This document shows, piece after piece, positions 1 to 64,000 of a stretch of 64,000 nt of DNA (positions within the stretch are counted from its first letter, which is position 1; each line of letters begins with the position of its first letter). The stretch is from assembly GCA_033065855.1 (NCBI GenBank), contig JAVXUO010002020.1:55927-119926 (forward strand), written 5' to 3'. Both the position numbers and the translations under genes were made by a program. The notes beneath the pieces were generated by a model. That model made no database searches. It saw only the letters and a list, made by a program, of their open reading frames with translations, and was not told the origin of the DNA. The stretch is from Escallonia rubra. Taxonomy: Eukaryota; Streptophyta; Magnoliopsida; Escalloniales; Escalloniaceae.

Positions 1-181
1 ATGCTAGACTTCCAAAATCTTAATTTCAAGTGCAATTTAACATTAATGTTATGTATCATTCCTGGTATAAACAAAAATTTGAGTAATCAGATATATATCT
101 CCCATGTGTGAGCATAATTTTTCTTTTCATGACTTGCCTACTCATTTTTAAAACCTTAGTACAAAAGTTAATGAGAAATTA

Positions 182-681
182 TGTGATATCCCACATCGTA
201 TGTGTGATGATTTGTGATTGGCCTTATAAGATTTCGTCCATGAACTCATAAGTACCTACTTGGCTATCTCTTTTGAGAGAGGCAATGCCTTGTTGTGGGG
301 TCGTTGGCTGGGTCGTTATAGATAGATTTAGAGCTGATTCTCAAAAGCTCGGGCTGAGTTATCCAATCAGGTTGCCAATGTTTGGGAAAAACGAAGGCAA
401 GTCCGAGTTTATCCTACGTCAAGAGGATGGTTGAGAAAACGAAGGGTGAGTCGGGTGTATTCCACATTGGATAGAGAGGAAGACTCTGGGCTATGGTGTG
501 ATCGAGCCTTAACGAGGACGCTAAGGCATAAGGTGGGGAGATTGCGATATCCCACATCGGACGTGGAATGATTTGTGACTGGCTATATAAGATCCCGCCC
601 ATGAACTAATAAATACCTACTTGGCTAGTCCTTTTGAGGGAGACAATGCACTGTGGTGAGACCGTGAACTGAGTCGTTACA
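182..681. mobile_element. TRIM-like short LTR retrotransposon
   Basis: Two direct repeats of 139 bp (182-320 and 543-681) both begin TG followed by the shared GATATCCCACATCG and end in a GTCGTTAYA motif. The 222-bp interior has no coding capacity. A purine-rich tract AAGGTGGGGAGA directly precedes the second repeat, as a polypurine tract should. A degenerate methionine-tRNA-like site ending AGAGC follows the first repeat. Size and layout match terminal-repeat retrotransposons in miniature. The repeats have diverged visibly and I see no 5-bp target duplication, so the copy is old or its flanks have changed. Confidence 0.65.
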
Positions 682-861
682 AACTCATAGCAAATAAAAT
701 GTCAATTTGTAGTTTTCATATCTTTCTACATGAATAACTATGACAAACTAGACGTGAACAAATGTTTTGTGCATTTTACAATTCTTTTACTCAATCACAC
801 AGTAATGCAATAACCAATAGAAAAATAATCTTTGGTAATTCTTTAGTATTATCGTAAATTA

Positions 862-1174
862 ACCTTTGTTTTCTAAGCTTCTATAAACTACTTCAAATTC
901 AATTAAGTTCACCTAGCAATATTGCATTTATGTTCCAATAATTGTTTGTTGATTGTTTCATTAGATTGTCATCTCAATTTTAAATACACTATAAAAAAAA
1001 TTTATGTTGTCTATTTTTGCAAAAGAACAATAAGAAAAAAATGTTTCGCAAAGATATGATTAAAGTATACTTCTCTTTAGTATCTTAGTTCATAGAATTT
1101 TATGAATTTGACTGGTATGTCGATTAAAAAGAAAAATATAACTGGCTCGGGCATTGTCCGGATTCGTTGGCTAG
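862..1174 (+). mobile_element. Helitron 3' end (truncated copy)
   Basis: The segment ends in a GC-rich stem (CTCGGGCATTGTCCGGA) followed about 8 bp later by CTAG and a T, the usual Helitron 3' terminus. Nearly the same sequence occurs at 10147-10349 and 45570-45908. The 5' end is not recognisable here. It contains no coding sequence. Confidence 0.5.
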
Positions 1175-1254
1175 TAATATATAATAAGTGAAGTGATTTA
1201 AACGCAATAGAATTCAACGATAGCTTCTTTAGGCGACACATCATTGCACTGCAT

Positions 1255-2925
1255 TTTCAACACACACCCGCCCACCCATCCACATACAGCCACACCCCCC
1301 CCACACACACACGTGCCCCCCCCCCCCCAAGGTGGACAACTAAGGCCATAACCATAACCATAATTTCTCTAAATTTTTGGTGAATCCACGGTGTAAACTA
1401 AGGCTATGACCATTATTCCTCTAAATTTCCTCTGTCCGGATAGTAAGAATCTTCTTCTAACCCAATATATATTGATATCACTAAATATTTCATCCCAACA
1501 AAAGTGGAGTCAAGAGTCAGGTTCCAGTCTTGGGATCCGTAGGTTATTGGCCAGCGCCGCTTCTACGATTCTGTAGAAAAATCTGAGGATTGACTTGATA
1601 ACTTCACTAAGATTAAGACCCTCTCGGATTTCTCTTTATTGGTTCTTGCAAGGGCTTGCTCCCTCTGACCTTTCTTGTTTAATGCATCCACCTGTAAGTA
1701 GAAGAACTTGCCATTTCTGCTGTTCTTTCGAGAGCCCTGATGATAATTCATATCCTCCTTTTGATGCTCTCCAATATCCCCTGTTCCCCGTATAAAAAGA
1801 AAGCTGCAAATATCAAAAAATTTGAAACTTGAAGCAGTTGAATTTGAAATTTTTTGTATATGAAAGTAGTATATAGTGTCCAATTGTTTCTGGTAATGCT
1901 TGTAAAGCTCTCAAATTACATAACCGAAGATTTTTGTTCGAAAAATTTCGAAGTAGGTTTCCATGCTAGGCAGTATGAATGTATGATACTGGTGTTGCTA
2001 GAGAGAAGCAACCATTGTCTTTTAGCCCTTGGAAGAGAGAGAGAATCTATCCCACTTGATTTATGCCAATATCCACAGAGAGTTCTCTCAAACATGCTTT
2101 GCCCGTTAAGCTTTAGCAAAACCAGATTTGAAGTCGCAAGCAAAGTCAAGCTCTTGAATTACAAAATGAAGCTTACAAGCTGAGCAGTTGCTTTCGCTAC
2201 CAGTAAAACAAATTTGACCACCAAAAAAACTGGCAAGGTGATATATGCGTAAAAAGTTAGAAGCATTTCTCAAAGTTTTTACCTTTACTGTATACGCTGA
2301 AGTCAGACTATTGGGTCCTTATCAGGCATCATTACAACACTGGATGCCTGTGGTACGAATGAGCTCGTCGATCTTTCGTAGAACTTCCATACCATTGCTA
2401 TACCATTACGAGACTGTTCATCACAACTGTTACTCCACAAGGGAAGGCGCCTCCAAGCTTGAGCAACTCAAAATCCTCGTAGCATCTTTGTAAAAAACGT
2501 CAATGTCAAATCTATCATCGGTAGAGTTGCATCAAATACCCCATCATTAGAACCCAGAGTAAGTCAAGTATATGCAATCTCTTTTGGTGTTTAACCGTCT
2601 TCTTCCTATCACAATCACTATCACTAGAGTTGATCTGATACAAGTAAAAGAAAAGGAAAGGAGTAAAATAGATATTTTTCCTCCACAAGTGACGGGGGTG
2701 GGAAAGTTGAACCGTGACAGGGGTAGGGAAGTTGAACCAGAAAACAGATTTGTCACCACCAATATAGCTTGGAAAAGTTGTCTTTCATTTTTTCGTGTAT
2801 TCCTAGGACAGGAAAATGTTCACTCCCATTTTCTTGCTGCTTGGGCGGACAATGTAACATTTATGCAACTGTTCCATCATCTTCCCTTCCTAATCACATT
2901 GCTCGTGAAAAAAGACACTACAGTT
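1255..2925. repeat. Cluster repeat R1, copy 1 (NLR 3' flank)
   Basis: This block of about 1.6 kb recurs at 12930-14455 and, more diverged, at 36390-37960. In copies 1 and 3 it lies downstream of a minus-strand NLR, so it marks the distal part of the duplicated cluster unit. The open frames in it are conserved only because the DNA is duplicated; they resemble no known protein and I do not call genes. It starts with a C-rich tract (1262-1330). Confidence 0.75.
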
Positions 2926-4114
2926 GTGCATCTTCCTCGTTTCATAGATCTATCGAAGTATTGGGTTTGGCCAACAAAGAAAAGAACAAAAGAACTCAGA
3001 AAAGGATCTTCGAAGCGATTAAAAACTCCAACCTCATAAGTCCGTTCTGAGCTCTGCAATTAGGGTGGGCTGGAGGGGCCTAAGGGTCAGACCATTCTCA
3101 GCCCACTCTAAAACAACTCGTGCCCATGCCCAGCCTAGCCAATCTACGCCTCGAATAATATTTGTCTATGTCTAGCCCATGAAAGTTTTGGTGAGTACGA
3201 GCTGGAGGACAGGCTGTCCACGGGGTGTCTGCGGTCATAAATTAATTTTTATTTACTTAATTTTTAAGCATAACAATTACCATACAAGTCTACTAACTAA
3301 CGGGTCATGAGTTTTTGTTTACTTAAATTTCAAACATACCGATTACTATCTCAGCCGACTACTTAGTCATGATCATGAAGAGAAATACAGTGAAGCCTCA
3401 AAATGGATTTAAGTGTAAGTATGAAAAAAAAATTAGGACAAAATATATTCAAAAGAAAAAGACAAGAGTCTCGTAACAATCTTACAAAGTCTAATAATCC
3501 TACAAGAAGAAACAAAAGAGAGAGGAAAAAAAAGTCTTTCAAAGGTTTCTAAATCCTTATGATTAGAGGATTTTAAAGATTAAAGGAAAAAATGTATATT
3601 TACGTGTGATTTTTAATTCACATCATATAAAAGTTGGAGAGATCGGATTTTCCACGGGTTGGCGGGCTTTTAAAAGCCTTTGCCCGTACCTGGCCGATAA
3701 TTTTGACAGGCTCAAATTTTTGTACCCCCGTCTGCCATGGTTTCTATAAAATTAAGTTCAAGCCCAAACTGTTACGGGCTGGCACGAGTTGCCCAACCCA
3801 AATTTAAGCACGACTTAAAATACGACCATTTGAATGTAAAATAAGAGGAACATGAAAAAATTGAAGGAGAGTACCCACACTAGTGTTTTGGAAGTTAACA
3901 TTATTTGACCAATCAATCTTTTGGCCAAGAGTTGAAGACAGGCCTAGACCTTGGGGGTTGACATCAATTAGCGAGAGAGTTAGCTGGGAATTAAACGGTC
4001 TTAGGTGCGAGTCTATATCCAAATGTAAGAGATCCAAAGAGAGAAGAAACTAAAAGGGAGAAGTAATGACTTTGACCGGAAAAAAAAAAGGGAAGGGAGA
4101 AGTAACTTACCAGA
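2926..4114. other. NLR 3' flank with a possible old hAT-like element
   Basis: No gene seen. Between about 3062 and 3806 the ends are weakly inverted (TAGGGTGGGC on the left, GCCCAACCCAA on the right), and GGGC/GCCC-rich stretches lie just inside both ends, as in degenerate hAT-like elements. A shortened version follows repeat copy 3 (37945-38400), so any insertion predates the duplication. No clear target duplication survives. Confidence 0.35.
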
Positions 4115-7100
4115 TTAGTTAATAGTCATGTAGTTTATGTTGATGTTGAGAATATGTGAAATCTTATTCCACTCTGGGCCACTTCCCTTGGCACATCGTG
4201 TTCCCAGCAAGGGACAATTATATATATCCAGTAGTTCTAATTTGCTAAGGCGCTGCATCGCTTCCACAGAGGGCATACTCATCAGTTTCCTGCAGTGGGC
4301 AAGATACAGCACCCGAAGAGATGAGACATTGCTAAGCCACTCCGGGAGCGCCTCCAATCCATCAAAGTGCCATAAATACAGTTCCTTCAAGGCATAGAGT
4401 TGCTCAAGTTGGACGGGCAGAGACTTGAGCATAGGCCACCCCGTCAGATATAACGACTCCAGGGATGAGACACATTCAAGCATAGAAGCGCCCCTGGAAG
4501 TGGAAGGGTAGGGCCAGGGGAAATAATTAAGCTCCTCTGAGTAGCCACCTATTCCCAATCTTCTAAGACTGGTTAGGCATCTCAAGTCCATAGTTGATAC
4601 CAAAGCGGGGTACTCTATTATGTGCAATATTTGGAGAAACGTACAATCTTGCAGTCCACTTGGTAAAGAAGTTAAGGTTTTACAACCTGAAATTAGCAGT
4701 GTCTTGAGAGATGTGAGACCGTGTATGCCTGGGAACGCCTTCAGCTTAGGGCAGTCAACTACAGCCAAATGTACAAGAGATGAAAGTCTTTGTAGTCCCC
4801 CTGCAAACCAAGTTAGCTCCTCAAGATTTTCAATTTTTATGTCTTCAAGGGAAACAAGGGATTCCAACCCCTTCGGTAAACATGTCAGCTTTCCACAGTC
4901 TCTAAGCTTAAACTCCTTAAGAGAAGTGACGCCGCCTATTTCATCTGAAATGGAAGTTAAATTCAGGCAATTCACTACACTAAATCTCTCAAGTGCCACA
5001 AGGTTCTATATAGGCAAGTACGAAAACTCACAATTACAAATCGTCAACTTCTTTAGTGATACATTCTTTCCCAGCAACTCTTCCACTAATAACTGCAGCT
5101 CTGAACCTTTGACCGAAAGCATATCCAGAGAGGTGAGAGTGGTAAGTTTGCTGCTCATCTTTTGCAGCATTGCAGCATCATCGATTCCGACAATTCTTAG
5201 GTTTTTAATGGCTGGGAAATGACTTGGAACCATTGACAACTTGGAAAGACATAGAAGCTCCAACACCTCCAGGCAAGGAAACACCTTCACAAATGGAGAG
5301 GGACACACAACTTCGAGCCATTCCTCTAGGCCACGCAGGTTTTCTAGACGCAAATTTCTCAATGCCGGAAACATTGCACCTCCAGCACTAATACCACTAC
5401 CACTACCTGTTGCAACTTCAGCAATATGACCATAAAATTCAGCACCAATACGTTTGAGATTATGCAATCCTCCTATGTAAATAAACTTGAGACAAGTAAG
5501 GTGCCCAAGTGTTGGGATCTGCTCAGAACTTTGGCAGTAAATAAGCTTGATATCAACCAAGTTCTGAAGCACTACTGATGATTGACTCGGCATCATCATC
5601 CACGATGAAAAGTTTTTCCCTCTGAAGTTTTGAACTCTCAACCTTTTCAGATTTGAGTGAGGAGTGAGACCTTCTAACACATGCTCATGTGTGTTCTTTT
5701 CTTCTGGGACAACCTCATTGGTGTTCTTCTCTTCTCCGCCACTCCAGTGAAATTGCAAAGCATTGATGCGTGACTTCTTCAATAAATTTGCTTTTTTGGC
5801 GGCTTCTGTCGTTCTCACATCCTCAAGCCCAAAAACCTTCAATTCACCTTTGAGGTTGTTCACGCTTCCTAGATCCTCGATTTGGCATCCTTTGTCTCGA
5901 CTGACAGCAAAAAAAGGTAAAGTCTGAAGACAAGTCATTTGCCCTATCCCATCAATCGTACAGTCTCCGCTCCTTCCGCCATACTCAAAAATAAAATGTC
6001 TCAAGTTGATCAAGTTTCCAAACTTTACAGGGACTCCTGTCAGATACTTCACTCTCAAGGTTTGCAAATTATAGAGCTTATTGATGGAAACTGGCAGTGT
6101 CTTAACGTTGGTCTTTGAGATGTCGAGAGTGTTTCAGCTTCCCTCTTGAGTTTGGTAACTCATTCATAGCGTGGTCAATCAAAACAAGAGCACGGAGGCG
6201 TGTGAAGTTTGCTAACATCTTGTTTGGGAGATCGCAATGTAAAAATAGTGTTTGGACTTTTGGAAAACTTGCCTTTAAATTTTCTGTTCTATTTCCTTCT
6301 CCAAAACCCAATGATATGTGTACAGCCTCAGAATGCTCATCCACCTTGTTGGCCTCCAATGTTGCGCAATAACCATTGGATGTATCGGTTGCAAGATCAT
6401 GCAAGAGGTCATGCATCTTGCAACTTGTAATGTTGTCAAACTCATCCTTCACTAAATCTTGCAGGAATGAATTCCACAGTAAAGTGTCAAAATAACTGCT
6501 TCCTACATCCTCCATAATCGAATCGCTTCTTTCAGAAGGACGAAGCAATCCTAAGGCCATCCAAAGATGTATTAAGTTATTCTTGTTAATTTCAGAATCT
6601 TTTGGTAGAATGGAACAGTACGCAGGGGTGGAGCCCAAGCATGACCAGGGGGGGCCATGGCACCCCCCCACACACACACCCACCCCAAAGTTTGAGATTT
6701 TTTGTAATTGTTTTAAATAATAGATAGTTATGTTTAAAATATTTACTAAAATGCCACCATTTTAATTATTCAATGTATTATTTTGTAATGTTTTTTACTT
6801 TTTGTACCACCAGCCGTGGTAGTCTTTATCTTTCTCGTTCTCTTGTCCATCTTCATTCTTCCAAATTCTAAATCTCCAAATTTTAAAGTAAACACTACTA
6901 TATCAATGTTAATTCTTTTTTTTAATTTAGATTCTTATAGTGTGTTACCTTATACGTAACTATTGTCATCATACAATTGATATCGCACTAATAATACATA
7001 TATACAATAAAAGTAAGTTTCGTTCATGCAAGATTAGTATTTTGTTGTTGACTAACTTTACAATTTAAATAAAGCATGAGAAATAGTTAAATTCTATGAT

Positions 7101-8531
7101 TATTAGGCAAATTGAATAATCTATTCTGCATTTAACGTATTCAATCGTGACGTGAATTCTTTATGTTAGCCGTTAAATTTTTTTTTATGACATTTTGGTT
7201 TCCGGTTGGACTTCCTGGATCCACCCCTGACAGTACGCAAAACATTGTTTCAAGGACGACGATGGCAAATGGTCATAACTCAACTTCAAGATGCGCAGGA
7301 TGACTCCTGTTACATCCTCCGGTAATTCCCCCAAGTGACGATCTTGGACCGACAACCAATCATGTCTAGACTTCTTAGAGTACATCAAACCTCCTACGAC
7401 CTTGATCGCCAATGGCACGCCCCTACACTTTTTCACAATCTCTCTGCCAATCTCTACCAAATCACTAGTCTCAACTGCTCCACCATTTGCAAATGCTTTT
7501 GGCTTGAACATTATCCAACTATCATCATCTGACAAATGTTTTAATGGATAAGTAAGAGATGTCATAGTTGAAGCAACTTTACTACTCCGAGTGGTTACCA
7601 GAACTTTGCTCTCACTAGATCCACCTATTTCGAGCAGAGCATCTCTCAATGACTCCCATTTCTCAGGAATCTCATTCCACACGTCATCCAATACAACCAA
7701 ATATTTCTTTCCATTCAGATGTTTCCGAAGTTCTTTCAGGATTCCTCCCATGTTTGACAACTGGGGGTTAGTTTGTGTGAGAGATTGCACCATCTCATTC
7801 AAAATCCGCTTGTCCTCAAAATCATCGGATACAGAAATCCATATAAATTCATCGAAATGCCTAAATACCTTGTCATTTTTGCAGATCAGCTTAGCAAGGG
7901 TCGTCTTGCCTTGGCCGGGCATTCCTACTATAGAGATGACCGGTAAACCGTTTTCATTGTTCGGCGTAAGCAGCATGTCTGCTACCATAGACACATCAGC
8001 TTCCCTTCCGACAATCTTCTCTGAATCACCTACCCCCGGGTGAGTTACCGGGACTTGTTGATGTCCAGTACCCGCAGAGCTATTTATCTGGTCCACGGTC
8101 TTAAGTCCAATCTTCGTTGCTTCTTTGTAGATTGCATCCAGAGACAAGTTGATCGCCTTAATTTTGTGAGCCATCTTGAGATGAAATAAAAGTGGGTTTT
8201 TTTAGGGAGAAAACGAATCGCGTACCTTGTACTTGATTTGATCTCTTACGGCCACCTGCCGTCTCAGAAGTTCGTACGAAAACTCATCCAAGACAGTGTC
8301 AGCGTCGTATGCCACGGCTTTGAGACTTTTCAGCCATGTTTTCACGGCACTCAGCGTCAACTGCTTGCTCTCGGCGTCAGAAAGCAAGGCTTGAATCATG
8401 TTCAGCCTTTTATCTAGCCTTTTGAGCTCCCCCTTGAATCCCCAAGCAAGACTTGCCTCATTAGCTACAAGCGATAGCACCTTGCTCAGGATCCCTTTTG
8501 CAGCTTCGACAATCAGGAGAGCTTCAGCCAT
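4115..8531 (-). pseudogene. CC-NB-ARC-LRR resistance gene, pseudogene (copy A)
   Basis: Intact relatives are cytoplasmic immune receptors that sense pathogen effectors. Read from the ATG at 8531, the order is an Rx-type coiled coil, then NB-ARC with P-loop GMPGQGKTT, kinase-2 KKYLVVLDDVW and GLPL as CRGVPLAIK, then RNBS-D CFAYC, MHD as CKMHDLLHDLA, and LRRs. Compared with copy B (38737-42609), the breaks are: TAA at 8202-8204 where B has TCA; a 607-bp hAT insertion (6623-7229) splitting the RNBS-D region; an 8-bp deletion near 6128 that shifts the frame in the first LRRs; TAG at 5006-5008 where B has CAG; and loss of roughly one LRR repeat near 4800. The single-exon layout fits the RGA-like CNL class. 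A functional product is very unlikely. Confidence 0.93.
6615..7237. mobile_element. Non-autonomous hAT element, 607 bp, in NLR copy A
   Basis: The element spans 6623-7229 and has terminal inverted repeats CAGGGGTGGA / TCCACCCCTG. It is flanked by a perfect 8-bp target duplication ACAGTACG (6615-6622 and 7230-7237). The uninterrupted paralogue at 41300-41330 shows the empty site. A G-run/C-run hairpin (about 6648-6668) lies just inside the left end, as in the related elements at 18489 and 21033. The interior is AT-rich and non-coding. The insertion came after the A/B duplication. Confidence 0.93.
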
Positions 8532-9208
8532 TATGCAACTCTTTCTGCAAGTGCCAAGTGTAAACTAGATGAAGGAATGGCCTCACGAATTGACCACTTT
8601 CTGCTCTTGTTGCCAGAAGGCAATGCGAAAGTGTGGACAAAAAGACTTGAGGAAAAGTGTCATTGACGGGAGCTTACTGCCTAACTTGAGGAAAAGTGTC
8701 AATGCGAAAAGTGTGAACAAAAAGACTTGAGGAAAAGAATAAGGCAGCGTCGACAATCACACGGTTCAATGCAAACAGACTAAAAGTGCACTACAAAACT
8801 CTGTCTCTCTGCGCCTTCCCTCTCTAATCGTCACAAACCCTAGCCTACACCCCCTTGAGGGGGATTTCTTACTCCTTGGAGAGAGGCATCCCCTCCTTCA
8901 CAGGTCACTTCTAGCTTGATCAGTAGATAAGATTTGCAGTAAGCTCGAGCTAAACGTCTGTCTCTCCGTGTCTCGCCGGGAGAGGGGTTACGGTGGCCGA
9001 TCAGAGGCGGCCGTATGTAAGAAATTATTTTAGCTAATAAACTTCACATTAAAAATCGAAACCAAAAAATACTCCAATAAATGCAATAGAAAACACTAAA
9101 CTGAAAAATGACTTTAAAAGTACTTTAAAATACCAAAACATCAGTTTTTCACAAATTAATCTTTTAAATAAACAACCTCAAACTCTAAACGAGAATTATA
9201 TATCTATA
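8532..9208. other. NLR copy A upstream region
   Basis: No gene seen. The first 200 bp match the region upstream of copy B (42610-42727), and the part around 8665-8880 matches 43675-43770, so the putative promoter is shared by both copies. Relative to B, copy A carries about 140 extra bases (about 8879-9014), GC-richer than their surroundings and of unknown origin. Confidence 0.5.
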
Positions 9209-10349
9209 TCTATACTACTTATAAAAATCTAAATAGATGTAAATCATTTTTTTGACAAAAATACTCTTAAAATCTTGGTTTATTTAATCATTCAGGGACT
9301 CCCAAGCGCACGCATTTTCTATAATATAAATTGAAATAGAAAACGGAAGGCTTTTCGATCTTGCTTTCGTAGGAGCAAGTCAGAAAGATTGAAAAAATCA
9401 GTCATTCACAACCACTGATGAAGGATTCCTCGAAAAGTTAAGGATTAGTAATCTTTTTTAGAAATCGAATGGATTCGGTCTTATACATACGCGAGGAAGA
9501 TAATCATAGCAGATGTAGTTTCTTGATTCCATCACCCCGACTGCTTGGTTTGAAGAAGTATCCATTTTTATGTTTCCATCCATGCATGCAATACCAACTT
9601 CTGATCCTTTAAATACAGGTTTGTCCATTCTCATGACTTGTTTAGGATTCGTCATTGGAATTATCTTTCGTTTTGAATGGTGCACTGCTTTCTAATTTGT
9701 ATTCATCTGCTTGTTTGGTTTTATATTTTCTACTATGATTTTTGTTACATTTCTATGGTCTATTGCTGCTCCAATGGGTTTGACAATGCCTTGAGGCAAA
9801 ATCATATAGTTTTGAAACAAATTGCACACATTTGACAGTTCAATTTTTTAAAATGTTTTAGTGGAATAGTTATCATACTCTTTGACTTGCTTCCATAATA
9901 ACCCAGCTGATTCATTCTTTTAGTTATAGCTGGCCCTTTTAGGTAGTTGAATATTGTCTAATTGTAATTTTACGTTTTCTGTTTAATGCAGGTCTGAAGC
10001 TATACCAACTTCTTATGCTTTAAAGGTGAGTTTCTCCATTCTTATGACTCATTAGGAGCTTTAAATTAGCTAATAAATATTTTCCTATGCAAGTCACTAA
10101 AATCTCTACTGACATTTTCTTTTGATTTGTACTCTTCTACTGCAAATCTCAATTTTAAATACAATATACAAAATTTTTATGTTGTCTATTTTTGCAAAAG
10201 AACAATAAGAAAAAAATGTTTCGCAAAGATATGATTAAAGTATACTTCTCTTTAGTATCTTAGTTCATAGAATTTTATGAATTTGACTGGTATGTCGATT
10301 AAAAAGAAAAATATAACTGGCTCGGGCATTGTCCGGATTCGTTGGCTAG
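9209..10349 (+). mobile_element. Non-autonomous Helitron, about 1.1 kb
   Basis: The left end reads TCTATACTACTTATAAAAAT after an A, typical of plant Helitron 5' ends. The right end has a GC-rich stem (CTCGGGCATTGTCCGGA) followed by CTAG and then T. No RepHel gene is present. The last 200 bp match 970-1174 and 45700-45908. The 5' boundary is less certain than the 3' one, since a second TC start exists 6 bp upstream. Confidence 0.6.
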
Positions 10350-12929
10350 TAATATATAATAAGTGAAGTGATTTAAACGCAATAGAATTCAACGATAGCT
10401 TCTTTAGGCGACACATCATTGCACTGCATTTTCAATATGAAATAGAATTTATAAGCACCATATATTAGTAAGCATTATATTATTTAAAATCTAATTCTAA
10501 ACATTCTAAAACTCTACTACCTACTCAGTGTACTAACATTGTAAGACTCGATGTTAACTATTGTATTCTTGAAGTCACTTTCTAACATGAGTATAAAATT
10601 TATATATTCAAAAAATAAAAATAATATATTAGATTTAGAAGGAAAAAAACGATGTTGCAATTGAAATATATATAACTTAGGAAATTTAGAATAGGAAAAA
10701 TGATCCAAGAATTTAAATTTGGATAGGTTCCTTGTTTCTGAATTTGATTAAACTTTCAGTAATAATAAAGGTTATATTAGTAAGTTGTATATAATTTAAA
10801 AACTAATTTCAATTATTTTAAATGTCAACTTAATGAATACAGTAACTTGTTTGGAGATAATTATCACTGTTGTATTCGCAAAACCCCTCTCTAATATTAT
10901 ATGACTATAAAAAGTGATATATCTAGAAAACGAAAAAAAAAATTAGATTTAAAAGAAAAAATGATGTTACGGTTGGGAAATAAATTACTATTACGCACCA
11001 AGAATTTCTACAAAAAGCTGCAAAGTCAATCTTTTGGCCTTTCCAATCTACACTCGCTGCTACTTACATAGTTCAATTTGAATCCCCCGTACGCTTACCA
11101 TATTCGTTTTCTGATTTTAGCAATGATGACAAAAAATATTTTTTTTTTGCGTACTTTTACCATTTTCTGTTTTCGTTTTGGATAAAATTACTCAAATAGT
11201 AACAAAAAACTGAAAACACCTAAAAGGTGTTTTCAGCTTTTTTCACTCAAAACTTAACTCAAAATAAGAAAAAATAACAAAATTTTTTTTTATGAAAATG
11301 ATAAAAGTACAGGAATGGATTTTCAAACTGAATATGAAAATCATGAAAATAAAAACAAAAAATAAAAATAGAAAACGAATATGGTAAGCGTACGGGCTTG
11401 GACAGAAAATCATATCATTGAGAGAAACAAGGGCAGGCATATAACTACTTTAGATGGATAATTTCTTCTGGTATAGCTCCTGGATTTTAAATCACAGTTC
11501 ATGTACACAGAGACACTGAAGCTAGAGAGACCAACTGATAACTGGGTATTGGTACCGAAATTTTGACAAAAAACATAATATCCAATGTTGAAGAATATTG
11601 GGTTGACAAGGAAGTCTTAATATTTTTATAAGGAGGTTTTGTTAAAAAAAAGTTCAAATATTCAAGCTTTTTTAGTGGGTTCATGTGTTCAGAAGTCCAC
11701 TAACAATGCAATTAGACTGAAATATTTGAGATAAAATAAAAGACTTTCTCAGAGATATTCTAAGAAAATTAAAGAGATAAATGTCTACTGAATTTGATAG
11801 ACTTCAAGATTATCACATGTGTTAGCATGTGGTAATTATCTATAAAGTGGTGCACAACTTTTGGAGCCTTTGGCAACACTTAAAAAAGGAAGTCAGAAAC
11901 AGGGGGCCCTCTCGGCAGAAACAAAAGGAGAAAAGGACAGAAAGAGAAGTCAGGAAGAAACAAGATAAAGACAGCAAAGAGAAAAAGTGAGAGAAATAGA
12001 TAAAAAGAGAGAGAAGAAAAGAAAGAAAGGGAATCCGAAGACTCCATTTCTTTTCAATTATGATTTTTTTTTATAACTTCATGTAAATTTCAAATACATT
12101 TCATGATGTATTCATATTCACGTAGGAATGAAAGCTTTTGAATATATATATTTGTTGTTATTTGTGTTTCTCTAATCAGAGATTGTCAAACGTAATTAAC
12201 GGTTGGTTCTTTAACCAATCAAAAATATAAGTTTATTTTACAAAATAACAAACGTCGCTATATATATATAGTGACACAATTTTTACGCTGATACAATGTG
12301 TCATCACTGGGAAATAAATATTCAATTGTGTTTTTTTTTTTATGAGGGAAGAGAGAAACCATGAGTTTTGAGTGAGATGGGATTGAGGCCCTGTTTTGAG
12401 TGGGATGGTAAAGCCCCACCCATCTGTCAAGTGGGAGATACTTTTGCCTTGCTTTTCATTTTCTGGGTTGCTTTGCCTTTTACTTGGATGGTGATGGCAC
12501 GAATCCGTGTACTACAGTTGCCTGGTGGAGAGAGTAAAAAAAACTGGTGGTGATTTGAGGAAAATACAATGGAATTATAGGGGCAAAAGAGAAAAATCAT
12601 TCTCAAGAACACCAAAGAAAGGGTAGGTGTGTCACCATAGAAAGTTCGGTGTGCTACGGAGTACAGAACCCCTCCTTGAAGTTAAGACCAGAGAGATGTT
12701 GAGGTAAGCGTTAGGAAAATGATTACTGTGGCCTGTTTGTTTCACAAAAATCATTTTTCGTATTTTTCGATGTTTGTTTCACAAAAATCATTTTTCGCAT
12801 TTTTCGGTATTTGGTGCGTGCATAAGATTTTTCAACGGAAAATAATTTCTGATCACACTTATTTTGAAAAACAAAATTTCGAAAAATCACTTCACGATTA
12901 AAACTCAGCAAGTTATTTTCCGGACTGTT
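10350..12929. repeat. Duplicated NLR-upstream block, copy A
   Basis: No gene recognised. Much of this AT-rich block matches 45909-46870 in the B unit, including a stretch at about 11410-11515 against 46630-46745. It holds a MITE at 11086-11396 that the B copy lacks. Near 12728-12810 a motif of about 45 bp (GTTTGTTTCACAAAAATC) is repeated in tandem. It ends where repeat R1 copy 2 begins. Confidence 0.55.
11086..11396. mobile_element. MITE (hairpin type), copy 1
   Basis: Inverted ends CCCGTACGCTTACCATATTC / GAATATGGTAAGCGTACGGG bound about 310 bp, and a palindrome around the AAAACACCTAAAAGGTGTTTT motif sits in the centre. A second copy lies at 31502-31805 in the opposite orientation. The paralogous site in the B block (about 46617) has no element, which shows it as an insertion. 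No clear target duplication could be read, so the superfamily is undetermined. Confidence 0.75.
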
Positions 12930-14455
12930 CAACACACACCCGCCCCACCCATCCACGTACAGCCACACCCCCACACAAACACGTGCCCGCGCCATACACC
13001 ATAACCATAATTTCTCTAAATTTTTGGCGAATCCATGGTGTAAACTAAGGCTATGACCATTATTCATCTAAATTTCCTCTGTCCGGATAATAAGAATTTT
13101 CTTCTAACTCAATATATATTGATAATTAACTATCACTAAATATTTCATCCCAACAAAAGGGGTGTCAAGAGTCAGGTTCCAATCCTGGGATCCGTAGGTT
13201 ATTGGCCAGCGCCGCAGCTTAAGACCCTCTCTAAGTTCTCCTCTTTATTGGTTCTTGCAAGGGCTTGCTCCCTCTGACCTTTCTTGTTTAATACATCCAC
13301 CAGTCAGTAGAAGAACTTGTCATTTCTGCTGTTCTTTCGAGAGCCCTGATGATAATTCATATCCTCCTTTTGATGCTCTCCAATATCCCCTGTTCCCCGT
13401 ATAAAAAGAAAGCTGCAAATATCAAAAAATTTGAAACTTGAAGCAGTTGAATTTGAAATTTTTTGTATATGAAAGTAGTATATAGTGTCCAATTGTTTCT
13501 GGTAATGCTTGTAAAGCTCTCAAATTACATAACCGAAGATTTTTGTTCGAAAAATTTCGAAGTAGGTTTCCATGCTAGGCAGTATGAATGTATGATACTG
13601 GTGTTGCTAGAGAGAAGCAACCATTGTCTTTTAGCCCTTGGAAGAGAGAGAGAATCTATCCCACTTGATTTATGCCAATATCCACAGAGAGTTCTCTCAA
13701 ACATGCTTTGCCCGTTAAGCTTTAGCAAAACCAGATTTGAAGTCGCAAGCAAAGTCAAGCTCCTAGATCACGGAATGAAGCTTACAAGCTGAGCAGTTAT
13801 TTTCGCTACCAGTAAAGCATTTAACCACCAAAAAACTGGCAAGGTGGTTGATGTCTAAAAATTAGAAGTAATTCTCAAAGTTTTTACCTTTACTGTATAC
13901 GCTGAAGTCAGACTATTGGGTCCTTATCAGGCATCATTACAACACTGGATGCCTGTGGTACGAATGAGCTCGTCGATCTTTCGTAGAACTTCCATACCAT
14001 TGCTATACCATTACGAGACTGTTCATCACAACTGTTACTCCACAAGGGAAGGCGCCTCCAAGCTTGAGCAACTCGAAATCCTCGTAGCGTCTTTGTAAAT
14101 ATGAAGTGAATAAAAAAAATCGTCAATGTCAAATTTATCATCGGTAGAGTTGCATCAAATACCCCACCATTAGAACCCAGAGTAAGTCAAGTATGCAATC
14201 TCTTTTGGTGTTTAACTGTCTTCTTCCTATCATAATCGCTATCACTAGAGTTGATCTGATACAAGTAAAAGAAAATGAAAGGAGCAACCAATATAGCTTG
14301 GAAAAGTTGTCTTTCATTTTTTCGTGTATTCCTAGGACAGGAAAATGTTCACTCCCATTTTCTTGCTGCTTGGGCGGACAATGTAACATGTCTGGCACTG
14401 TTCCATCGTCTTCCCTTCCTAATCACACTGCTCGTGAAAAAAGACACAACAGTGT
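12930..14455. repeat. Cluster repeat R1, copy 2 (truncated unit)
   Basis: This matches 1255-2925 closely, minus a segment of about 100 bp that copy 1 has near 2670-2760. It begins right where unit A's upstream block ends, so it reads as the start of another cluster unit. Its NLR is missing: AT-rich repeat and Helitron-like DNA follows at 14456. Confidence 0.75.
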
Positions 14456-17053
14456 TCTTTCTTTTTTACTTCATTAGTTAAGTCTAATTATATCACATTG
14501 AACTTTAAGATACATAAGCTTTTATAAGTGTTCTTTCCTTTTTACCTTTCTAACTTATGCGTCACATCATTTTATTTATTTTAATGTCCTTTTTTTTTTA
14601 CACAACTTTAACTCTTTACTAAAATTTATTATTAAAATATTTGTGACGTTATTGTACCAATAGTTGTAAACCTTTTAAAACTAGAAAAACAATTCTAAAA
14701 TTTTAAGTATATAACATTGAACTTTCAAATACATTACCCTTTTTAGTGTTTTTTTTTCTTTGCCCCCCTCTTACTTGCATGTAATCGCATTTATTTTGGT
14801 CATTTTATTTTTTTTCCCTACTTATTAAATATGTATTATAATTTATTGTTAAAAAATTATGGCTCTTATTGACCCAATTTTTGTAAACCTTTTAAAATTA
14901 GGATACTAACTCTAAAGTTTTTAAAACACTACCTAATGAAATATAGTTATATATTAGGCCTTAATTTTGACTGTTAATACCTTAAGTGCACTTTAAAATA
15001 ACAAAATAATATCTCACAAATATAAAATATGAAGACTACGTAACTAAAATAAAGATTAATACTTAACATATTTTTATATAAGCAATATATGAAACGAATA
15101 TGACTTCATTTTTAGATATCTTTGAAATGCTAAAATAACAATTTATTTCACAAATTAATTTTAGAATAATATTTCAAAGTCTATAGTAGAAATCATATAC
15201 TGTATTGAATGCCCAAAACAAAGAATCAAATATAACACATTCTTAAATTCGTTACTATAGAAAATCTTCAAAAACATATAAAAAAGGCACCTCCAAAAAT
15301 TGTTGAATAACCTGATCTTGAAAGTGAAACAATTAAACACAGGGATTGTCACTATAATGCTATGCTATTTCTTTTATAAGATTGATTCTATCTTTTAAAG
15401 TGATGGTTAACTAAGAAATTTTTAGCCACTAGCTAGGTCATAGGAAGATGCCTACAGCCTTCCATACGGTGAAACTCGATGGTCATTGTATACTCTTAAT
15501 GACACTTATTTATTGACTTTTAAAAATATACTTTTAAAAATTGTCACCTATGGTATCAACAAAAATGATACTAAGCATATTTATCGACCATTAACTGTTT
15601 TGTATAGAGGGTTGGAGAGATTTTCATGGACAGTAGGTAAAAATAATTCATTGTTTGAAATGAATTAAATTACTGCACGTGCTTCCATTTCAGTTCCAAT
15701 GCCTATTTACGTCTACACAATAAATTAATAATTGTATAGTTCGTGCACATTTTTTAGGATTTTTCTTTTCCAATACAAATGACTGCGGCCGTTTTTTAAT
15801 TCATTATGTTCGAATTCATGTATATATACATGGTAATCTACAAAAAATAATGTTAAATTTTTTATATTCTAACATCATAAACTTCTATAATCACCATAAT
15901 GTATTATAAGCTTAGAACTTAATGAACAATCTACAAATTAAAGATTACGTATAAGAATTTTGTAACTTTACGCAATTATATCCCCATCTATAACAGTTTA
16001 GACAACTTTACAAATATTTACCGCTATATAATTGTTTAGCCTAAAAAATAATAAAAAATATTTTGTAAAATGATATGACATTTTTATGATCATTCAGACA
16101 AAAATAAACTGTAAAATGCATATATATTTTAAAATTAATTGTCTTAAAATATTCAAAATTAAATGGATGGTCGAAATAGTGCTAAACATGACGATGACGT
16201 AAAGTAATTAGAATACAAATATTGTCACTATAAAACTATAGTTTCTTTTTTCAGGATTATATCCACATTTTAAAAGGTTGTTTGCTGAAAGGAAATAAAT
16301 TAGCTCCACTTACTTTCTTTTTTGGTCTAAGGTTTTCATGGCATGTTTTTGAGTAGGTTTATCGGTCTACACAATAATTTACTAAGAAATCGTTGGCGCC
16401 TTTTTTGTACTTTCTTTTATAAACTTTAAATTTCATTGTAGAGGACTTTAGTAGATGTCTAATTTAAAATATGGCAAGGAATCCTTTTAGAGGTTCTTAT
16501 AAAAAAAAACTTTTGATCAATGATGCGCCATATAACATGGAAAACTAAAACAATGTCCCACATTTATATGGATATGGTAAGCAAAATAAATAGCGTAAAT
16601 ATAATTTGTGTATTAATTCTTGAAATTTAACTTTTTTGTACAAAAACAAAATTTGTACTTAAAATACTAAAGAACAAAGTAACATTCTAATTTGAAGTGA
16701 AATAATTGATTACTCATTTTATGTTTCACTTTTTGAATACTTTATTTTGAACTTTGGAATTTTACCAATTTTTAGCATTATAACATGCTTTACTATTATA
16801 AAATAATTTCGGTAATATGTTTTCATTGAATTTCTCTTGATTATGATATTGCTTATATGTGAAGTGCATGAATGCGATATGTTTTGAAATCGATGGTTCA
16901 CTTTAAGTGAATACGGATAAATTGTAATTTTCAAAACCATTGACATGATGCTTAAATACTCAACCTTAACTCCACCAAAATAAGTTAAAACTCAAACATA
17001 CTTATAGCGTTTAAATAGAACTCACCCGGGCCTTGCCCGGGTTACTGAACTAG
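14456..17053. other. AT-rich gene-free stretch ending in a Helitron 3' terminus
   Basis: No gene seen. The right edge has a perfect stem CCCGGGCCTTGCCCGGG (17024-17040) followed by CTAG at 17050-17053 and a T, a strong Helitron 3' terminus. A clean 5' end was not found; a TCTAATTATA motif at 14483 is a weak candidate because it follows G rather than A. Parts at 15950-16230 resemble 43860-44130. Confidence 0.5.
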
Positions 17054-17222
17054 TAATATATAATAAGCGAAGCGAGACCTTCTTTACGAGACACGTCATC
17101 ACAGAAATAACTTCTTTACTTGACACATCATCACTTTATGTTGTGAAATAGAACTATAACTATTATAAGAGTTACTAAAAGTCTAAAATACTATGATGGA
17201 TAGGGTCTTATTTCTTCGTAAG

Positions 17223-17268
<46 letters not shown>

Positions 17269-18090
17269 TAAACCTTATATAATTAAAAAAATAATGATAA
17301 ACGTTCTGAAACTCTAACTAATTAATGGGCTAACTTATTAGGATTTAATTTTGTGTATTGAATCTTCAAAACCACTCTCCAATATGAATATAAAAATTCA
17401 TATATCTAAAAAACGAAAATAATATTATTATCTTGAATGGGGTCCTCTATTCAAGCGAAGCAAGACCTTCTTTATGCGATACATTATCGCAGAAATAACT
17501 TATTTACTAGACACATCATCACTTTATGTTTTCAATGTGAAATAAAATTATAACCATTATAAGAGTTGCTAAAAGTCTGAAATATTATCATGGATGTTTC
17601 CAATGTGAAATATAACTATAACCATTATAAGAATTACTAAAAGTCTGAAATACTATCATGGATAGGGTCCTCATTTCTTGATAAGTTAATTTCTATATTA
17701 GTAAGCCTTATATAATTAAAAAAATAATTCTAAACGTTCTAAAACTCTAACCAATTAATGGACTAACTTATTAGGATTTAATTTTGTGTACTGAATCCTC
17801 AAAACCACTCTCCAATATGAATATAAAAATTCATATATCTAAAAAACGTAAATAATATTATTATCTTGAATGTGGTCTTCTATATAAGCGAAACAAAACC
17901 TTATTTACGCGACACATCATCGCAGAAATAACTTATTTACTTGACACATCATCACTTTATGTTTCTAATGTCAAATAGAATTATAACCATTATAAGAGTT
18001 GCTAAAAGTCTGAAATACTATCATGGATAGGGTTCTTATTTCTTGATAAGTTAATTTTTATATTAGCAAGCCTTATATAATTGAATATAT
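17054..18090. repeat. Three imperfect tandem units of about 400 bp
   Basis: Units start near 17069, 17454 and 17887 with AAGCGAARCRARACCTT and share the motifs GACACATCATCACTTTATG and CCACTCTCCAATATGAATAT. The first unit carries a (TA)n run at 17227-17264. The units lie directly behind the Helitron end at 17053 and resemble sequence behind the other Helitron ends (1175, 10350, 45909), so they may be Helitron-associated. No coding capacity. Confidence 0.6.
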
Positions 18091-18480
18091 AAGGCTTACT
18101 ATAATATGATATTGAAATTGAAAGTAAAAACACAGGGACTTACAAGTTTTTTAATCAGAAAGTATTAGATCGGCAACACCAGGAGGGACCGGTGTCATTG
18201 ATCCAGTGCATTTTGAATTTAGAGACTATCGGATTGACGCCAGTCCAATGACCAGTGCCTCCGATCCAACAGTTTAATTACCGCTTCAGTTTAAACCTTG
18301 GGGGTGGTTTTTTGAACTAAACTTCATATTTCAATTATTTGAAATATATCCTTCTCTGTCTCTTTAAAAACTCTGAAATTCTTTATAAGCATCCTTTGAG
18401 TTTTACGCGAAGTGAGTTTTTGGTAGTATTAGAGGAATGTAAAAGTGCAGTCTTCAATGCTCATTGAAACTGGGGATCCT
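18091..18480. other. Gene-free spacer
   Basis: About 390 bp with no recognisable gene or repeat. It ends at the target duplication of the next hAT element. Confidence 0.4.
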
Positions 18481-19967
18481 ATCCTTGCCAGGGGCGGACG
18501 CACGTTGGGACAAGGGGGGGCTGAAGCACCCCCTGACTTCTGGGGAAAAAAATTAATTTTTTTTTTGGGAATCGCGCTGACCCCGTTCCCGAGATCCCGT
18601 TCCCCAATCCCTGATACACCGTTCCCCGAGAGAGGCACAATCGACTCTCTCTCTCTCTCTCTCTCACGGTCTCACCGGCGACCGTCACCGGTGGACAGTG
18701 AACCGACCGGCGACAGATCCCACCCACCGGCCACCTTGACCTTCAGTCCTTCACTCCCCTTCGCTCCTTCAGACAGGAGCTTCGAGCCTTCGACGACGAC
18801 GAGGGAGTCACGACGGAGTGATGCCGTGAGCGGTGAGCCCGTGACCGGACGACGACCTCCCACTGTCCCGCGAGTCCCGCGACGCGCCGACGCCCTTGAA
18901 GAACCAGATCGGACCTCCTTACCGCCTCAGTCACGGCCACGGCGCCTCACTCCAGCGAAGCACAAATCGGCGATGACGACCACTAGCCCACGACATTCGA
19001 CACGAAGCCACGACGGATGGCGACGTCTACTGGATCTTGATCTACGCCGCTATGCTTCGACAGACGGCCTCACGGCGACCTCTGCACCGGCAGCACCGGT
19101 CTGAGTTCTGAAGACCTCCGTCCTCCGGTCACTCCACCAGTCCACCGGCGTTGAGCTCCCAAATCCCAATCTTCTTCGATCTTCACCACCGGCGGAGCAA
19201 TCGGCGACAAAGGTATGTTCCGATTCACCTTAATCTTGCCATGATGCCATCTCTACAACTCTACAAGATTTATTTGACTTTTTTTTTCTAAAGATCAATG
19301 ATGTTCGATGTTAGTAGATTTCTGGTCTGATCATATCAATGGATGAACAACAAAGATGTTCAGCATACAGTAACTCCTCATTATTCAATTTTGTAGAAGC
19401 AAAAGCATTCTAGGTTAGTTATCTAGTTTGATTTTCCAGCATGGCTGCATGGGTAATTATTGATTGATGATTATTGAGATTATTGATTATTAATTGTGAT
19501 TATTGTTTATGGATTATTGATTATTTGAGTTCCAAATTGTGATTATTGATTATTGATTGAGATTGTTGACGGAGGATGGGACCCAATTGGATTGAATGTG
19601 TGATTTAGTTGAATGGTAGGTTGAAATCAAGTTAATTAGGTTAACGTGATAACGAAACATGACTGGAAAAGTAAAAGAATAAAATTATTTGATTGATAAT
19701 TTACTGGGAAAAATGTCTTCAAAGCTATTGGGAATGAGGCTATTATCAAGCGCTACCAATCTTCGGCGCCTCATCGGGTAGTTATTTAGTACTTTTGTTT
19801 GTAAACTCTGAAATATCTATTTTGTATTCGTTTCTTTCGTATTTTTTGTGTATTATCAAAAAGCGCACCTTTTTTTTTTGCCATTTTACTTATAAAATAA
19901 TTTATTAATTTTGATATATTTTTAGCACCCCCTGGGGTGAAATCCTGGTTCCGCCCCTGATCCTTGT
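18481..19967. mobile_element. Non-autonomous hAT element, 1471 bp
   Basis: The element at 18489-19959 starts CAGGGGCGGA and ends TCCGCCCCTG. Flanking 8-mers ATCCTTGC and ATCCTTGT form a target duplication with one mismatch. Inside each end lie short GGGGG/CCCCC tracts. A GC-rich stretch with CT repeats (18640-19200) is followed by AT-rich DNA with no transposase. The 219-residue open frame across 18445-19104 is low-complexity R/P/S/T sequence that starts outside the element, so I do not call it a gene. Related to the elements at 6623 and 21033. Confidence 0.9.
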
Positions 19968-20706
19968 GATAGATTTTCCTTAAGACTATTTGCACCATAA
20001 GGCGGGAAAATACAATCTTAAAACAGTTTCCTAGAAGTGTTTTGCCCAACAACAAGAGTGTTCTTAGAATTTTCCTTGTTGAATATTCTAAGTCCACACA
20101 GTTCCTCCAAAATTCCTACATACAACAACCTAAACTTGGTTTGCCAGCTCTTTATGGGGCGAGTGCGAATACTGAGGTTTCATTTTCAATGAACCTCTGT
20201 GTTTATTTCATTCCCGCTCTAGTATTGGGTCTCTTGAAGAGAATTAAATAATCTGCAGATGCATCTCTCATAAAACTTGTTTCACCTGTGGTGGATTTGA
20301 ATCATTTTATGCTGGCATTCTTAGCTGCGTAGGTAGTTCATACCTTGTAATTGGTTTTACTTCTGATACACTGTTGGTGTAAAACAAAACTTATCCGAGC
20401 ATTTTTAATCTGTTTAATATGCTTAACTTCACAGTTATAACACGTGTTAATCTTGCATCCTGGTCCATCCCATATAAACATGCATTTAAACTGTTGTTTT
20501 GATATTGAAGTAGCATTGAAGAACTTCTTATCTCCCAAAAAGTTTCCAAATTGTAGCGCATTGAATCCCATACGAAAATGTATCTAACAGCTCAAAAAAT
20601 GTTACGCGTAGATTGATTACATGCATCGTCATCGTGACATTTCAAATAAAACTGGAAACTTCTCTTCCTTTTTGCCCGTATGAAACTGGATTTGGCAAAT
20701 GTGCAG
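19968..20706. other. Region upstream of the kinase relic
   Basis: No gene recognised. If the kinase relic once had its first exon (signal peptide, LRRs, membrane segment), it is not visible here. A polypyrimidine-poor GTGCAG at 20701-20706 could be the old splice acceptor. Confidence 0.4.
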
Positions 20707-22554
20707 GTACAAAATCAGCACGAGCAAAGCCACTGCACTGGACGTCATGCTTGAAAATAGCTGAAGACGTAGCACAAGGCCTTTCCTACATCCACCAAGC
20801 ATGGAGGCTTGTCCATGGCAATCTCAAGTCCTCTAACGTCCTCCTCGGCTCCGACTTCGAGGCCTGTCTCACCGACTACTGCCTCTCAGTCTTTGCCAAC
20901 CTATCCAACGATGATGACCCCAATTCTGCTGCCTACAAAGCGCCCGAAATTCGCAAGTTGAACCACCAAGCAACGTCCAAATCCGATGTGTACTCATTCG
21001 GAATCCTTCTGCTTGAACTTTTAACTGGCAAGCAAGGGCGGACCTGTGTGGGAACTAGGGGGGGCTAGTGCACCCCCCGGAATTTTGAAAAAAATAAAAA
21101 TAAAAAATTTCGGGAAATTGCACCCTGTCTCCTGTGACCCCGTTCCCCGAGACCCCATCCGCTCTGCCTCTCAGTCTCTCACCCCTCTCTCTCTCTCTCT
21201 CTCTCTCTCTTCATGACCACCGACCGGTGACTACACTCCGACCGTGAGTCTATGACGACGGCGACGGCCACTGCCCGAGCTGTGACCAGATCTGAACGCC
21301 AGATCGTTTCTCGAGCTCCGCCTGTGCTGCTGTGAGACTGACAGTGACGGGCGACGCTGCGATGGCCAAGTTGCCAACGACTGTGCAGCTGCAGCCTGCA
21401 GGTGACGCCGCAACTGACCGACGGGCGACGGTGACCGGTCACCGGCGAGCTTCTCTCATTCTCTGCTCTCTGCTGCTAGCTGACTGCTGTTACTTCCCAT
21501 CTTGAGGTAAGCTGCTTCTTTATCTTGACATTGTAGTTTTATTTCTTGAAATTATAGTTTAATTTCAGTAATTGATTATATAGAAATTTAAAAAATATGT
21601 TTGTTTAATTTTCTTGTTAATTCTTAATTGGTAAGCAGAAATTATGCCTTGATTATATATATTTATGTTCCCTAATGAAAATGCTAAACCAAATAATGAA
21701 TTATGCCTTGATTATATATATTGCAGAAATTATTGGTGATTTGGTGGAAGTTGGAACACCTTAATTATTTGGTTAATTTGATTTACTAATTCTTAATTGG
21801 CTAATTGCTTTTCTAATTCATAAATTAGTGCATAGATAGTTTATAATTGTGCTGGAATGTGACGTTGAGCTTGAGTTTGTTTGGCTATTTAATTTTAAAA
21901 TTGGGAAGTAGAAAATATATTGTTTTGTTGGAATTTGATGTTGTGTTGAGATTGTGAGGTGGAGCTTGAGCTTGGAAGCGGAGGTTGATCTTGAAATGTT
22001 ATTTAGTTTTAAAATTGGGAGTTTGATATTGAGCTTGAAATGTACAGTTATTTAACTATGTGAATTTGTGTTGAGAACTGAGATTTAGAGATTTTATTCC
22101 AATGTGTGTGTGTGTGTGTGTGTTTTTTTTTTCCAAAATGAAAAAGTTTTTTAAAAAGAAAGGAAAATTGACAGAATCCTCGCAGTCTAATCAAGATAAT
22201 ATTATTTTACTAACAAAAAATTTTGGCTATTATTTTACTCACAATTTTTTTTGGTGAATTCGATATAATTTTTGCACCCCCTGAAAAAAAAATATGGTTC
22301 CGCCCCTGCTGGCAAGCCTCCATCACAACACCCGTATCTGGTGCCAGACGATCTGATCAACTGGGTCAGGTCTGCTAGGGATGAAGATGGCGGAGATGAC
22401 AACCGGCTTGTGATGCTTCTTGAGGTGGCTATAGGTTGTAGTGCAACATTGCCTGAGCAAGCCGACCATGTGGCTAGTACTGAAGACGATACAAGAGATT
22501 AAAGAGGTTGTAATGCAGGATGGTGAAATGGATGCGCTTACAGGGGCACCCTAA
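20707..22554 (+). pseudogene. LRR receptor-like kinase, last-exon relic split by a hAT element
   Basis: The relic encodes the C-terminal lobe of a plasma-membrane LRR receptor-like kinase. The first part (20707-21032) reads from [20 protein letters not shown] through [12 protein letters not shown] and YKAPEIRK to LLLELLTGK. After the insertion it resumes with PPSQHPYLVPDDLINWVRSA and LEVAIGCS. The catalytic loop has HGN in place of HRD and the activation loop has TDY in place of DFG, as in predicted inactive LRR kinases of the At5g67200 type. A short deletion after PEQ (near 22457) shifts the frame; the old C-terminus can still be followed to TAA at 22552. The N-terminal exon is not found. 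Breaks: missing exon 1, 1276-bp insertion, 3' frameshift. Confidence 0.88.
21025..22316. mobile_element. Non-autonomous hAT element, 1276 bp, in the kinase exon
   Basis: The element at 21033-22308 has ends CAAGGGCGGACC / GGTTCCGCCCCTG and a perfect 8-bp target duplication CTGGCAAG (21025-21032, 22309-22316). Removing the element and one duplication restores the kinase reading frame. It shares with the 18489 element a G-run/C-run hairpin near the left end, a (CT)n tract and GCACCCCCTG near the right end. A short frame from ATG 22138 (MKKFFKKKGKL, then S/Q/N-rich) resembles the start of transposases of TTF/zf-MYM-type hAT elements, suggesting an internally deleted derivative. The last point is from memory only. 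Confidence 0.92.
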
Positions 22555-24248
22555 TTATACTTGTTGCACTACACTTGACTTGAGAGAGAGCCAAAAAGGA
22601 CAAAGATAGTCACAGGCAAATCTATTCTATTTGCCTATTAATTCACTTTTTAACTTTGAAATAACATATCCTTGATGGCTTGCTCAAATGCTAACCTGCT
22701 AAAGTTGCTTGGTTCAGTTGCTGCCCTGGCCTGGTAGGTATAGCGAGACTATAAATAGAAACTGTTGTAGCTACCATTCCACTATCATATGGCCTATATT
22801 TTCAAGTTAGGGATAATATCACTATAATTCCTTGCATTTTGGGTAAGTACAATCAAAGACACTGCCTTTGCAAAGTGCACATTCATTTAAAAAATATGAA
22901 ACAATTGTATTAGATTCTCCGAATGTCAGGGTTGTGTGACCACGTGTTTTCAAAATACTATCACTATCTTTTAATTTTTGAATACGCATAAAAGCCAACA
23001 CACATTCTTTGTTCCCCTCTTCTTTGCCTTCTTTCCCCGTCGCCCATTTTCTTCTCCATGCCCTTTTCCTCTCATTCTGCCCCCTTATCTCTCTCTCTCG
23101 TGTTGCCACATCACGCGAAAACTACCTCACTAACCATCACCAATCACCGCCCTCAACAACCAGCACCAACTACTGCTACTCCACCTCAATCGCCTGTAGC
23201 ACCACTGACACCCTCAATAGCCACTGCCCTCCTCCACGAACGGCACCGCCCTTAACTCGTAGTGGTGCCGCTTGTGACCTCACAAGGCCTGTTTGGTGGG
23301 GAAGGACTTGTGGTAAATAGAGCACTCATGGATCCTACCCCGTGGCTGGCAATGGCGACTATGGTAGTGGTGAAAGTTTTGTTACCGTCGGCATTGCACA
23401 GCCAAATTCGAATGCTAATCAACGCCTTGCAAAAATCTCGGCCCACCTCGACCCTCACCATCTCCAGGTTTGCTTTCACTACATACCCATGTATGATCTT
23501 GTTGTCTCTCAATCGGAATTTTGTCTCCTTTTGACGGCTTAGAACCCGTTTGGTATTGATTCTAAAAAGCAGATTTCAGTTTACAATATTAATAATTTCT
23601 AAAATCAGATTTCATCTACTTTAATTAAAATCAGTTTGAAGTTTGGCGAATTTATTTGTAAACTAACTTAAAGTTGCGAAAAGTGTTTGGTTTAAATCAG
23701 TTCCACTATGCCAAAATGACCATAAATGACACATAATCAATAAAAAATTAATATCCATTTAAAAAGACAATTTTAAAATAATTTTCTTTGTAAATAACTA
23801 TAATATACAAATAAATTATCGAAAAGCTATTTTCACCCACCTAAATAAGTTGTTTATTTCTTAGTTGAAATTATAAAGACTCACAATCTCAAATTAGTGC
23901 TTATATTATAATAATTTTCCCAAATTAGTCAAAATGTATGAGATGTCATTTTGTGAGAAATTGAGAATAATATGGTAAATTAAAAGGTCAAACCTGATTA
24001 TGAGAAAAATGATTAATTCATAATCCTCATTTTCCAGGATTATGAATTTAATCAGTTTTTAGTTTTTTGAGGCATATTATTCTCTTATTATTATTATTTT
24101 GGTCAAACACCAACATACCTTATTTAAACTATCCCAAAATCAATCACAAATATCATCTTACTGAGTTTTGCGTGATTTTAACTTGTGGGCTATAGATGAA
24201 GGCGGGTTCGGGTCTGGCCAAGTGAAGTGCCGGACAAGAGGTGGATTA
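22555..24248. other. Gene-free stretch
   Basis: No gene supported. It contains a C/T-rich segment (23010-23260) whose open frames are low-complexity, and AT-rich DNA with many short inverted motifs from 23560 to 24150. Confidence 0.4.
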
Positions 24249-24344
24249 TCCGGATTCAAGGTGGCAACAGTGGGTGCTGCAGGAGGCATATGCCAGCCAC
24301 TTGCTCTGCTTATGAAGATGAATCCCTTGTTATCACTCATGCAC
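24249..24344 (+). pseudogene. Malate dehydrogenase N-terminal fragment
   Basis: About 32 codons read [20 protein letters not shown] followed by [12 protein letters not shown]. This matches the first beta-strand, NAD-binding glycine motif and first helix of plant NAD-malate dehydrogenase (organellar/glyoxysomal type, where the usual form is GAAGGIGQ; here one Gly is Cys). Similarity stops abruptly on both sides: the next expected residues (LYDV) are replaced. It is probably a captured or decayed gene piece. Confidence 0.72.
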
Positions 24345-25715
24345 ACAGATGCAGCGTGGGTGCGCGCGTGCAGATTTCTGTGATTGGCGGTGTTGCCGTG
24401 GCAAGAAAAAGACTGAGAATTATCAAATAAAAAGAAAGGTAATGAGGAACACAAACTTGTATTTTCACAAGATTTTTTAACAATGCAGACGTTCTGTTTG
24501 TTTAAAGGACACAAGTGCTATTATATTCCTTGGTTGTAACTTATCATGGCAGGTGAGAATTTGCTCTTCTGGTGCCTCACCATCTTTGGTCAGCTGTCTC
24601 CTTAGTTTGAAGCCGAGGACCAAGTAATTGCTGATCTCATTTAATGTTCCACCGAAGATTGAGAGTGGACTTGTTTATTTAGTGGGAACACCTCTACTGG
24701 TCATGCAGAAAGCTGGGCAGAAATGGACAAGTGGATACTTTCGAGTAAAGCTATTTTTTTCAAAATTTAATCATTTGAGACTCTGAATAATAGACAATTT
24801 TAGAAATAACAGCACTACTTTGAAACCTTTTAATTGGTCGAATCATTAAAAAATTTCTCTAAGTTGGTGTCAATAATCACAAAATAAGAAAGTGAGCCTT
24901 TTCTTATAGACACAAGAAAGAGTGTCTTATTTCAAGGGATTTGGATATATACTTTTCGTCAGAGGGATTGTCGATATATATTTTTGTTTAAAGGGATTCT
25001 CCGGTATATGTTTTGGATTAGCGTCGCTCTTTCCACATTCATATCTATCGTTTAATGCAAACAATAATTCTTCACATTCGAAACAAAATGAATCTTTCCA
25101 TTCTAAAGTACTTAGCTGATGATTTGTCACATACTTTGACAATTACGGCATTACTCTATGTTTTCATGGTAGCAAGTAGCAAGTGACACACTTAACACGG
25201 TCATACACATGTCGTACGCGGCAGCATGTAATCCATGGGGCAGGATTATTATAATAATCCCAACATACTTGCCTACAACTAGTCACAAAATATCGTTTGT
25301 CGTAGTATTCATTTGTTTCTTATCTTCATTTTCTGCATGTTTTTGTTTCAAAGAAATTTTTAATTTTTTTTTTCTGGTTTAGGCAATAAGGAGTATATTC
25401 GAGCTAACTTAACATTAACGGAGGCTAAAAGAAGAAAATAAATTTTATTGACCACCATACCACCCCCTTACGGCTAGAAGAGAAAAAGTGTGAGAGGAAA
25501 ATCTGAAAAGTATCCTGGAAACCCGACTATGAGAATTCAGACCCAGTACCAACTAACAAGTTGGATCGGAAACCCAATACACAAAAAGGGAACAGGCCCA
25601 CGGGCCTCTTTAGAAATCCATTTCCACACACTTTCATCGTTGTGTCCTTCACCGGTAAACGAAACACTCGTGCAAAATGAACTCTTTCGCACAAAATCTA
25701 AGGCGGTGAAATGCC
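24345..25715. other. Gene-free stretch and upstream region of the 25716 relic
   Basis: No gene recognised. The last 200 bp may include the old 5' leader and promoter of the pseudogene starting at 25716, but I see no clear TATA box. Confidence 0.35.
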
Positions 25716-26868
25716 ATGAACGGCGATGGTATGGACGCTCACATGATGGACACGGACTGCGGCGGGTCGTCGCGTCCCGGCCAGAACGACGCCGTGAGAG
25801 GGCTGCTCGCATTGGCTCGCCAGCTCATCGACCAGTGCCAGCCTTCTCAAGCCCTCCAAGCTATAAGATTTCTACTTGGTTCCTTTTGCTCTTTTTTTTC
25901 TTTGGGTGATTAAATCAAGTCTGGTAATATTCGTTGCTTCTCTTTGCTGTGTCTGTTGTTAGGTTTTTGGCATCTCGATTAACCTGTACGATTGGCCTGA
26001 TTTTATTTGGGAATAGGGCGATTTTATGCTCAGACAGAAATAGGGTATCTTGAAATAGCCGTTCCGTTGGATTTTTCTGTATAATCTTTTGCGAAGTTCG
26101 AAGATAGATTTATTACCATCTAACTGAACTCAAATTGTGATGATGGATAATATAGGTACCGTTTGACCAGTCAAGTTAGGGTAGAAAAAGGAGAGTGAAA
26201 TCAACATTAACACGAACTAAATTTATTGCTGAACTCCTTAGGGTCCAATTAATTTTTTTTTGGTATATGCCCGAAAAACTTTACCCGAGTCTTGCAACAC
26301 AATGGCCCTAGAAAGCCTACTTTGAGACCGCTAACTTGAGCTCCCCCTTGCCCAAATTGACTGCCTGGTTGTTTTGATAAGCTGTGTGAGTAGTCTTGGT
26401 ATCTAATTAGGTGATGTTAATTACTGGAATTCTTTGGCCAATATTTTTATTCAACAATAATGCTTTGACCTAGTGCTTTGACTTTAGGTGGTCACCTAAA
26501 GGGGTCATGTGTAGAGGATTTGCAAGGCGATGGATCACTTGAGAAATCACCCCCATTATCGTATGAAAGGGACATGCCACACTACATAAAATGTATTTGC
26601 AGCTAGGAACTGTGAGCCGTGGATACTCATTAAAAAACGAAAAGAAAACTAGAATGCATGGACACAAATAGTGGTGACATTGCACATCCTAGAAGTTCAT
26701 TAAGTCATGAGTCATTATTGCTTGCGTTACTTTAAAGCCAAATTCGTTGACCAATAATTGATATATTAAGAGTACGTAAAAGGCAATGTAATAAAGCATC
26801 AATAGCGATTTTCCCGATCTAAATCAATAATTGAACTTGAAAATTCTTTTATTGAATAAGTAAACAAT

Positions 26869-26946
26869 TGGCAACTAAACACGAGGGTTGCGCTCCTTGC
26901 GCCTCAACGCATTTCGGGGAGAACCAGCTAGGTCTGGGTTCCCGAG
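26869..26946 (-). other. Chimeric plastid rRNA insert (16S piece joined to 23S piece)
   Basis: On the plus strand, 26869-26901 (TGGCAACTAAACACGAGG...) matches the reverse complement of plastid 16S rRNA around the GCAACGAGCGCAACCCT segment. It runs directly into 26899-26946 (CCTCAACGCATTTCGGGGAG...), the reverse complement of plastid 23S rRNA around the GAGAACCAGCTAG segment. In plastid genomes these regions are far apart. A shared GCG at the join suggests microhomology end joining. Identification is from memory of rRNA sequence; each piece has only one or two differences. Confidence 0.7.
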
Positions 26947-27260
26947 ATAAAAGATGTAATATTTCATCAAATTCACATTGTAAATTTCTGTCCATTCATT
27001 GTACTTGCATTTATCCTTTCTGCTGGCTTCTCTGTATAATTAAACTGCTCTACTTAATATACTCAAACAGACTGTCTTGACATTCGTGATCTTTTCTCAT
27101 GTAGTGGCAAGTTTTTAGGAAACGTTGGTCCCTTGTTTGAAATGAAGATGTCGATGATTTGGATATTGGATTTGTCCAAAAAATTTCTGTTTATTTTATG
27201 TAACATGCTAATGTGCTGATCTCTTTAACAGCGTCAACTTCATTTGGTTATAGCTTTACT

Positions 27261-27614
27261 ACAGTCTATGTTACATGGACTCGGTACAAGTGTCCAAGTC
27301 GGATACGTGTCCAAGTGTCGGACTCGTCTAATTTTTAAAACCCAAGACATGGGGACACGGCAAAATAGTTCTGTTTATTACTATTTTTTAGTTGCTCCTT
27401 AGGTAACATGGTGTTTTCTATGACGCACATTCTTTAATCGAAATGTTATCTCATCTAAAAGCAATAACGAATTAAAAGAAGCACTTTAAGATAGTGTCCT
27501 TCGAGGCATATTTTATGAGATGTGTCGGACACGTATCCCATACCCATGTCCAAGTGTCGAGTGTCCGACACGGGTACTTCACTCAATTTGAAGAGTCCAT
27601 GTAACATAGACTAC
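27261..27614. mobile_element. MITE with 20-bp inverted ends
   Basis: Ends AGTCTATGTTACATGGACTC (from 27263) and GAGTCCATGTAACATAGACT (to 27612) are perfect inverted repeats around about 350 bp. The sequence just inside is also inverted, with GTGTCCAAGTCGGA-like motifs on both sides. No coding sequence; target duplication unclear. It lies in the intron of the 25716-30806 relic. Confidence 0.8.
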
Positions 27615-30150
27615 AATGCTTGTCTCACAATTTATGAATGTTGGTCAGTTGACAAGGGAAGTCTTCTATTTTGGAAATAAATGGCAAGCTAAAGTCACTA
27701 ATTCACTATTGATGGAGCTAAATTTTTATCTTTGGTTGTTTATTAAAACTGAGGAAAGGACTTCTTTCTTAAGATGGGTCTCTGTCCTGAACATTTAAGG
27801 TATTGGCCAAAGTTCGTCATGAATTGGGTTCTTCATGAATTTAGACAAAAAGTGTTATAGAAAGATATGCTGCTTCCTATTTGTTTCTTCCTTCTGCACT
27901 ATGCCGTAGTTCTCAATGTGAGATACATATTTTGTACTTTTTGCAGGTCACATACTATTTCTTATGCATTTTATTAGGTACAGTTATTTATCATTTCCAT
28001 GCTGAAATACATGCTTGGAAGAAGCTGTTCAAAGTGTCTAGTTTTTTTTTGTATGAGACACATCTAGACCGTTGAGCAAATTTTTTTTTATGTAGTTTGA
28101 CAGTTTTTGCATTTTTTTTTTCCCTAATTGCAGTTGCAAACTGACAATATTCACCCGAGAAAAACATAGAGGAGTAAGGCCTAAAATGAAGGCTGTGTTG
28201 TCATGCCATCCTACCTGATACTGTTAATCTACCCCTAGTACTCTTAGCCTGTAAATAAAAGGAAATTGGAAAGACAAAACCATTGAAATTAATCAAGTCT
28301 TGAATTTCAATCTTCTTCTTGGTAGGATCGATGTCTATGTAGTCATTTCCGACTTTTTGCTAACTTCTTGTACCTTCCATTAGGCTCGCAGTTTTTACTC
28401 ATATTATTTTTCGCATATCTCGCCTGTAGTTGGTTTTGTACAGTTAGGAATATGGAGGTTTAGGCCCGTTCCTCCTTTCCTAATGAAAGAGTCTGCTGCC
28501 TGCCTTAGTATTGTAGTCTCAAATAGGGCGTTTAGGCCTGCCTCATTTTTTAGTGGGTGATTCACTTCCGAAGTGAAGAAAAGGCTGGATCAAGAACCCC
28601 AAATGGAGGGACTCCCATATGTGCTCTATGTTTTTTTATCAAATTGGGTTCTGTGCATGGAAATTCATGAGTGGCCCAAGAGAGAATACAGGAGAAAGTT
28701 AGTTGAATGATCGGGGGGGCCATCCTCCTAGTAATGGATTTATGCCAGATTGAGGGAAGATGGCTCTAAAGAGTCAAGACCTGGTTAACAGGATAATGTG
28801 AACTGAGGAGAAAGTGGCAGAAGACAAGAAGAGGAGGGAAAGCGATAAAACTGCAGCTATGAAGAGAGATCACCACGGATATCAAAAGCATAGAGAATAG
28901 GCCTGAGCGCTCCTGCACAAGGCCAAATGAGGGCATAGATCCAAGTTCACTTTGAATAACATGCATATGACCACCCTAGAGAACTAAGATCCCCTAATGA
29001 AATATTAGTTGAAAACTTATCATCAGTAAAAAGGCCTAGGTGCAGGGAACTCTTTCAAATTTGAGGAAGCAAAATCTCAGAATTATCACCTGTTATGCGC
29101 AACATTTTGGATCAACTGTGTGAACACTTTTGGAGTCTCTAGTGACATTTTTTTCTAACCTTTGGTTCGTTGATGGTTCATTGTTTGTTGATATCGTGCA
29201 GTCGTAGGCTTCCGTATCAAGATTCTACTTGTTTCTTAAAGATGCTGATATTTTCTATCAAGTCCGCTTGAATAACAGTGTATGTGGTTAATTGAGAATG
29301 CCATGTATCAAACTTGTCAACACCGTTAAGGTCCGTGATGTGTTTTACACTTCCAGTTCAGTGTGACCAAGAAACATGAAATGTCTGATTGGGTATCTCA
29401 CTCACAAATCCTATTCAGGAACTTTTTTTTAAGAGTTGTACAGAAGCCCACTTAATTTCAAACTAATAGTCGCAAATTTTACATGGAGTCTATCTTAGGA
29501 AAGGAACGCAAATATCACAGTTTAAACATGTAGTACTGTCACCCAGTATAGTTCAGCAAGGGACATTTTTACGCTACATTTTACTATTGGAAATCTAATA
29601 TCTCATCCTAAGCATGGCAAGTCCCATCAAGTGTTCCAGCACCGGCGAGATATTTTTGGGAGATACCATGACTGCTTAATCATTTGATAGTGGCATTGAG
29701 CTTTCTTGTAAGTATACAGCATTCATGATTTGGGGGACAATGAACTGATTCAGATATCTCATCCCAATTATTATATGTCCTATAAATTGTTTCCAGGAAC
29801 AGGAAAACATCATAGGTAGAAATCATGGTTGCATTTTATAGTGGACCGCAAAGTAGTAGAACTGGTTTGATCTTTGTAAGCTTATGCCATTCATGATCTG
29901 GAAACAAGCTCTTTTTGTTAACATGGTAAAAATGAAGATTTATGCCATCCATGATTTGCTAGAGATTTCTGGACAGAAACTTGTTCATGATTGTCATGTC
30001 TTGCTGGAGTTGTTTCCATATTCGGTATACTAATTTTGTGCATTGCTGTTTTGGTATCTTATTAGCAGATGACAATTTCACGTGCCTTACTTCTTTTTTC
30101 TGTGTAGACTTCCCCAAGAGTACTGTCGCTTGATGGGATTCTTTTGACCA

Positions 30151-30340
30151 AACTGGATTTATAAAAGCAAGTGCTATATTTCATGTATTATATAGTTTAA
30201 ACTATTCATAGGCATCAAGTGGAAGTAGTTTGATTCATGCCCTAACTGGCTTTATAAAAGCAAGGGCTATATTTCATGTATTATATAGTTTAAACTATTC
30301 ATAGGCATCAAGTGGAAGTAGTTTGATTCATACCCTAACT
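30151..30340. repeat. 93-bp direct tandem duplication
   Basis: The segment from AACTGG at 30151 is repeated from 30244 with only a few differences, as two adjacent copies. The near identity suggests a recent event. It has no recognisable function. Confidence 0.85.
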
Positions 30341-30806
30341 GCTATCTAAAGATTTGCTTAATGAAAAGATGCTGATGTTGCATTGTACATTAATTAGAAT
30401 TATGTCCACCCAAGGTACTTATTCAATCATGGTAAAACAGGTAGTGATGGCAACGAGAATTTAAGGTGGAGATGAGGCTGTGATTCAAGCCCTAGATCGT
30501 GCTAGGGAGCTCCACAGAAACAAAGTGCAAGCAAGCACGGCTGCTGATGAGCTGGCATCTTTGTTTGCGGAATGTGCAATTGCTGAAGCCTTGCCTTCAA
30601 GTTCTGAACCTGCCGAGTCTAACATGGTGGACCAGTCCTTCGAATCAGACGCTTGTGTTACTTCCATACTGGCGGAGACTGGCAGAAAGCAAATTATGCT
30701 GGATGCCTTTTCTAATGGTAGCAGGTTTGTTTGATTTCAGCGTGGGGGGCTTGTAAGTAACCATCGTAGAGATGAACACTATGCATTCTGGTGTTGCAAT
30801 ATCTGA

Positions 30807-32077
30807 TGGCTCCAGGTTCTTGGAGTCGATACCTTGGACGTAGATTCCCTTTTGTCCTCTCCACAGTGCATGATTCCGAGCGATAAAATAGACAACTGCA
30901 TTATCAGGTAGACTTCATGCGAACTCTTGGTTGCAACGGGGAACTGGGAGGGTGCTCCTTTGTGCTTGTATGTTAAAATCTGTACCTAATAGAAGACCAT
31001 GAGGAATAATTTTTTCGGGAGTGAGGTTGAAATGTATAATCATAGTATTCTCAACTGTACTGTCATGAACTGCTGTCAGCATTTATCAAGTTTTATTGTT
31101 TACATGTTCTATCATTGCACATCAAATCTCTTTAAGGCTGTCCTTAGCATCACTAAGAAAATCTTGCTCACAAAAATATAGGGTTTTTGACATTGGTGGC
31201 TATTATATCTGTCTTTTAGGAATAAAGGGGTGTCACTGGTTAGTTTGCGAGCTAAAGAGACTCGACTGAAAAACTTGGAGATATATATATACGGAAGGTT
31301 CATTTTTTCACTGGATTCTATTTGTTCATATTTTACTTTTTCCACCTTAAATTACTTATTTTGGATAACAGGCCAATAGACCCAATCTTGCCCACACTTG
31401 GCTAGGAATTTTTTCGGATAGGAAAAGCTTGTAACCCAGTTTGGATACAAACGCCTAACTTAGAATATTTGTCGCTAAAAAGTACAGAAAAGACAAATAT
31501 TGTATGCTTACCATATTTGTTTTTTATTTTCATTTTCTGTTTTCATTTTCATGATATTCATATTCAGTTTGAAAATCCGTTCCCGTACTTTTATCATTTT
31601 CACAAAAAAAAATTAGCTATTTTTTCTTATATTGAGTTAAGTTTGAGTAAAAAAAACTGAAAACACCTTTTAGGTGTTTTCAGTTTTTTTGTTACTATTT
31701 GAGTAATTTTATCCAAAACGAAAACAGAAAATGGTAAAAGTACGCAAAAAAATAATATTTTTCATCATCATTGCTAAAAACAGAAAACGAATATTATAAG
31801 CATACGTGGCCAAGCTTTTAATGGAGAAAAAGATATACAATCTTAAACAGAAATTCAATATTACGACGGAAGTGTGGTAAAATTGTGTCCCTAAGAGTAA
31901 ATTCCGTGTCTTACAAATGATTAATGCGGATTATAAATCTTAATAGAATCGATATTTAGGCATCACTTTCTATTCATTTTTTTTTTCAAAGGCGTGTATA
32001 TATTGCCATTTTATCAACAAAATGACCACCAAAAATTTTTGCCTTCTCTCCTTTGCGACTATTTCAAAACTCCTGAA
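30807..32077. other. Spacer between two gene relics
   Basis: No gene seen apart from the MITE at 31502-31805. The first 200 bp may be the 3' region of the preceding relic. Confidence 0.35.
31502..31805. mobile_element. MITE (hairpin type), copy 2
   Basis: Ends GTATGCTTACCATAT and ATATTATAAGCATAC bound 304 bp that match, in reverse orientation, the element at 11086-11396, including the central AACACCTTTTAGGTGTT palindrome. It is more diverged at its ends than copy 1. Non-coding. Confidence 0.75.
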
Positions 32078-33347
32078 ATGCCTCAAAACTCCTGACAGAA
32101 TTAATCACCGATATACTCTCGCGACAACCCGTCAAGTCACTCTTGAGGTTCAGGTCCGTTTCCAAGCCATTGTGTGCTCTCATCGAACGACCCTGATTTC
32201 ATCAAGATGCACCTCAAACAATCAATCATCAACAACACCAACCTCCTCCTTGCAACTAAGGGTGCTCTGTATTCTTACCCTTTTTCTCCCATAGAACAAT
32301 CTGACTCACTTAACAACCCATTTGGGATTTTCCCCCCACATGAGATTGACTGTGTGTTGAGTTCTTGCAATGGCTTGCTGCTTCTAACAACCCATGTGGG
32401 CATTTGTTTGTTCAATCCCTGGACACGCAAGTGCAAGCCCTTGCCTGTTATGATCTATTTTGGGCTTCCCTTAAAGTTATTTGGCTTAGGGTTTGATTCC
32501 ATTAATGATGATTACAAAGTGATTGCGATACTCCAGTATAAAATTCGTTGCCTTACCATTGTTTATAGCCTAAAGCCAAACTCGAGGCGAATGGCTCGAG
32601 ATTGTCCTTATTACCTCCCTCGTGAACGGGTATTTAGCGTGTATGTTAAAGGGGCTCTGCATATGGCTTTGAGGCGTAATTTTGATGCGGATTCGGCCTG
32701 TGATTGTTGCATTTGATGTTGGTGCAGAGAAGTTTCGCTTGGTGCCACAACCTGAATTCTCGGACAAGAATGTCCTTAACATGAATGTGGTGGTGTTGGG
32801 AGGATGCCTTTGTGCAATTGTTGCTTACAAAGAGCGAAGAGTTGAAGGAGTATGGGATAACGGAGTCGTGGGCTAATCTGACGTCAGTTGCACTTATGTT
32901 TGATGAGTCTAATGTTAGGTTACAGTTAAGCCCTTTAGCTTATTCGAGGAGTGGTGACCAAGTCCTACAGACGCACAATAACACAAGGCTTCATTGGTAC
33001 GACTTGGTGAAAAGGGAATTTAGGAATGTCAAGGTTTGTGGTTTGCCTAGTTGGCTTTATGCTGGTGTTTGTGTAGAGAGCCTTGTTTCACTCAATGGCT
33101 ATGGCGAAGAGTCAGAGACGTAAGTTTACATGATACTCGCACTATTTGACCTTGCTATCTCTTATACATAGCTTTTATGTGGCTAGTCTGGTATTATCTC
33201 TGCTTTGCATGCATGTTGGCTCTCTCCAGTTTACTAAAATGTGGTATTGACATTTTGTCCCTTGTTGTTCTTAGGGATGCTTTCTTCCTCAAGAATTACA
33301 AACTTGTGCGGCCTAGGAAAGCACAGAACGTAAGGCAGCATTTCTAG
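32078..33347 (+). pseudogene. F-box / F-box-associated domain protein, pseudogene
   Basis: Intact relatives are substrate receptors of SCF ubiquitin ligases. An F-box is visible at 32089-32178 (TELITDILSRQPVKSLLRFR, then SVSKPLCAL), followed by an F-box-associated region: DFIKMHL, SCNGLLLL, LFNPWTRKCKPLP, GLGFDSINDDYKVI. The C-terminal part continues with ITESWANLTSV, LHWYDL and VESLVSLNG. A small last exon (33275-33347) encodes DAFFLKNYKLVRPRK and ends at TAG; the intron between has GT at 33120 and AG at 33274. The frame is broken at least four times (near 32088, 32185, 32695 and 32835). About 400 residues would be usual for the family. Confidence 0.85.
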
Positions 33348-36300
33348 TGATGCCTAAAAAATTAAATCTTATATAGGTGAGTTATACTTGGCTTGATCCC
33401 AGTAAATTTGGATCATGTTTATTACATGCTTTCAATTTTGCAAACTTGGTTAGGTACGATAAATTTGAGACTTGTTAAGTTAGAATTTTTCCCTTAAACC
33501 TGCTGTGTACTTGGATATCAAACTTTCTTGCGTTTACTTGTTCTCTTAGTTTATCTGCTAAACATGAAAGAGTTAGTCTTCTGTGGTTAATAAATGCATT
33601 GTTGATAATTGACATGAAGAGGAATAAAACTGAAATAACTTTTGAACAGGCATATACTTCTCCGATGTTGACAATCAATCTATCAAAAACAGGTACGATA
33701 CTAAGCAAGTCTCGCATCCATTCACTCAAAAAATGTGACAAGGTGAACATGGTCCTAGAACCACATATCAAGCATACATAACTCCAAATAATAGTAGAAG
33801 TTGCTTTCGCTACAAAGGTAATGACATGCCTTTTTACTTCAAAAGCTGGTGAAATCGATGCCTACCGATACCATGGACAGAAGAAGTATTCTTCTAATCT
33901 TCTCCCCCTCATATGCTTAGTGCTTTGTTCTGCCCCTTCTCATTCCATCCAGCATATGTCCTATCAGCAAGGATGTAAAGGTTGAGTCCAACTCCAGGCG
34001 TTAAAAAACTATTATGTTGGACCCATACTAGAATACTTAAGACATGAACCTAGAGGTACTATTTAGACTTAAACAGGCATCAACAAGAAATGCTTCACAT
34101 CAAAGGCTACCTCTTCTCCTTCACTGTTGTAATCCCAGCTTCTTAAGGCACCAGCTTGAATCCTTTGACCGGAAATGTTCTTTTAGGAGAAACAAGCTAT
34201 TATGTTAAACACTAACTGCTAACTACTAAAACTTGAAATGAGCAAGAATCCCACTTACATTGGAGATTACATATACTCAGTTAGGTATTTTAAAGATTGC
34301 CTCTTGATCTCGTCAAGTGGAAATGGGATCCCAGCACTAGGTACATGAATTGAGACAACCCCAACCACAGTATGCCTTACCATGTCTACCAAAGAAGCCG
34401 CATATCCCCGGCACTCATGATAAATTTCCACAGTTATTCAACTGGGATAGGATACTAAAAGCAAGCTCAGTTATTAGACCAGCCCTGGCATTTGACCCAG
34501 TGAACCGATGACTAAGCACCTGTTTTCGGTTGGTTCACTCGTCCTATTGTTTCTGCAAGTAACCCAGACGAACCTGCTTGCAAATAACCTGGCTGGAAAC
34601 ATTTTGTATGTGGTCAGCGGCACATATTAATTCGTTATTAGAGAGAGATTGAGACTGCCGGTTGACGTTTACTTGAGAGAGAAGAATAGTTATGCTGACT
34701 GGCTTGCCAACTGGGGTATTCAAGCTGTTCAGGATTAGATAATCTTTTCAACTTCTCCTATCGAGCTGCAAGATGAGGTAGAGAAGGATAGTTTACAGTT
34801 CTATAGGCCCAGGATAGTATCTGTGTGCATGTCCATGCATTGGGGTTCCTGGGATCAGGGGTAACGGTTCTTTCTCTTACCTTGTTTCCTATCAAAGGGA
34901 GGCAATAAGAAGTTGTAACATTGCAAATTTTTTCTGTTCGGTTCCTACTAGTCCGGTTTAAGAATTTGGTTAAAATTGCAAGTTCTTTCTGTAGGATTCC
35001 CATTAGTCCAGTTATCATCTCTGCGATTGAAAATTTAGAGTAATATATGTAACTAGATGCTAGTAATGTAATACTGTATCATTTACACTCACGCTCTTAA
35101 CTTTACATACTTGATGGTAAAGCTAATACCATGGAATGAGAACTCGGACTTGGGTGGGTTAGAAAGGGGTTGGAAGTCCTATTATGGTTATGAAGCTTTG
35201 TAAGCTTAGGTTTTGGTTTTGGAGCAAAATTTTTAGAATATGTGCTCATATCACTAACCAACCCCCACCCCCACACACAATCCCCAGCCAGAAAATGAGA
35301 TAATCTTGAAAGGAAACATGTCTCATGTGACAGTTTCTGTCCCGCTGTGATGCCCACAATGAATCAATCCTTCGTCTTGTACGACATTGCTCCTCCAAAT
35401 TCTTCTCTCTCTCCGCTTCTTATATGATCCTTCAACCTTCTCCGGAGTCTCCGCTGAGAGGCGATGGAGGAAACCCTTAATATCGCGCCATGCATGGTCT
35501 TTAATCCTTTTTCTTCTTTCTAACCGGGGATAAAACCATTTGTCTACAACCATCCTCAGGCAAAGCCTTCCCACCGGCCACATGCATCCCCTATACTCTT
35601 GTAAGACAGATCAAAACCACCCACCATATGAACACAATTACCATCACTTGAAGTTGACATAAATGCTAGTCCACTGGCCGGACAATGAAATAATGATAGT
35701 CCCAAACATGAACTATTTTGCATGCTTTACAGGTTTAACTCGACCGAAAGGATAATAAACATGCTAGCTTAACAATGCCAATAGTGAGGCAGCATATACT
35801 CTAAAATCACAGATGAAGCTTACTAGCTCGAAAACCATAATAGCAGTTGCTTTCGCTACCAACTACCCAGAAAGGAGGAAGAAGAAGAAGAAAGAGATGG
35901 GGATTTTCTTTAGTACATATAGGAGACGGATGTGCCCTAAAAGTCAATAAGAAGCCTCCTCTTGATCTTCGTTGTCTTTTAAAGTTGAAGCCAGAGGTGC
36001 TTAAGGATGTCCAGTGCTATGCAGTCAAATAACTGACTAATAAGTATGATTGAAGCACAGGCAGTAAGTATTTGGCTACATCAGAAATAATATTAAAATA
36101 ACTTCGAAACCCACCTATATTCGTCTCCTATTTCAACTCCCACCTCTTTTCAGCCTCAATTTCAAACATTTTGACAGGAACTCGTTTCTGAGAGAAACAA
36201 GAGTGAATCTGACAATACTGAAGTACTTAAGTTGCATAGACAAGAAATGCAAAAGAACTGCTGTTCCAATAGGCGTCTATCGCGGCACAGAAAACAAATG

Positions 36301-36389
36301 TATACCGAAGCTAACCATATATAAAGACCCATTAGAGACGAACTAATTAACTGGAAATAGATGCCAAGTTGGTTCTTGCAAGGGCATCA
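33348..36389. other. Gene-free stretch with cluster-derived motifs
   Basis: No intact gene. The motif GCAGTTGCTTTCGCTACCA, also found in repeat R1 (2184 and 37055), occurs at about 35845 with a variant at 33797, so parts of this stretch may descend from cluster flank DNA. Short open frames look random. Confidence 0.35.
34661..34738 (+). pseudogene. Possible LINE RNase H C-terminal relic
   Basis: Twenty-five codons read VDVYLREKNSYADWLANWGI and end at TAG. This resembles the last helix of the RNase H domain at the end of plant LINE-type polyproteins (usual form: HVYREANxxADxLAN). Only this piece is recognisable, so the assignment is tentative. Confidence 0.45.
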
Positions 36390-37960
36390 AGAGTGGCACC
36401 AAGAGTCAGGTTTCAATCCTGGGATCTGTAGGCCATCGGCCAGCCGCGCCATCACGATTCTGTAGAAGAATCTGAGGATTCACCCGATAACCTCACTAAT
36501 CTTAAGACCCTCTCTGAGTTCTCTTTATTGGGTCTTGCAGGGGCCTGCTGCCTCTAACCTTTCTTGTTTAATGCATCCACCCGTCAGTAGAAGAACTTGC
36601 CACTTCGCTGTTTGAGAGCCCTGATGATAATTCATATTCTCCGTTTGTTTGTTATGAGCCCTCAATGCTTCCCAGTATTACCTGTTCCCCATATAGAAAG
36701 AAAGCTGCAAATCTCAAAAAGTTTGAAACTCGAAGCAGTTAAATTTGAAAATTTTCGTATATGAAAGTAGTATATAGTGTCCAACTGTGTCTGGTATTGC
36801 CTGTAGAGCTCCATGATTACATAAGCCGAAGATTTTTGTTAAAATTAGGAAGAATATTTCCATGCTAGGCAGTATGAATGTATTTTGGCCGTTGCAAGAG
36901 AAAAATAATCTATCCCACTTGATTTATGCCAATATCCACTGAGAAAAATGTCCTCTCTAACGTGCTTTGCAGGTTAAGCTTTAGCAAAACCAGATTTGAA
37001 GCCGCAAGCAAAGTCAACCTCCCGAATTACAAAATGAAGCTTACAAGCTGAGCAGTTGCTTTCGCTACCAGTAAAACAACTTTGACCACCAAAAAGCTGG
37101 CAAGGTGATATCTGCGGAAAAAATTAGAAGCATTTCTCGAAGTTTTTACCTTTGATGTATATGCTGAAGTCGGACTGTTAGCTCCTTATCAGGCATCATT
37201 GCAACATGCTTGTGGTACGAATGAACTCATAGATCTTTCGTAGAACTTCCACACCATTGCTACGCCAGTACTAGACTGCTTCTAGCAACTATTACTCCAC
37301 AAGGGAAGACGCCTCAAAGCTTGAGCAACTCGGGATCCTCGTAACGCCTATGTCAACTATGAAGTAGAGTAAAAAACGTCCATGTCAAACTATGAAGTAT
37401 GTAATCTCTTTTGGTATTTAACCGTCTTCTTCCGATCTGAATTAGAACGGTTGCCTCATAATTCTAAGAACTCTGATAAACAAATCCAAACTTAAATATT
37501 TGGATCAAGCAACAATAAATGAAGATATGCTATTGTAAGGTAGTATTTGTACGTTGACTTGATCTTATAATCCATTTACCTAGAGAATCTGTTCTTTACT
37601 AGGAGTGGAGGAGGTGGGGGTGGGGGGTTTTGAAATGAATATATCCTGGAAAGCTTTCTTTCATTGGGCTGTGTATGTAGAGAGGTTCCTAGGACAGGAA
37701 AATGTTAACGCCAATTTTCTTTTTGCTTGAGCGGACAATGTAACATTTCTGGCAATGTTCCATCATCTTCCCTTCCCAAACACATTGCTCGTGAAAGAAG
37801 AGACGGCATTTGTGCATCTCCCTAGTTTCGTACATCTATCGAAGTTTTGGATTCGGCCAAAAAACAAAAAGAACAAAAGAACTAAGGGATCTTTGAGGCA
37901 AGTAAAAACTCCAACCTCATAAGTCCGTTCTGCAAGTTGGATAGGCTGGACGAGCATAAG
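36390..37960. repeat. Cluster repeat R1, copy 3 (NLR copy B 3' flank)
   Basis: Collinear with 1500-3060, including the segment just before the NLR terminus (CTCATAAGTCCGTTCTG at 3035 and 37916), but with many small differences and deletions. It is more diverged than copies 1 and 2 are from each other. Non-coding. Confidence 0.75.
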
Positions 37961-38736
37961 GGCCAGACCATGCCTAGTTCACTCTAAAACAACTCGTGCC
38001 CATGCCAACCTAGTCCATTTATGAGTCAAATAATATCTGTTTGTGCTCAACCCATGAAAGTTTTGATGGCATGGACTAAACACGGACTGCCCACGAGTTG
38101 TCTGTGGTTACAGATTAGTTTTTCTTTGCTTAATTTTTAAGCACATCGTTTATCGTCCAATTCTCCTAATAAATCATGAGTTTTTGTTTACTTAAATTTT
38201 AAGTATATCAATTATCATCTAAGCCTACTAATTGGTCATGATAATGAAGAAAAATACAACGAAGTCTCAAAATAAAATTAAGTCTAAGCATGAAACAAAG
38301 TTTTAGGACAAATTAAAAGAAAAAGACAAGATCTCAAAAAGATCGTACAAAGTCTAATCCTATACGAAGATGAAAAAAAAAAAAAACGTCTAAGGTTTCT
38401 AAATCGATAAGTTTAGAAGATTTTAAAGACTAAAGAAAAAATATATATATATATAAAAGATAAAGAGGAAAATTAATGTCCACGTAATTAAAGGAGTAAC
38501 CGCACATTTATTTTGGAAGTTAACATTATCTCACCGAACAAGGCCCAGCCCTTGGGGGTTGAGAGATCAAGCGAGAGTTGGCTCGGAATACAACGATTTT
38601 AAGTTGAGAGGATTTTAAAGACTAAGAAAAAAAAATAAAAAAAAAATATCTTCTACACATGAAGTTTATAACGGTCTTAAGTTGAGAGATTCACACAGAG
38701 AGAAGAAACTATAGAAGGGAGAAGTCACTTACCAGA
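37961..38736. other. NLR copy B 3' flank
   Basis: Matches 3060-4114 in part and ends at the NLR stop codon. No gene seen. It presumably contains the 3' untranslated region and polyadenylation signals of copy B. Confidence 0.45.
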
Positions 38737-41700
38737 TTAGCTGTGCATTATCCACACGCCGCCTATTAAGATGCCGCGTATATGTGCAATCTTATTCCAC
38801 TCTGGCCCACTTCCCTTGGCACATCGTGCTTCCAGCAAGGGGCAACCAGATATCCACAGATCTTCTAATTTGCTAAGGCGCTGCATCGCTTCCACAGAGG
38901 GCATCTTCGTCAGTTTGATACACCTGTAAATATGCAGCTCCCGAAGAGATGAGAGATTGCCTAGCCACTCCGGGAGCGCCTCCAAGCCATCAAAGTGCAA
39001 TAAATACAGTTCCTTCAAGGCATAGAGTTGCTCAAGTTGGACGGGCAGAGACTTGAGCATAGGCCACCCGCACAGCTCTAAAAACTCCAGGGACGAGACA
39101 CAAGCGCCACTGGAAGAGGAAGAGTAAGGCCAGGGAAAATAATTAAGCTCCTCTGAGAAGCCACCTATTGTCAACCATCTAAGACTGGTTAGGCATCTCA
39201 AATCCATAGTCGATACCAAAGCAGGGCACTGCGTTATGCACAATGTCCGGAGAGATGTGCGATCTTGCAGTCCACTAGGTAAAGAAGTTAAGATTTTACA
39301 TCTTTCAATTGCCAGATTCTTGAGAGATTTGAGACCGTGTACGTCTGGGAACGCCTTGAGCTTAGGGCAGTCAGTTACAGTCAATTCTTCAAGAGATGAA
39401 AGTGTTTGTAGTCCTTCCGGCAACCAACTTATCTCCTTAAAATCTCCAATTCGTAGTGTCCGAAGAGACTTGAGAAGGAGCGTATCTGGAAAGACACTTA
39501 ACTCTTGGATGCCTTCTATCCTTAAGCTTTCAAGGGAAACTAGGGATTCCAACCCTTTTGGTAAACATGTCAGCTTTCTACACTCCTCCAGGCTAAAGTC
39601 TTTAAGAGAAGTGAGTCCGCCTAGTTCATCTGGAAGGGATGTTAAATCACCGCATCTCGCTAATTCAAGGCTCTCAAGCGCCACAAGTTTCTGTATAGGC
39701 AAGTACGAAAAGTTAGGACAGTTCCAGATCTGCAAGTTCTTTAGTGATATATTCCTTCCCAGCAACTCTTCCATTAATAACTGAAGATCTGAACCTTCGA
39801 GACATTCCATAACCAGAGAGGTGAGAGTGGTCAGTTTGCTGCTCATCTTTTGCAGCATTGCAGGATTAGTGATTTTGCTAAGTCTTAGGTCTTTAACGGC
39901 TGGGAAATGACTTGGAACCATTGACAACTTGGGAATCCTTTTAAGCTCCAACTTCTCGAGGCAAGGAAACACCTTCACAGACGGAGAGGGAGGCACAGCT
40001 TCGAGCCATTCCTCTAGGCCACACAGGTTTAATAGACTCAATTTTCTCAATGCCGGAAACATTGCACCTCCAGCACTAACACCACTACCACTACCGGTTG
40101 CAACTTCAGCATTAGGACCATAAAATTCAGCACCAATACGTTTGAGATTGTACAATCCTTCTATTTCAATAATCTTGAGACAAGTAAGGTGCCCAAGTGT
40201 TGGGATCTGCTCAGAACTTCTGCAGTACTTAAGCTTGATATCAACCAAGTTCTGAAGCACTACTGATGATTGACTCGGCATCATCATCCACGATGAAAAG
40301 TTTCTCCCTCTGAAGTTTTGAACTCTCAACCTTTTCAGATTTGAGTGAGGAGTGAGACCTTCTAACACATGCTCATGTGTGTTCTTTTCTTCTGGGACAA
40401 TCTCGTTTCTGTTCTCCTCTTCTCCGCCACTCCAGTGAAATTGCAAAGCATTGATGTGTGACTTCTTCAATATATTTGCTTTTTTGGCTTCTTCCGTGGT
40501 TCTCACCTCCTCAAGCCCAAAAATCTTCAATTCACCTTTGAGGTCGTTCATGCCTCCTAGATCCTCGATTTGGCATCCCTTGTCTCGACTCACAACAAAA
40601 AAGGGTAAAGTCTGAAGACAAGTCATTTGCCCTATCCCATCAATCGTACAGTCTCTGACCTTTGCTCCATACTCAAAAATAAAATGTCGCAAGTTGATCA
40701 AGTTCCCAAACTTTTCAGGGACTCGTGTCAGATACTTCACTCTCAAGGTTTGCAAATTGTAGAGCTTATTAATGGAAACTGGCAGTGTCTTGACATTGGT
40801 CTCTGAGATGTCGAGATATCTCAAGTGTTTCAGCTTCCCTATTGAGTTTGGTAACTCTTCCATAGCGTGGTTAGTCAGAACAAGAGCACGCAGGCGTGTG
40901 AAGTTTGCTAACATGTTGTTTGGGAGATTGCAATGTAAAAATAGTGTTTGGACTCTTGGAAAACTTGCCTTTGAACTTGCTGGTGTATTTCCTTCTCCAA
41001 GATCCAATGATAAATGTACAGCCTCAGAATCCTCATACACCTTGTGGACCTCCAATGTTGCGCAATAACCCTTGGATGTATGTGTTGCAAGATCATGCAC
41101 GAGGTCGTGCATCTTGCAACTTTTAATGCTGTCAAACTCATCCTTCTTTATATCTTGCAGGAATGAATTCCACAGTAAAGTGTCAAAATAACTGCTTCCG
41201 ACATCCTCCATCGTCGAATTGCTTCTTTCAGAAGGATGAAGCAATCCTATGGCCATCCAAAGATGTATTAAGTTATCCTTGTTAATTTCAGAATCTTTTG
41301 GTAGAATAGAACAGTATGCAAAACATTGTTTCAAGGATGACGATGGCAAATGGTCATAACTTAACTTCAAGATGCGCAGGATGACTCCTGTTACATCCTC
41401 CGGTCACTCCCCCAAGTGACGATCTTGAACCGACAGCCACTCATGTCTGGACTTCTTAGAGTGCATCAAACCTCCTACGACCTTGATCGCCAGTGGTACG
41501 CCCCTACACTTTTTCACAATCTCTCTGCCAATGTCTACCAAATCACTAGTCTCAACTGCTCCACCTTTTGCAAATGCTTTTTGCTTGAACATTATCCAAC
41601 TATCATCATCTGACAAATGTCTTAATTGATAAGTAAGAGATGTCATAGTTGATGCAACTACACTACTGCGAGTGGTTACCAGAACTTTGCTCTCACCAGA

Positions 41701-42609
41701 TCCACCTATTTCGAGCAGAGCATCTCTCAATGACTCCCATTTCTCAGGAATCTCATTCCACACGTCGTCCAATACAACCAAATATTTTTTTTCCTTCAGA
41801 TGTTTCCGAAGTTCTTTCAGGATTCCTCCCATGTTTGACAACTGAGGGTTAGTTTGTGTGAGAGATTGCACCATCTCATTCAAAATTCGCTTGTCCTCAA
41901 AATCATCGGATACAGAAACCCATATAAATTCATCGAAATGCCTAAATACCTTGTCATTTTTGCAGATCAGCTTAGCAAGGGTCGTCTTGCCTTGGCCGGG
42001 CATTCCAACTATAGAGATGACTGGTAAACCGTTTTCATTGTTTGGCATAAGCAGCATGTCTGCTACCATAGACACGTCAGCTTCCCTTCCGACAATCTTC
42101 TCTGAATCACCTATCCCCGGGTGAGTTACCGGGACTTGTTGATGTCCAGTACCCGCAGAGCTATTTATCAGGTCCACGGGCTTAAGTCCAATCTCATTTG
42201 CTTCTTTGTAAATATCATCCAGTGACAAGTTGATCGCCTTAATTTTGTGAGCCATCTTGAGACGAAATAAAAGTGGGTTTTTTGAAGGAGAAAACAAATC
42301 GCGTACCTTGTACTTGATTTGATCTCTTACGGCCACCTGCCGTCTCAGAAGTTCGTACGAAAACTCGTCCAAGACAGTGTCAGCATCGTATGCCACAGCG
42401 TTGAGACTTTTCAGCCATGTTTCCACTGAGCTCAGCGTCAACTGCTTGCTCTCGGCGTCAGAAAGCAAGTCTTGAATCATCTTCAGCCTTTTAGCTAGCC
42501 TTTTGAGCTCCCCCTTGAATCCCCAAGCAAGACTTGCCTCATTAGCTACAAGTGAAAGCACCTTGCTCAGGATCCCTCTTGCAGCGTCAATGAGGAGAGC
42601 TTCAGCCAT
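38737..42609 (-). pseudogene. CC-NB-ARC-LRR resistance gene (copy B), one premature stop
   Basis: A single exon of 1290 codons from ATG 42609. Residues 1-110 form the Rx-type coiled coil. NB-ARC follows: P-loop GMPGQGKTT near 202-210, WVSVSDDF (RNBS-A), kinase-2 KKYLVVLDDVW near 274-284, LVTTRS (RNBS-B), CRGVPLAIK (GLPL) near 368-376, [11 protein letters not shown] (RNBS-D) and MHD near 500 in [11 protein letters not shown]. Some 20 or more LRRs fill 540-1270. The only break I see is TGA at 41404-41406 (codon 402), where copy A has TTA; no frameshift follows. The predicted product would be a 401-residue CC-NBS fragment, unless this allele is a sequencing error or the stop is read through. Family role: intracellular immune receptor of the RGA-like CNL class. 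Confidence 0.92.
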
Positions 42610-42763
42610 TATGCAACCCTTTCTCCAACTGCCAAGCCTAGATTAGATGAAGGAATGGCCACCCAAATTGACAACTTTCTGCTCTTGTTGTCAGAGGGCA
42701 ATGTGAAAGTGTGAACAAAAAGACTTCAAGGTTTTATAATAATCTACCTAATTAATGGTAGTA

Positions 42764-43609
42764 TAATATGTTGGGAATTTTCCAATAATTGACTCCTACG
42801 TTATTAAACTTTGTACTACAAGGAATAGTTTGCAAAAAGAATCAATCAAATTGATTAATTGGTTTGAGAGATATTAACTCTTAAACATTAGCATTTAATA
42901 AGGTTGAAAAGAGTCATGATGTGGATTCCCACATAGCTTGAAAAATGAAAATGTTAAGGGTATTTAAATAGCCATGTGACATACCATATTGTTCTAGAAA
43001 CACATGGTATGCATGGCCATGCACTCACACATGTGCGGTACGCACACACGGCGGCGGTGGCGGCGTAAAGGCGCTATTGGTGCACGTGCGCATTGTCGCT
43101 AGGAGCCCTCGCCCTGAGCCCAGCCTTAACTTTTTGTGACAAATTCAGCCCGTGTGCTGCAGTTTGAATTGAAACAGTATGGGGGAAATTAAACAGATTT
43201 CTGATCTGTTTAAATTTGAAATGGCAACTGCTTATAGTGCCTTGTAGTTCAAATGTTGCACCTCTTCACTGTGTCTACAGATTGTGACTATTATGTGACA
43301 TCTGCAGAGTCATTTAACTGCCACAACTGTTTGCACATGTTCAAGGCACATTTTGGTGTCTATAAATAGGGCTGATGGTCAGATTATTTTTTACTTCAAA
43401 TTTCTCTCTTGCTCTCTCTCTCTCAAATTTCTGTCTGTTGATTGCAATCTGCTGTGATCAACAGAGTTTTGCCTGTTTTATCTTGGGAGGCAGATTTGCT
43501 GCTACTCTAAGGGAGCAAATATTGTCTTAAGGAAATAGTACAACGCATTCGACTCAGGCATTTTCAGTCCAGTTTTCTCCATACTACCTTATATTTTTCC
43601 AACATAATA
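42764..43609. mobile_element. Solo LTR of a Copia-type retrotransposon, 836 bp
   Basis: The LTR at 42769-43604 begins TGTTGGGAATTTTCC, ends TTTTTCCAACA, and is flanked by the perfect 5-bp duplication TAATA (42764-42768, 43605-43609). It has a TATA box (TATAAATAG, 43361) followed by ATGGTCAGATT, the same promoter layout as the LTR at 62175, so the two families are related. It interrupts the region upstream of NLR copy B that is continuous in copy A. Confidence 0.92.
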
Positions 43610-44263
43610 CTCCATGAAGAAAGGCAAACCTGCGTGAAGCTTGCCATTTTTTTATGATGAGACGACCCACAACGGGACGAAAAGTGTCATTGACGGGAGC
43701 TTACTGCCTAATAGTCACACAAACCATAGCCGCCACCCCCTTGAGGGGGGTTTCTCTCTCCTTGTATGTAAAATATTATTAATACTTAAAACAAATGTTG
43801 TAAGTGTACAATACTCACCTATATGTACTATTGAATAAGAGTTTAATCACAATCTACAAAGTAAATATAAAGTAAGTAGGTATAATAATTTTGTAACCTT
43901 ACGCAATTGCATCCCCGTCTATCATAATCCACATGCATTATCATATAATGGCCGGTTTAACCTCAGATATTTTTAAGCACTACAACTTTTTTATCGTAAG
44001 ATGTACGTGTATTTCGAAATTAATTACCTTAGAAAATCTTCAAAAACACATCAAAATGGATGGTGAAAAAAGCGCCAAACATGACCTAAGAGGAAAATAA
44101 TTAAAACACAGATATTGCCACTATAACATTACATTATCTCTGTTTAGGGTAAATTCTACATTAAAAAATGTTGGGTATTTAAAAAAAAAAAAAGTAAAAC
44201 AACTCCGCGTGCTTCCATTTATGATCCAAGGTCTATTTTTATGGCACGCATTTTAATAGCTTA
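43610..44263. other. Spacer upstream of NLR copy B
   Basis: No gene seen. 43675-43770 is shared with 8665-8880 of unit A, and 43860-44130 resembles 15950-16230. Confidence 0.4.
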
Positions 44264-45280
44264 CTAGTTTTGATCTTGTGTGTTGCACACGAGGGAGTTA
44301 TATGACAACCATCATAATGTACGTTAAGTTGAGTCATACTAGATCAAAAAACCATAAACTAATAGCATAAGATAAAGTTTACCTCTGCAGAATTTGTATT
44401 GTTAAAATGTTTATATATGTGTTGCTAGTGCATGAAAATATATGTTCCTTGATAAGAATTTTAATTGAAATAGCAATTAATGATGGTAATTACGGTCACT
44501 GCCTCCAAAGCTTATAGCAATAAAACCAGAAAGAATAGCCATATTAAAGAAAGAGAAAAATAGCATATTAATTCTATGACGTTCGGAGCACAGGGCAGAT
44601 GCTAGACATTTACGGGGACATGAAGAACTTACGTGGACATGAAGAACAAACATCGAGAACCAATTAGCAAGAGTAGCGATAAATGTAAGATAATGGACAA
44701 AATTCAAACTTCTAAACAGAAAAGTGATAGATCTAATAAAAATGGTTTGATATCTGGAAAAAAAAAAAAGCCAACATTTCTGGAAGACAAAATAAAGGAG
44801 ATTAAAAAGCTTCGCAAAAAATAAGGAAATATAATGGTGGTGTTGAATTTGATCTTGAAGTATTGCTAATTTAAATATAGGATGACTCAGACAATGATAA
44901 AGAAGACAAAATATGAAGGATACATCGATAAGTTATTACATTTTATTTAAGAACTTGATTTTGTGCAAATAATTTGGGAATAGTTGTGGAATCTTATATT
45001 AATTAGATTAATGAGGAAACAATAATTATTTATAGAAACTTGATTAAGATGCTATAATCACAAATTAATTTTTAAATTCAATTTTAATTTGGTAAGAAAA
45101 ATTCTAACTGATTGGTGAGAGAGAACATAATTCAAAAACAGAAAGTGATAGTTATAAATAATTAAAATTAGTTGTATCTAACAATGAATTATATCCACGT
45201 GGCAAAATAAGAGAACGTCCACGTAGGCGGTGATGTGACAAATTTCTCTCAGTTTCAGTTTTCATACTTATATAATTAGA
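44264..45280 (-). mobile_element. Non-autonomous Helitron, about 1.0 kb
   Basis: On the minus strand it starts TCTAATTATATAAGTATG after an A (45280) and ends with the stem-loop TCGTGTGCAACACACAAGA followed by CTAG and T (44264). The 5' region carries CACGTGG/GACG-type motifs common in plant Helitrons. No helicase gene is present. A short Lys-rich frame at 44633-44824 on the plus strand is not recognisable. Confidence 0.65.
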
Positions 45281-45569
45281 TTTAAGGTTAGACAACAATT
45301 TACTAAATAGAAAGTTTTAGACTTTTTGTTAACCTTCCTTTATGACTTTTAATTTTCAACGCAGAGGATTGTGATTGATTTAAAATTTTATTTATTTTAT
45401 CATGGATATTTGTAAATTGAGAATATTATTGATCAATGACGTGCATCATAATGTAAAAACAAGAAAAATGTCTTATACTTATATGGATAGATGATTGATA
45501 AAAAAATTTATGCAACTGTTAGTAAGTAAATGAATTATAAAAAATTAGTTTTATTTATGGTTTCATGAG

Positions 45570-45908
45570 TATTTTAATTTTTAAGCTATCATAAACGAAC
45601 CGTTGTCTTCGAAAGTTCTATAAACTACTTCGAATTCAATCAAGTTTACCTAGCAATTGTGCATTTATGTTCCGACTGTTGCTTGTTGATTGTTTCATTA
45701 GGTTGTCATTTCAATTCTAAATACAATTATACATTTTATGTTGTCTATTTTTGCAGAAGTACAAAAAGAAAAACATGTTTCGCAGAGATATGATAAAAGT
45801 ATACTTCTCTTTAGTATCTTAGTTCATTGAATTTTATAAATTTCAATGGTAAGTCAATTAAAAAGGAAAAAAAAAATGACTGGGGCATTGCTCGGGTTCG
45901 TTGGCTAG
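45570..45908 (+). mobile_element. Helitron 3' end, B-unit copy
   Basis: Matches 862-1174 and the end of 9209-10349. It finishes with GGGCATTGCTCGGG, then CTAG at 45905-45908 and T. Its position in the B unit corresponds to that of the Helitron in unit A. Confidence 0.5.
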
Positions 45909-47141
45909 TATATACAGCTAGTGAAGTGATTTAAATGCAATAGAATTTAACGATAGCTTCTTTAGGCAACACTTAATAGCATCGCGTTTCAATGTGAAAT
46001 AGAAATTATAAACGCCGTGTACAGTAAACATATGATTTGAAAATTAATTTTAGACATTTTGAAACTCAACATACTAAAATTGTAAGACTTAACTTTGTTT
46101 ATTGTATTCTTAAAGTCACTATCTGATATGAGTATAAAACTTCATATATCTAACAATCGAGAATAACATATTAGATTTAGAAGGAAAAGAACGATGTTGC
46201 AATTGAAATAAAAGTATCTTTCAAAATTTAGAATAAAAAAGTGATCTACCAATTGATTTAAATTTGGATAGGTTCCTTGTTTCCAAATTTAATTAATTTT
46301 TGCAGTAATAATAAGGGTTATATTAATAAGTCGTTTATAATTTAAAAACTATTTCCAATTATTCTAAAAGTCAACTTCGTCAATGTACTAACTTATTTTG
46401 ACATAATTTTGACTATTGTATTCGTAAAACTCCTCTCTATGACTATAAGATGTGATATATCTAGAAAACGAAAAAAAAAACATATTAAATTTAAAAGGAA
46501 AAAATGATGTTACAGTTGAGAAATATATTAGGCACCAAGAATTTCTACAAATAGCTGCAAAGTTATACTTTGGCCTTTCCAATCTACACTCCCTGCTACT
46601 TACACAGTTCAATTTGGATCCCTTGGAGAGAAAATCATACCACTGAGAGAAACAAGGGCATGCATATAACTAGTTTAGATGGATAGTTTCTTCTGGTATA
46701 GCTCTTGGATTTTAAATCACAGTTCACGTATATAGAGACACTGATTTGAGTAAATAACAAAAAGCTAGAGAGACCAACTGATAAAGGGGAAATAAATACT
46801 CAATTGTGTTTTTGATATGGAGGGAAGAGAGAAACCTTGAGTTTTTACTGGGATGGAAATATGAAATTGAATAAGAAAAAGGTCAGGGCTCCGTAGTTTG
46901 GTAGAAAACGCCAAGTGAGAGAAAAAGAAATTAAAATAATGAGGCAGGCAACAATCATATTCTCGGCAGAGCCAAGGTGGACAACTAAGGCTACAATCAT
47001 AATTCCTCTATATTTCCTTTAACTTTGGAATAAATTTTGGCTAATACCGAAGTAGGAGGAAAATTCTTTCATACTAAGCAGCAACCAAATTATTTTCCAA
47101 GAAATAAGTCCCTGCTTTGGCACGAACAAACTTTGACTGCT
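45909..47141. repeat. Duplicated NLR-upstream block, copy B, and next unit start
   Basis: 45909-46870 matches the 10350-12370 block in many stretches but lacks the MITE at 11086. From about 46975 (CAAGGTGGACAACTAAGG) it matches 1328-1450, the beginning of a cluster unit, so another truncated unit appears to start here. No gene seen. Confidence 0.55.
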
Positions 47142-47281
47142 ACTATAGCGACAATTAATAGTCGCTAAATATTTCTATCAACTTTTCAGCTAACACTTTA
47201 ACGGCATTCTTAGCAGTATTTTTTTCAACGTCACTAAATAAAAGTCACTAAAAATATATAGCGACCATAATTGTCGCTACA
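47142..47281. repeat. Small inverted repeat with GCGAC motifs
   Basis: TAGCGACAATTAATAGTCGCTA on the left and TAGCGACCATAATTGTCGCTA on the right are each near-palindromic and inverted to each other over about 140 bp. A related TCACTAAATAAAAGTCACTA lies between. Possibly a MITE. Sequences outside (GGAAAATTCTTTCAT at 47060; GGAAGATTTCTTCAT at 47293) are also repeated. Confidence 0.6.
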
Positions 47282-48396
47282 TGAGGGGTACGAGGAAGAT
47301 TTCTTCATCCTGAGTAGCAACTAAATTTTTTCCCTTTGGCACTACTAAACAAACATGCTTCCCAGACTATAACTAAAAGGTTAGTAGAACGGATAGAACA
47401 CAAAAATTTTACACTATAAAAATTGTTGAATTCATGCTTTAACTATATATATATATACACTTTTGTTTGTCTTATCTACGTCAGCGCCTATACTTACACC
47501 TCACATGCTTGTTCACAACTTGTTTTGTGCCTAAAAGTTAACGTGACAAAGTTATGGTGTAAAATAAAGTCTCTCTACATTTTATTTTAAATAGCATAAG
47601 GTTTTAATTCTACTTTAGCTTTTAAAAATATTTTACATCAAATTTGCATACTGCGGTAAAAAGAAATTTTTCTTATAGCAATTTGTTTTGAGAAATAAAG
47701 AATGAGGTGAGTGTTAGATGTTATCATGACTGACATAAATAATATATCAAAATTTGGTTATGATAGGTCCTTTGTAACAACTTCGAGTAACCTATCACAG
47801 ATATACTATTAGATTCCTTTAGTTGTCCCAATGTAGCCTTTTAAAATTCAGTCTCTTAGTTTGAAAAGTTAAGTTAATAGTTCTTTACATTTGGAACTAC
47901 AAATACTGTAGTCCCTTATTATTTTTGTCGCAAATCACTCTTTCAAAGAATCACTAATTTATCTAGATACAATCATAATGTACAACAAAAACATCTTAAT
48001 GTCTCATACACTATTAGATTGAAGGCTTGATTCACATTGTCATGCAATTGTTATCTAATATTTGCATGCGTATGTTTGTTATAATTCCTTTGAAACTGTA
48101 AGTTGAAAAAATAATGAATAGATTATGTTACAGTGTCATCCATGTATATTCACCTTTTCTTTTACATATTCAAGTAGCATTTCATAGGATTTGTCGCTTG
48201 GCATTTAGAATAATTGAATAATCATGCTGTTAATATGTAACTCAAATTAATAGGTACAATTGTATTTGTGATTATAAATGGGTGACTATAAAAGGGTGAT
48301 GCTGTTCATATATTCTTTTTATATTATAATTGCTTGTATCTGATATTTAGCAAGTACAATTATTTTGATTTAAAAAGCATCTTCAAAAATAAATAA

Positions 48397-48398
<2 letters not shown>
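47282..48398. other. Gene-free AT-rich stretch
   Basis: Nothing recognisable. It leads into the (TA)n tract that received the MULE. Confidence 0.4.

Positions 48399-48444
<46 letters not shown>
48399..48444. repeat. (TA)n microsatellite, insertion site of the MULE
   Basis: An alternating AT tract abuts the left end of the MULE. It continues at 56561-56581 on the right side and again at 56806-56831 after the small element at 56582. A MULE-sized target duplication cannot be distinguished inside such a tract. Confidence 0.85.
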
Positions 48445-48446
<2 letters not shown>

Positions 48447-48695
48447 GAGCTGATCCCTTGACAGCGCTGGCAAAATAGGACATTTTGCCAGCGCGATCTG
48501 GCCGTCCATCCCTTCGGGATGGACGGCCCAGATCACTTTTTTTTGCGGCGCTGTCAGTCGTCCGCTACATAGTCTAGCGGACGGCCCTTTTTACCATCTT
48601 GCCCTCGCTCACCCGTCCGCTAGACTGTGTAGCGGACGACATTCTTGGGCCCACATCGTCCGCCAAAAAGTAGTCCGCTACACTGTCTAGCGGAC
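48445..48695 (+). repeat. MULE left terminal inverted repeat
   Basis: Pairs with 56330-56560 in inverted orientation with few differences apart from the extra hairpin CCATCCCTTCGGGATGG. The part at 48600-48695 is repeated directly at 48777-48871, extending the terminal structure inwards. Confidence 0.88.
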
Positions 48696-48904
48696 AAATG
48701 TTTCCGTCAAATCGGCCACTTCCCCCTGACAGTCCGCACATCAGTCGATGCACGACTGTTACTTTGTCGTTATCTTGCCCTCGATCACCCGTCCGCTAGA
48801 CTGTGTAGCGGACGACATTCTTGGGCCCACATCGTGCGCCAAAAAGTAGTTCGCTACACTGTCTAGCGGACGACTGTTGTCGTCCGCAACACAGTGTAGC
48901 GGAC
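48560..48904. repeat. Left cluster of six 23-bp palindromes
   Basis: Units of the form GTCCGCTANAnnGTnTAGCGGAC start at 48560, 48615, 48673, 48791, 48849 and 48882. Each is an 8-9-bp inverted repeat around a short centre. Repeated palindromes in the ends of a MULE are candidates for transposase-binding sites; no binding data exist here. Confidence 0.85.
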
Positions 48905-49277
48905 TACTTCGAAACCCTTCTAAACTTCTATTCATTCCTTCTTCTCACAATCAAACTATTCCTTCTTCTCACAATCAAACCAGCGGCGTTGGCAAGTAGA
49001 TCGGCGCAATTTCTTTGCAACAAAATCCTTTAATCGTCTCATCAATCACGTAAGTTCACAAAGCAATCCTTTCTTTGTTCATAATCTAGAGTTCATCTTG
49101 CGGCGTTGGCAAGTAGATCGGAACTATGCTAGCGTTTGTCAATGTATATACATATATATTATATATGTGTATTGCGATTATCTGATCACATGCTAGCGCT
49201 GAATATGCTAGCGTTGTATGTTTGGGAATGTTTACGCTTCCAACCTTGCCCTATTTCCATTATTTCAGTTGCAAAAA

Positions 49278-52200
49278 ATGGATTTCAACCCTGGACCAGA
49301 AGATTCGTCCGTATTATACGACCAAGCAAACCATATCAGTACGCTCATATGGGATGGTGGAGTAAGATACTTATTTTATCGTTTATATCGTTTATTTTGC
49401 TTGCGTATTTCAGTTGCGAACGTTGTATATCGTTTATTTTGCTTAAATAATATTTATTAATTCGTAGGAAAGAGCACTTGTCAACACGGTAGAAGTAAGC
49501 GATAATTTCAACGCCTAGAAATTGAACAGAACCCAGAAAAGATTACTGCGTGGGATTGGGTTTGGGATTTTCACGCATGGGCAGATCTTTCAACAACTTG
49601 ACCGGCACTTAATAGGTGCCCTTGTTGAAAGGTGGAGAAGTGAAACGAATACGTTTCACTTCCCTCTCGGAGAGATGACAATTACCCTAGAAGATGTAGG
49701 GTTCATCTTAGGGTTACCGGTGACGGGGCGGCCGGTAATAGCTCATCCGTCCGAAGCAACGAATAAGAGGACCGCTAGGGACTTATTTACTTCGATACCC
49801 CAGGATGGATTTAGCAGTGGTGGTATCAAGTTGAAGTGGTTGGTAAATACCTACGGGGTTTTGCCAGAAAACTATACGGGCCATGACCTTGTGCTGTACA
49901 CACAAGCCTTCCTCTGGTGGGTGATGGGGGCAATATTATTCCCAACGACGTCGAAGAACACGGTCAGCGTCAAATATTTACCGTTTTTGCGTAACCTGGC
50001 TGAGGTTGGGGATTATGCCTGGGGTGCAGCAACTATTGCATACCTGTACCGAGCATTGCACAAGGCAACGAGGCCCGACTCCAAAGCGATATGTGCATGT
50101 CTCTCGCTATTGCAGGTATATCATACAATTCTTCATTACGTGCTCTTTGTTTTTTTTTTTTGTTGAATGGACAATAAATGTTGACGATACTTTTTTTAAT
50201 GTCTTTGCTCTCAGGTGTGGTCTTATGAACACCTTGCTACCGGCGCACCCAGGCGTAGGGACGGAACAGATAATGTGTGGCCTCGGTTGTGCGCCTGGGA
50301 GTACAGCCGGAAGGAAACCCACTACGAGAGGAGAGACGATCCCCATCACAACATTGGTTACTATCGGGGGGAGCTCGACTCGTTATCTCCTGGCCAGATG
50401 CGATGGGCACCGTACAAACGTTTGGCGCGACGGGTGGGAGAGTCGTTCGTCTTCACGCTCTCCGGGTTGTAACGCACACCCCTGATCCACTTCGAGGTCG
50501 CAGAGTGGCAGCTGCCAGATCGCGCTATGCGCCATTTTGACTGCCTGCAGGGGTTGTCAGCCGGCGCGCCAGATATGAGGCTTAACAGGAACCCACCGGG
50601 TGTCGGACTGTTTGGCAGGGCGAATGCGCACGACTTGTGCGCGCGTGAAATTGAGGTCTGGAATTCCTGGCAGGACACGCTGGCGGCCATTGTGTCGGAG
50701 CCTGACCCCGTCATCAGCATCGAACAGTACAATGAGTGGTACTACCGCATCACCCGGAGGAGAGTAGCTCCAGTAAGGTTTGAATGCGGAGAGAAGTACC
50801 ACCCTAAGGGTCAGATCGATGAGCACATGGCATACAATCTGGTAAGTTGCCCAACCAGTGCTTCTAATTGAACTTGATCATTCTAAGTGTGTACGAAGTT
50901 ACTTATTTATTATCTCTCTGGATGTAGGTTAATGCCTCGTTCGCCTTCTTCCAGAAGTTGAGCGAGCGGAAGGATTTGGTGGATGCCATGGGCGAGGAGC
51001 TTCGCCAACAGGCTGAAGCGTTGGCGCTTGGCTGCGGGAATTTTTTGCGGCAAGCATCGGGACAGCCTTAGGGCGTCACCCCGGGAATGGGGGATCCGGG
51101 GTGGCAGCGGCCGTTTGTTCCCGAGGGATGCACTGATCCCTCGGGACAGACTTCGGGAGTGAGCCAGGGATATGGTTTTCCCTCTGTACCGGAAATGGGT
51201 GGTGATTGGGGACCGCCAAGCACCATGGGCCACGCTCAAGCGCCGTGGGAAGATTACAGTGTGCCCTCCTTCTCTTTGCTATTGGATTCGGAACCCCAAC
51301 CCCTCTCTCAGAGTCAAGTCACGCAAGACTGGGGTTTCGGAAACATCAGTCTGCCCATTGTCCCGTGGGCAGGACCATCTATTGCCGAAGGCGGGCAATA
51401 ACCCCCCGTTGACCCCCCCGAAGGAGTGCAATATCCCCCCGTCAACCCCCCCGAAGGAGTGCAATATCCCCCCGTCGACCCCCCCGAAGAAGTGCAATAT
51501 CCCCCGGTCGACCCCCGAGGGAAATATCGCAAAGGGCATCCGTTGAAGCCCCTAAAGCCGCATAAATGGAGAATAATCAGAGAGCGTTATTTTAGCGGCT
51601 ACCCGCATGACCAAGCGTTGTATAGTGTGGATCATCCGGAGGGCATGGATTACAGTTGCTCGTGGGGAGAACTGGCCTCCCTGGCTCCGGGGAGTTGGTT
51701 AGACAACGGTGTCGTCTCCACCTACGTGGAGATTCTGAAGGAAAGGTGTCGGCAGCAGCCGACCTATCCGGCCGTTTTTTTGTTCGATGCCTTCTTTCAT
51801 AGCCTCCTAGTGTCTGAATGGCGGGAGTGGGTCGAATGTAGGGGGAAGAAAAAGTTGGTGCAGTGGAGACCGTCCGTTAACCTACGAGCGTATGTTAATA
51901 GGGATAGTCCGGTGAGCGCAAGTGTTGCCGATGTGTTTCTAATCCCATTTCTAGGGGAAAGCCACTGGTACTTGGTTTGCTACACCCCAACAAGTAAAGT
52001 CGTATCGGTGATCGACAGTCTCCACGACGATACTCTCCAAATGCCTGTGCTGCAGATGTACAAAGCCCAGTTGGACTCATTGGTAATATTACGATCGCTG
52101 TATAATGCTCTGATTCTATCTTGCCATAAATTTTAACTCGTGTCTTACGCCATTTTCTGTTTCTCGCAGAATATTTTTTGTGCAATGGTCAATCGTGTCC

Positions 52201-52481
52201 GCAACGTCCCCGTACCGGCGCGGCCAAATCTCGATAGGCGATTGAAGAAGAGGAGGCCCAAGCAACGTAACACTTCGGACTGCGGCGTCTTCCTTTGCAT
52301 GTACATGGATTTCATTTGTCGCTCTGAGAGCCTCAAGGCGGCCGTCTGGAGCCAAGCAGAAGTTGAAGCCTATAGATATAGAATAGCTTGGCAAATTATG
52401 AAAGGCCGGCCTAGAGCGGTTAGGTTTATAGAAAATCCGGCTAATGACGAGAATCCGCCCCAACATGCGGACCCCAGTTGA
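49278..52481 (+). pseudogene. Plant mobile domain - Ulp1/C48 protease fusion gene of the MULE
   Basis: Five exons with GT-AG introns give a single frame of 942 codons: 49278-49361, 49468-50115, 50215-50841, 50928-52082, 52170-52481. The N-terminal part is a plant mobile domain (MDFNPGPEDSSVLYDQANHI, LDRHLIGALVERWRSE, FHFPLGEMTITLEDVGFILG). After a Pro-rich linker comes a C48 peptidase with catalytic His799 (ESHWYLV), Asp816 (VIDSL) and Cys876 (SDCGVF), plus Gln870 for the oxyanion hole. C48 enzymes process SUMO or cleave SUMO from targets in the nucleus. Mobile-domain proteins such as MAIL1/MAIN act in silencing with PP7-like phosphatases. Four in-frame stops interrupt the frame: TAG 49516, TAA 50470, TAG 51069, TAA 51399; there are no frameshifts. 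This suggests a recently inactivated gene. Separate proteins made from the intact C48 segment cannot be excluded. Confidence 0.85.
51393..51520 (+). repeat. 33-bp coding minisatellite in the PMD-ULP1 linker
   Basis: Three to four tandem units encode the 11-residue motif EGVQYPPVDPP between the mobile domain and the protease. The first unit has TAA where the others have TAT, giving the fourth in-frame stop. It probably forms a flexible Pro-rich spacer. Confidence 0.85.
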
Positions 52482-52678
52482 AATTGTATCATAACAGTAT
52501 TTTTTACATAAACCGTGATTCATTGGTGTGATTTGATTTGTGTTGATTTCTGTTGTCGATTACTGATTGATTGATTTCAGTTGTTGGTTTTTTGGCCTCA
52601 TTGGGAATGATTGAAATGTGGAAAACGAAATGGTGCAAAATTTTTCTAAGTAGTGAAGTTTAGTCTTTCTGCTGTGCC

Positions 52679-53252
52679 GTCCGCGATACAATGTAGCGGC
52701 CTAATGTAGGTAGAGAATTTTTCTAAGTGTTGATGGGTGGAGCTTTCTGCTGCGTCGTCCGCTATATAGTATAGCGGACATAAATGAAAACCAAAGTTTC
52801 TGCTATGCCGTCCGCTACATTGTATGGCGGACGTAAAATGGAGACCAAAGTTTCTGCTATGACGTCTACGATACAATGTAGCGGACGAATGTAGATAGAG
52901 AATTTTTCTAAGTGCTGATGGGTGGAGCTTTCTGCTGCGCCGTCCGCTATACAATGTAGCGGACTAATGTAGGTAGAGAATTTTTCTAACTGTTGATGGG
53001 TGGAGCTTTCTGCTGCGTCGTCCGCTATATAGTATAGCAGACATAAATGAAAACCAAAGTTTCTGCTATGCCGTCCGCTACATTGTATAGCGGACGTAAA
53101 ATGGAGACCAAAGTTTCTGCTATGCCGTCCGCTACATTGTATAGCGGACGTAAAATGAAGACCAAAAGTTTCTGCTATGACGTCCGCTACATTGTATAGC
53201 GGACGTAAAATAAAGTTTACCGTTTTACCGTCTGCTACGTTGTATAGCGGAC
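52679..53252. repeat. Internal array of ten 23-bp palindromes between convergent genes
   Basis: Units GTCCGCTACATTGTATAGCGGAC and variants start at 52679, 52757, 52810, 52864, 52942, 53020, 53073, 53127, 53182 and 53230; a partial one lies near 53290. Spacing is about 53-55 bp or 78 bp, because each palindrome sits in a longer repeat containing AAAGTTTCTGCTATG or GGTGGAGCTTTCTGCTGCG. The array fills the gap between the 3' ends of the two MULE genes. The palindrome is the same as in the terminal repeats. Confidence 0.88.
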
Positions 53253-53340
53253 TTTAAAAAAACCCCAAAAAATTAGGTCCCTGCATATCCATCCGCTATA
53301 CATCATATGGTAAAAACATTCCAGTATTCGGTCGAAAAAT

Positions 53341-53456
53341 TATTAGGTAAAAATTATTACAAATGTCTATCTTGCCATAAAAATTATTACAAATGTCAAA
53401 CTTATACAAATGTCTATCCTGCCATAAAAATTATTACAAATGTCAAACTTATACAA
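53341..53456. repeat. Short AT-rich direct repeats
   Basis: Three copies of AAAATTATTACAAATGTC, alternating with CTTATACAAATGTCTAT-like segments, lie next to the transposase stop codon. Function unknown; possibly part of the 3' untranslated region. Confidence 0.6.
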
Positions 53457-53460
53457 AAAA

Positions 53461-55755
53461 TTAAAGGTCCACTGCAGCTTGTCCGTCCTCATCTTCGGCG
53501 TCATCTTCTTCCCCGTCTTGCAAACCCCCTGGACTTATCCCCAGTGCCTTGTAATGGTTCCGCTTGTCGTGGTCAGTCATTTTGTTGCACAATGCACACC
53601 TTCGCAGCTTTTTAGGTTGAGTTGCCGTTTCAATTGAGCTTTTCATCCACGTAGATCTCTTGCGGCCTTTCGTTTGCGATATAATTGGATCCAACGGCCG
53701 GATATCATTGTCGTCTTCCTCCCCCGGCTCGTCGTCTTCTGATCCCGTCGTTGGCTCGGTGTCAACCGCGTTGGTGACTGAAGCTGCTTCCAACTGGTCG
53801 ACGATGGGCTCTTGTTGCTGAGCTACCTCGAGGAGATGTTTATAACCGACCATTGTAGCAGCACCCTTTACGGACAAACGGGTGAACATCGTCACCAGAT
53901 GATTATACCGCAACGTCTCTGATTCTTCAAAGTCAGTATACGGGTGCTCCGGAAAGGAAATGGTACCGTGCAACCTGTTTGCACCTTTCGTCCACCGTGG
54001 CAAGACGTATTTATCGGGGATTGTCCTGATATTCTTCTGGGTGAAAAACCGCATAACGTGTCTACACAGGATGCCATGGAACTCAAACTTCTTGCAAACA
54101 CATGTCACCGAGTCCGTCAATGTGTCGTGGCTCACCGTATACATTCTGCGCAGCTTCTCAGGGACGAGGTCATTCACGAGCGAATAAACCTTGTACTCAC
54201 GCGTAGACTTTTCTGCCACCTTGTTTATACAGTACCGTCCCGATTTCTGCAGCTCTACTTGGTATAGCAAGAAGATCTCCTTCGTATAGAATTTGGCACC
54301 GTTCAGCTCCAGCGGGGTCTCGAGCAACCTTCTCCTTTGTTTGTACGTTGTTGCAAAGTCGGCAGCCCTTTCTTTTACGAACAACGAAGCTACCGCTTTT
54401 TGTGCGGATGCAACGAAAGTCTTCAAATTGGTAGTTGTACCCACATAACTATCGAACGTGGCATTCATGGATTCACTCCTGCCCGTCGTTTTCATGCCCG
54501 CTGAAAAATACCTCCTCGTGTAAACGCCAATCCATTGCTCTTTGCGCTCGTACAAGTGCTGGAGCCACTCGTTGTCTTGCAATGAGTAATCCCGAACAAG
54601 CTTTTCCCACCTCTCCTAGAATTCCTCAATCGTTAACGACTTGAGGACGCACTTGTCAAAATCCTGTTTAAAGTCTGGATACTTTGCGTACACGTGATGC
54701 AGCCGTTCCGGGTATTTGTTGCTTATGTGCCAGGTGCACAAGTTGTGCCGAGTGTCTGGGAAGACGGTCGCAATAGCCTTCTTCATTGCCAAATCTTGAT
54801 CGGTGATGATCACTTTGGGTGCTTTGAAGTTCATTGCTTCCAGCCACGTCCTAAACAACCATTCAAAAAAACTCTCGGTCTCGTCCCTTAACAAGGCGAA
54901 CCCGAACAGGATGGAGTGATAATGATGATTGACCCCCGTGAAAGGGGCGAACGACATCGAGTACTTGTTGGTACGGTATGTGGTGTCGAACGTCACGACA
55001 TCCCCAAAATGCTTATAAGCAAGCCTCGAACGACCGTCGACCCAAAAAATTGTGCTAACTCGATGCTCGTCGTCAAGTTTATAATCAAAGGTGAACTGCG
55101 GGTCCTCCATCTGCATCCGTTTCAATAGGCTCATTGTGGCTTGAGCATCATTGAGGTCATACGCGGCTCGTCTATGGGTTCGGACCGCGTTACGAACGTC
55201 TGTCGTGTTAAAGGTCAAATTTTGAATTCCCCCAGCCTGTTCAGCAAGAACATTAATTATGTCGGTAGGTCCTAGTCGCGCATTGCTCATTGTCTGAATC
55301 AGGCTCCTTGCGACCTTACCCATCTTCTTGTGTTGATGCATCTGACTCACCTTAGAAGGGGTTACTAACGGGTGATTGTGTGCCAGTTCCAGGCTGGTAA
55401 TAAGCCAATGGTCTTGATTGGGTTTGTAGCTTACGAACATCTTGACCTGGCAATTTGTGCGCTCAAAGCAGTCCCGTCTTCTACGCGGATATCCTATTTC
55501 GTCATCACTGTCATCATTGCCTACGCGTGTCTCATTTTGCACTGGGTTTCTGCGCCTATGGCACTCGTATAAGCGAGAGCATATCTTTCTCGTTATGGTG
55601 CTCGTTCTTGAAGTCTTTATTCTAATGCCAAAACCAACCCTCAATGAATACGCTCGAAAACATTCTTCAGCTTCTTCCAACGTAGCAAATGTTCGTCCTA
55701 AATACGGATCACTAGCATCTACGGGGACGTTGGAGCTCGACACGAAATCAGACAT
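53461..55755 (-). pseudogene. MULE transposase, FAR1/MuDR type, one premature stop
   Basis: Read from ATG 55755 the frame has 765 codons. The N-terminus has a FAR1-type DNA-binding domain (FATLEEAEECFRAYSLRVGF ... HNHPL). The MULE transposase core carries catalytic Asp257 (TFDTTYRTNKY), Asp319 (IITDQDLA) and Glu428 (RSESMNATF). A SWIM zinc finger follows at 552-566 (CVCKKFEFHGILCRH), then an acidic tail with a CxxC/H zinc-knuckle-like motif (CALCNKMTDHD). It would bind the terminal repeats and catalyse cut-and-paste transposition in the nucleus. The single break is TAG at 54616-54618, codon 380, probably from GAG; there are no frameshifts. A host-domesticated FAR1-related gene is unlikely because the gene lies inside intact terminal repeats. 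Confidence 0.9.
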
Positions 55756-56272
55756 TGTGAAACAAGAGCTGTGTAGAAATAGACTACGCTTAACAATCAA
55801 ATGGCATTTCTAACTGAAAATATTACCTAAAAATTACCTTGGCGAATAGACCAATTTAGGATGACAAACATACCGTATGCATAATCTCAAAAGTGTCTCC
55901 AAATTAACAATTATTAATTTATTGAACATAACAAATTTAAATTAGTAAGATAAATAGAAGAATTCATCACGCCAAAAAATCGAATTAAACTATAATGAAT
56001 TAAATATAAAGTTAACAAATTATACCTTTTTTATGAACATCATGTCTAGAACATCACAAAAAATCTAGAGTATAAAATCACAAATTAATTAATACAGTGA
56101 CAAATTTCTAGAACATCAAGAAAACATGAAGCAAACTTACCTTGCTTGAGAAGAAAATTGTGCTGAAAGAAAATTGAGTAGGCTTGAAGGCAGCTGAAAA
56201 TGGAAGCGAGTCCGAAGGAGAAGAAAATTGTGCTGAAAGAAAATTGAGTAGGTTTTGGGGATGGGCAATACT

Positions 56273-56465
56273 GTCCGCTATACTGTGTAGCGGACACAAT
56301 TGTGTCAGAATTGTGCAGTTGTGACAGTAGTCCGCTATACTGTCTAGCGGACTACTTTTTGGCGGACGATGTGGGCCCAAGAATGTCGTCCGCTACACAG
56401 TCTAGCGGACGGGTGAGCGAGGGCAAGATGGTAAAAAGGGCCGTCCGCTAGACTATGTAGCAGAC
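56273..56465. repeat. Right cluster of four 23-bp palindromes
   Basis: Units start at 56273, 56330, 56388 and 56443; the last has one change (GCAGAC). They mirror those of the left terminal repeat. Confidence 0.85.
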
Positions 56466-56560
56466 GACTGACAGCGCCGCAAAAAAAAGTGATATGTGGA
56501 CGGCCCGATCACGCTGGCAAAATGTCATATTTTGCTAGCGCTGTCAATGGATCAGCTCCC
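56330..56560 (-). repeat. MULE right terminal inverted repeat
   Basis: Inverted counterpart of 48445-48695, ending GGATCAGCTCCC at 56560 and followed directly by (TA)n. It shares the segment GGGCCCAAGAATGTCGTCCG and the GCGAGGGCAAGATGG block with the left end. Confidence 0.88.
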
Positions 56561-56581
56561 TATATATATATATATATATAT

Positions 56582-56805
56582 GGGGGCCGATCCCCACATC
56601 CACCCAACCGCAACAATTTGTTGCGGTTGGTTTTCCCACAAAGTTCGGCCTTCTTTTCCACGTGGCCCACCCCCCCACCCCACCCCCCACCCTCAAACCG
56701 CAACTAACTGTTGCGGCTGCCAAAAGCAACCGCAACAAATTGTTGCGGTTGGGTGGATGGGTGGATAATATCCACTGGTAGAGATGGTAGATGTGGATCG
56801 GCCCC
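56582..56805. mobile_element. Small inverted-repeat element in (TA)n, 224 bp
   Basis: Ends GGGGGCCGATCCCCACATC and GATGTGGATCGGCCCC are inverted repeats, and both flanks are (TA)n. The interior consists of palindromes around CCGCAACAATTTGTTGCGG, repeated on both sides of a C-rich segment. The termini resemble the neighbouring MULE's (GGGAGCTGATCC), so it may be a related non-autonomous element. MITEs in (TA)n tracts are known (rice Micron). Confidence 0.78.
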
Positions 56806-56831
56806 ATATATATATATATATATATATATAT

Positions 56832-58813
56832 AATGCATGACATAAGGATATTCAAATCGATATGACGTGACATAGTTTTGGAAGATTCCATCATGCTCTT
56901 TGAATAAGCTAAAGGGTTCACAACCACGGTGGCATGTCATCGGCATCAAATTAATCCAAGATTATATTCATATAATGCATGACATAAGGATATTTAAATC
57001 GATATGACGTGACATTATTTTGGAAGATTCCATCATGCTCTTTGAATAAGCTAAAGGGTTCAGAACCACGGTGGCATGGCATCGGCATCAAATTAATCCA
57101 AGATTATATACATATAATGCATGACATAAGGATATTTAAATCGATATGACGTGACATTATTTTGGAAGATTCCATCATGCTCTTTGAATAAGCTAAAGGG
57201 TTCAGAACCACGGTGGCATGGCATCGGCATCAAATTAATCCAAGATTATATACATATAATGCATGACATAAGGATATTTAAATCGATATGACGTGACATT
57301 ATTTTGGAAGATTCCATCATGCTCTTTGAATAAGCTAAAGGGTTCACAACCACGGTGGCATGTCATCGGCATCAAATTAATCCAAGATTATATTCATATA
57401 ATGCATGACATAAGGATATTTAAATCGATATGACGTGACATTATTTTGGAAGATTCCATCATGCTCTTTGAATAAGCTAAAGGGTTCAGAACCACGGTGG
57501 CATGGCATCGGCATCAAATTAATCCAAGATTATATACATATAATGCATGACATAAGGATATTTAAATCGATATGACGTGACATTATTTTGGAAGATTCCA
57601 TCATGCTCTTTGAATAAGCTAAAGGGTTCACAACCACGGTGGCGTGGCATCGGCATCAAATTAATCCAAGATTATATACATATAATGCATGACATAAGGA
57701 TATTCAAATCGATATGACGTGACATAGTTTTGGAAGATTCCATCATGCTCTTTGAATAAGCTAAAGGGTTCAGAACCACGGTGGCATGGCATCGGCATCA
57801 AATTAATCCAAGATTATATACATATAATGCATGACATAAGGATATTTAAATCGATATGACGTGACATTATTTTGGAAGATTCCATCATGCTCTTTGAATA
57901 AGCTAAAGGGTTCAGAACCACGGTGGCATGGCATCGGCATCAAATTAATCCAAGATTATATACATATAATGCATGACATAAGGATATTTAAATCAATATG
58001 ACGTGACATTATTTTGGAAGATTCCATCATGCTCTTTGAATAAGCTAAAGGGTTCACAACCACCGTGACGTGGCATCGGCATCAAATTAATCCAAGATTA
58101 TATACATATAATGCATGAAATAAGGATATTTAAATCGATATGACGTGACATTATTTTGGAAGATTCCATCATGCTCTTTGAATAAGCTAAAGGGTTCACA
58201 ACCACCGTGACGTGGCATCGGCATCAAATTAATCCAAGATTATATACATATAATGCATGACATAAGGATATTTAAATCAATATGACGTGACATTATTTTG
58301 GAAGATTCCATCATGCTCTTTGAATAAGCTAAAGGGTTCACAACCACCGTGACGTGGCATCGGCATCAAATTAATCCAAGATTATATACATATAATGCAT
58401 GACATAAGGATATTTAAATCGATATGACGTGACATTATTTTGGAAGATTCCATCATGCTCTTTGAATAAGCTAAAGGGTTCAGAACCACGGTGGCATGGC
58501 ATCGGCATCAAATTAATCCAAGATTATATACATATAATGCATGACATAAGGATATTTAAATCGATATGACGTGACATTATTTTGGAAGATTCCATCATGC
58601 TCTTTGAATAAGCTAAAGGGTTCACAACCACGGTGGCGTGGCATCGGCATCAAATTAATCCAAGATTATATACATATAATGCATGACATAAGGATATTTA
58701 AATCGATATGACGTGACATTATTTTGGAAGATTCCATCATGCTCTTTGAATAAGCTAAAGGGTTCACAACCACCGTGACGTGGCATGGCATCGGCATCAA
58801 ATTAATCCAAGAT
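56832..58813. repeat. 142-bp satellite, 14 head-to-tail copies
   Basis: Units start (AATGCATGACATAAGG) at 56832, 56974, 57116, 57258, 57400, 57542, 57684, 57826, 57968, 58110, 58252, 58394, 58536 and 58678, so the period is exactly 142 bp. Copies differ at a handful of sites (CACGGTGGCATG versus CACCGTGACGTG; TATTCATAT versus TATACATAT), and these variants recur in patches. Each unit has a TGACGTGACAT motif. There is no coding capacity. The last unit has a 5-bp internal duplication before the array ends. Confidence 0.95.
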
Positions 58814-60423
58814 TCCTCATACTCCTTTGTCAAACATGCCGCAAATTTGGCCTTATGTGGGCAGCAATTATAAAAACATATCCTGCAAAGTGCGGTACGG
58901 TCTTTAAAAGTACCGCCTTCAGAAATGAATGAAAAACATCCTTTGAATGTACTTTGACTATTCCCTTTCGGTTATTTTACTTATCTTCCTCACGTAGTAT
59001 TCACACCGATAAATTTATATCGATACTCCCACATATTATGAGTAATATAGGCAAATGTAAGATGCATTCTAAACTTTTAGGAATGCGTAGCATGGAAAAA
59101 AATTCTGTTGCATTGAACTTTTCCCCCTTATTATATTTATGATTATATATAAGAAAAAGGGGGATAGAGACAGTGTGGATTGCATTCGAAGCATATGCCC
59201 CCTGATTAGATTAGAACATGTTACACTGCAGTTATTACATTACAATCAATAGAAGAATGCACGCTGCAAACTATAATGACTATGGTACACTCAGTTTGGT
59301 AGAGCCTTGGGACGAGGCCTTGCCCTCATTACTGTTTCGTCACTGTGCCTAATCAACTCTGAGAGTCTTCAAGGTTTTTGCCACTTCCATTTGAACTGTA
59401 ACAACCACTGATGATGACTTCGCTTCCACCTCCACAACTTCCCACCATGCCCTACCAGTGCCAACTTCTTCATGGACAACTGTCCGATTGGAACCATCTG
59501 AACTCAAACAAAACGATAGAAGAACTTCTCATGAATTTACTTTCGGCATTTGATGTACGTGCTATTAGCACTCTTTTGCTAGTGACACTCCATGTAGAAC
59601 TATGCCTACTGGCTTGTGCACAAACGAGTTATCTACAACTATGAACTGTCATTAACAAATAAGAAGTGCCGGTGACAGTAACTAAAAAAATCTCCCAAAA
59701 TTAAAATGCCGAGGGAGATAGTGACGAGCGAAAAAAATATTTAGTATTTGTTTGACACCACGTCATCATCTTAGATGGTACTCCGTATTAGACTATTTAT
59801 ATATTGCCAACTAAGCAATGTTGTCAAATGGTGGGACTGTTCATATGGATATAGACCTTAATTGTAGTTTACCATGGTTAATGAAAAAATTAAAAATTTT
59901 CAAATTTTGAACTTCCCGCCTGCCACTTGCTACTTTTCTACTACCGTTAGATTACCATTTCAGTTTCTCATTCTCTTCGTTCTCCCTCTCCCCTTTCATT
60001 TTCACCAATCAACGAGCCCAGCATTATACAAGAGAACCGTGCGTAGCGCAGCTACCAGACCACCGCCGCTGGTAAAAACGCAATTACCCATGCATTCGGC
60101 AAGAAACCCACTTCTTTTTCCTCTCTTCTTTCATTTCGACGACAACCACCGTTAAAATCAAGATCAAGACAGAGATATGGATATTAGTAAGCGTAAAGAT
60201 CCATTTCCTAATCTTGAATGGTTATAGGTCTTGAAAACGAAGAAGGTTTCGCAAATGAAAATATGAAAAAGAAAAAGAAAAGTGCCAAATCACATATATT
60301 GCAAACTGGATTATGTGCGTAACCTGATTTTCACAATCAACATGAACACACATACACAGCTGCCTTACCGGAATAAAGGAACCCACAAAGAGGAAGACGC
60401 ATATAAATTATTATACAAAGATT
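58814..60423. other. Gene-free stretch
   Basis: No gene or repeat recognised. Short open frames (for example 59411-59644 plus and 59874-60155 plus) show no family signature. Confidence 0.4.
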
Positions 60424-61760
60424 TTAGGGCTAATTACATCTATATCCTTGAGGTTAGAGGATAATTACAGTCAAGGACACTAAGTTTCAAAATGTAACAT
60501 ACGTGACCAAAAACGTTAAAAAAAGTAATACTTTTATCCAACCGTCAGGATTCCTTCCAAAAAGTGTAATTTTCGTCATTACGTATTTTGAAAATGGCAA
60601 TACTACCCCTGTACAGTATATCGTGAATAATTTTTATACTTTTCAAATTAGGATATTAAACCCTAATTTTTTAAAATTAGGGTTTGATATCCTAATTTTC
60701 TCTCTCCACGATTTAAACCCTAGATCTGAAGTCACCGCCGGCAGCCCCCTTCCGCTGCCCCTTCCGCCGCCAGCAGCCCCCTCCCCGCTCCCACGCCGCC
60801 ATCTGCCCCCCTCGCCTCACCATCTGGCAGATTCACCCCACCACGTCGGCAAGCCCCTTGGCAAACCCAAGCTGCCGAGAAGCCTCCGGCTTAGGAAAAT
60901 TAGGGTTTTAAAGGTTTTCCTATGTTTCAATGGATACTTAGGAAAATTAGGGTTTTTTTTTTCCTAATTACACTATCACAGACCACTACCCCGCCGTCGC
61001 CGCCGCAGGGGGAGGACTTGCTGTTGCCGGATCTGCTGTCGCCAAGTTGCCGCCATTAAATGCTCCGGTTTCACTCCTGACTCATCCTTCCCAACTCACC
61101 TCAAGACCCGGTTTAGCAAACTCAAATCCTTCTTGTCAAAAGAACCCACACAGAAGAGTTGCCGAGCCTCTCTCTTTATGGAATCTCCAACAAAGCAGCT
61201 TTGGGTTGTCGTTGCCGCTTGCGGCGCACCGGAAGTGGACTGCTGGGGTGATGTGCGGGTGGTGGGGGAAGAGGGAGAGAGAGAGAGAGAGAAAGCAAAT
61301 TATCGGCGAGGTGGGGAAAGAAACTGCCGGGAGTGAGGGAAGGGGCTGCTGGCGGGGAAGGGGACTGCCGGCGGCAGCAGACCTCGATCTAGTTGTTTGG
61401 GTTAACACTGAATTGAAGAATCAAGCGGGGTAAGGCGCCAGGGAAGGGGGAGGCAGGCGGGGTGCGGCGGAGGCGGACGGGGTAGGTGGGGGGTGACCTG
61501 GGGAGGGAGGGTCGGGGGGGCCGCGAAGGGCGGGGTGTGGGTGGCGGCGAAGTGGGTGGGGAAAGAGAGAGAGAGTAAAAAAAAATTATGGTTTTTCTTT
61601 TCTAAAAAGAGACAATGGCATTTAAAAAAATAACTTTCTAACATAAGGGCAATATTTAGGGTTCCGTTTGGTCAATAGACACAAGTGTAATTTGTCCAAA
61701 CTATTGTCCGTGCATGTAATTACTCTCAAACCTCATAGATATAGGCGTAATTAAGCTTAT
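60424..61760. mobile_element. MULE-like inverted-repeat element with GC-rich core
   Basis: The left end reads GGGCTAATTACATCTATATC then CTTGAGG. The right end is its inverted counterpart (ATAGATATAGGCGTAATTAAGC). Similarity extends for about 45 bp. The AT-rich arms enclose a very GC-rich core (60730-60870 and 60980-61560) with Pro/Gly/Arg-rich open frames on both strands, like captured 5' gene sequence in Pack-MULEs, but I cannot name a source gene. No clear 9-bp target duplication. Confidence 0.55.
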
Positions 61761-62174
61761 GAACAATAGGAAAATTTGTTGTACAGAAGTGTAAAAATCA
61801 CAACAAAAACTCTGATATGAAAATTACAAACTGCATGGATAAATCCGGTACATATGGGCTTTCGTCAAAAATAAATTTCGTTCAGAAATTCAAAAGTTTC
61901 ATATACAAATCTAATAATCTGAAATCATAGCAGATCGATTCCTTTTGCTATGTTTCGTCGATGAGAGGAACACGCCTTTTCTGATTTTGTGTGCTTGAAA
62001 ACTGATGGAAGACAGCAGATCTGGATCTGGACCGAAAATCCTTCATCTTGAATCATTGTCCGCGATGCGCCTACCCAGTAAAAGGACTGGAGTTATGACG
62101 GTGACGATGGTAGCATCAAGGTGGTGACCATGGCTTCCATCCGAAAAAAGTAACATATTGGCAGAATGATACTC
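61761..62174. other. Gene-free spacer
   Basis: Nothing recognised. It ends where the copia LTR starts. Confidence 0.4.
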
Positions 62175-63130
62175 TGTTAGTGTTTTCCAAAATATAGTGT
62201 CAAGTTTGGTTCATTTTCTTTGTCAAAATGATGAAAGGAATGTGAAGAGGTAAGAATGAAGGAATCCCACATAGAAGGGAATTGAAAAGGTAAGTGGGTA
62301 TATAATAAAGTACTCCACTTACTTTATTACTTATGTGGTATGCTAAGGTGTGTGCATGTGCACCGAGTATGGTGCGAAGCACCATACGAGGAACAATCGC
62401 ACGCACGCGCGCGCGCGCGCGCGAGCGTGGCAGTGGGCTGTGAGGCGCAATGTGGCGCTTTGATGGCGCACTTTGCACTTCGCATCGTCGCGAGACGCGA
62501 TTAGACGCCTTTAAGTTTTCGTGACGAAAACTAGACCATCGGTTCAACGGACCGGGTCGGATCCGACCCTTGGCAGTTGGGTGGTTACACTCGGGTTATA
62601 CCCGAACAGTTGCACCTGTTGGGCAGCTGGGTGGTTCCAAGTTGGACAGACCCAACTGTTGGGAGCTGGTTAGTTACCAGTCCGGATCTGTACCGTTGAT
62701 CTTAACGGTTTCTGATCCAACGGTCCAGATTGCTTCGGTGATGATGAAAAGGTGTGACACTTGATTAGCAACCACTAGTGCTTTATAAATAGAGCACAAT
62801 GGTCAGATTTTCGGACCTAGTAATAAGCCTCTACTCTCTTCATTTTTTCCTTTCGGCAGATCTTTTACAACAAGAAATTTCTGCAGAATTTCTTACTTGT
62901 AAATCCCATTATTCAGAATTCCATACACATATCTGTGGGGTGAATATCGTGTGTGCAAACGCTATTCACTAAAGCGCTTCGTTGTATCTTGGAGGGTATT
63001 TGCCGGCAACCCGCTGCACACCGTTCTATTTGGTGGGGGCAAATATAAACTTAAGGAGAGCGTTTTACAACGTGCCTCGAAGCCGATACTTCTTTCAGTC
63101 ACAAAGCCATACCGAACATATACCCCAACA
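62175..63130 (+). mobile_element. 5' LTR of a Ty1/copia-type retrotransposon, 956 bp
   Basis: Begins TGTTAGTGTTTTCC and ends ACCCCAACA just before the gag leader. It shares layout and motifs with the solo LTR at 42769: TTTTCCAA near the start, TCCCACATAG, the TATA context, GCAAATAT..CTTAAGG in U5, and CCAACA at the end. A (CG)n-type tract lies at 62401-62425. The 3' LTR is beyond the window, so the right boundary is inferred from the solo LTR. Confidence 0.78.
62784..62791 (+). promoter_or_regulatory. TATA box of the copia LTR
   Basis: TATAAATA lies 346 bp before the LTR end. The solo LTR has the same box at 43361, and both are followed closely by ATGGTCAGATT. Transcription would start near 62815, which defines the U3/R border. 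Confidence 0.65.
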
Positions 63131-63147
63131 ATCTTAAGTTTATATTT
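63041..63147 (+). promoter_or_regulatory. Inverted repeat joining U5 and the primer-binding position
   Basis: AAATATAAACTTAAG (63041-63055, inside the LTR) is a perfect 15-nt reverse complement of CTTAAGTTTATATTT (63133-63147, starting two bases after the LTR). The second arm occupies the place of the primer-binding site, and the common TGGTATCAGAGC is absent. In RNA the arms would form a stem with a 77-nt loop. Confidence 0.7.
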
Positions 63148-63154
63148 AGCAACA

Positions 63155-64000
63155 ATGGCGTTCATGACGTTGAAAGACATGGGCTCGGATTTCCACCGCT
63201 TGGAGCGTTTTGATGGTGGGGACTTCGTTCGTTGGCAAAGGAAGATGCACTTTCTACTAGTAACAGTGAAAGTGTACTACGTGATCGTGAATCCAAGACC
63301 TCCAGAACCCGGTGAAAATGAGGAGGAAAGTGTTGCGAAGACACGTGAAAGATTGAGGTGGGATCAAGATGATGAGATATGTCGAGGACATATTCTTAAT
63401 GGCATGTCCAACACACTGTTCGATGCCTATCATACTGTCAAGACCGCTAAGGAACTTTGGAACCAATTGGAGCGTCGTTACATCACCGAGGATGCCACCA
63501 GTAAAAGGTTCATCGTTTCTAAATTTTTTTATTACAAAATGGTTGATGGTAGATCGGTTATGGAACAGTTTAATGAGATTAAAAGTATTCTTGATCGTTA
63601 TTCCCAACACAAGTTAGCCTTGGATGAGTTTATCGTGGTTACATCTATCATTGATAAATTGCCTCCTTCTTGGAAGAATTTTAGAAACAGCCTTAAGCAT
63701 CGCAAGGAAGACATCAACCTTGACGAGTTGGGTACTCATCTTCGGATTGAGGAAGACTTGCGCAAGGAAGAAAAGTCTAAAAGCGAGGGCGTTTCTAAAA
63801 TCTTGGCCGTGGAAGAAGGAGAATCATCCAAGAAGAACTCCCGTGAGAACAAGAGAAGGAAACTTCAAGGAAATGATGACGACGACAAGGACAAGGACAA
63901 GAAGAAAAAACACAAAGGAAAGTGTTTTCACTGTGGCAAACCAGGGCACTATAAGCGTGATTGCCGTGCCTTGAAGAAACAGAAAAAGGCGACCGAAAAT
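63155..64000 (+). CDS. Copia retrotransposon Gag (5' part of gag-pol, cut by window end)
   Basis: An open frame of 282 codons from ATG 63155 runs through the last base of the window. It starts MAFMTLKDMGSDFHRLERFD and contains the plant copia Gag fold signature (FVRWQRKMHFLL, AKELWNQLERRYI, LPPSWKNFRNSL). A Lys/Asp-rich stretch (about 225-256) precedes a CCHC zinc knuckle CFHCGKPGHYKRDC at residues 257-270. Gag packages element RNA into cytoplasmic virus-like particles; the knuckle binds nucleic acid. No stop or frameshift is seen, unlike the other transposon genes here. In related elements protease, integrase and reverse transcriptase would follow in the same frame. Confidence 0.93.
   Translation, partial: MAFMTLKDMGSDFHRLERFDGGDFVRWQRKMHFLLVTVKVYYVIVNPRPPEPGENEEESVAKTRERLRWDQDDEICRGHILNGMSNTLFDAYHTVKTAKELWNQLERRYITEDATSKRFIVSKFFYYKMVDGRSVMEQFNEIKSILDRYSQHKLALDEFIVVTSIIDKLPPSWKNFRNSLKHRKEDINLDELGTHLRIEEDLRKEEKSKSEGVSKILAVEEGESSKKNSRENKRRKLQGNDDDDKDKDKKKKHKGKCFHCGKPGHYKRDCRALKKQKKATEN

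Follow-up and report, generated by a model that had tools for sequence, protein, structure and literature searches.

The window analysed here, i.e., a whole 64-kb stretch of Escallonia rubra DNA, contains between positions 48445 and 56560 a decayed Mutator-like element (MULE) of FAR1 type with two genes, in which a transposase gene faces a gene joining a plant mobile domain (PMD) to a C48 protease. We tentatively propose, at a probability of about 0.4, that in working relatives of this copy the PMD-C48 protein is an element-specific anti-silencing regulator targeted to a palindrome repeated within the element. Published work already covers MULE-borne PMDs and Ulp1 domains as well as the anti-silencing idea; what is new is the combination, a PMD-C48 fusion on a FAR1-type MULE together with a palindrome array, and no description of such a fusion on a MULE was noticed among the matches listed in the open-licence literature.

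In working family members, the PMD-C48 protein would act as a regulator specific to its own element: the PMD would bring it, either directly or through a partner, to the palindromes arrayed at the two ends and in the intergenic stretch, and the C48 part would there take SUMO off silencing or chromatin proteins, so that the element promoters would stay open and transposase would be made. This mode of action would resemble that of VANC from VANDAL elements, with the PMD in place of DUF1985. The decayed copy itself would at most be a target of intact relatives, or be moved by them.

Structure of the element and decay of this copy

The features of the element are as follows:

48445..48701, plus strand: left terminal inverted repeat, 257 nt
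48560..48904, unstranded: palindrome, 6 copies at the left end (motif search)
49278..49361, plus strand: PMD-C48 exon 1 (splice borders, phase)
49468..50115, plus strand: PMD-C48 exon 2, first half of the PMD, in-frame stop at 49516-49518 (profile, splice borders)
50215..50841, plus strand: PMD-C48 exon 3, second half of the PMD, in-frame stop at 50470-50472 (profile, splice borders)
50928..52082, plus strand: PMD-C48 exon 4, PMD tail, linker, 33-bp tandem repeats and start of C48 with His and Asp; in-frame stops at 51069-51071 and 51399-51401
51385..51516, plus strand: linker tandem repeats, four of 33 bp (11 codons) (repeat search)
52170..52481, plus strand: PMD-C48 exon 5, remainder of C48 with the catalytic Cys; final stop at 52479-52481
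52679..53252, unstranded: palindrome, 10 copies in tandem repeats between the 3' ends of the convergent genes (motif search)
53461..55809, minus strand: FAR1/MULE/SWIM transposase frame (profile matches)
56273..56465, unstranded: palindrome, 4 copies at the right end (motif search)
56324..56560, minus strand: right terminal inverted repeat, 237 nt

The terminal inverted repeats are identical at 225 of 237 aligned bases and differ by one 20-nt gap, the 20 nt of the left end having no counterpart at the right, which bears out the near-perfect terminal repeats described in the first-pass annotation. Both ends of the MULE adjoin TA tracts, as in an insertion amid TA repeats, and since these tracts lie on either flank, any target duplication is ambiguous and unreadable; MULE duplications are given as about 8-11 bp, with plant groups listed with 9-10 bp (PMC6446971).

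Other features were observed in the flanks. A MITE-like element of 225 bp (56582-56806) shares a TA tract with the right end of the MULE, matches the MULE end at 10 of its first 12 bases and has an inner inverted repeat of 45 nt, and may represent a small, related element likewise targeting TA repeats. It is adjoined by approximately 14 tandem copies of a 142-bp unit, 97% matching (56821-58814). Furthermore, disease-resistance-type gene frames (NB-ARC, LRR, winged helix) occupy the minus strand at 38740-42642, where Rx_N is also present, and at 4118-8201, both genes being split into several stop-to-stop frames, and a copia-type gag frame with a zinc knuckle lies on the plus strand from 62903 to 64000 and continues beyond the end of the window.

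Profile searches placed FAR1 (E 8.2e-14) and MULE (PF10551, E 5.3e-32) domains in one minus-strand frame and a SWIM domain (E 4.7e-5) in the next minus-strand frame. The element thus carries a MULE transposase domain, and the N-terminal FAR1 and C-terminal SWIM correspond to the FAR1-type (Jittery-like) layout, an assignment made by domain layout alone. One in-frame stop (54618-54616) separates the MULE core from the SWIM finger; the FAR1-type transposase had been recognized in the first-pass annotation, and its three domains are indeed present, but this interruption had gone unmentioned. The first part of the transposase yielded two matches among solved structures (E 0.65-0.66), which we regard as chance.

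The second gene runs in the opposite direction, on the plus strand, and its five exons encode, in order, the PMD, a repeat-rich linker and the C48 protease. Exon borders, predicted by reading the sequence, are GT/AG throughout, with every junction in phase 0, and the joined frame comprises 941 residues. In this frame, the PMD (PF10536) matched profile positions 12-346 of 347 with an E-value of 5e-71 (240.1 bits, curated cut-off 34.9), and Peptidase_C48 was found with an E-value of 3.1e-15 (57.1 bits, cut-off 20.7). An alignment with human SENP2 (E 1.9e-12) covers the C48 stretches bearing the catalytic His, Asp and Cys, in agreement with the triad reported earlier, and the C48 part is predicted to be a SUMO-cutting enzyme. 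The PMD part gave no match to solved structures up to an E-value of 1, and an AlphaFold2 model of the related E. rubra protein P0002, aligned with P0001 and P0003 (see below), had a mean pLDDT of 31.5. The profile matches and the joined frame support the architecture originally claimed, i.e., a FAR1-type MULE with a gene joining PMD and C48; as for the single five-exon frame, PMD and C48 do share one joined frame, but this is broken by four in-frame stops.

These stops start at 49516, 50470, 51069 and 51399, the last two falling in the linker between PMD and C48. With in-frame stops in both genes, this copy probably makes neither full transposase nor the PMD-C48 protein. Neither frame needed a frameshift to be followed, which suggests that the decay is recent. 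Removal of the stops by splicing was also weighed and, on inspection of the sequence, dismissed: the first stop is preceded by a donor-like site, but the resulting intron would measure about 24 nt.

The palindrome array and what may read it

The repeated motif is a 23-bp palindrome, composed of GTCCGCTA, 7 bases and TAGCGGAC, of which the element holds 20 copies that are not independent of one another, being located in inverted ends and tandem repeats. Both half-sites are exact in 12 of these copies, while six carry one change, one carries two and one carries three. The exact half-site GTCCGCTA is present 31 times in the 64-kb window, each time within the noncoding DNA of the element, whereas Markov shuffles of the element (n = 100) gave a mean of 0.21 and a maximum of 2. 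Of the 39 occurrences of the looser 6-mer CCGCTA, four fall outside the element and two in its exons, and a single weak palindrome match, with three mismatches and different spacing, was found outside the element, at 22370. By hand count, 6 of 11 changes from the half-site consensus are C-to-T or G-to-A, which, with such small numbers, would fit decay of the palindromes under methylation.

As described for the motifs of VANC proteins, the palindromes are repeated in the noncoding parts of their own element, and they are a candidate target. Together with the PMD-C48 fusion, the confinement of their exact half-sites, within the window, to the element renders a VANC-like model of self-targeted anti-silencing testable, and hints at a self-targeted escape from silencing. 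In analogy to VANC, one self-directed anti-silencing module could have the PMD-C48 gene as its factor and the palindrome array as its target.

The main rival to this module, which we hold to be rather unlikely, is that the palindromes are binding sites of the FAR1-type transposase, used for end assembly or autoregulation, and that the PMD-C48 gene is unconnected to them. Transposases usually bind terminal or subterminal regions; 10 of the 20 palindromes are located in such regions, and FAR1 is, by its Pfam name, a DNA-binding domain. The other 10 copies, however, are placed between the 3' ends of the genes, some 3 to 4 kb from either end of the element, an arrangement that argues against transposase sites.

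Returning to the self-directed module, its favourable evidence comprises the domain anatomy, the in-frame linker, the related proteins with PMD plus linker (P0002) and linker plus C48 (P0004), and the element-confined palindromes, together with three published precedents: VANC proteins that bind tandemly repeated motifs of their own MULEs (PMC5735166), VANC genes with Ulp1 (PMC13317346) and a promoter motif shared by genes dependent on host PMD proteins (PMC7156037). Against it stand the stops in both genes of this copy and the failure to find a relative with both PMD and C48; binding of the palindromes by the PMD is putative, and they may serve the transposase instead; the host PMD proteins MAIN and MAIL1 promote silencing, i.e., the opposite direction; the matches linking PMD to DUF1985 are weak (E 0.08 to 0.24); and the palindrome copies are non-independent. 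An anti-silencing role for the cargo is a fair inference. We consider it doubtful that the element represents a second sequence-specific anti-silencing module of MULEs, in which a PMD would replace DUF1985 on a FAR1-type carrier with long terminal inverted repeats, the PMD locating the element's own palindromes and the fused protease desumoylating silencing factors at these sites.

Related proteins and the probable unity of the PMD-C48 gene

When the complete PMD-C48 sequence was compared with the protein collection, the search scored only the 8000 candidates sharing most words with the query, and among these three matches were obtained, namely P0001 and P0002 of E. rubra and P0003 of Aristolochia fimbriata. 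The PMD part of P0001 is identical at 478 of 494 positions (97%); this PMD is flanked by a different N-terminal stretch (residues 1-200) and, past the PMD, by a region of PPR repeats (residues 700-1040), and P0001 is probably a merged gene model. P0002 consists of PMD and linker and is 79% identical up to residue 610, within the linker (PMD, 84.8%; linker, 68.0% of 97 aligned residues). P0003 joins a MULE transposase to a PMD. A search with the C48 part found no protein at fusion length among 1405 candidates, and the C48 part alone retrieved one E. rubra protein, P0004, among 1776 candidates, which is 68% identical (99 of 146) to the second half of C48. The N-terminus of P0004 corresponds to the linker of the window in another frame, with a score of 156 against at most 58 in 200 shuffles scored on three plus-strand frames; linker and C48 thus occur together at another E. 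rubra locus, where the gene model may mask decay. Taken together, P0001, P0002 and P0004 lend sequence support to the family, and none of the four relatives (0/4) holds both PMD and C48. The best hits also point to Escallonia as the source of the window.

Amino acids occupy the stop positions covered by the relatives, two of the four in P0001 and three of the four in P0002. The third stop (51069) falls where P0002 aligns in frame, and the P0002 alignment ends just before the fourth. An altered genetic code was rejected as an explanation of the stops, the relatives with amino acids at the covered positions being ordinarily annotated proteins of flowering plants.

These relatives bear on whether PMD and C48 belong to one gene at all. 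That they are separate, as two adjacent genes or as two products with the linker stops ending the first, appears improbable to us. Such a division would agree with the location of two of the four stops in the linker, with annotated relatives that have PMD (P0001, P0002) or C48 (P0004) and none with both, and with the Met found in frame shortly upstream of the C48 match. Nevertheless, the sequence from the PMD tail into C48 lies in a single exon (exon 4) and is read without a frameshift, the linker repeat being frame-preserving; P0002 continues past the position of the third stop and P0004 starts within the linker; and two further stops in the PMD half indicate that stops are scattered along the gene.

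Finally, that the PMD-C48 gene was captured from the host as a useless passenger and is now decaying is the least probable reading, and a very improbable one. In its favour, gene capture by MULEs is known, as is the common decay of what they capture (PMC13317346); fusions of host PMDs with proteases have been mentioned (PMC7156037); and the gene is stopped in this copy. Against it, several MULE groups carry PMD genes, often in antisense (PMC6446971); a stop also interrupts the transposase of this copy, so that decay extends beyond the cargo; and the Aristolochia protein P0003 joins a MULE transposase to a PMD.

Comparison with known systems

A close parallel to the proposed PMD-C48 regulator is offered by the VANDAL MULEs, whose VANC proteins bind short motifs amassed by tandem repetition in their own noncoding DNA (PMC5735166) and induce loss of silent marks (PMC5735166, PMC10398659). 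According to a review, an Ulp1 domain is present in some of the MULE-borne VANC genes (KIU), which have a similar anti-silencing action (PMC13317346). Like VANC and KAONASHI/KIU, the PMD-C48 gene is a second gene of a MULE, with an Ulp1 domain as in the KIU form (PMC5735166, PMC10398659, PMC13317346), and candidate target motifs are repeated in the noncoding parts of the element. Conversely, a PMD is present here and DUF1985 in VANC; the terminal inverted repeats are long, whereas KIU elements are described as non-TIR MULEs; the motifs are palindromes, whereas those of VANC21 form arrays of a single orientation; and binding and anti-silencing are reported for VANC and putative here. In the element, DUF1985 appeared only as a match of exon 2 alone, far below the cut-off (E 0.082; 13.3 against 35.1 bits), and was not listed for the joined protein; judged by this domain, the PMD-C48 protein is not a VANC, although it may act in a similar way. 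PMD and DUF1985 may share an ancestor, but the matches between them are weak (exon 2, E 0.082; P0001, E 0.24; P0002, E 0.16), and none is listed for the joined protein or for P0003.

Regarding the PMD itself, MULE-PMD fusions with a suggested anti-silencing role have been published (PMC5418596), the same idea for MULE-borne PMDs appears in PMC8616336, and PMD genes on several MULE groups, including VANDAL, often antisense, have been tabulated (PMC6446971). The gene studied here agrees with these in being MULE-borne and antisense to the transposase (PMC5418596, PMC6446971). The tabulated plant Jittery group, however, has FAR1, one ORF and no PMD (PMC6446971), whereas here a FAR1-type element carries a PMD gene; moreover, this PMD is joined to C48, and the main text of PMC6446971 does not contain the terms C48, protease, peptidase, Ulp1 or ulp. 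Similarly, the ULP-bearing MULEs and CACTA elements of grapevine have in common with the present element an Ulp1 domain on a DNA transposon, in either orientation to the transposase (PMC2528002), and differ in that a PMD is present here, the main text of PMC2528002 lacking 'mobile domain' and 'PMD'.

The PMD is also shared with the host proteins MAIN and MAIL1 and with fused forms such as MAIL3, and genic PMDs fused to protease, kinase or phosphatase domains are mentioned (PMC7156037). MAIN and MAIL1 are needed for silencing some loci and for expressing genes with a common promoter motif (PMC7156037); unlike these pro-silencing host genes, the PMD-C48 gene sits inside a transposon. The title of a 2025 publication refers to modules of a PMD protein and a DNA motif that counteract Polycomb silencing. 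In this context, the palindrome array would offer a concrete DNA target to test for PMD proteins, whose mode of action has been described as largely unknown (PMC8616336), and a PMD-C48 module would point to a reason for the repeated occurrence of Ulp1 domains on plant transposons. In the literature covered, an element's own sequence-specific anti-silencing protein is described for VANDAL MULEs; the PMD-C48 gene and its motif array would extend this strategy to other cargo and to another type of MULE.
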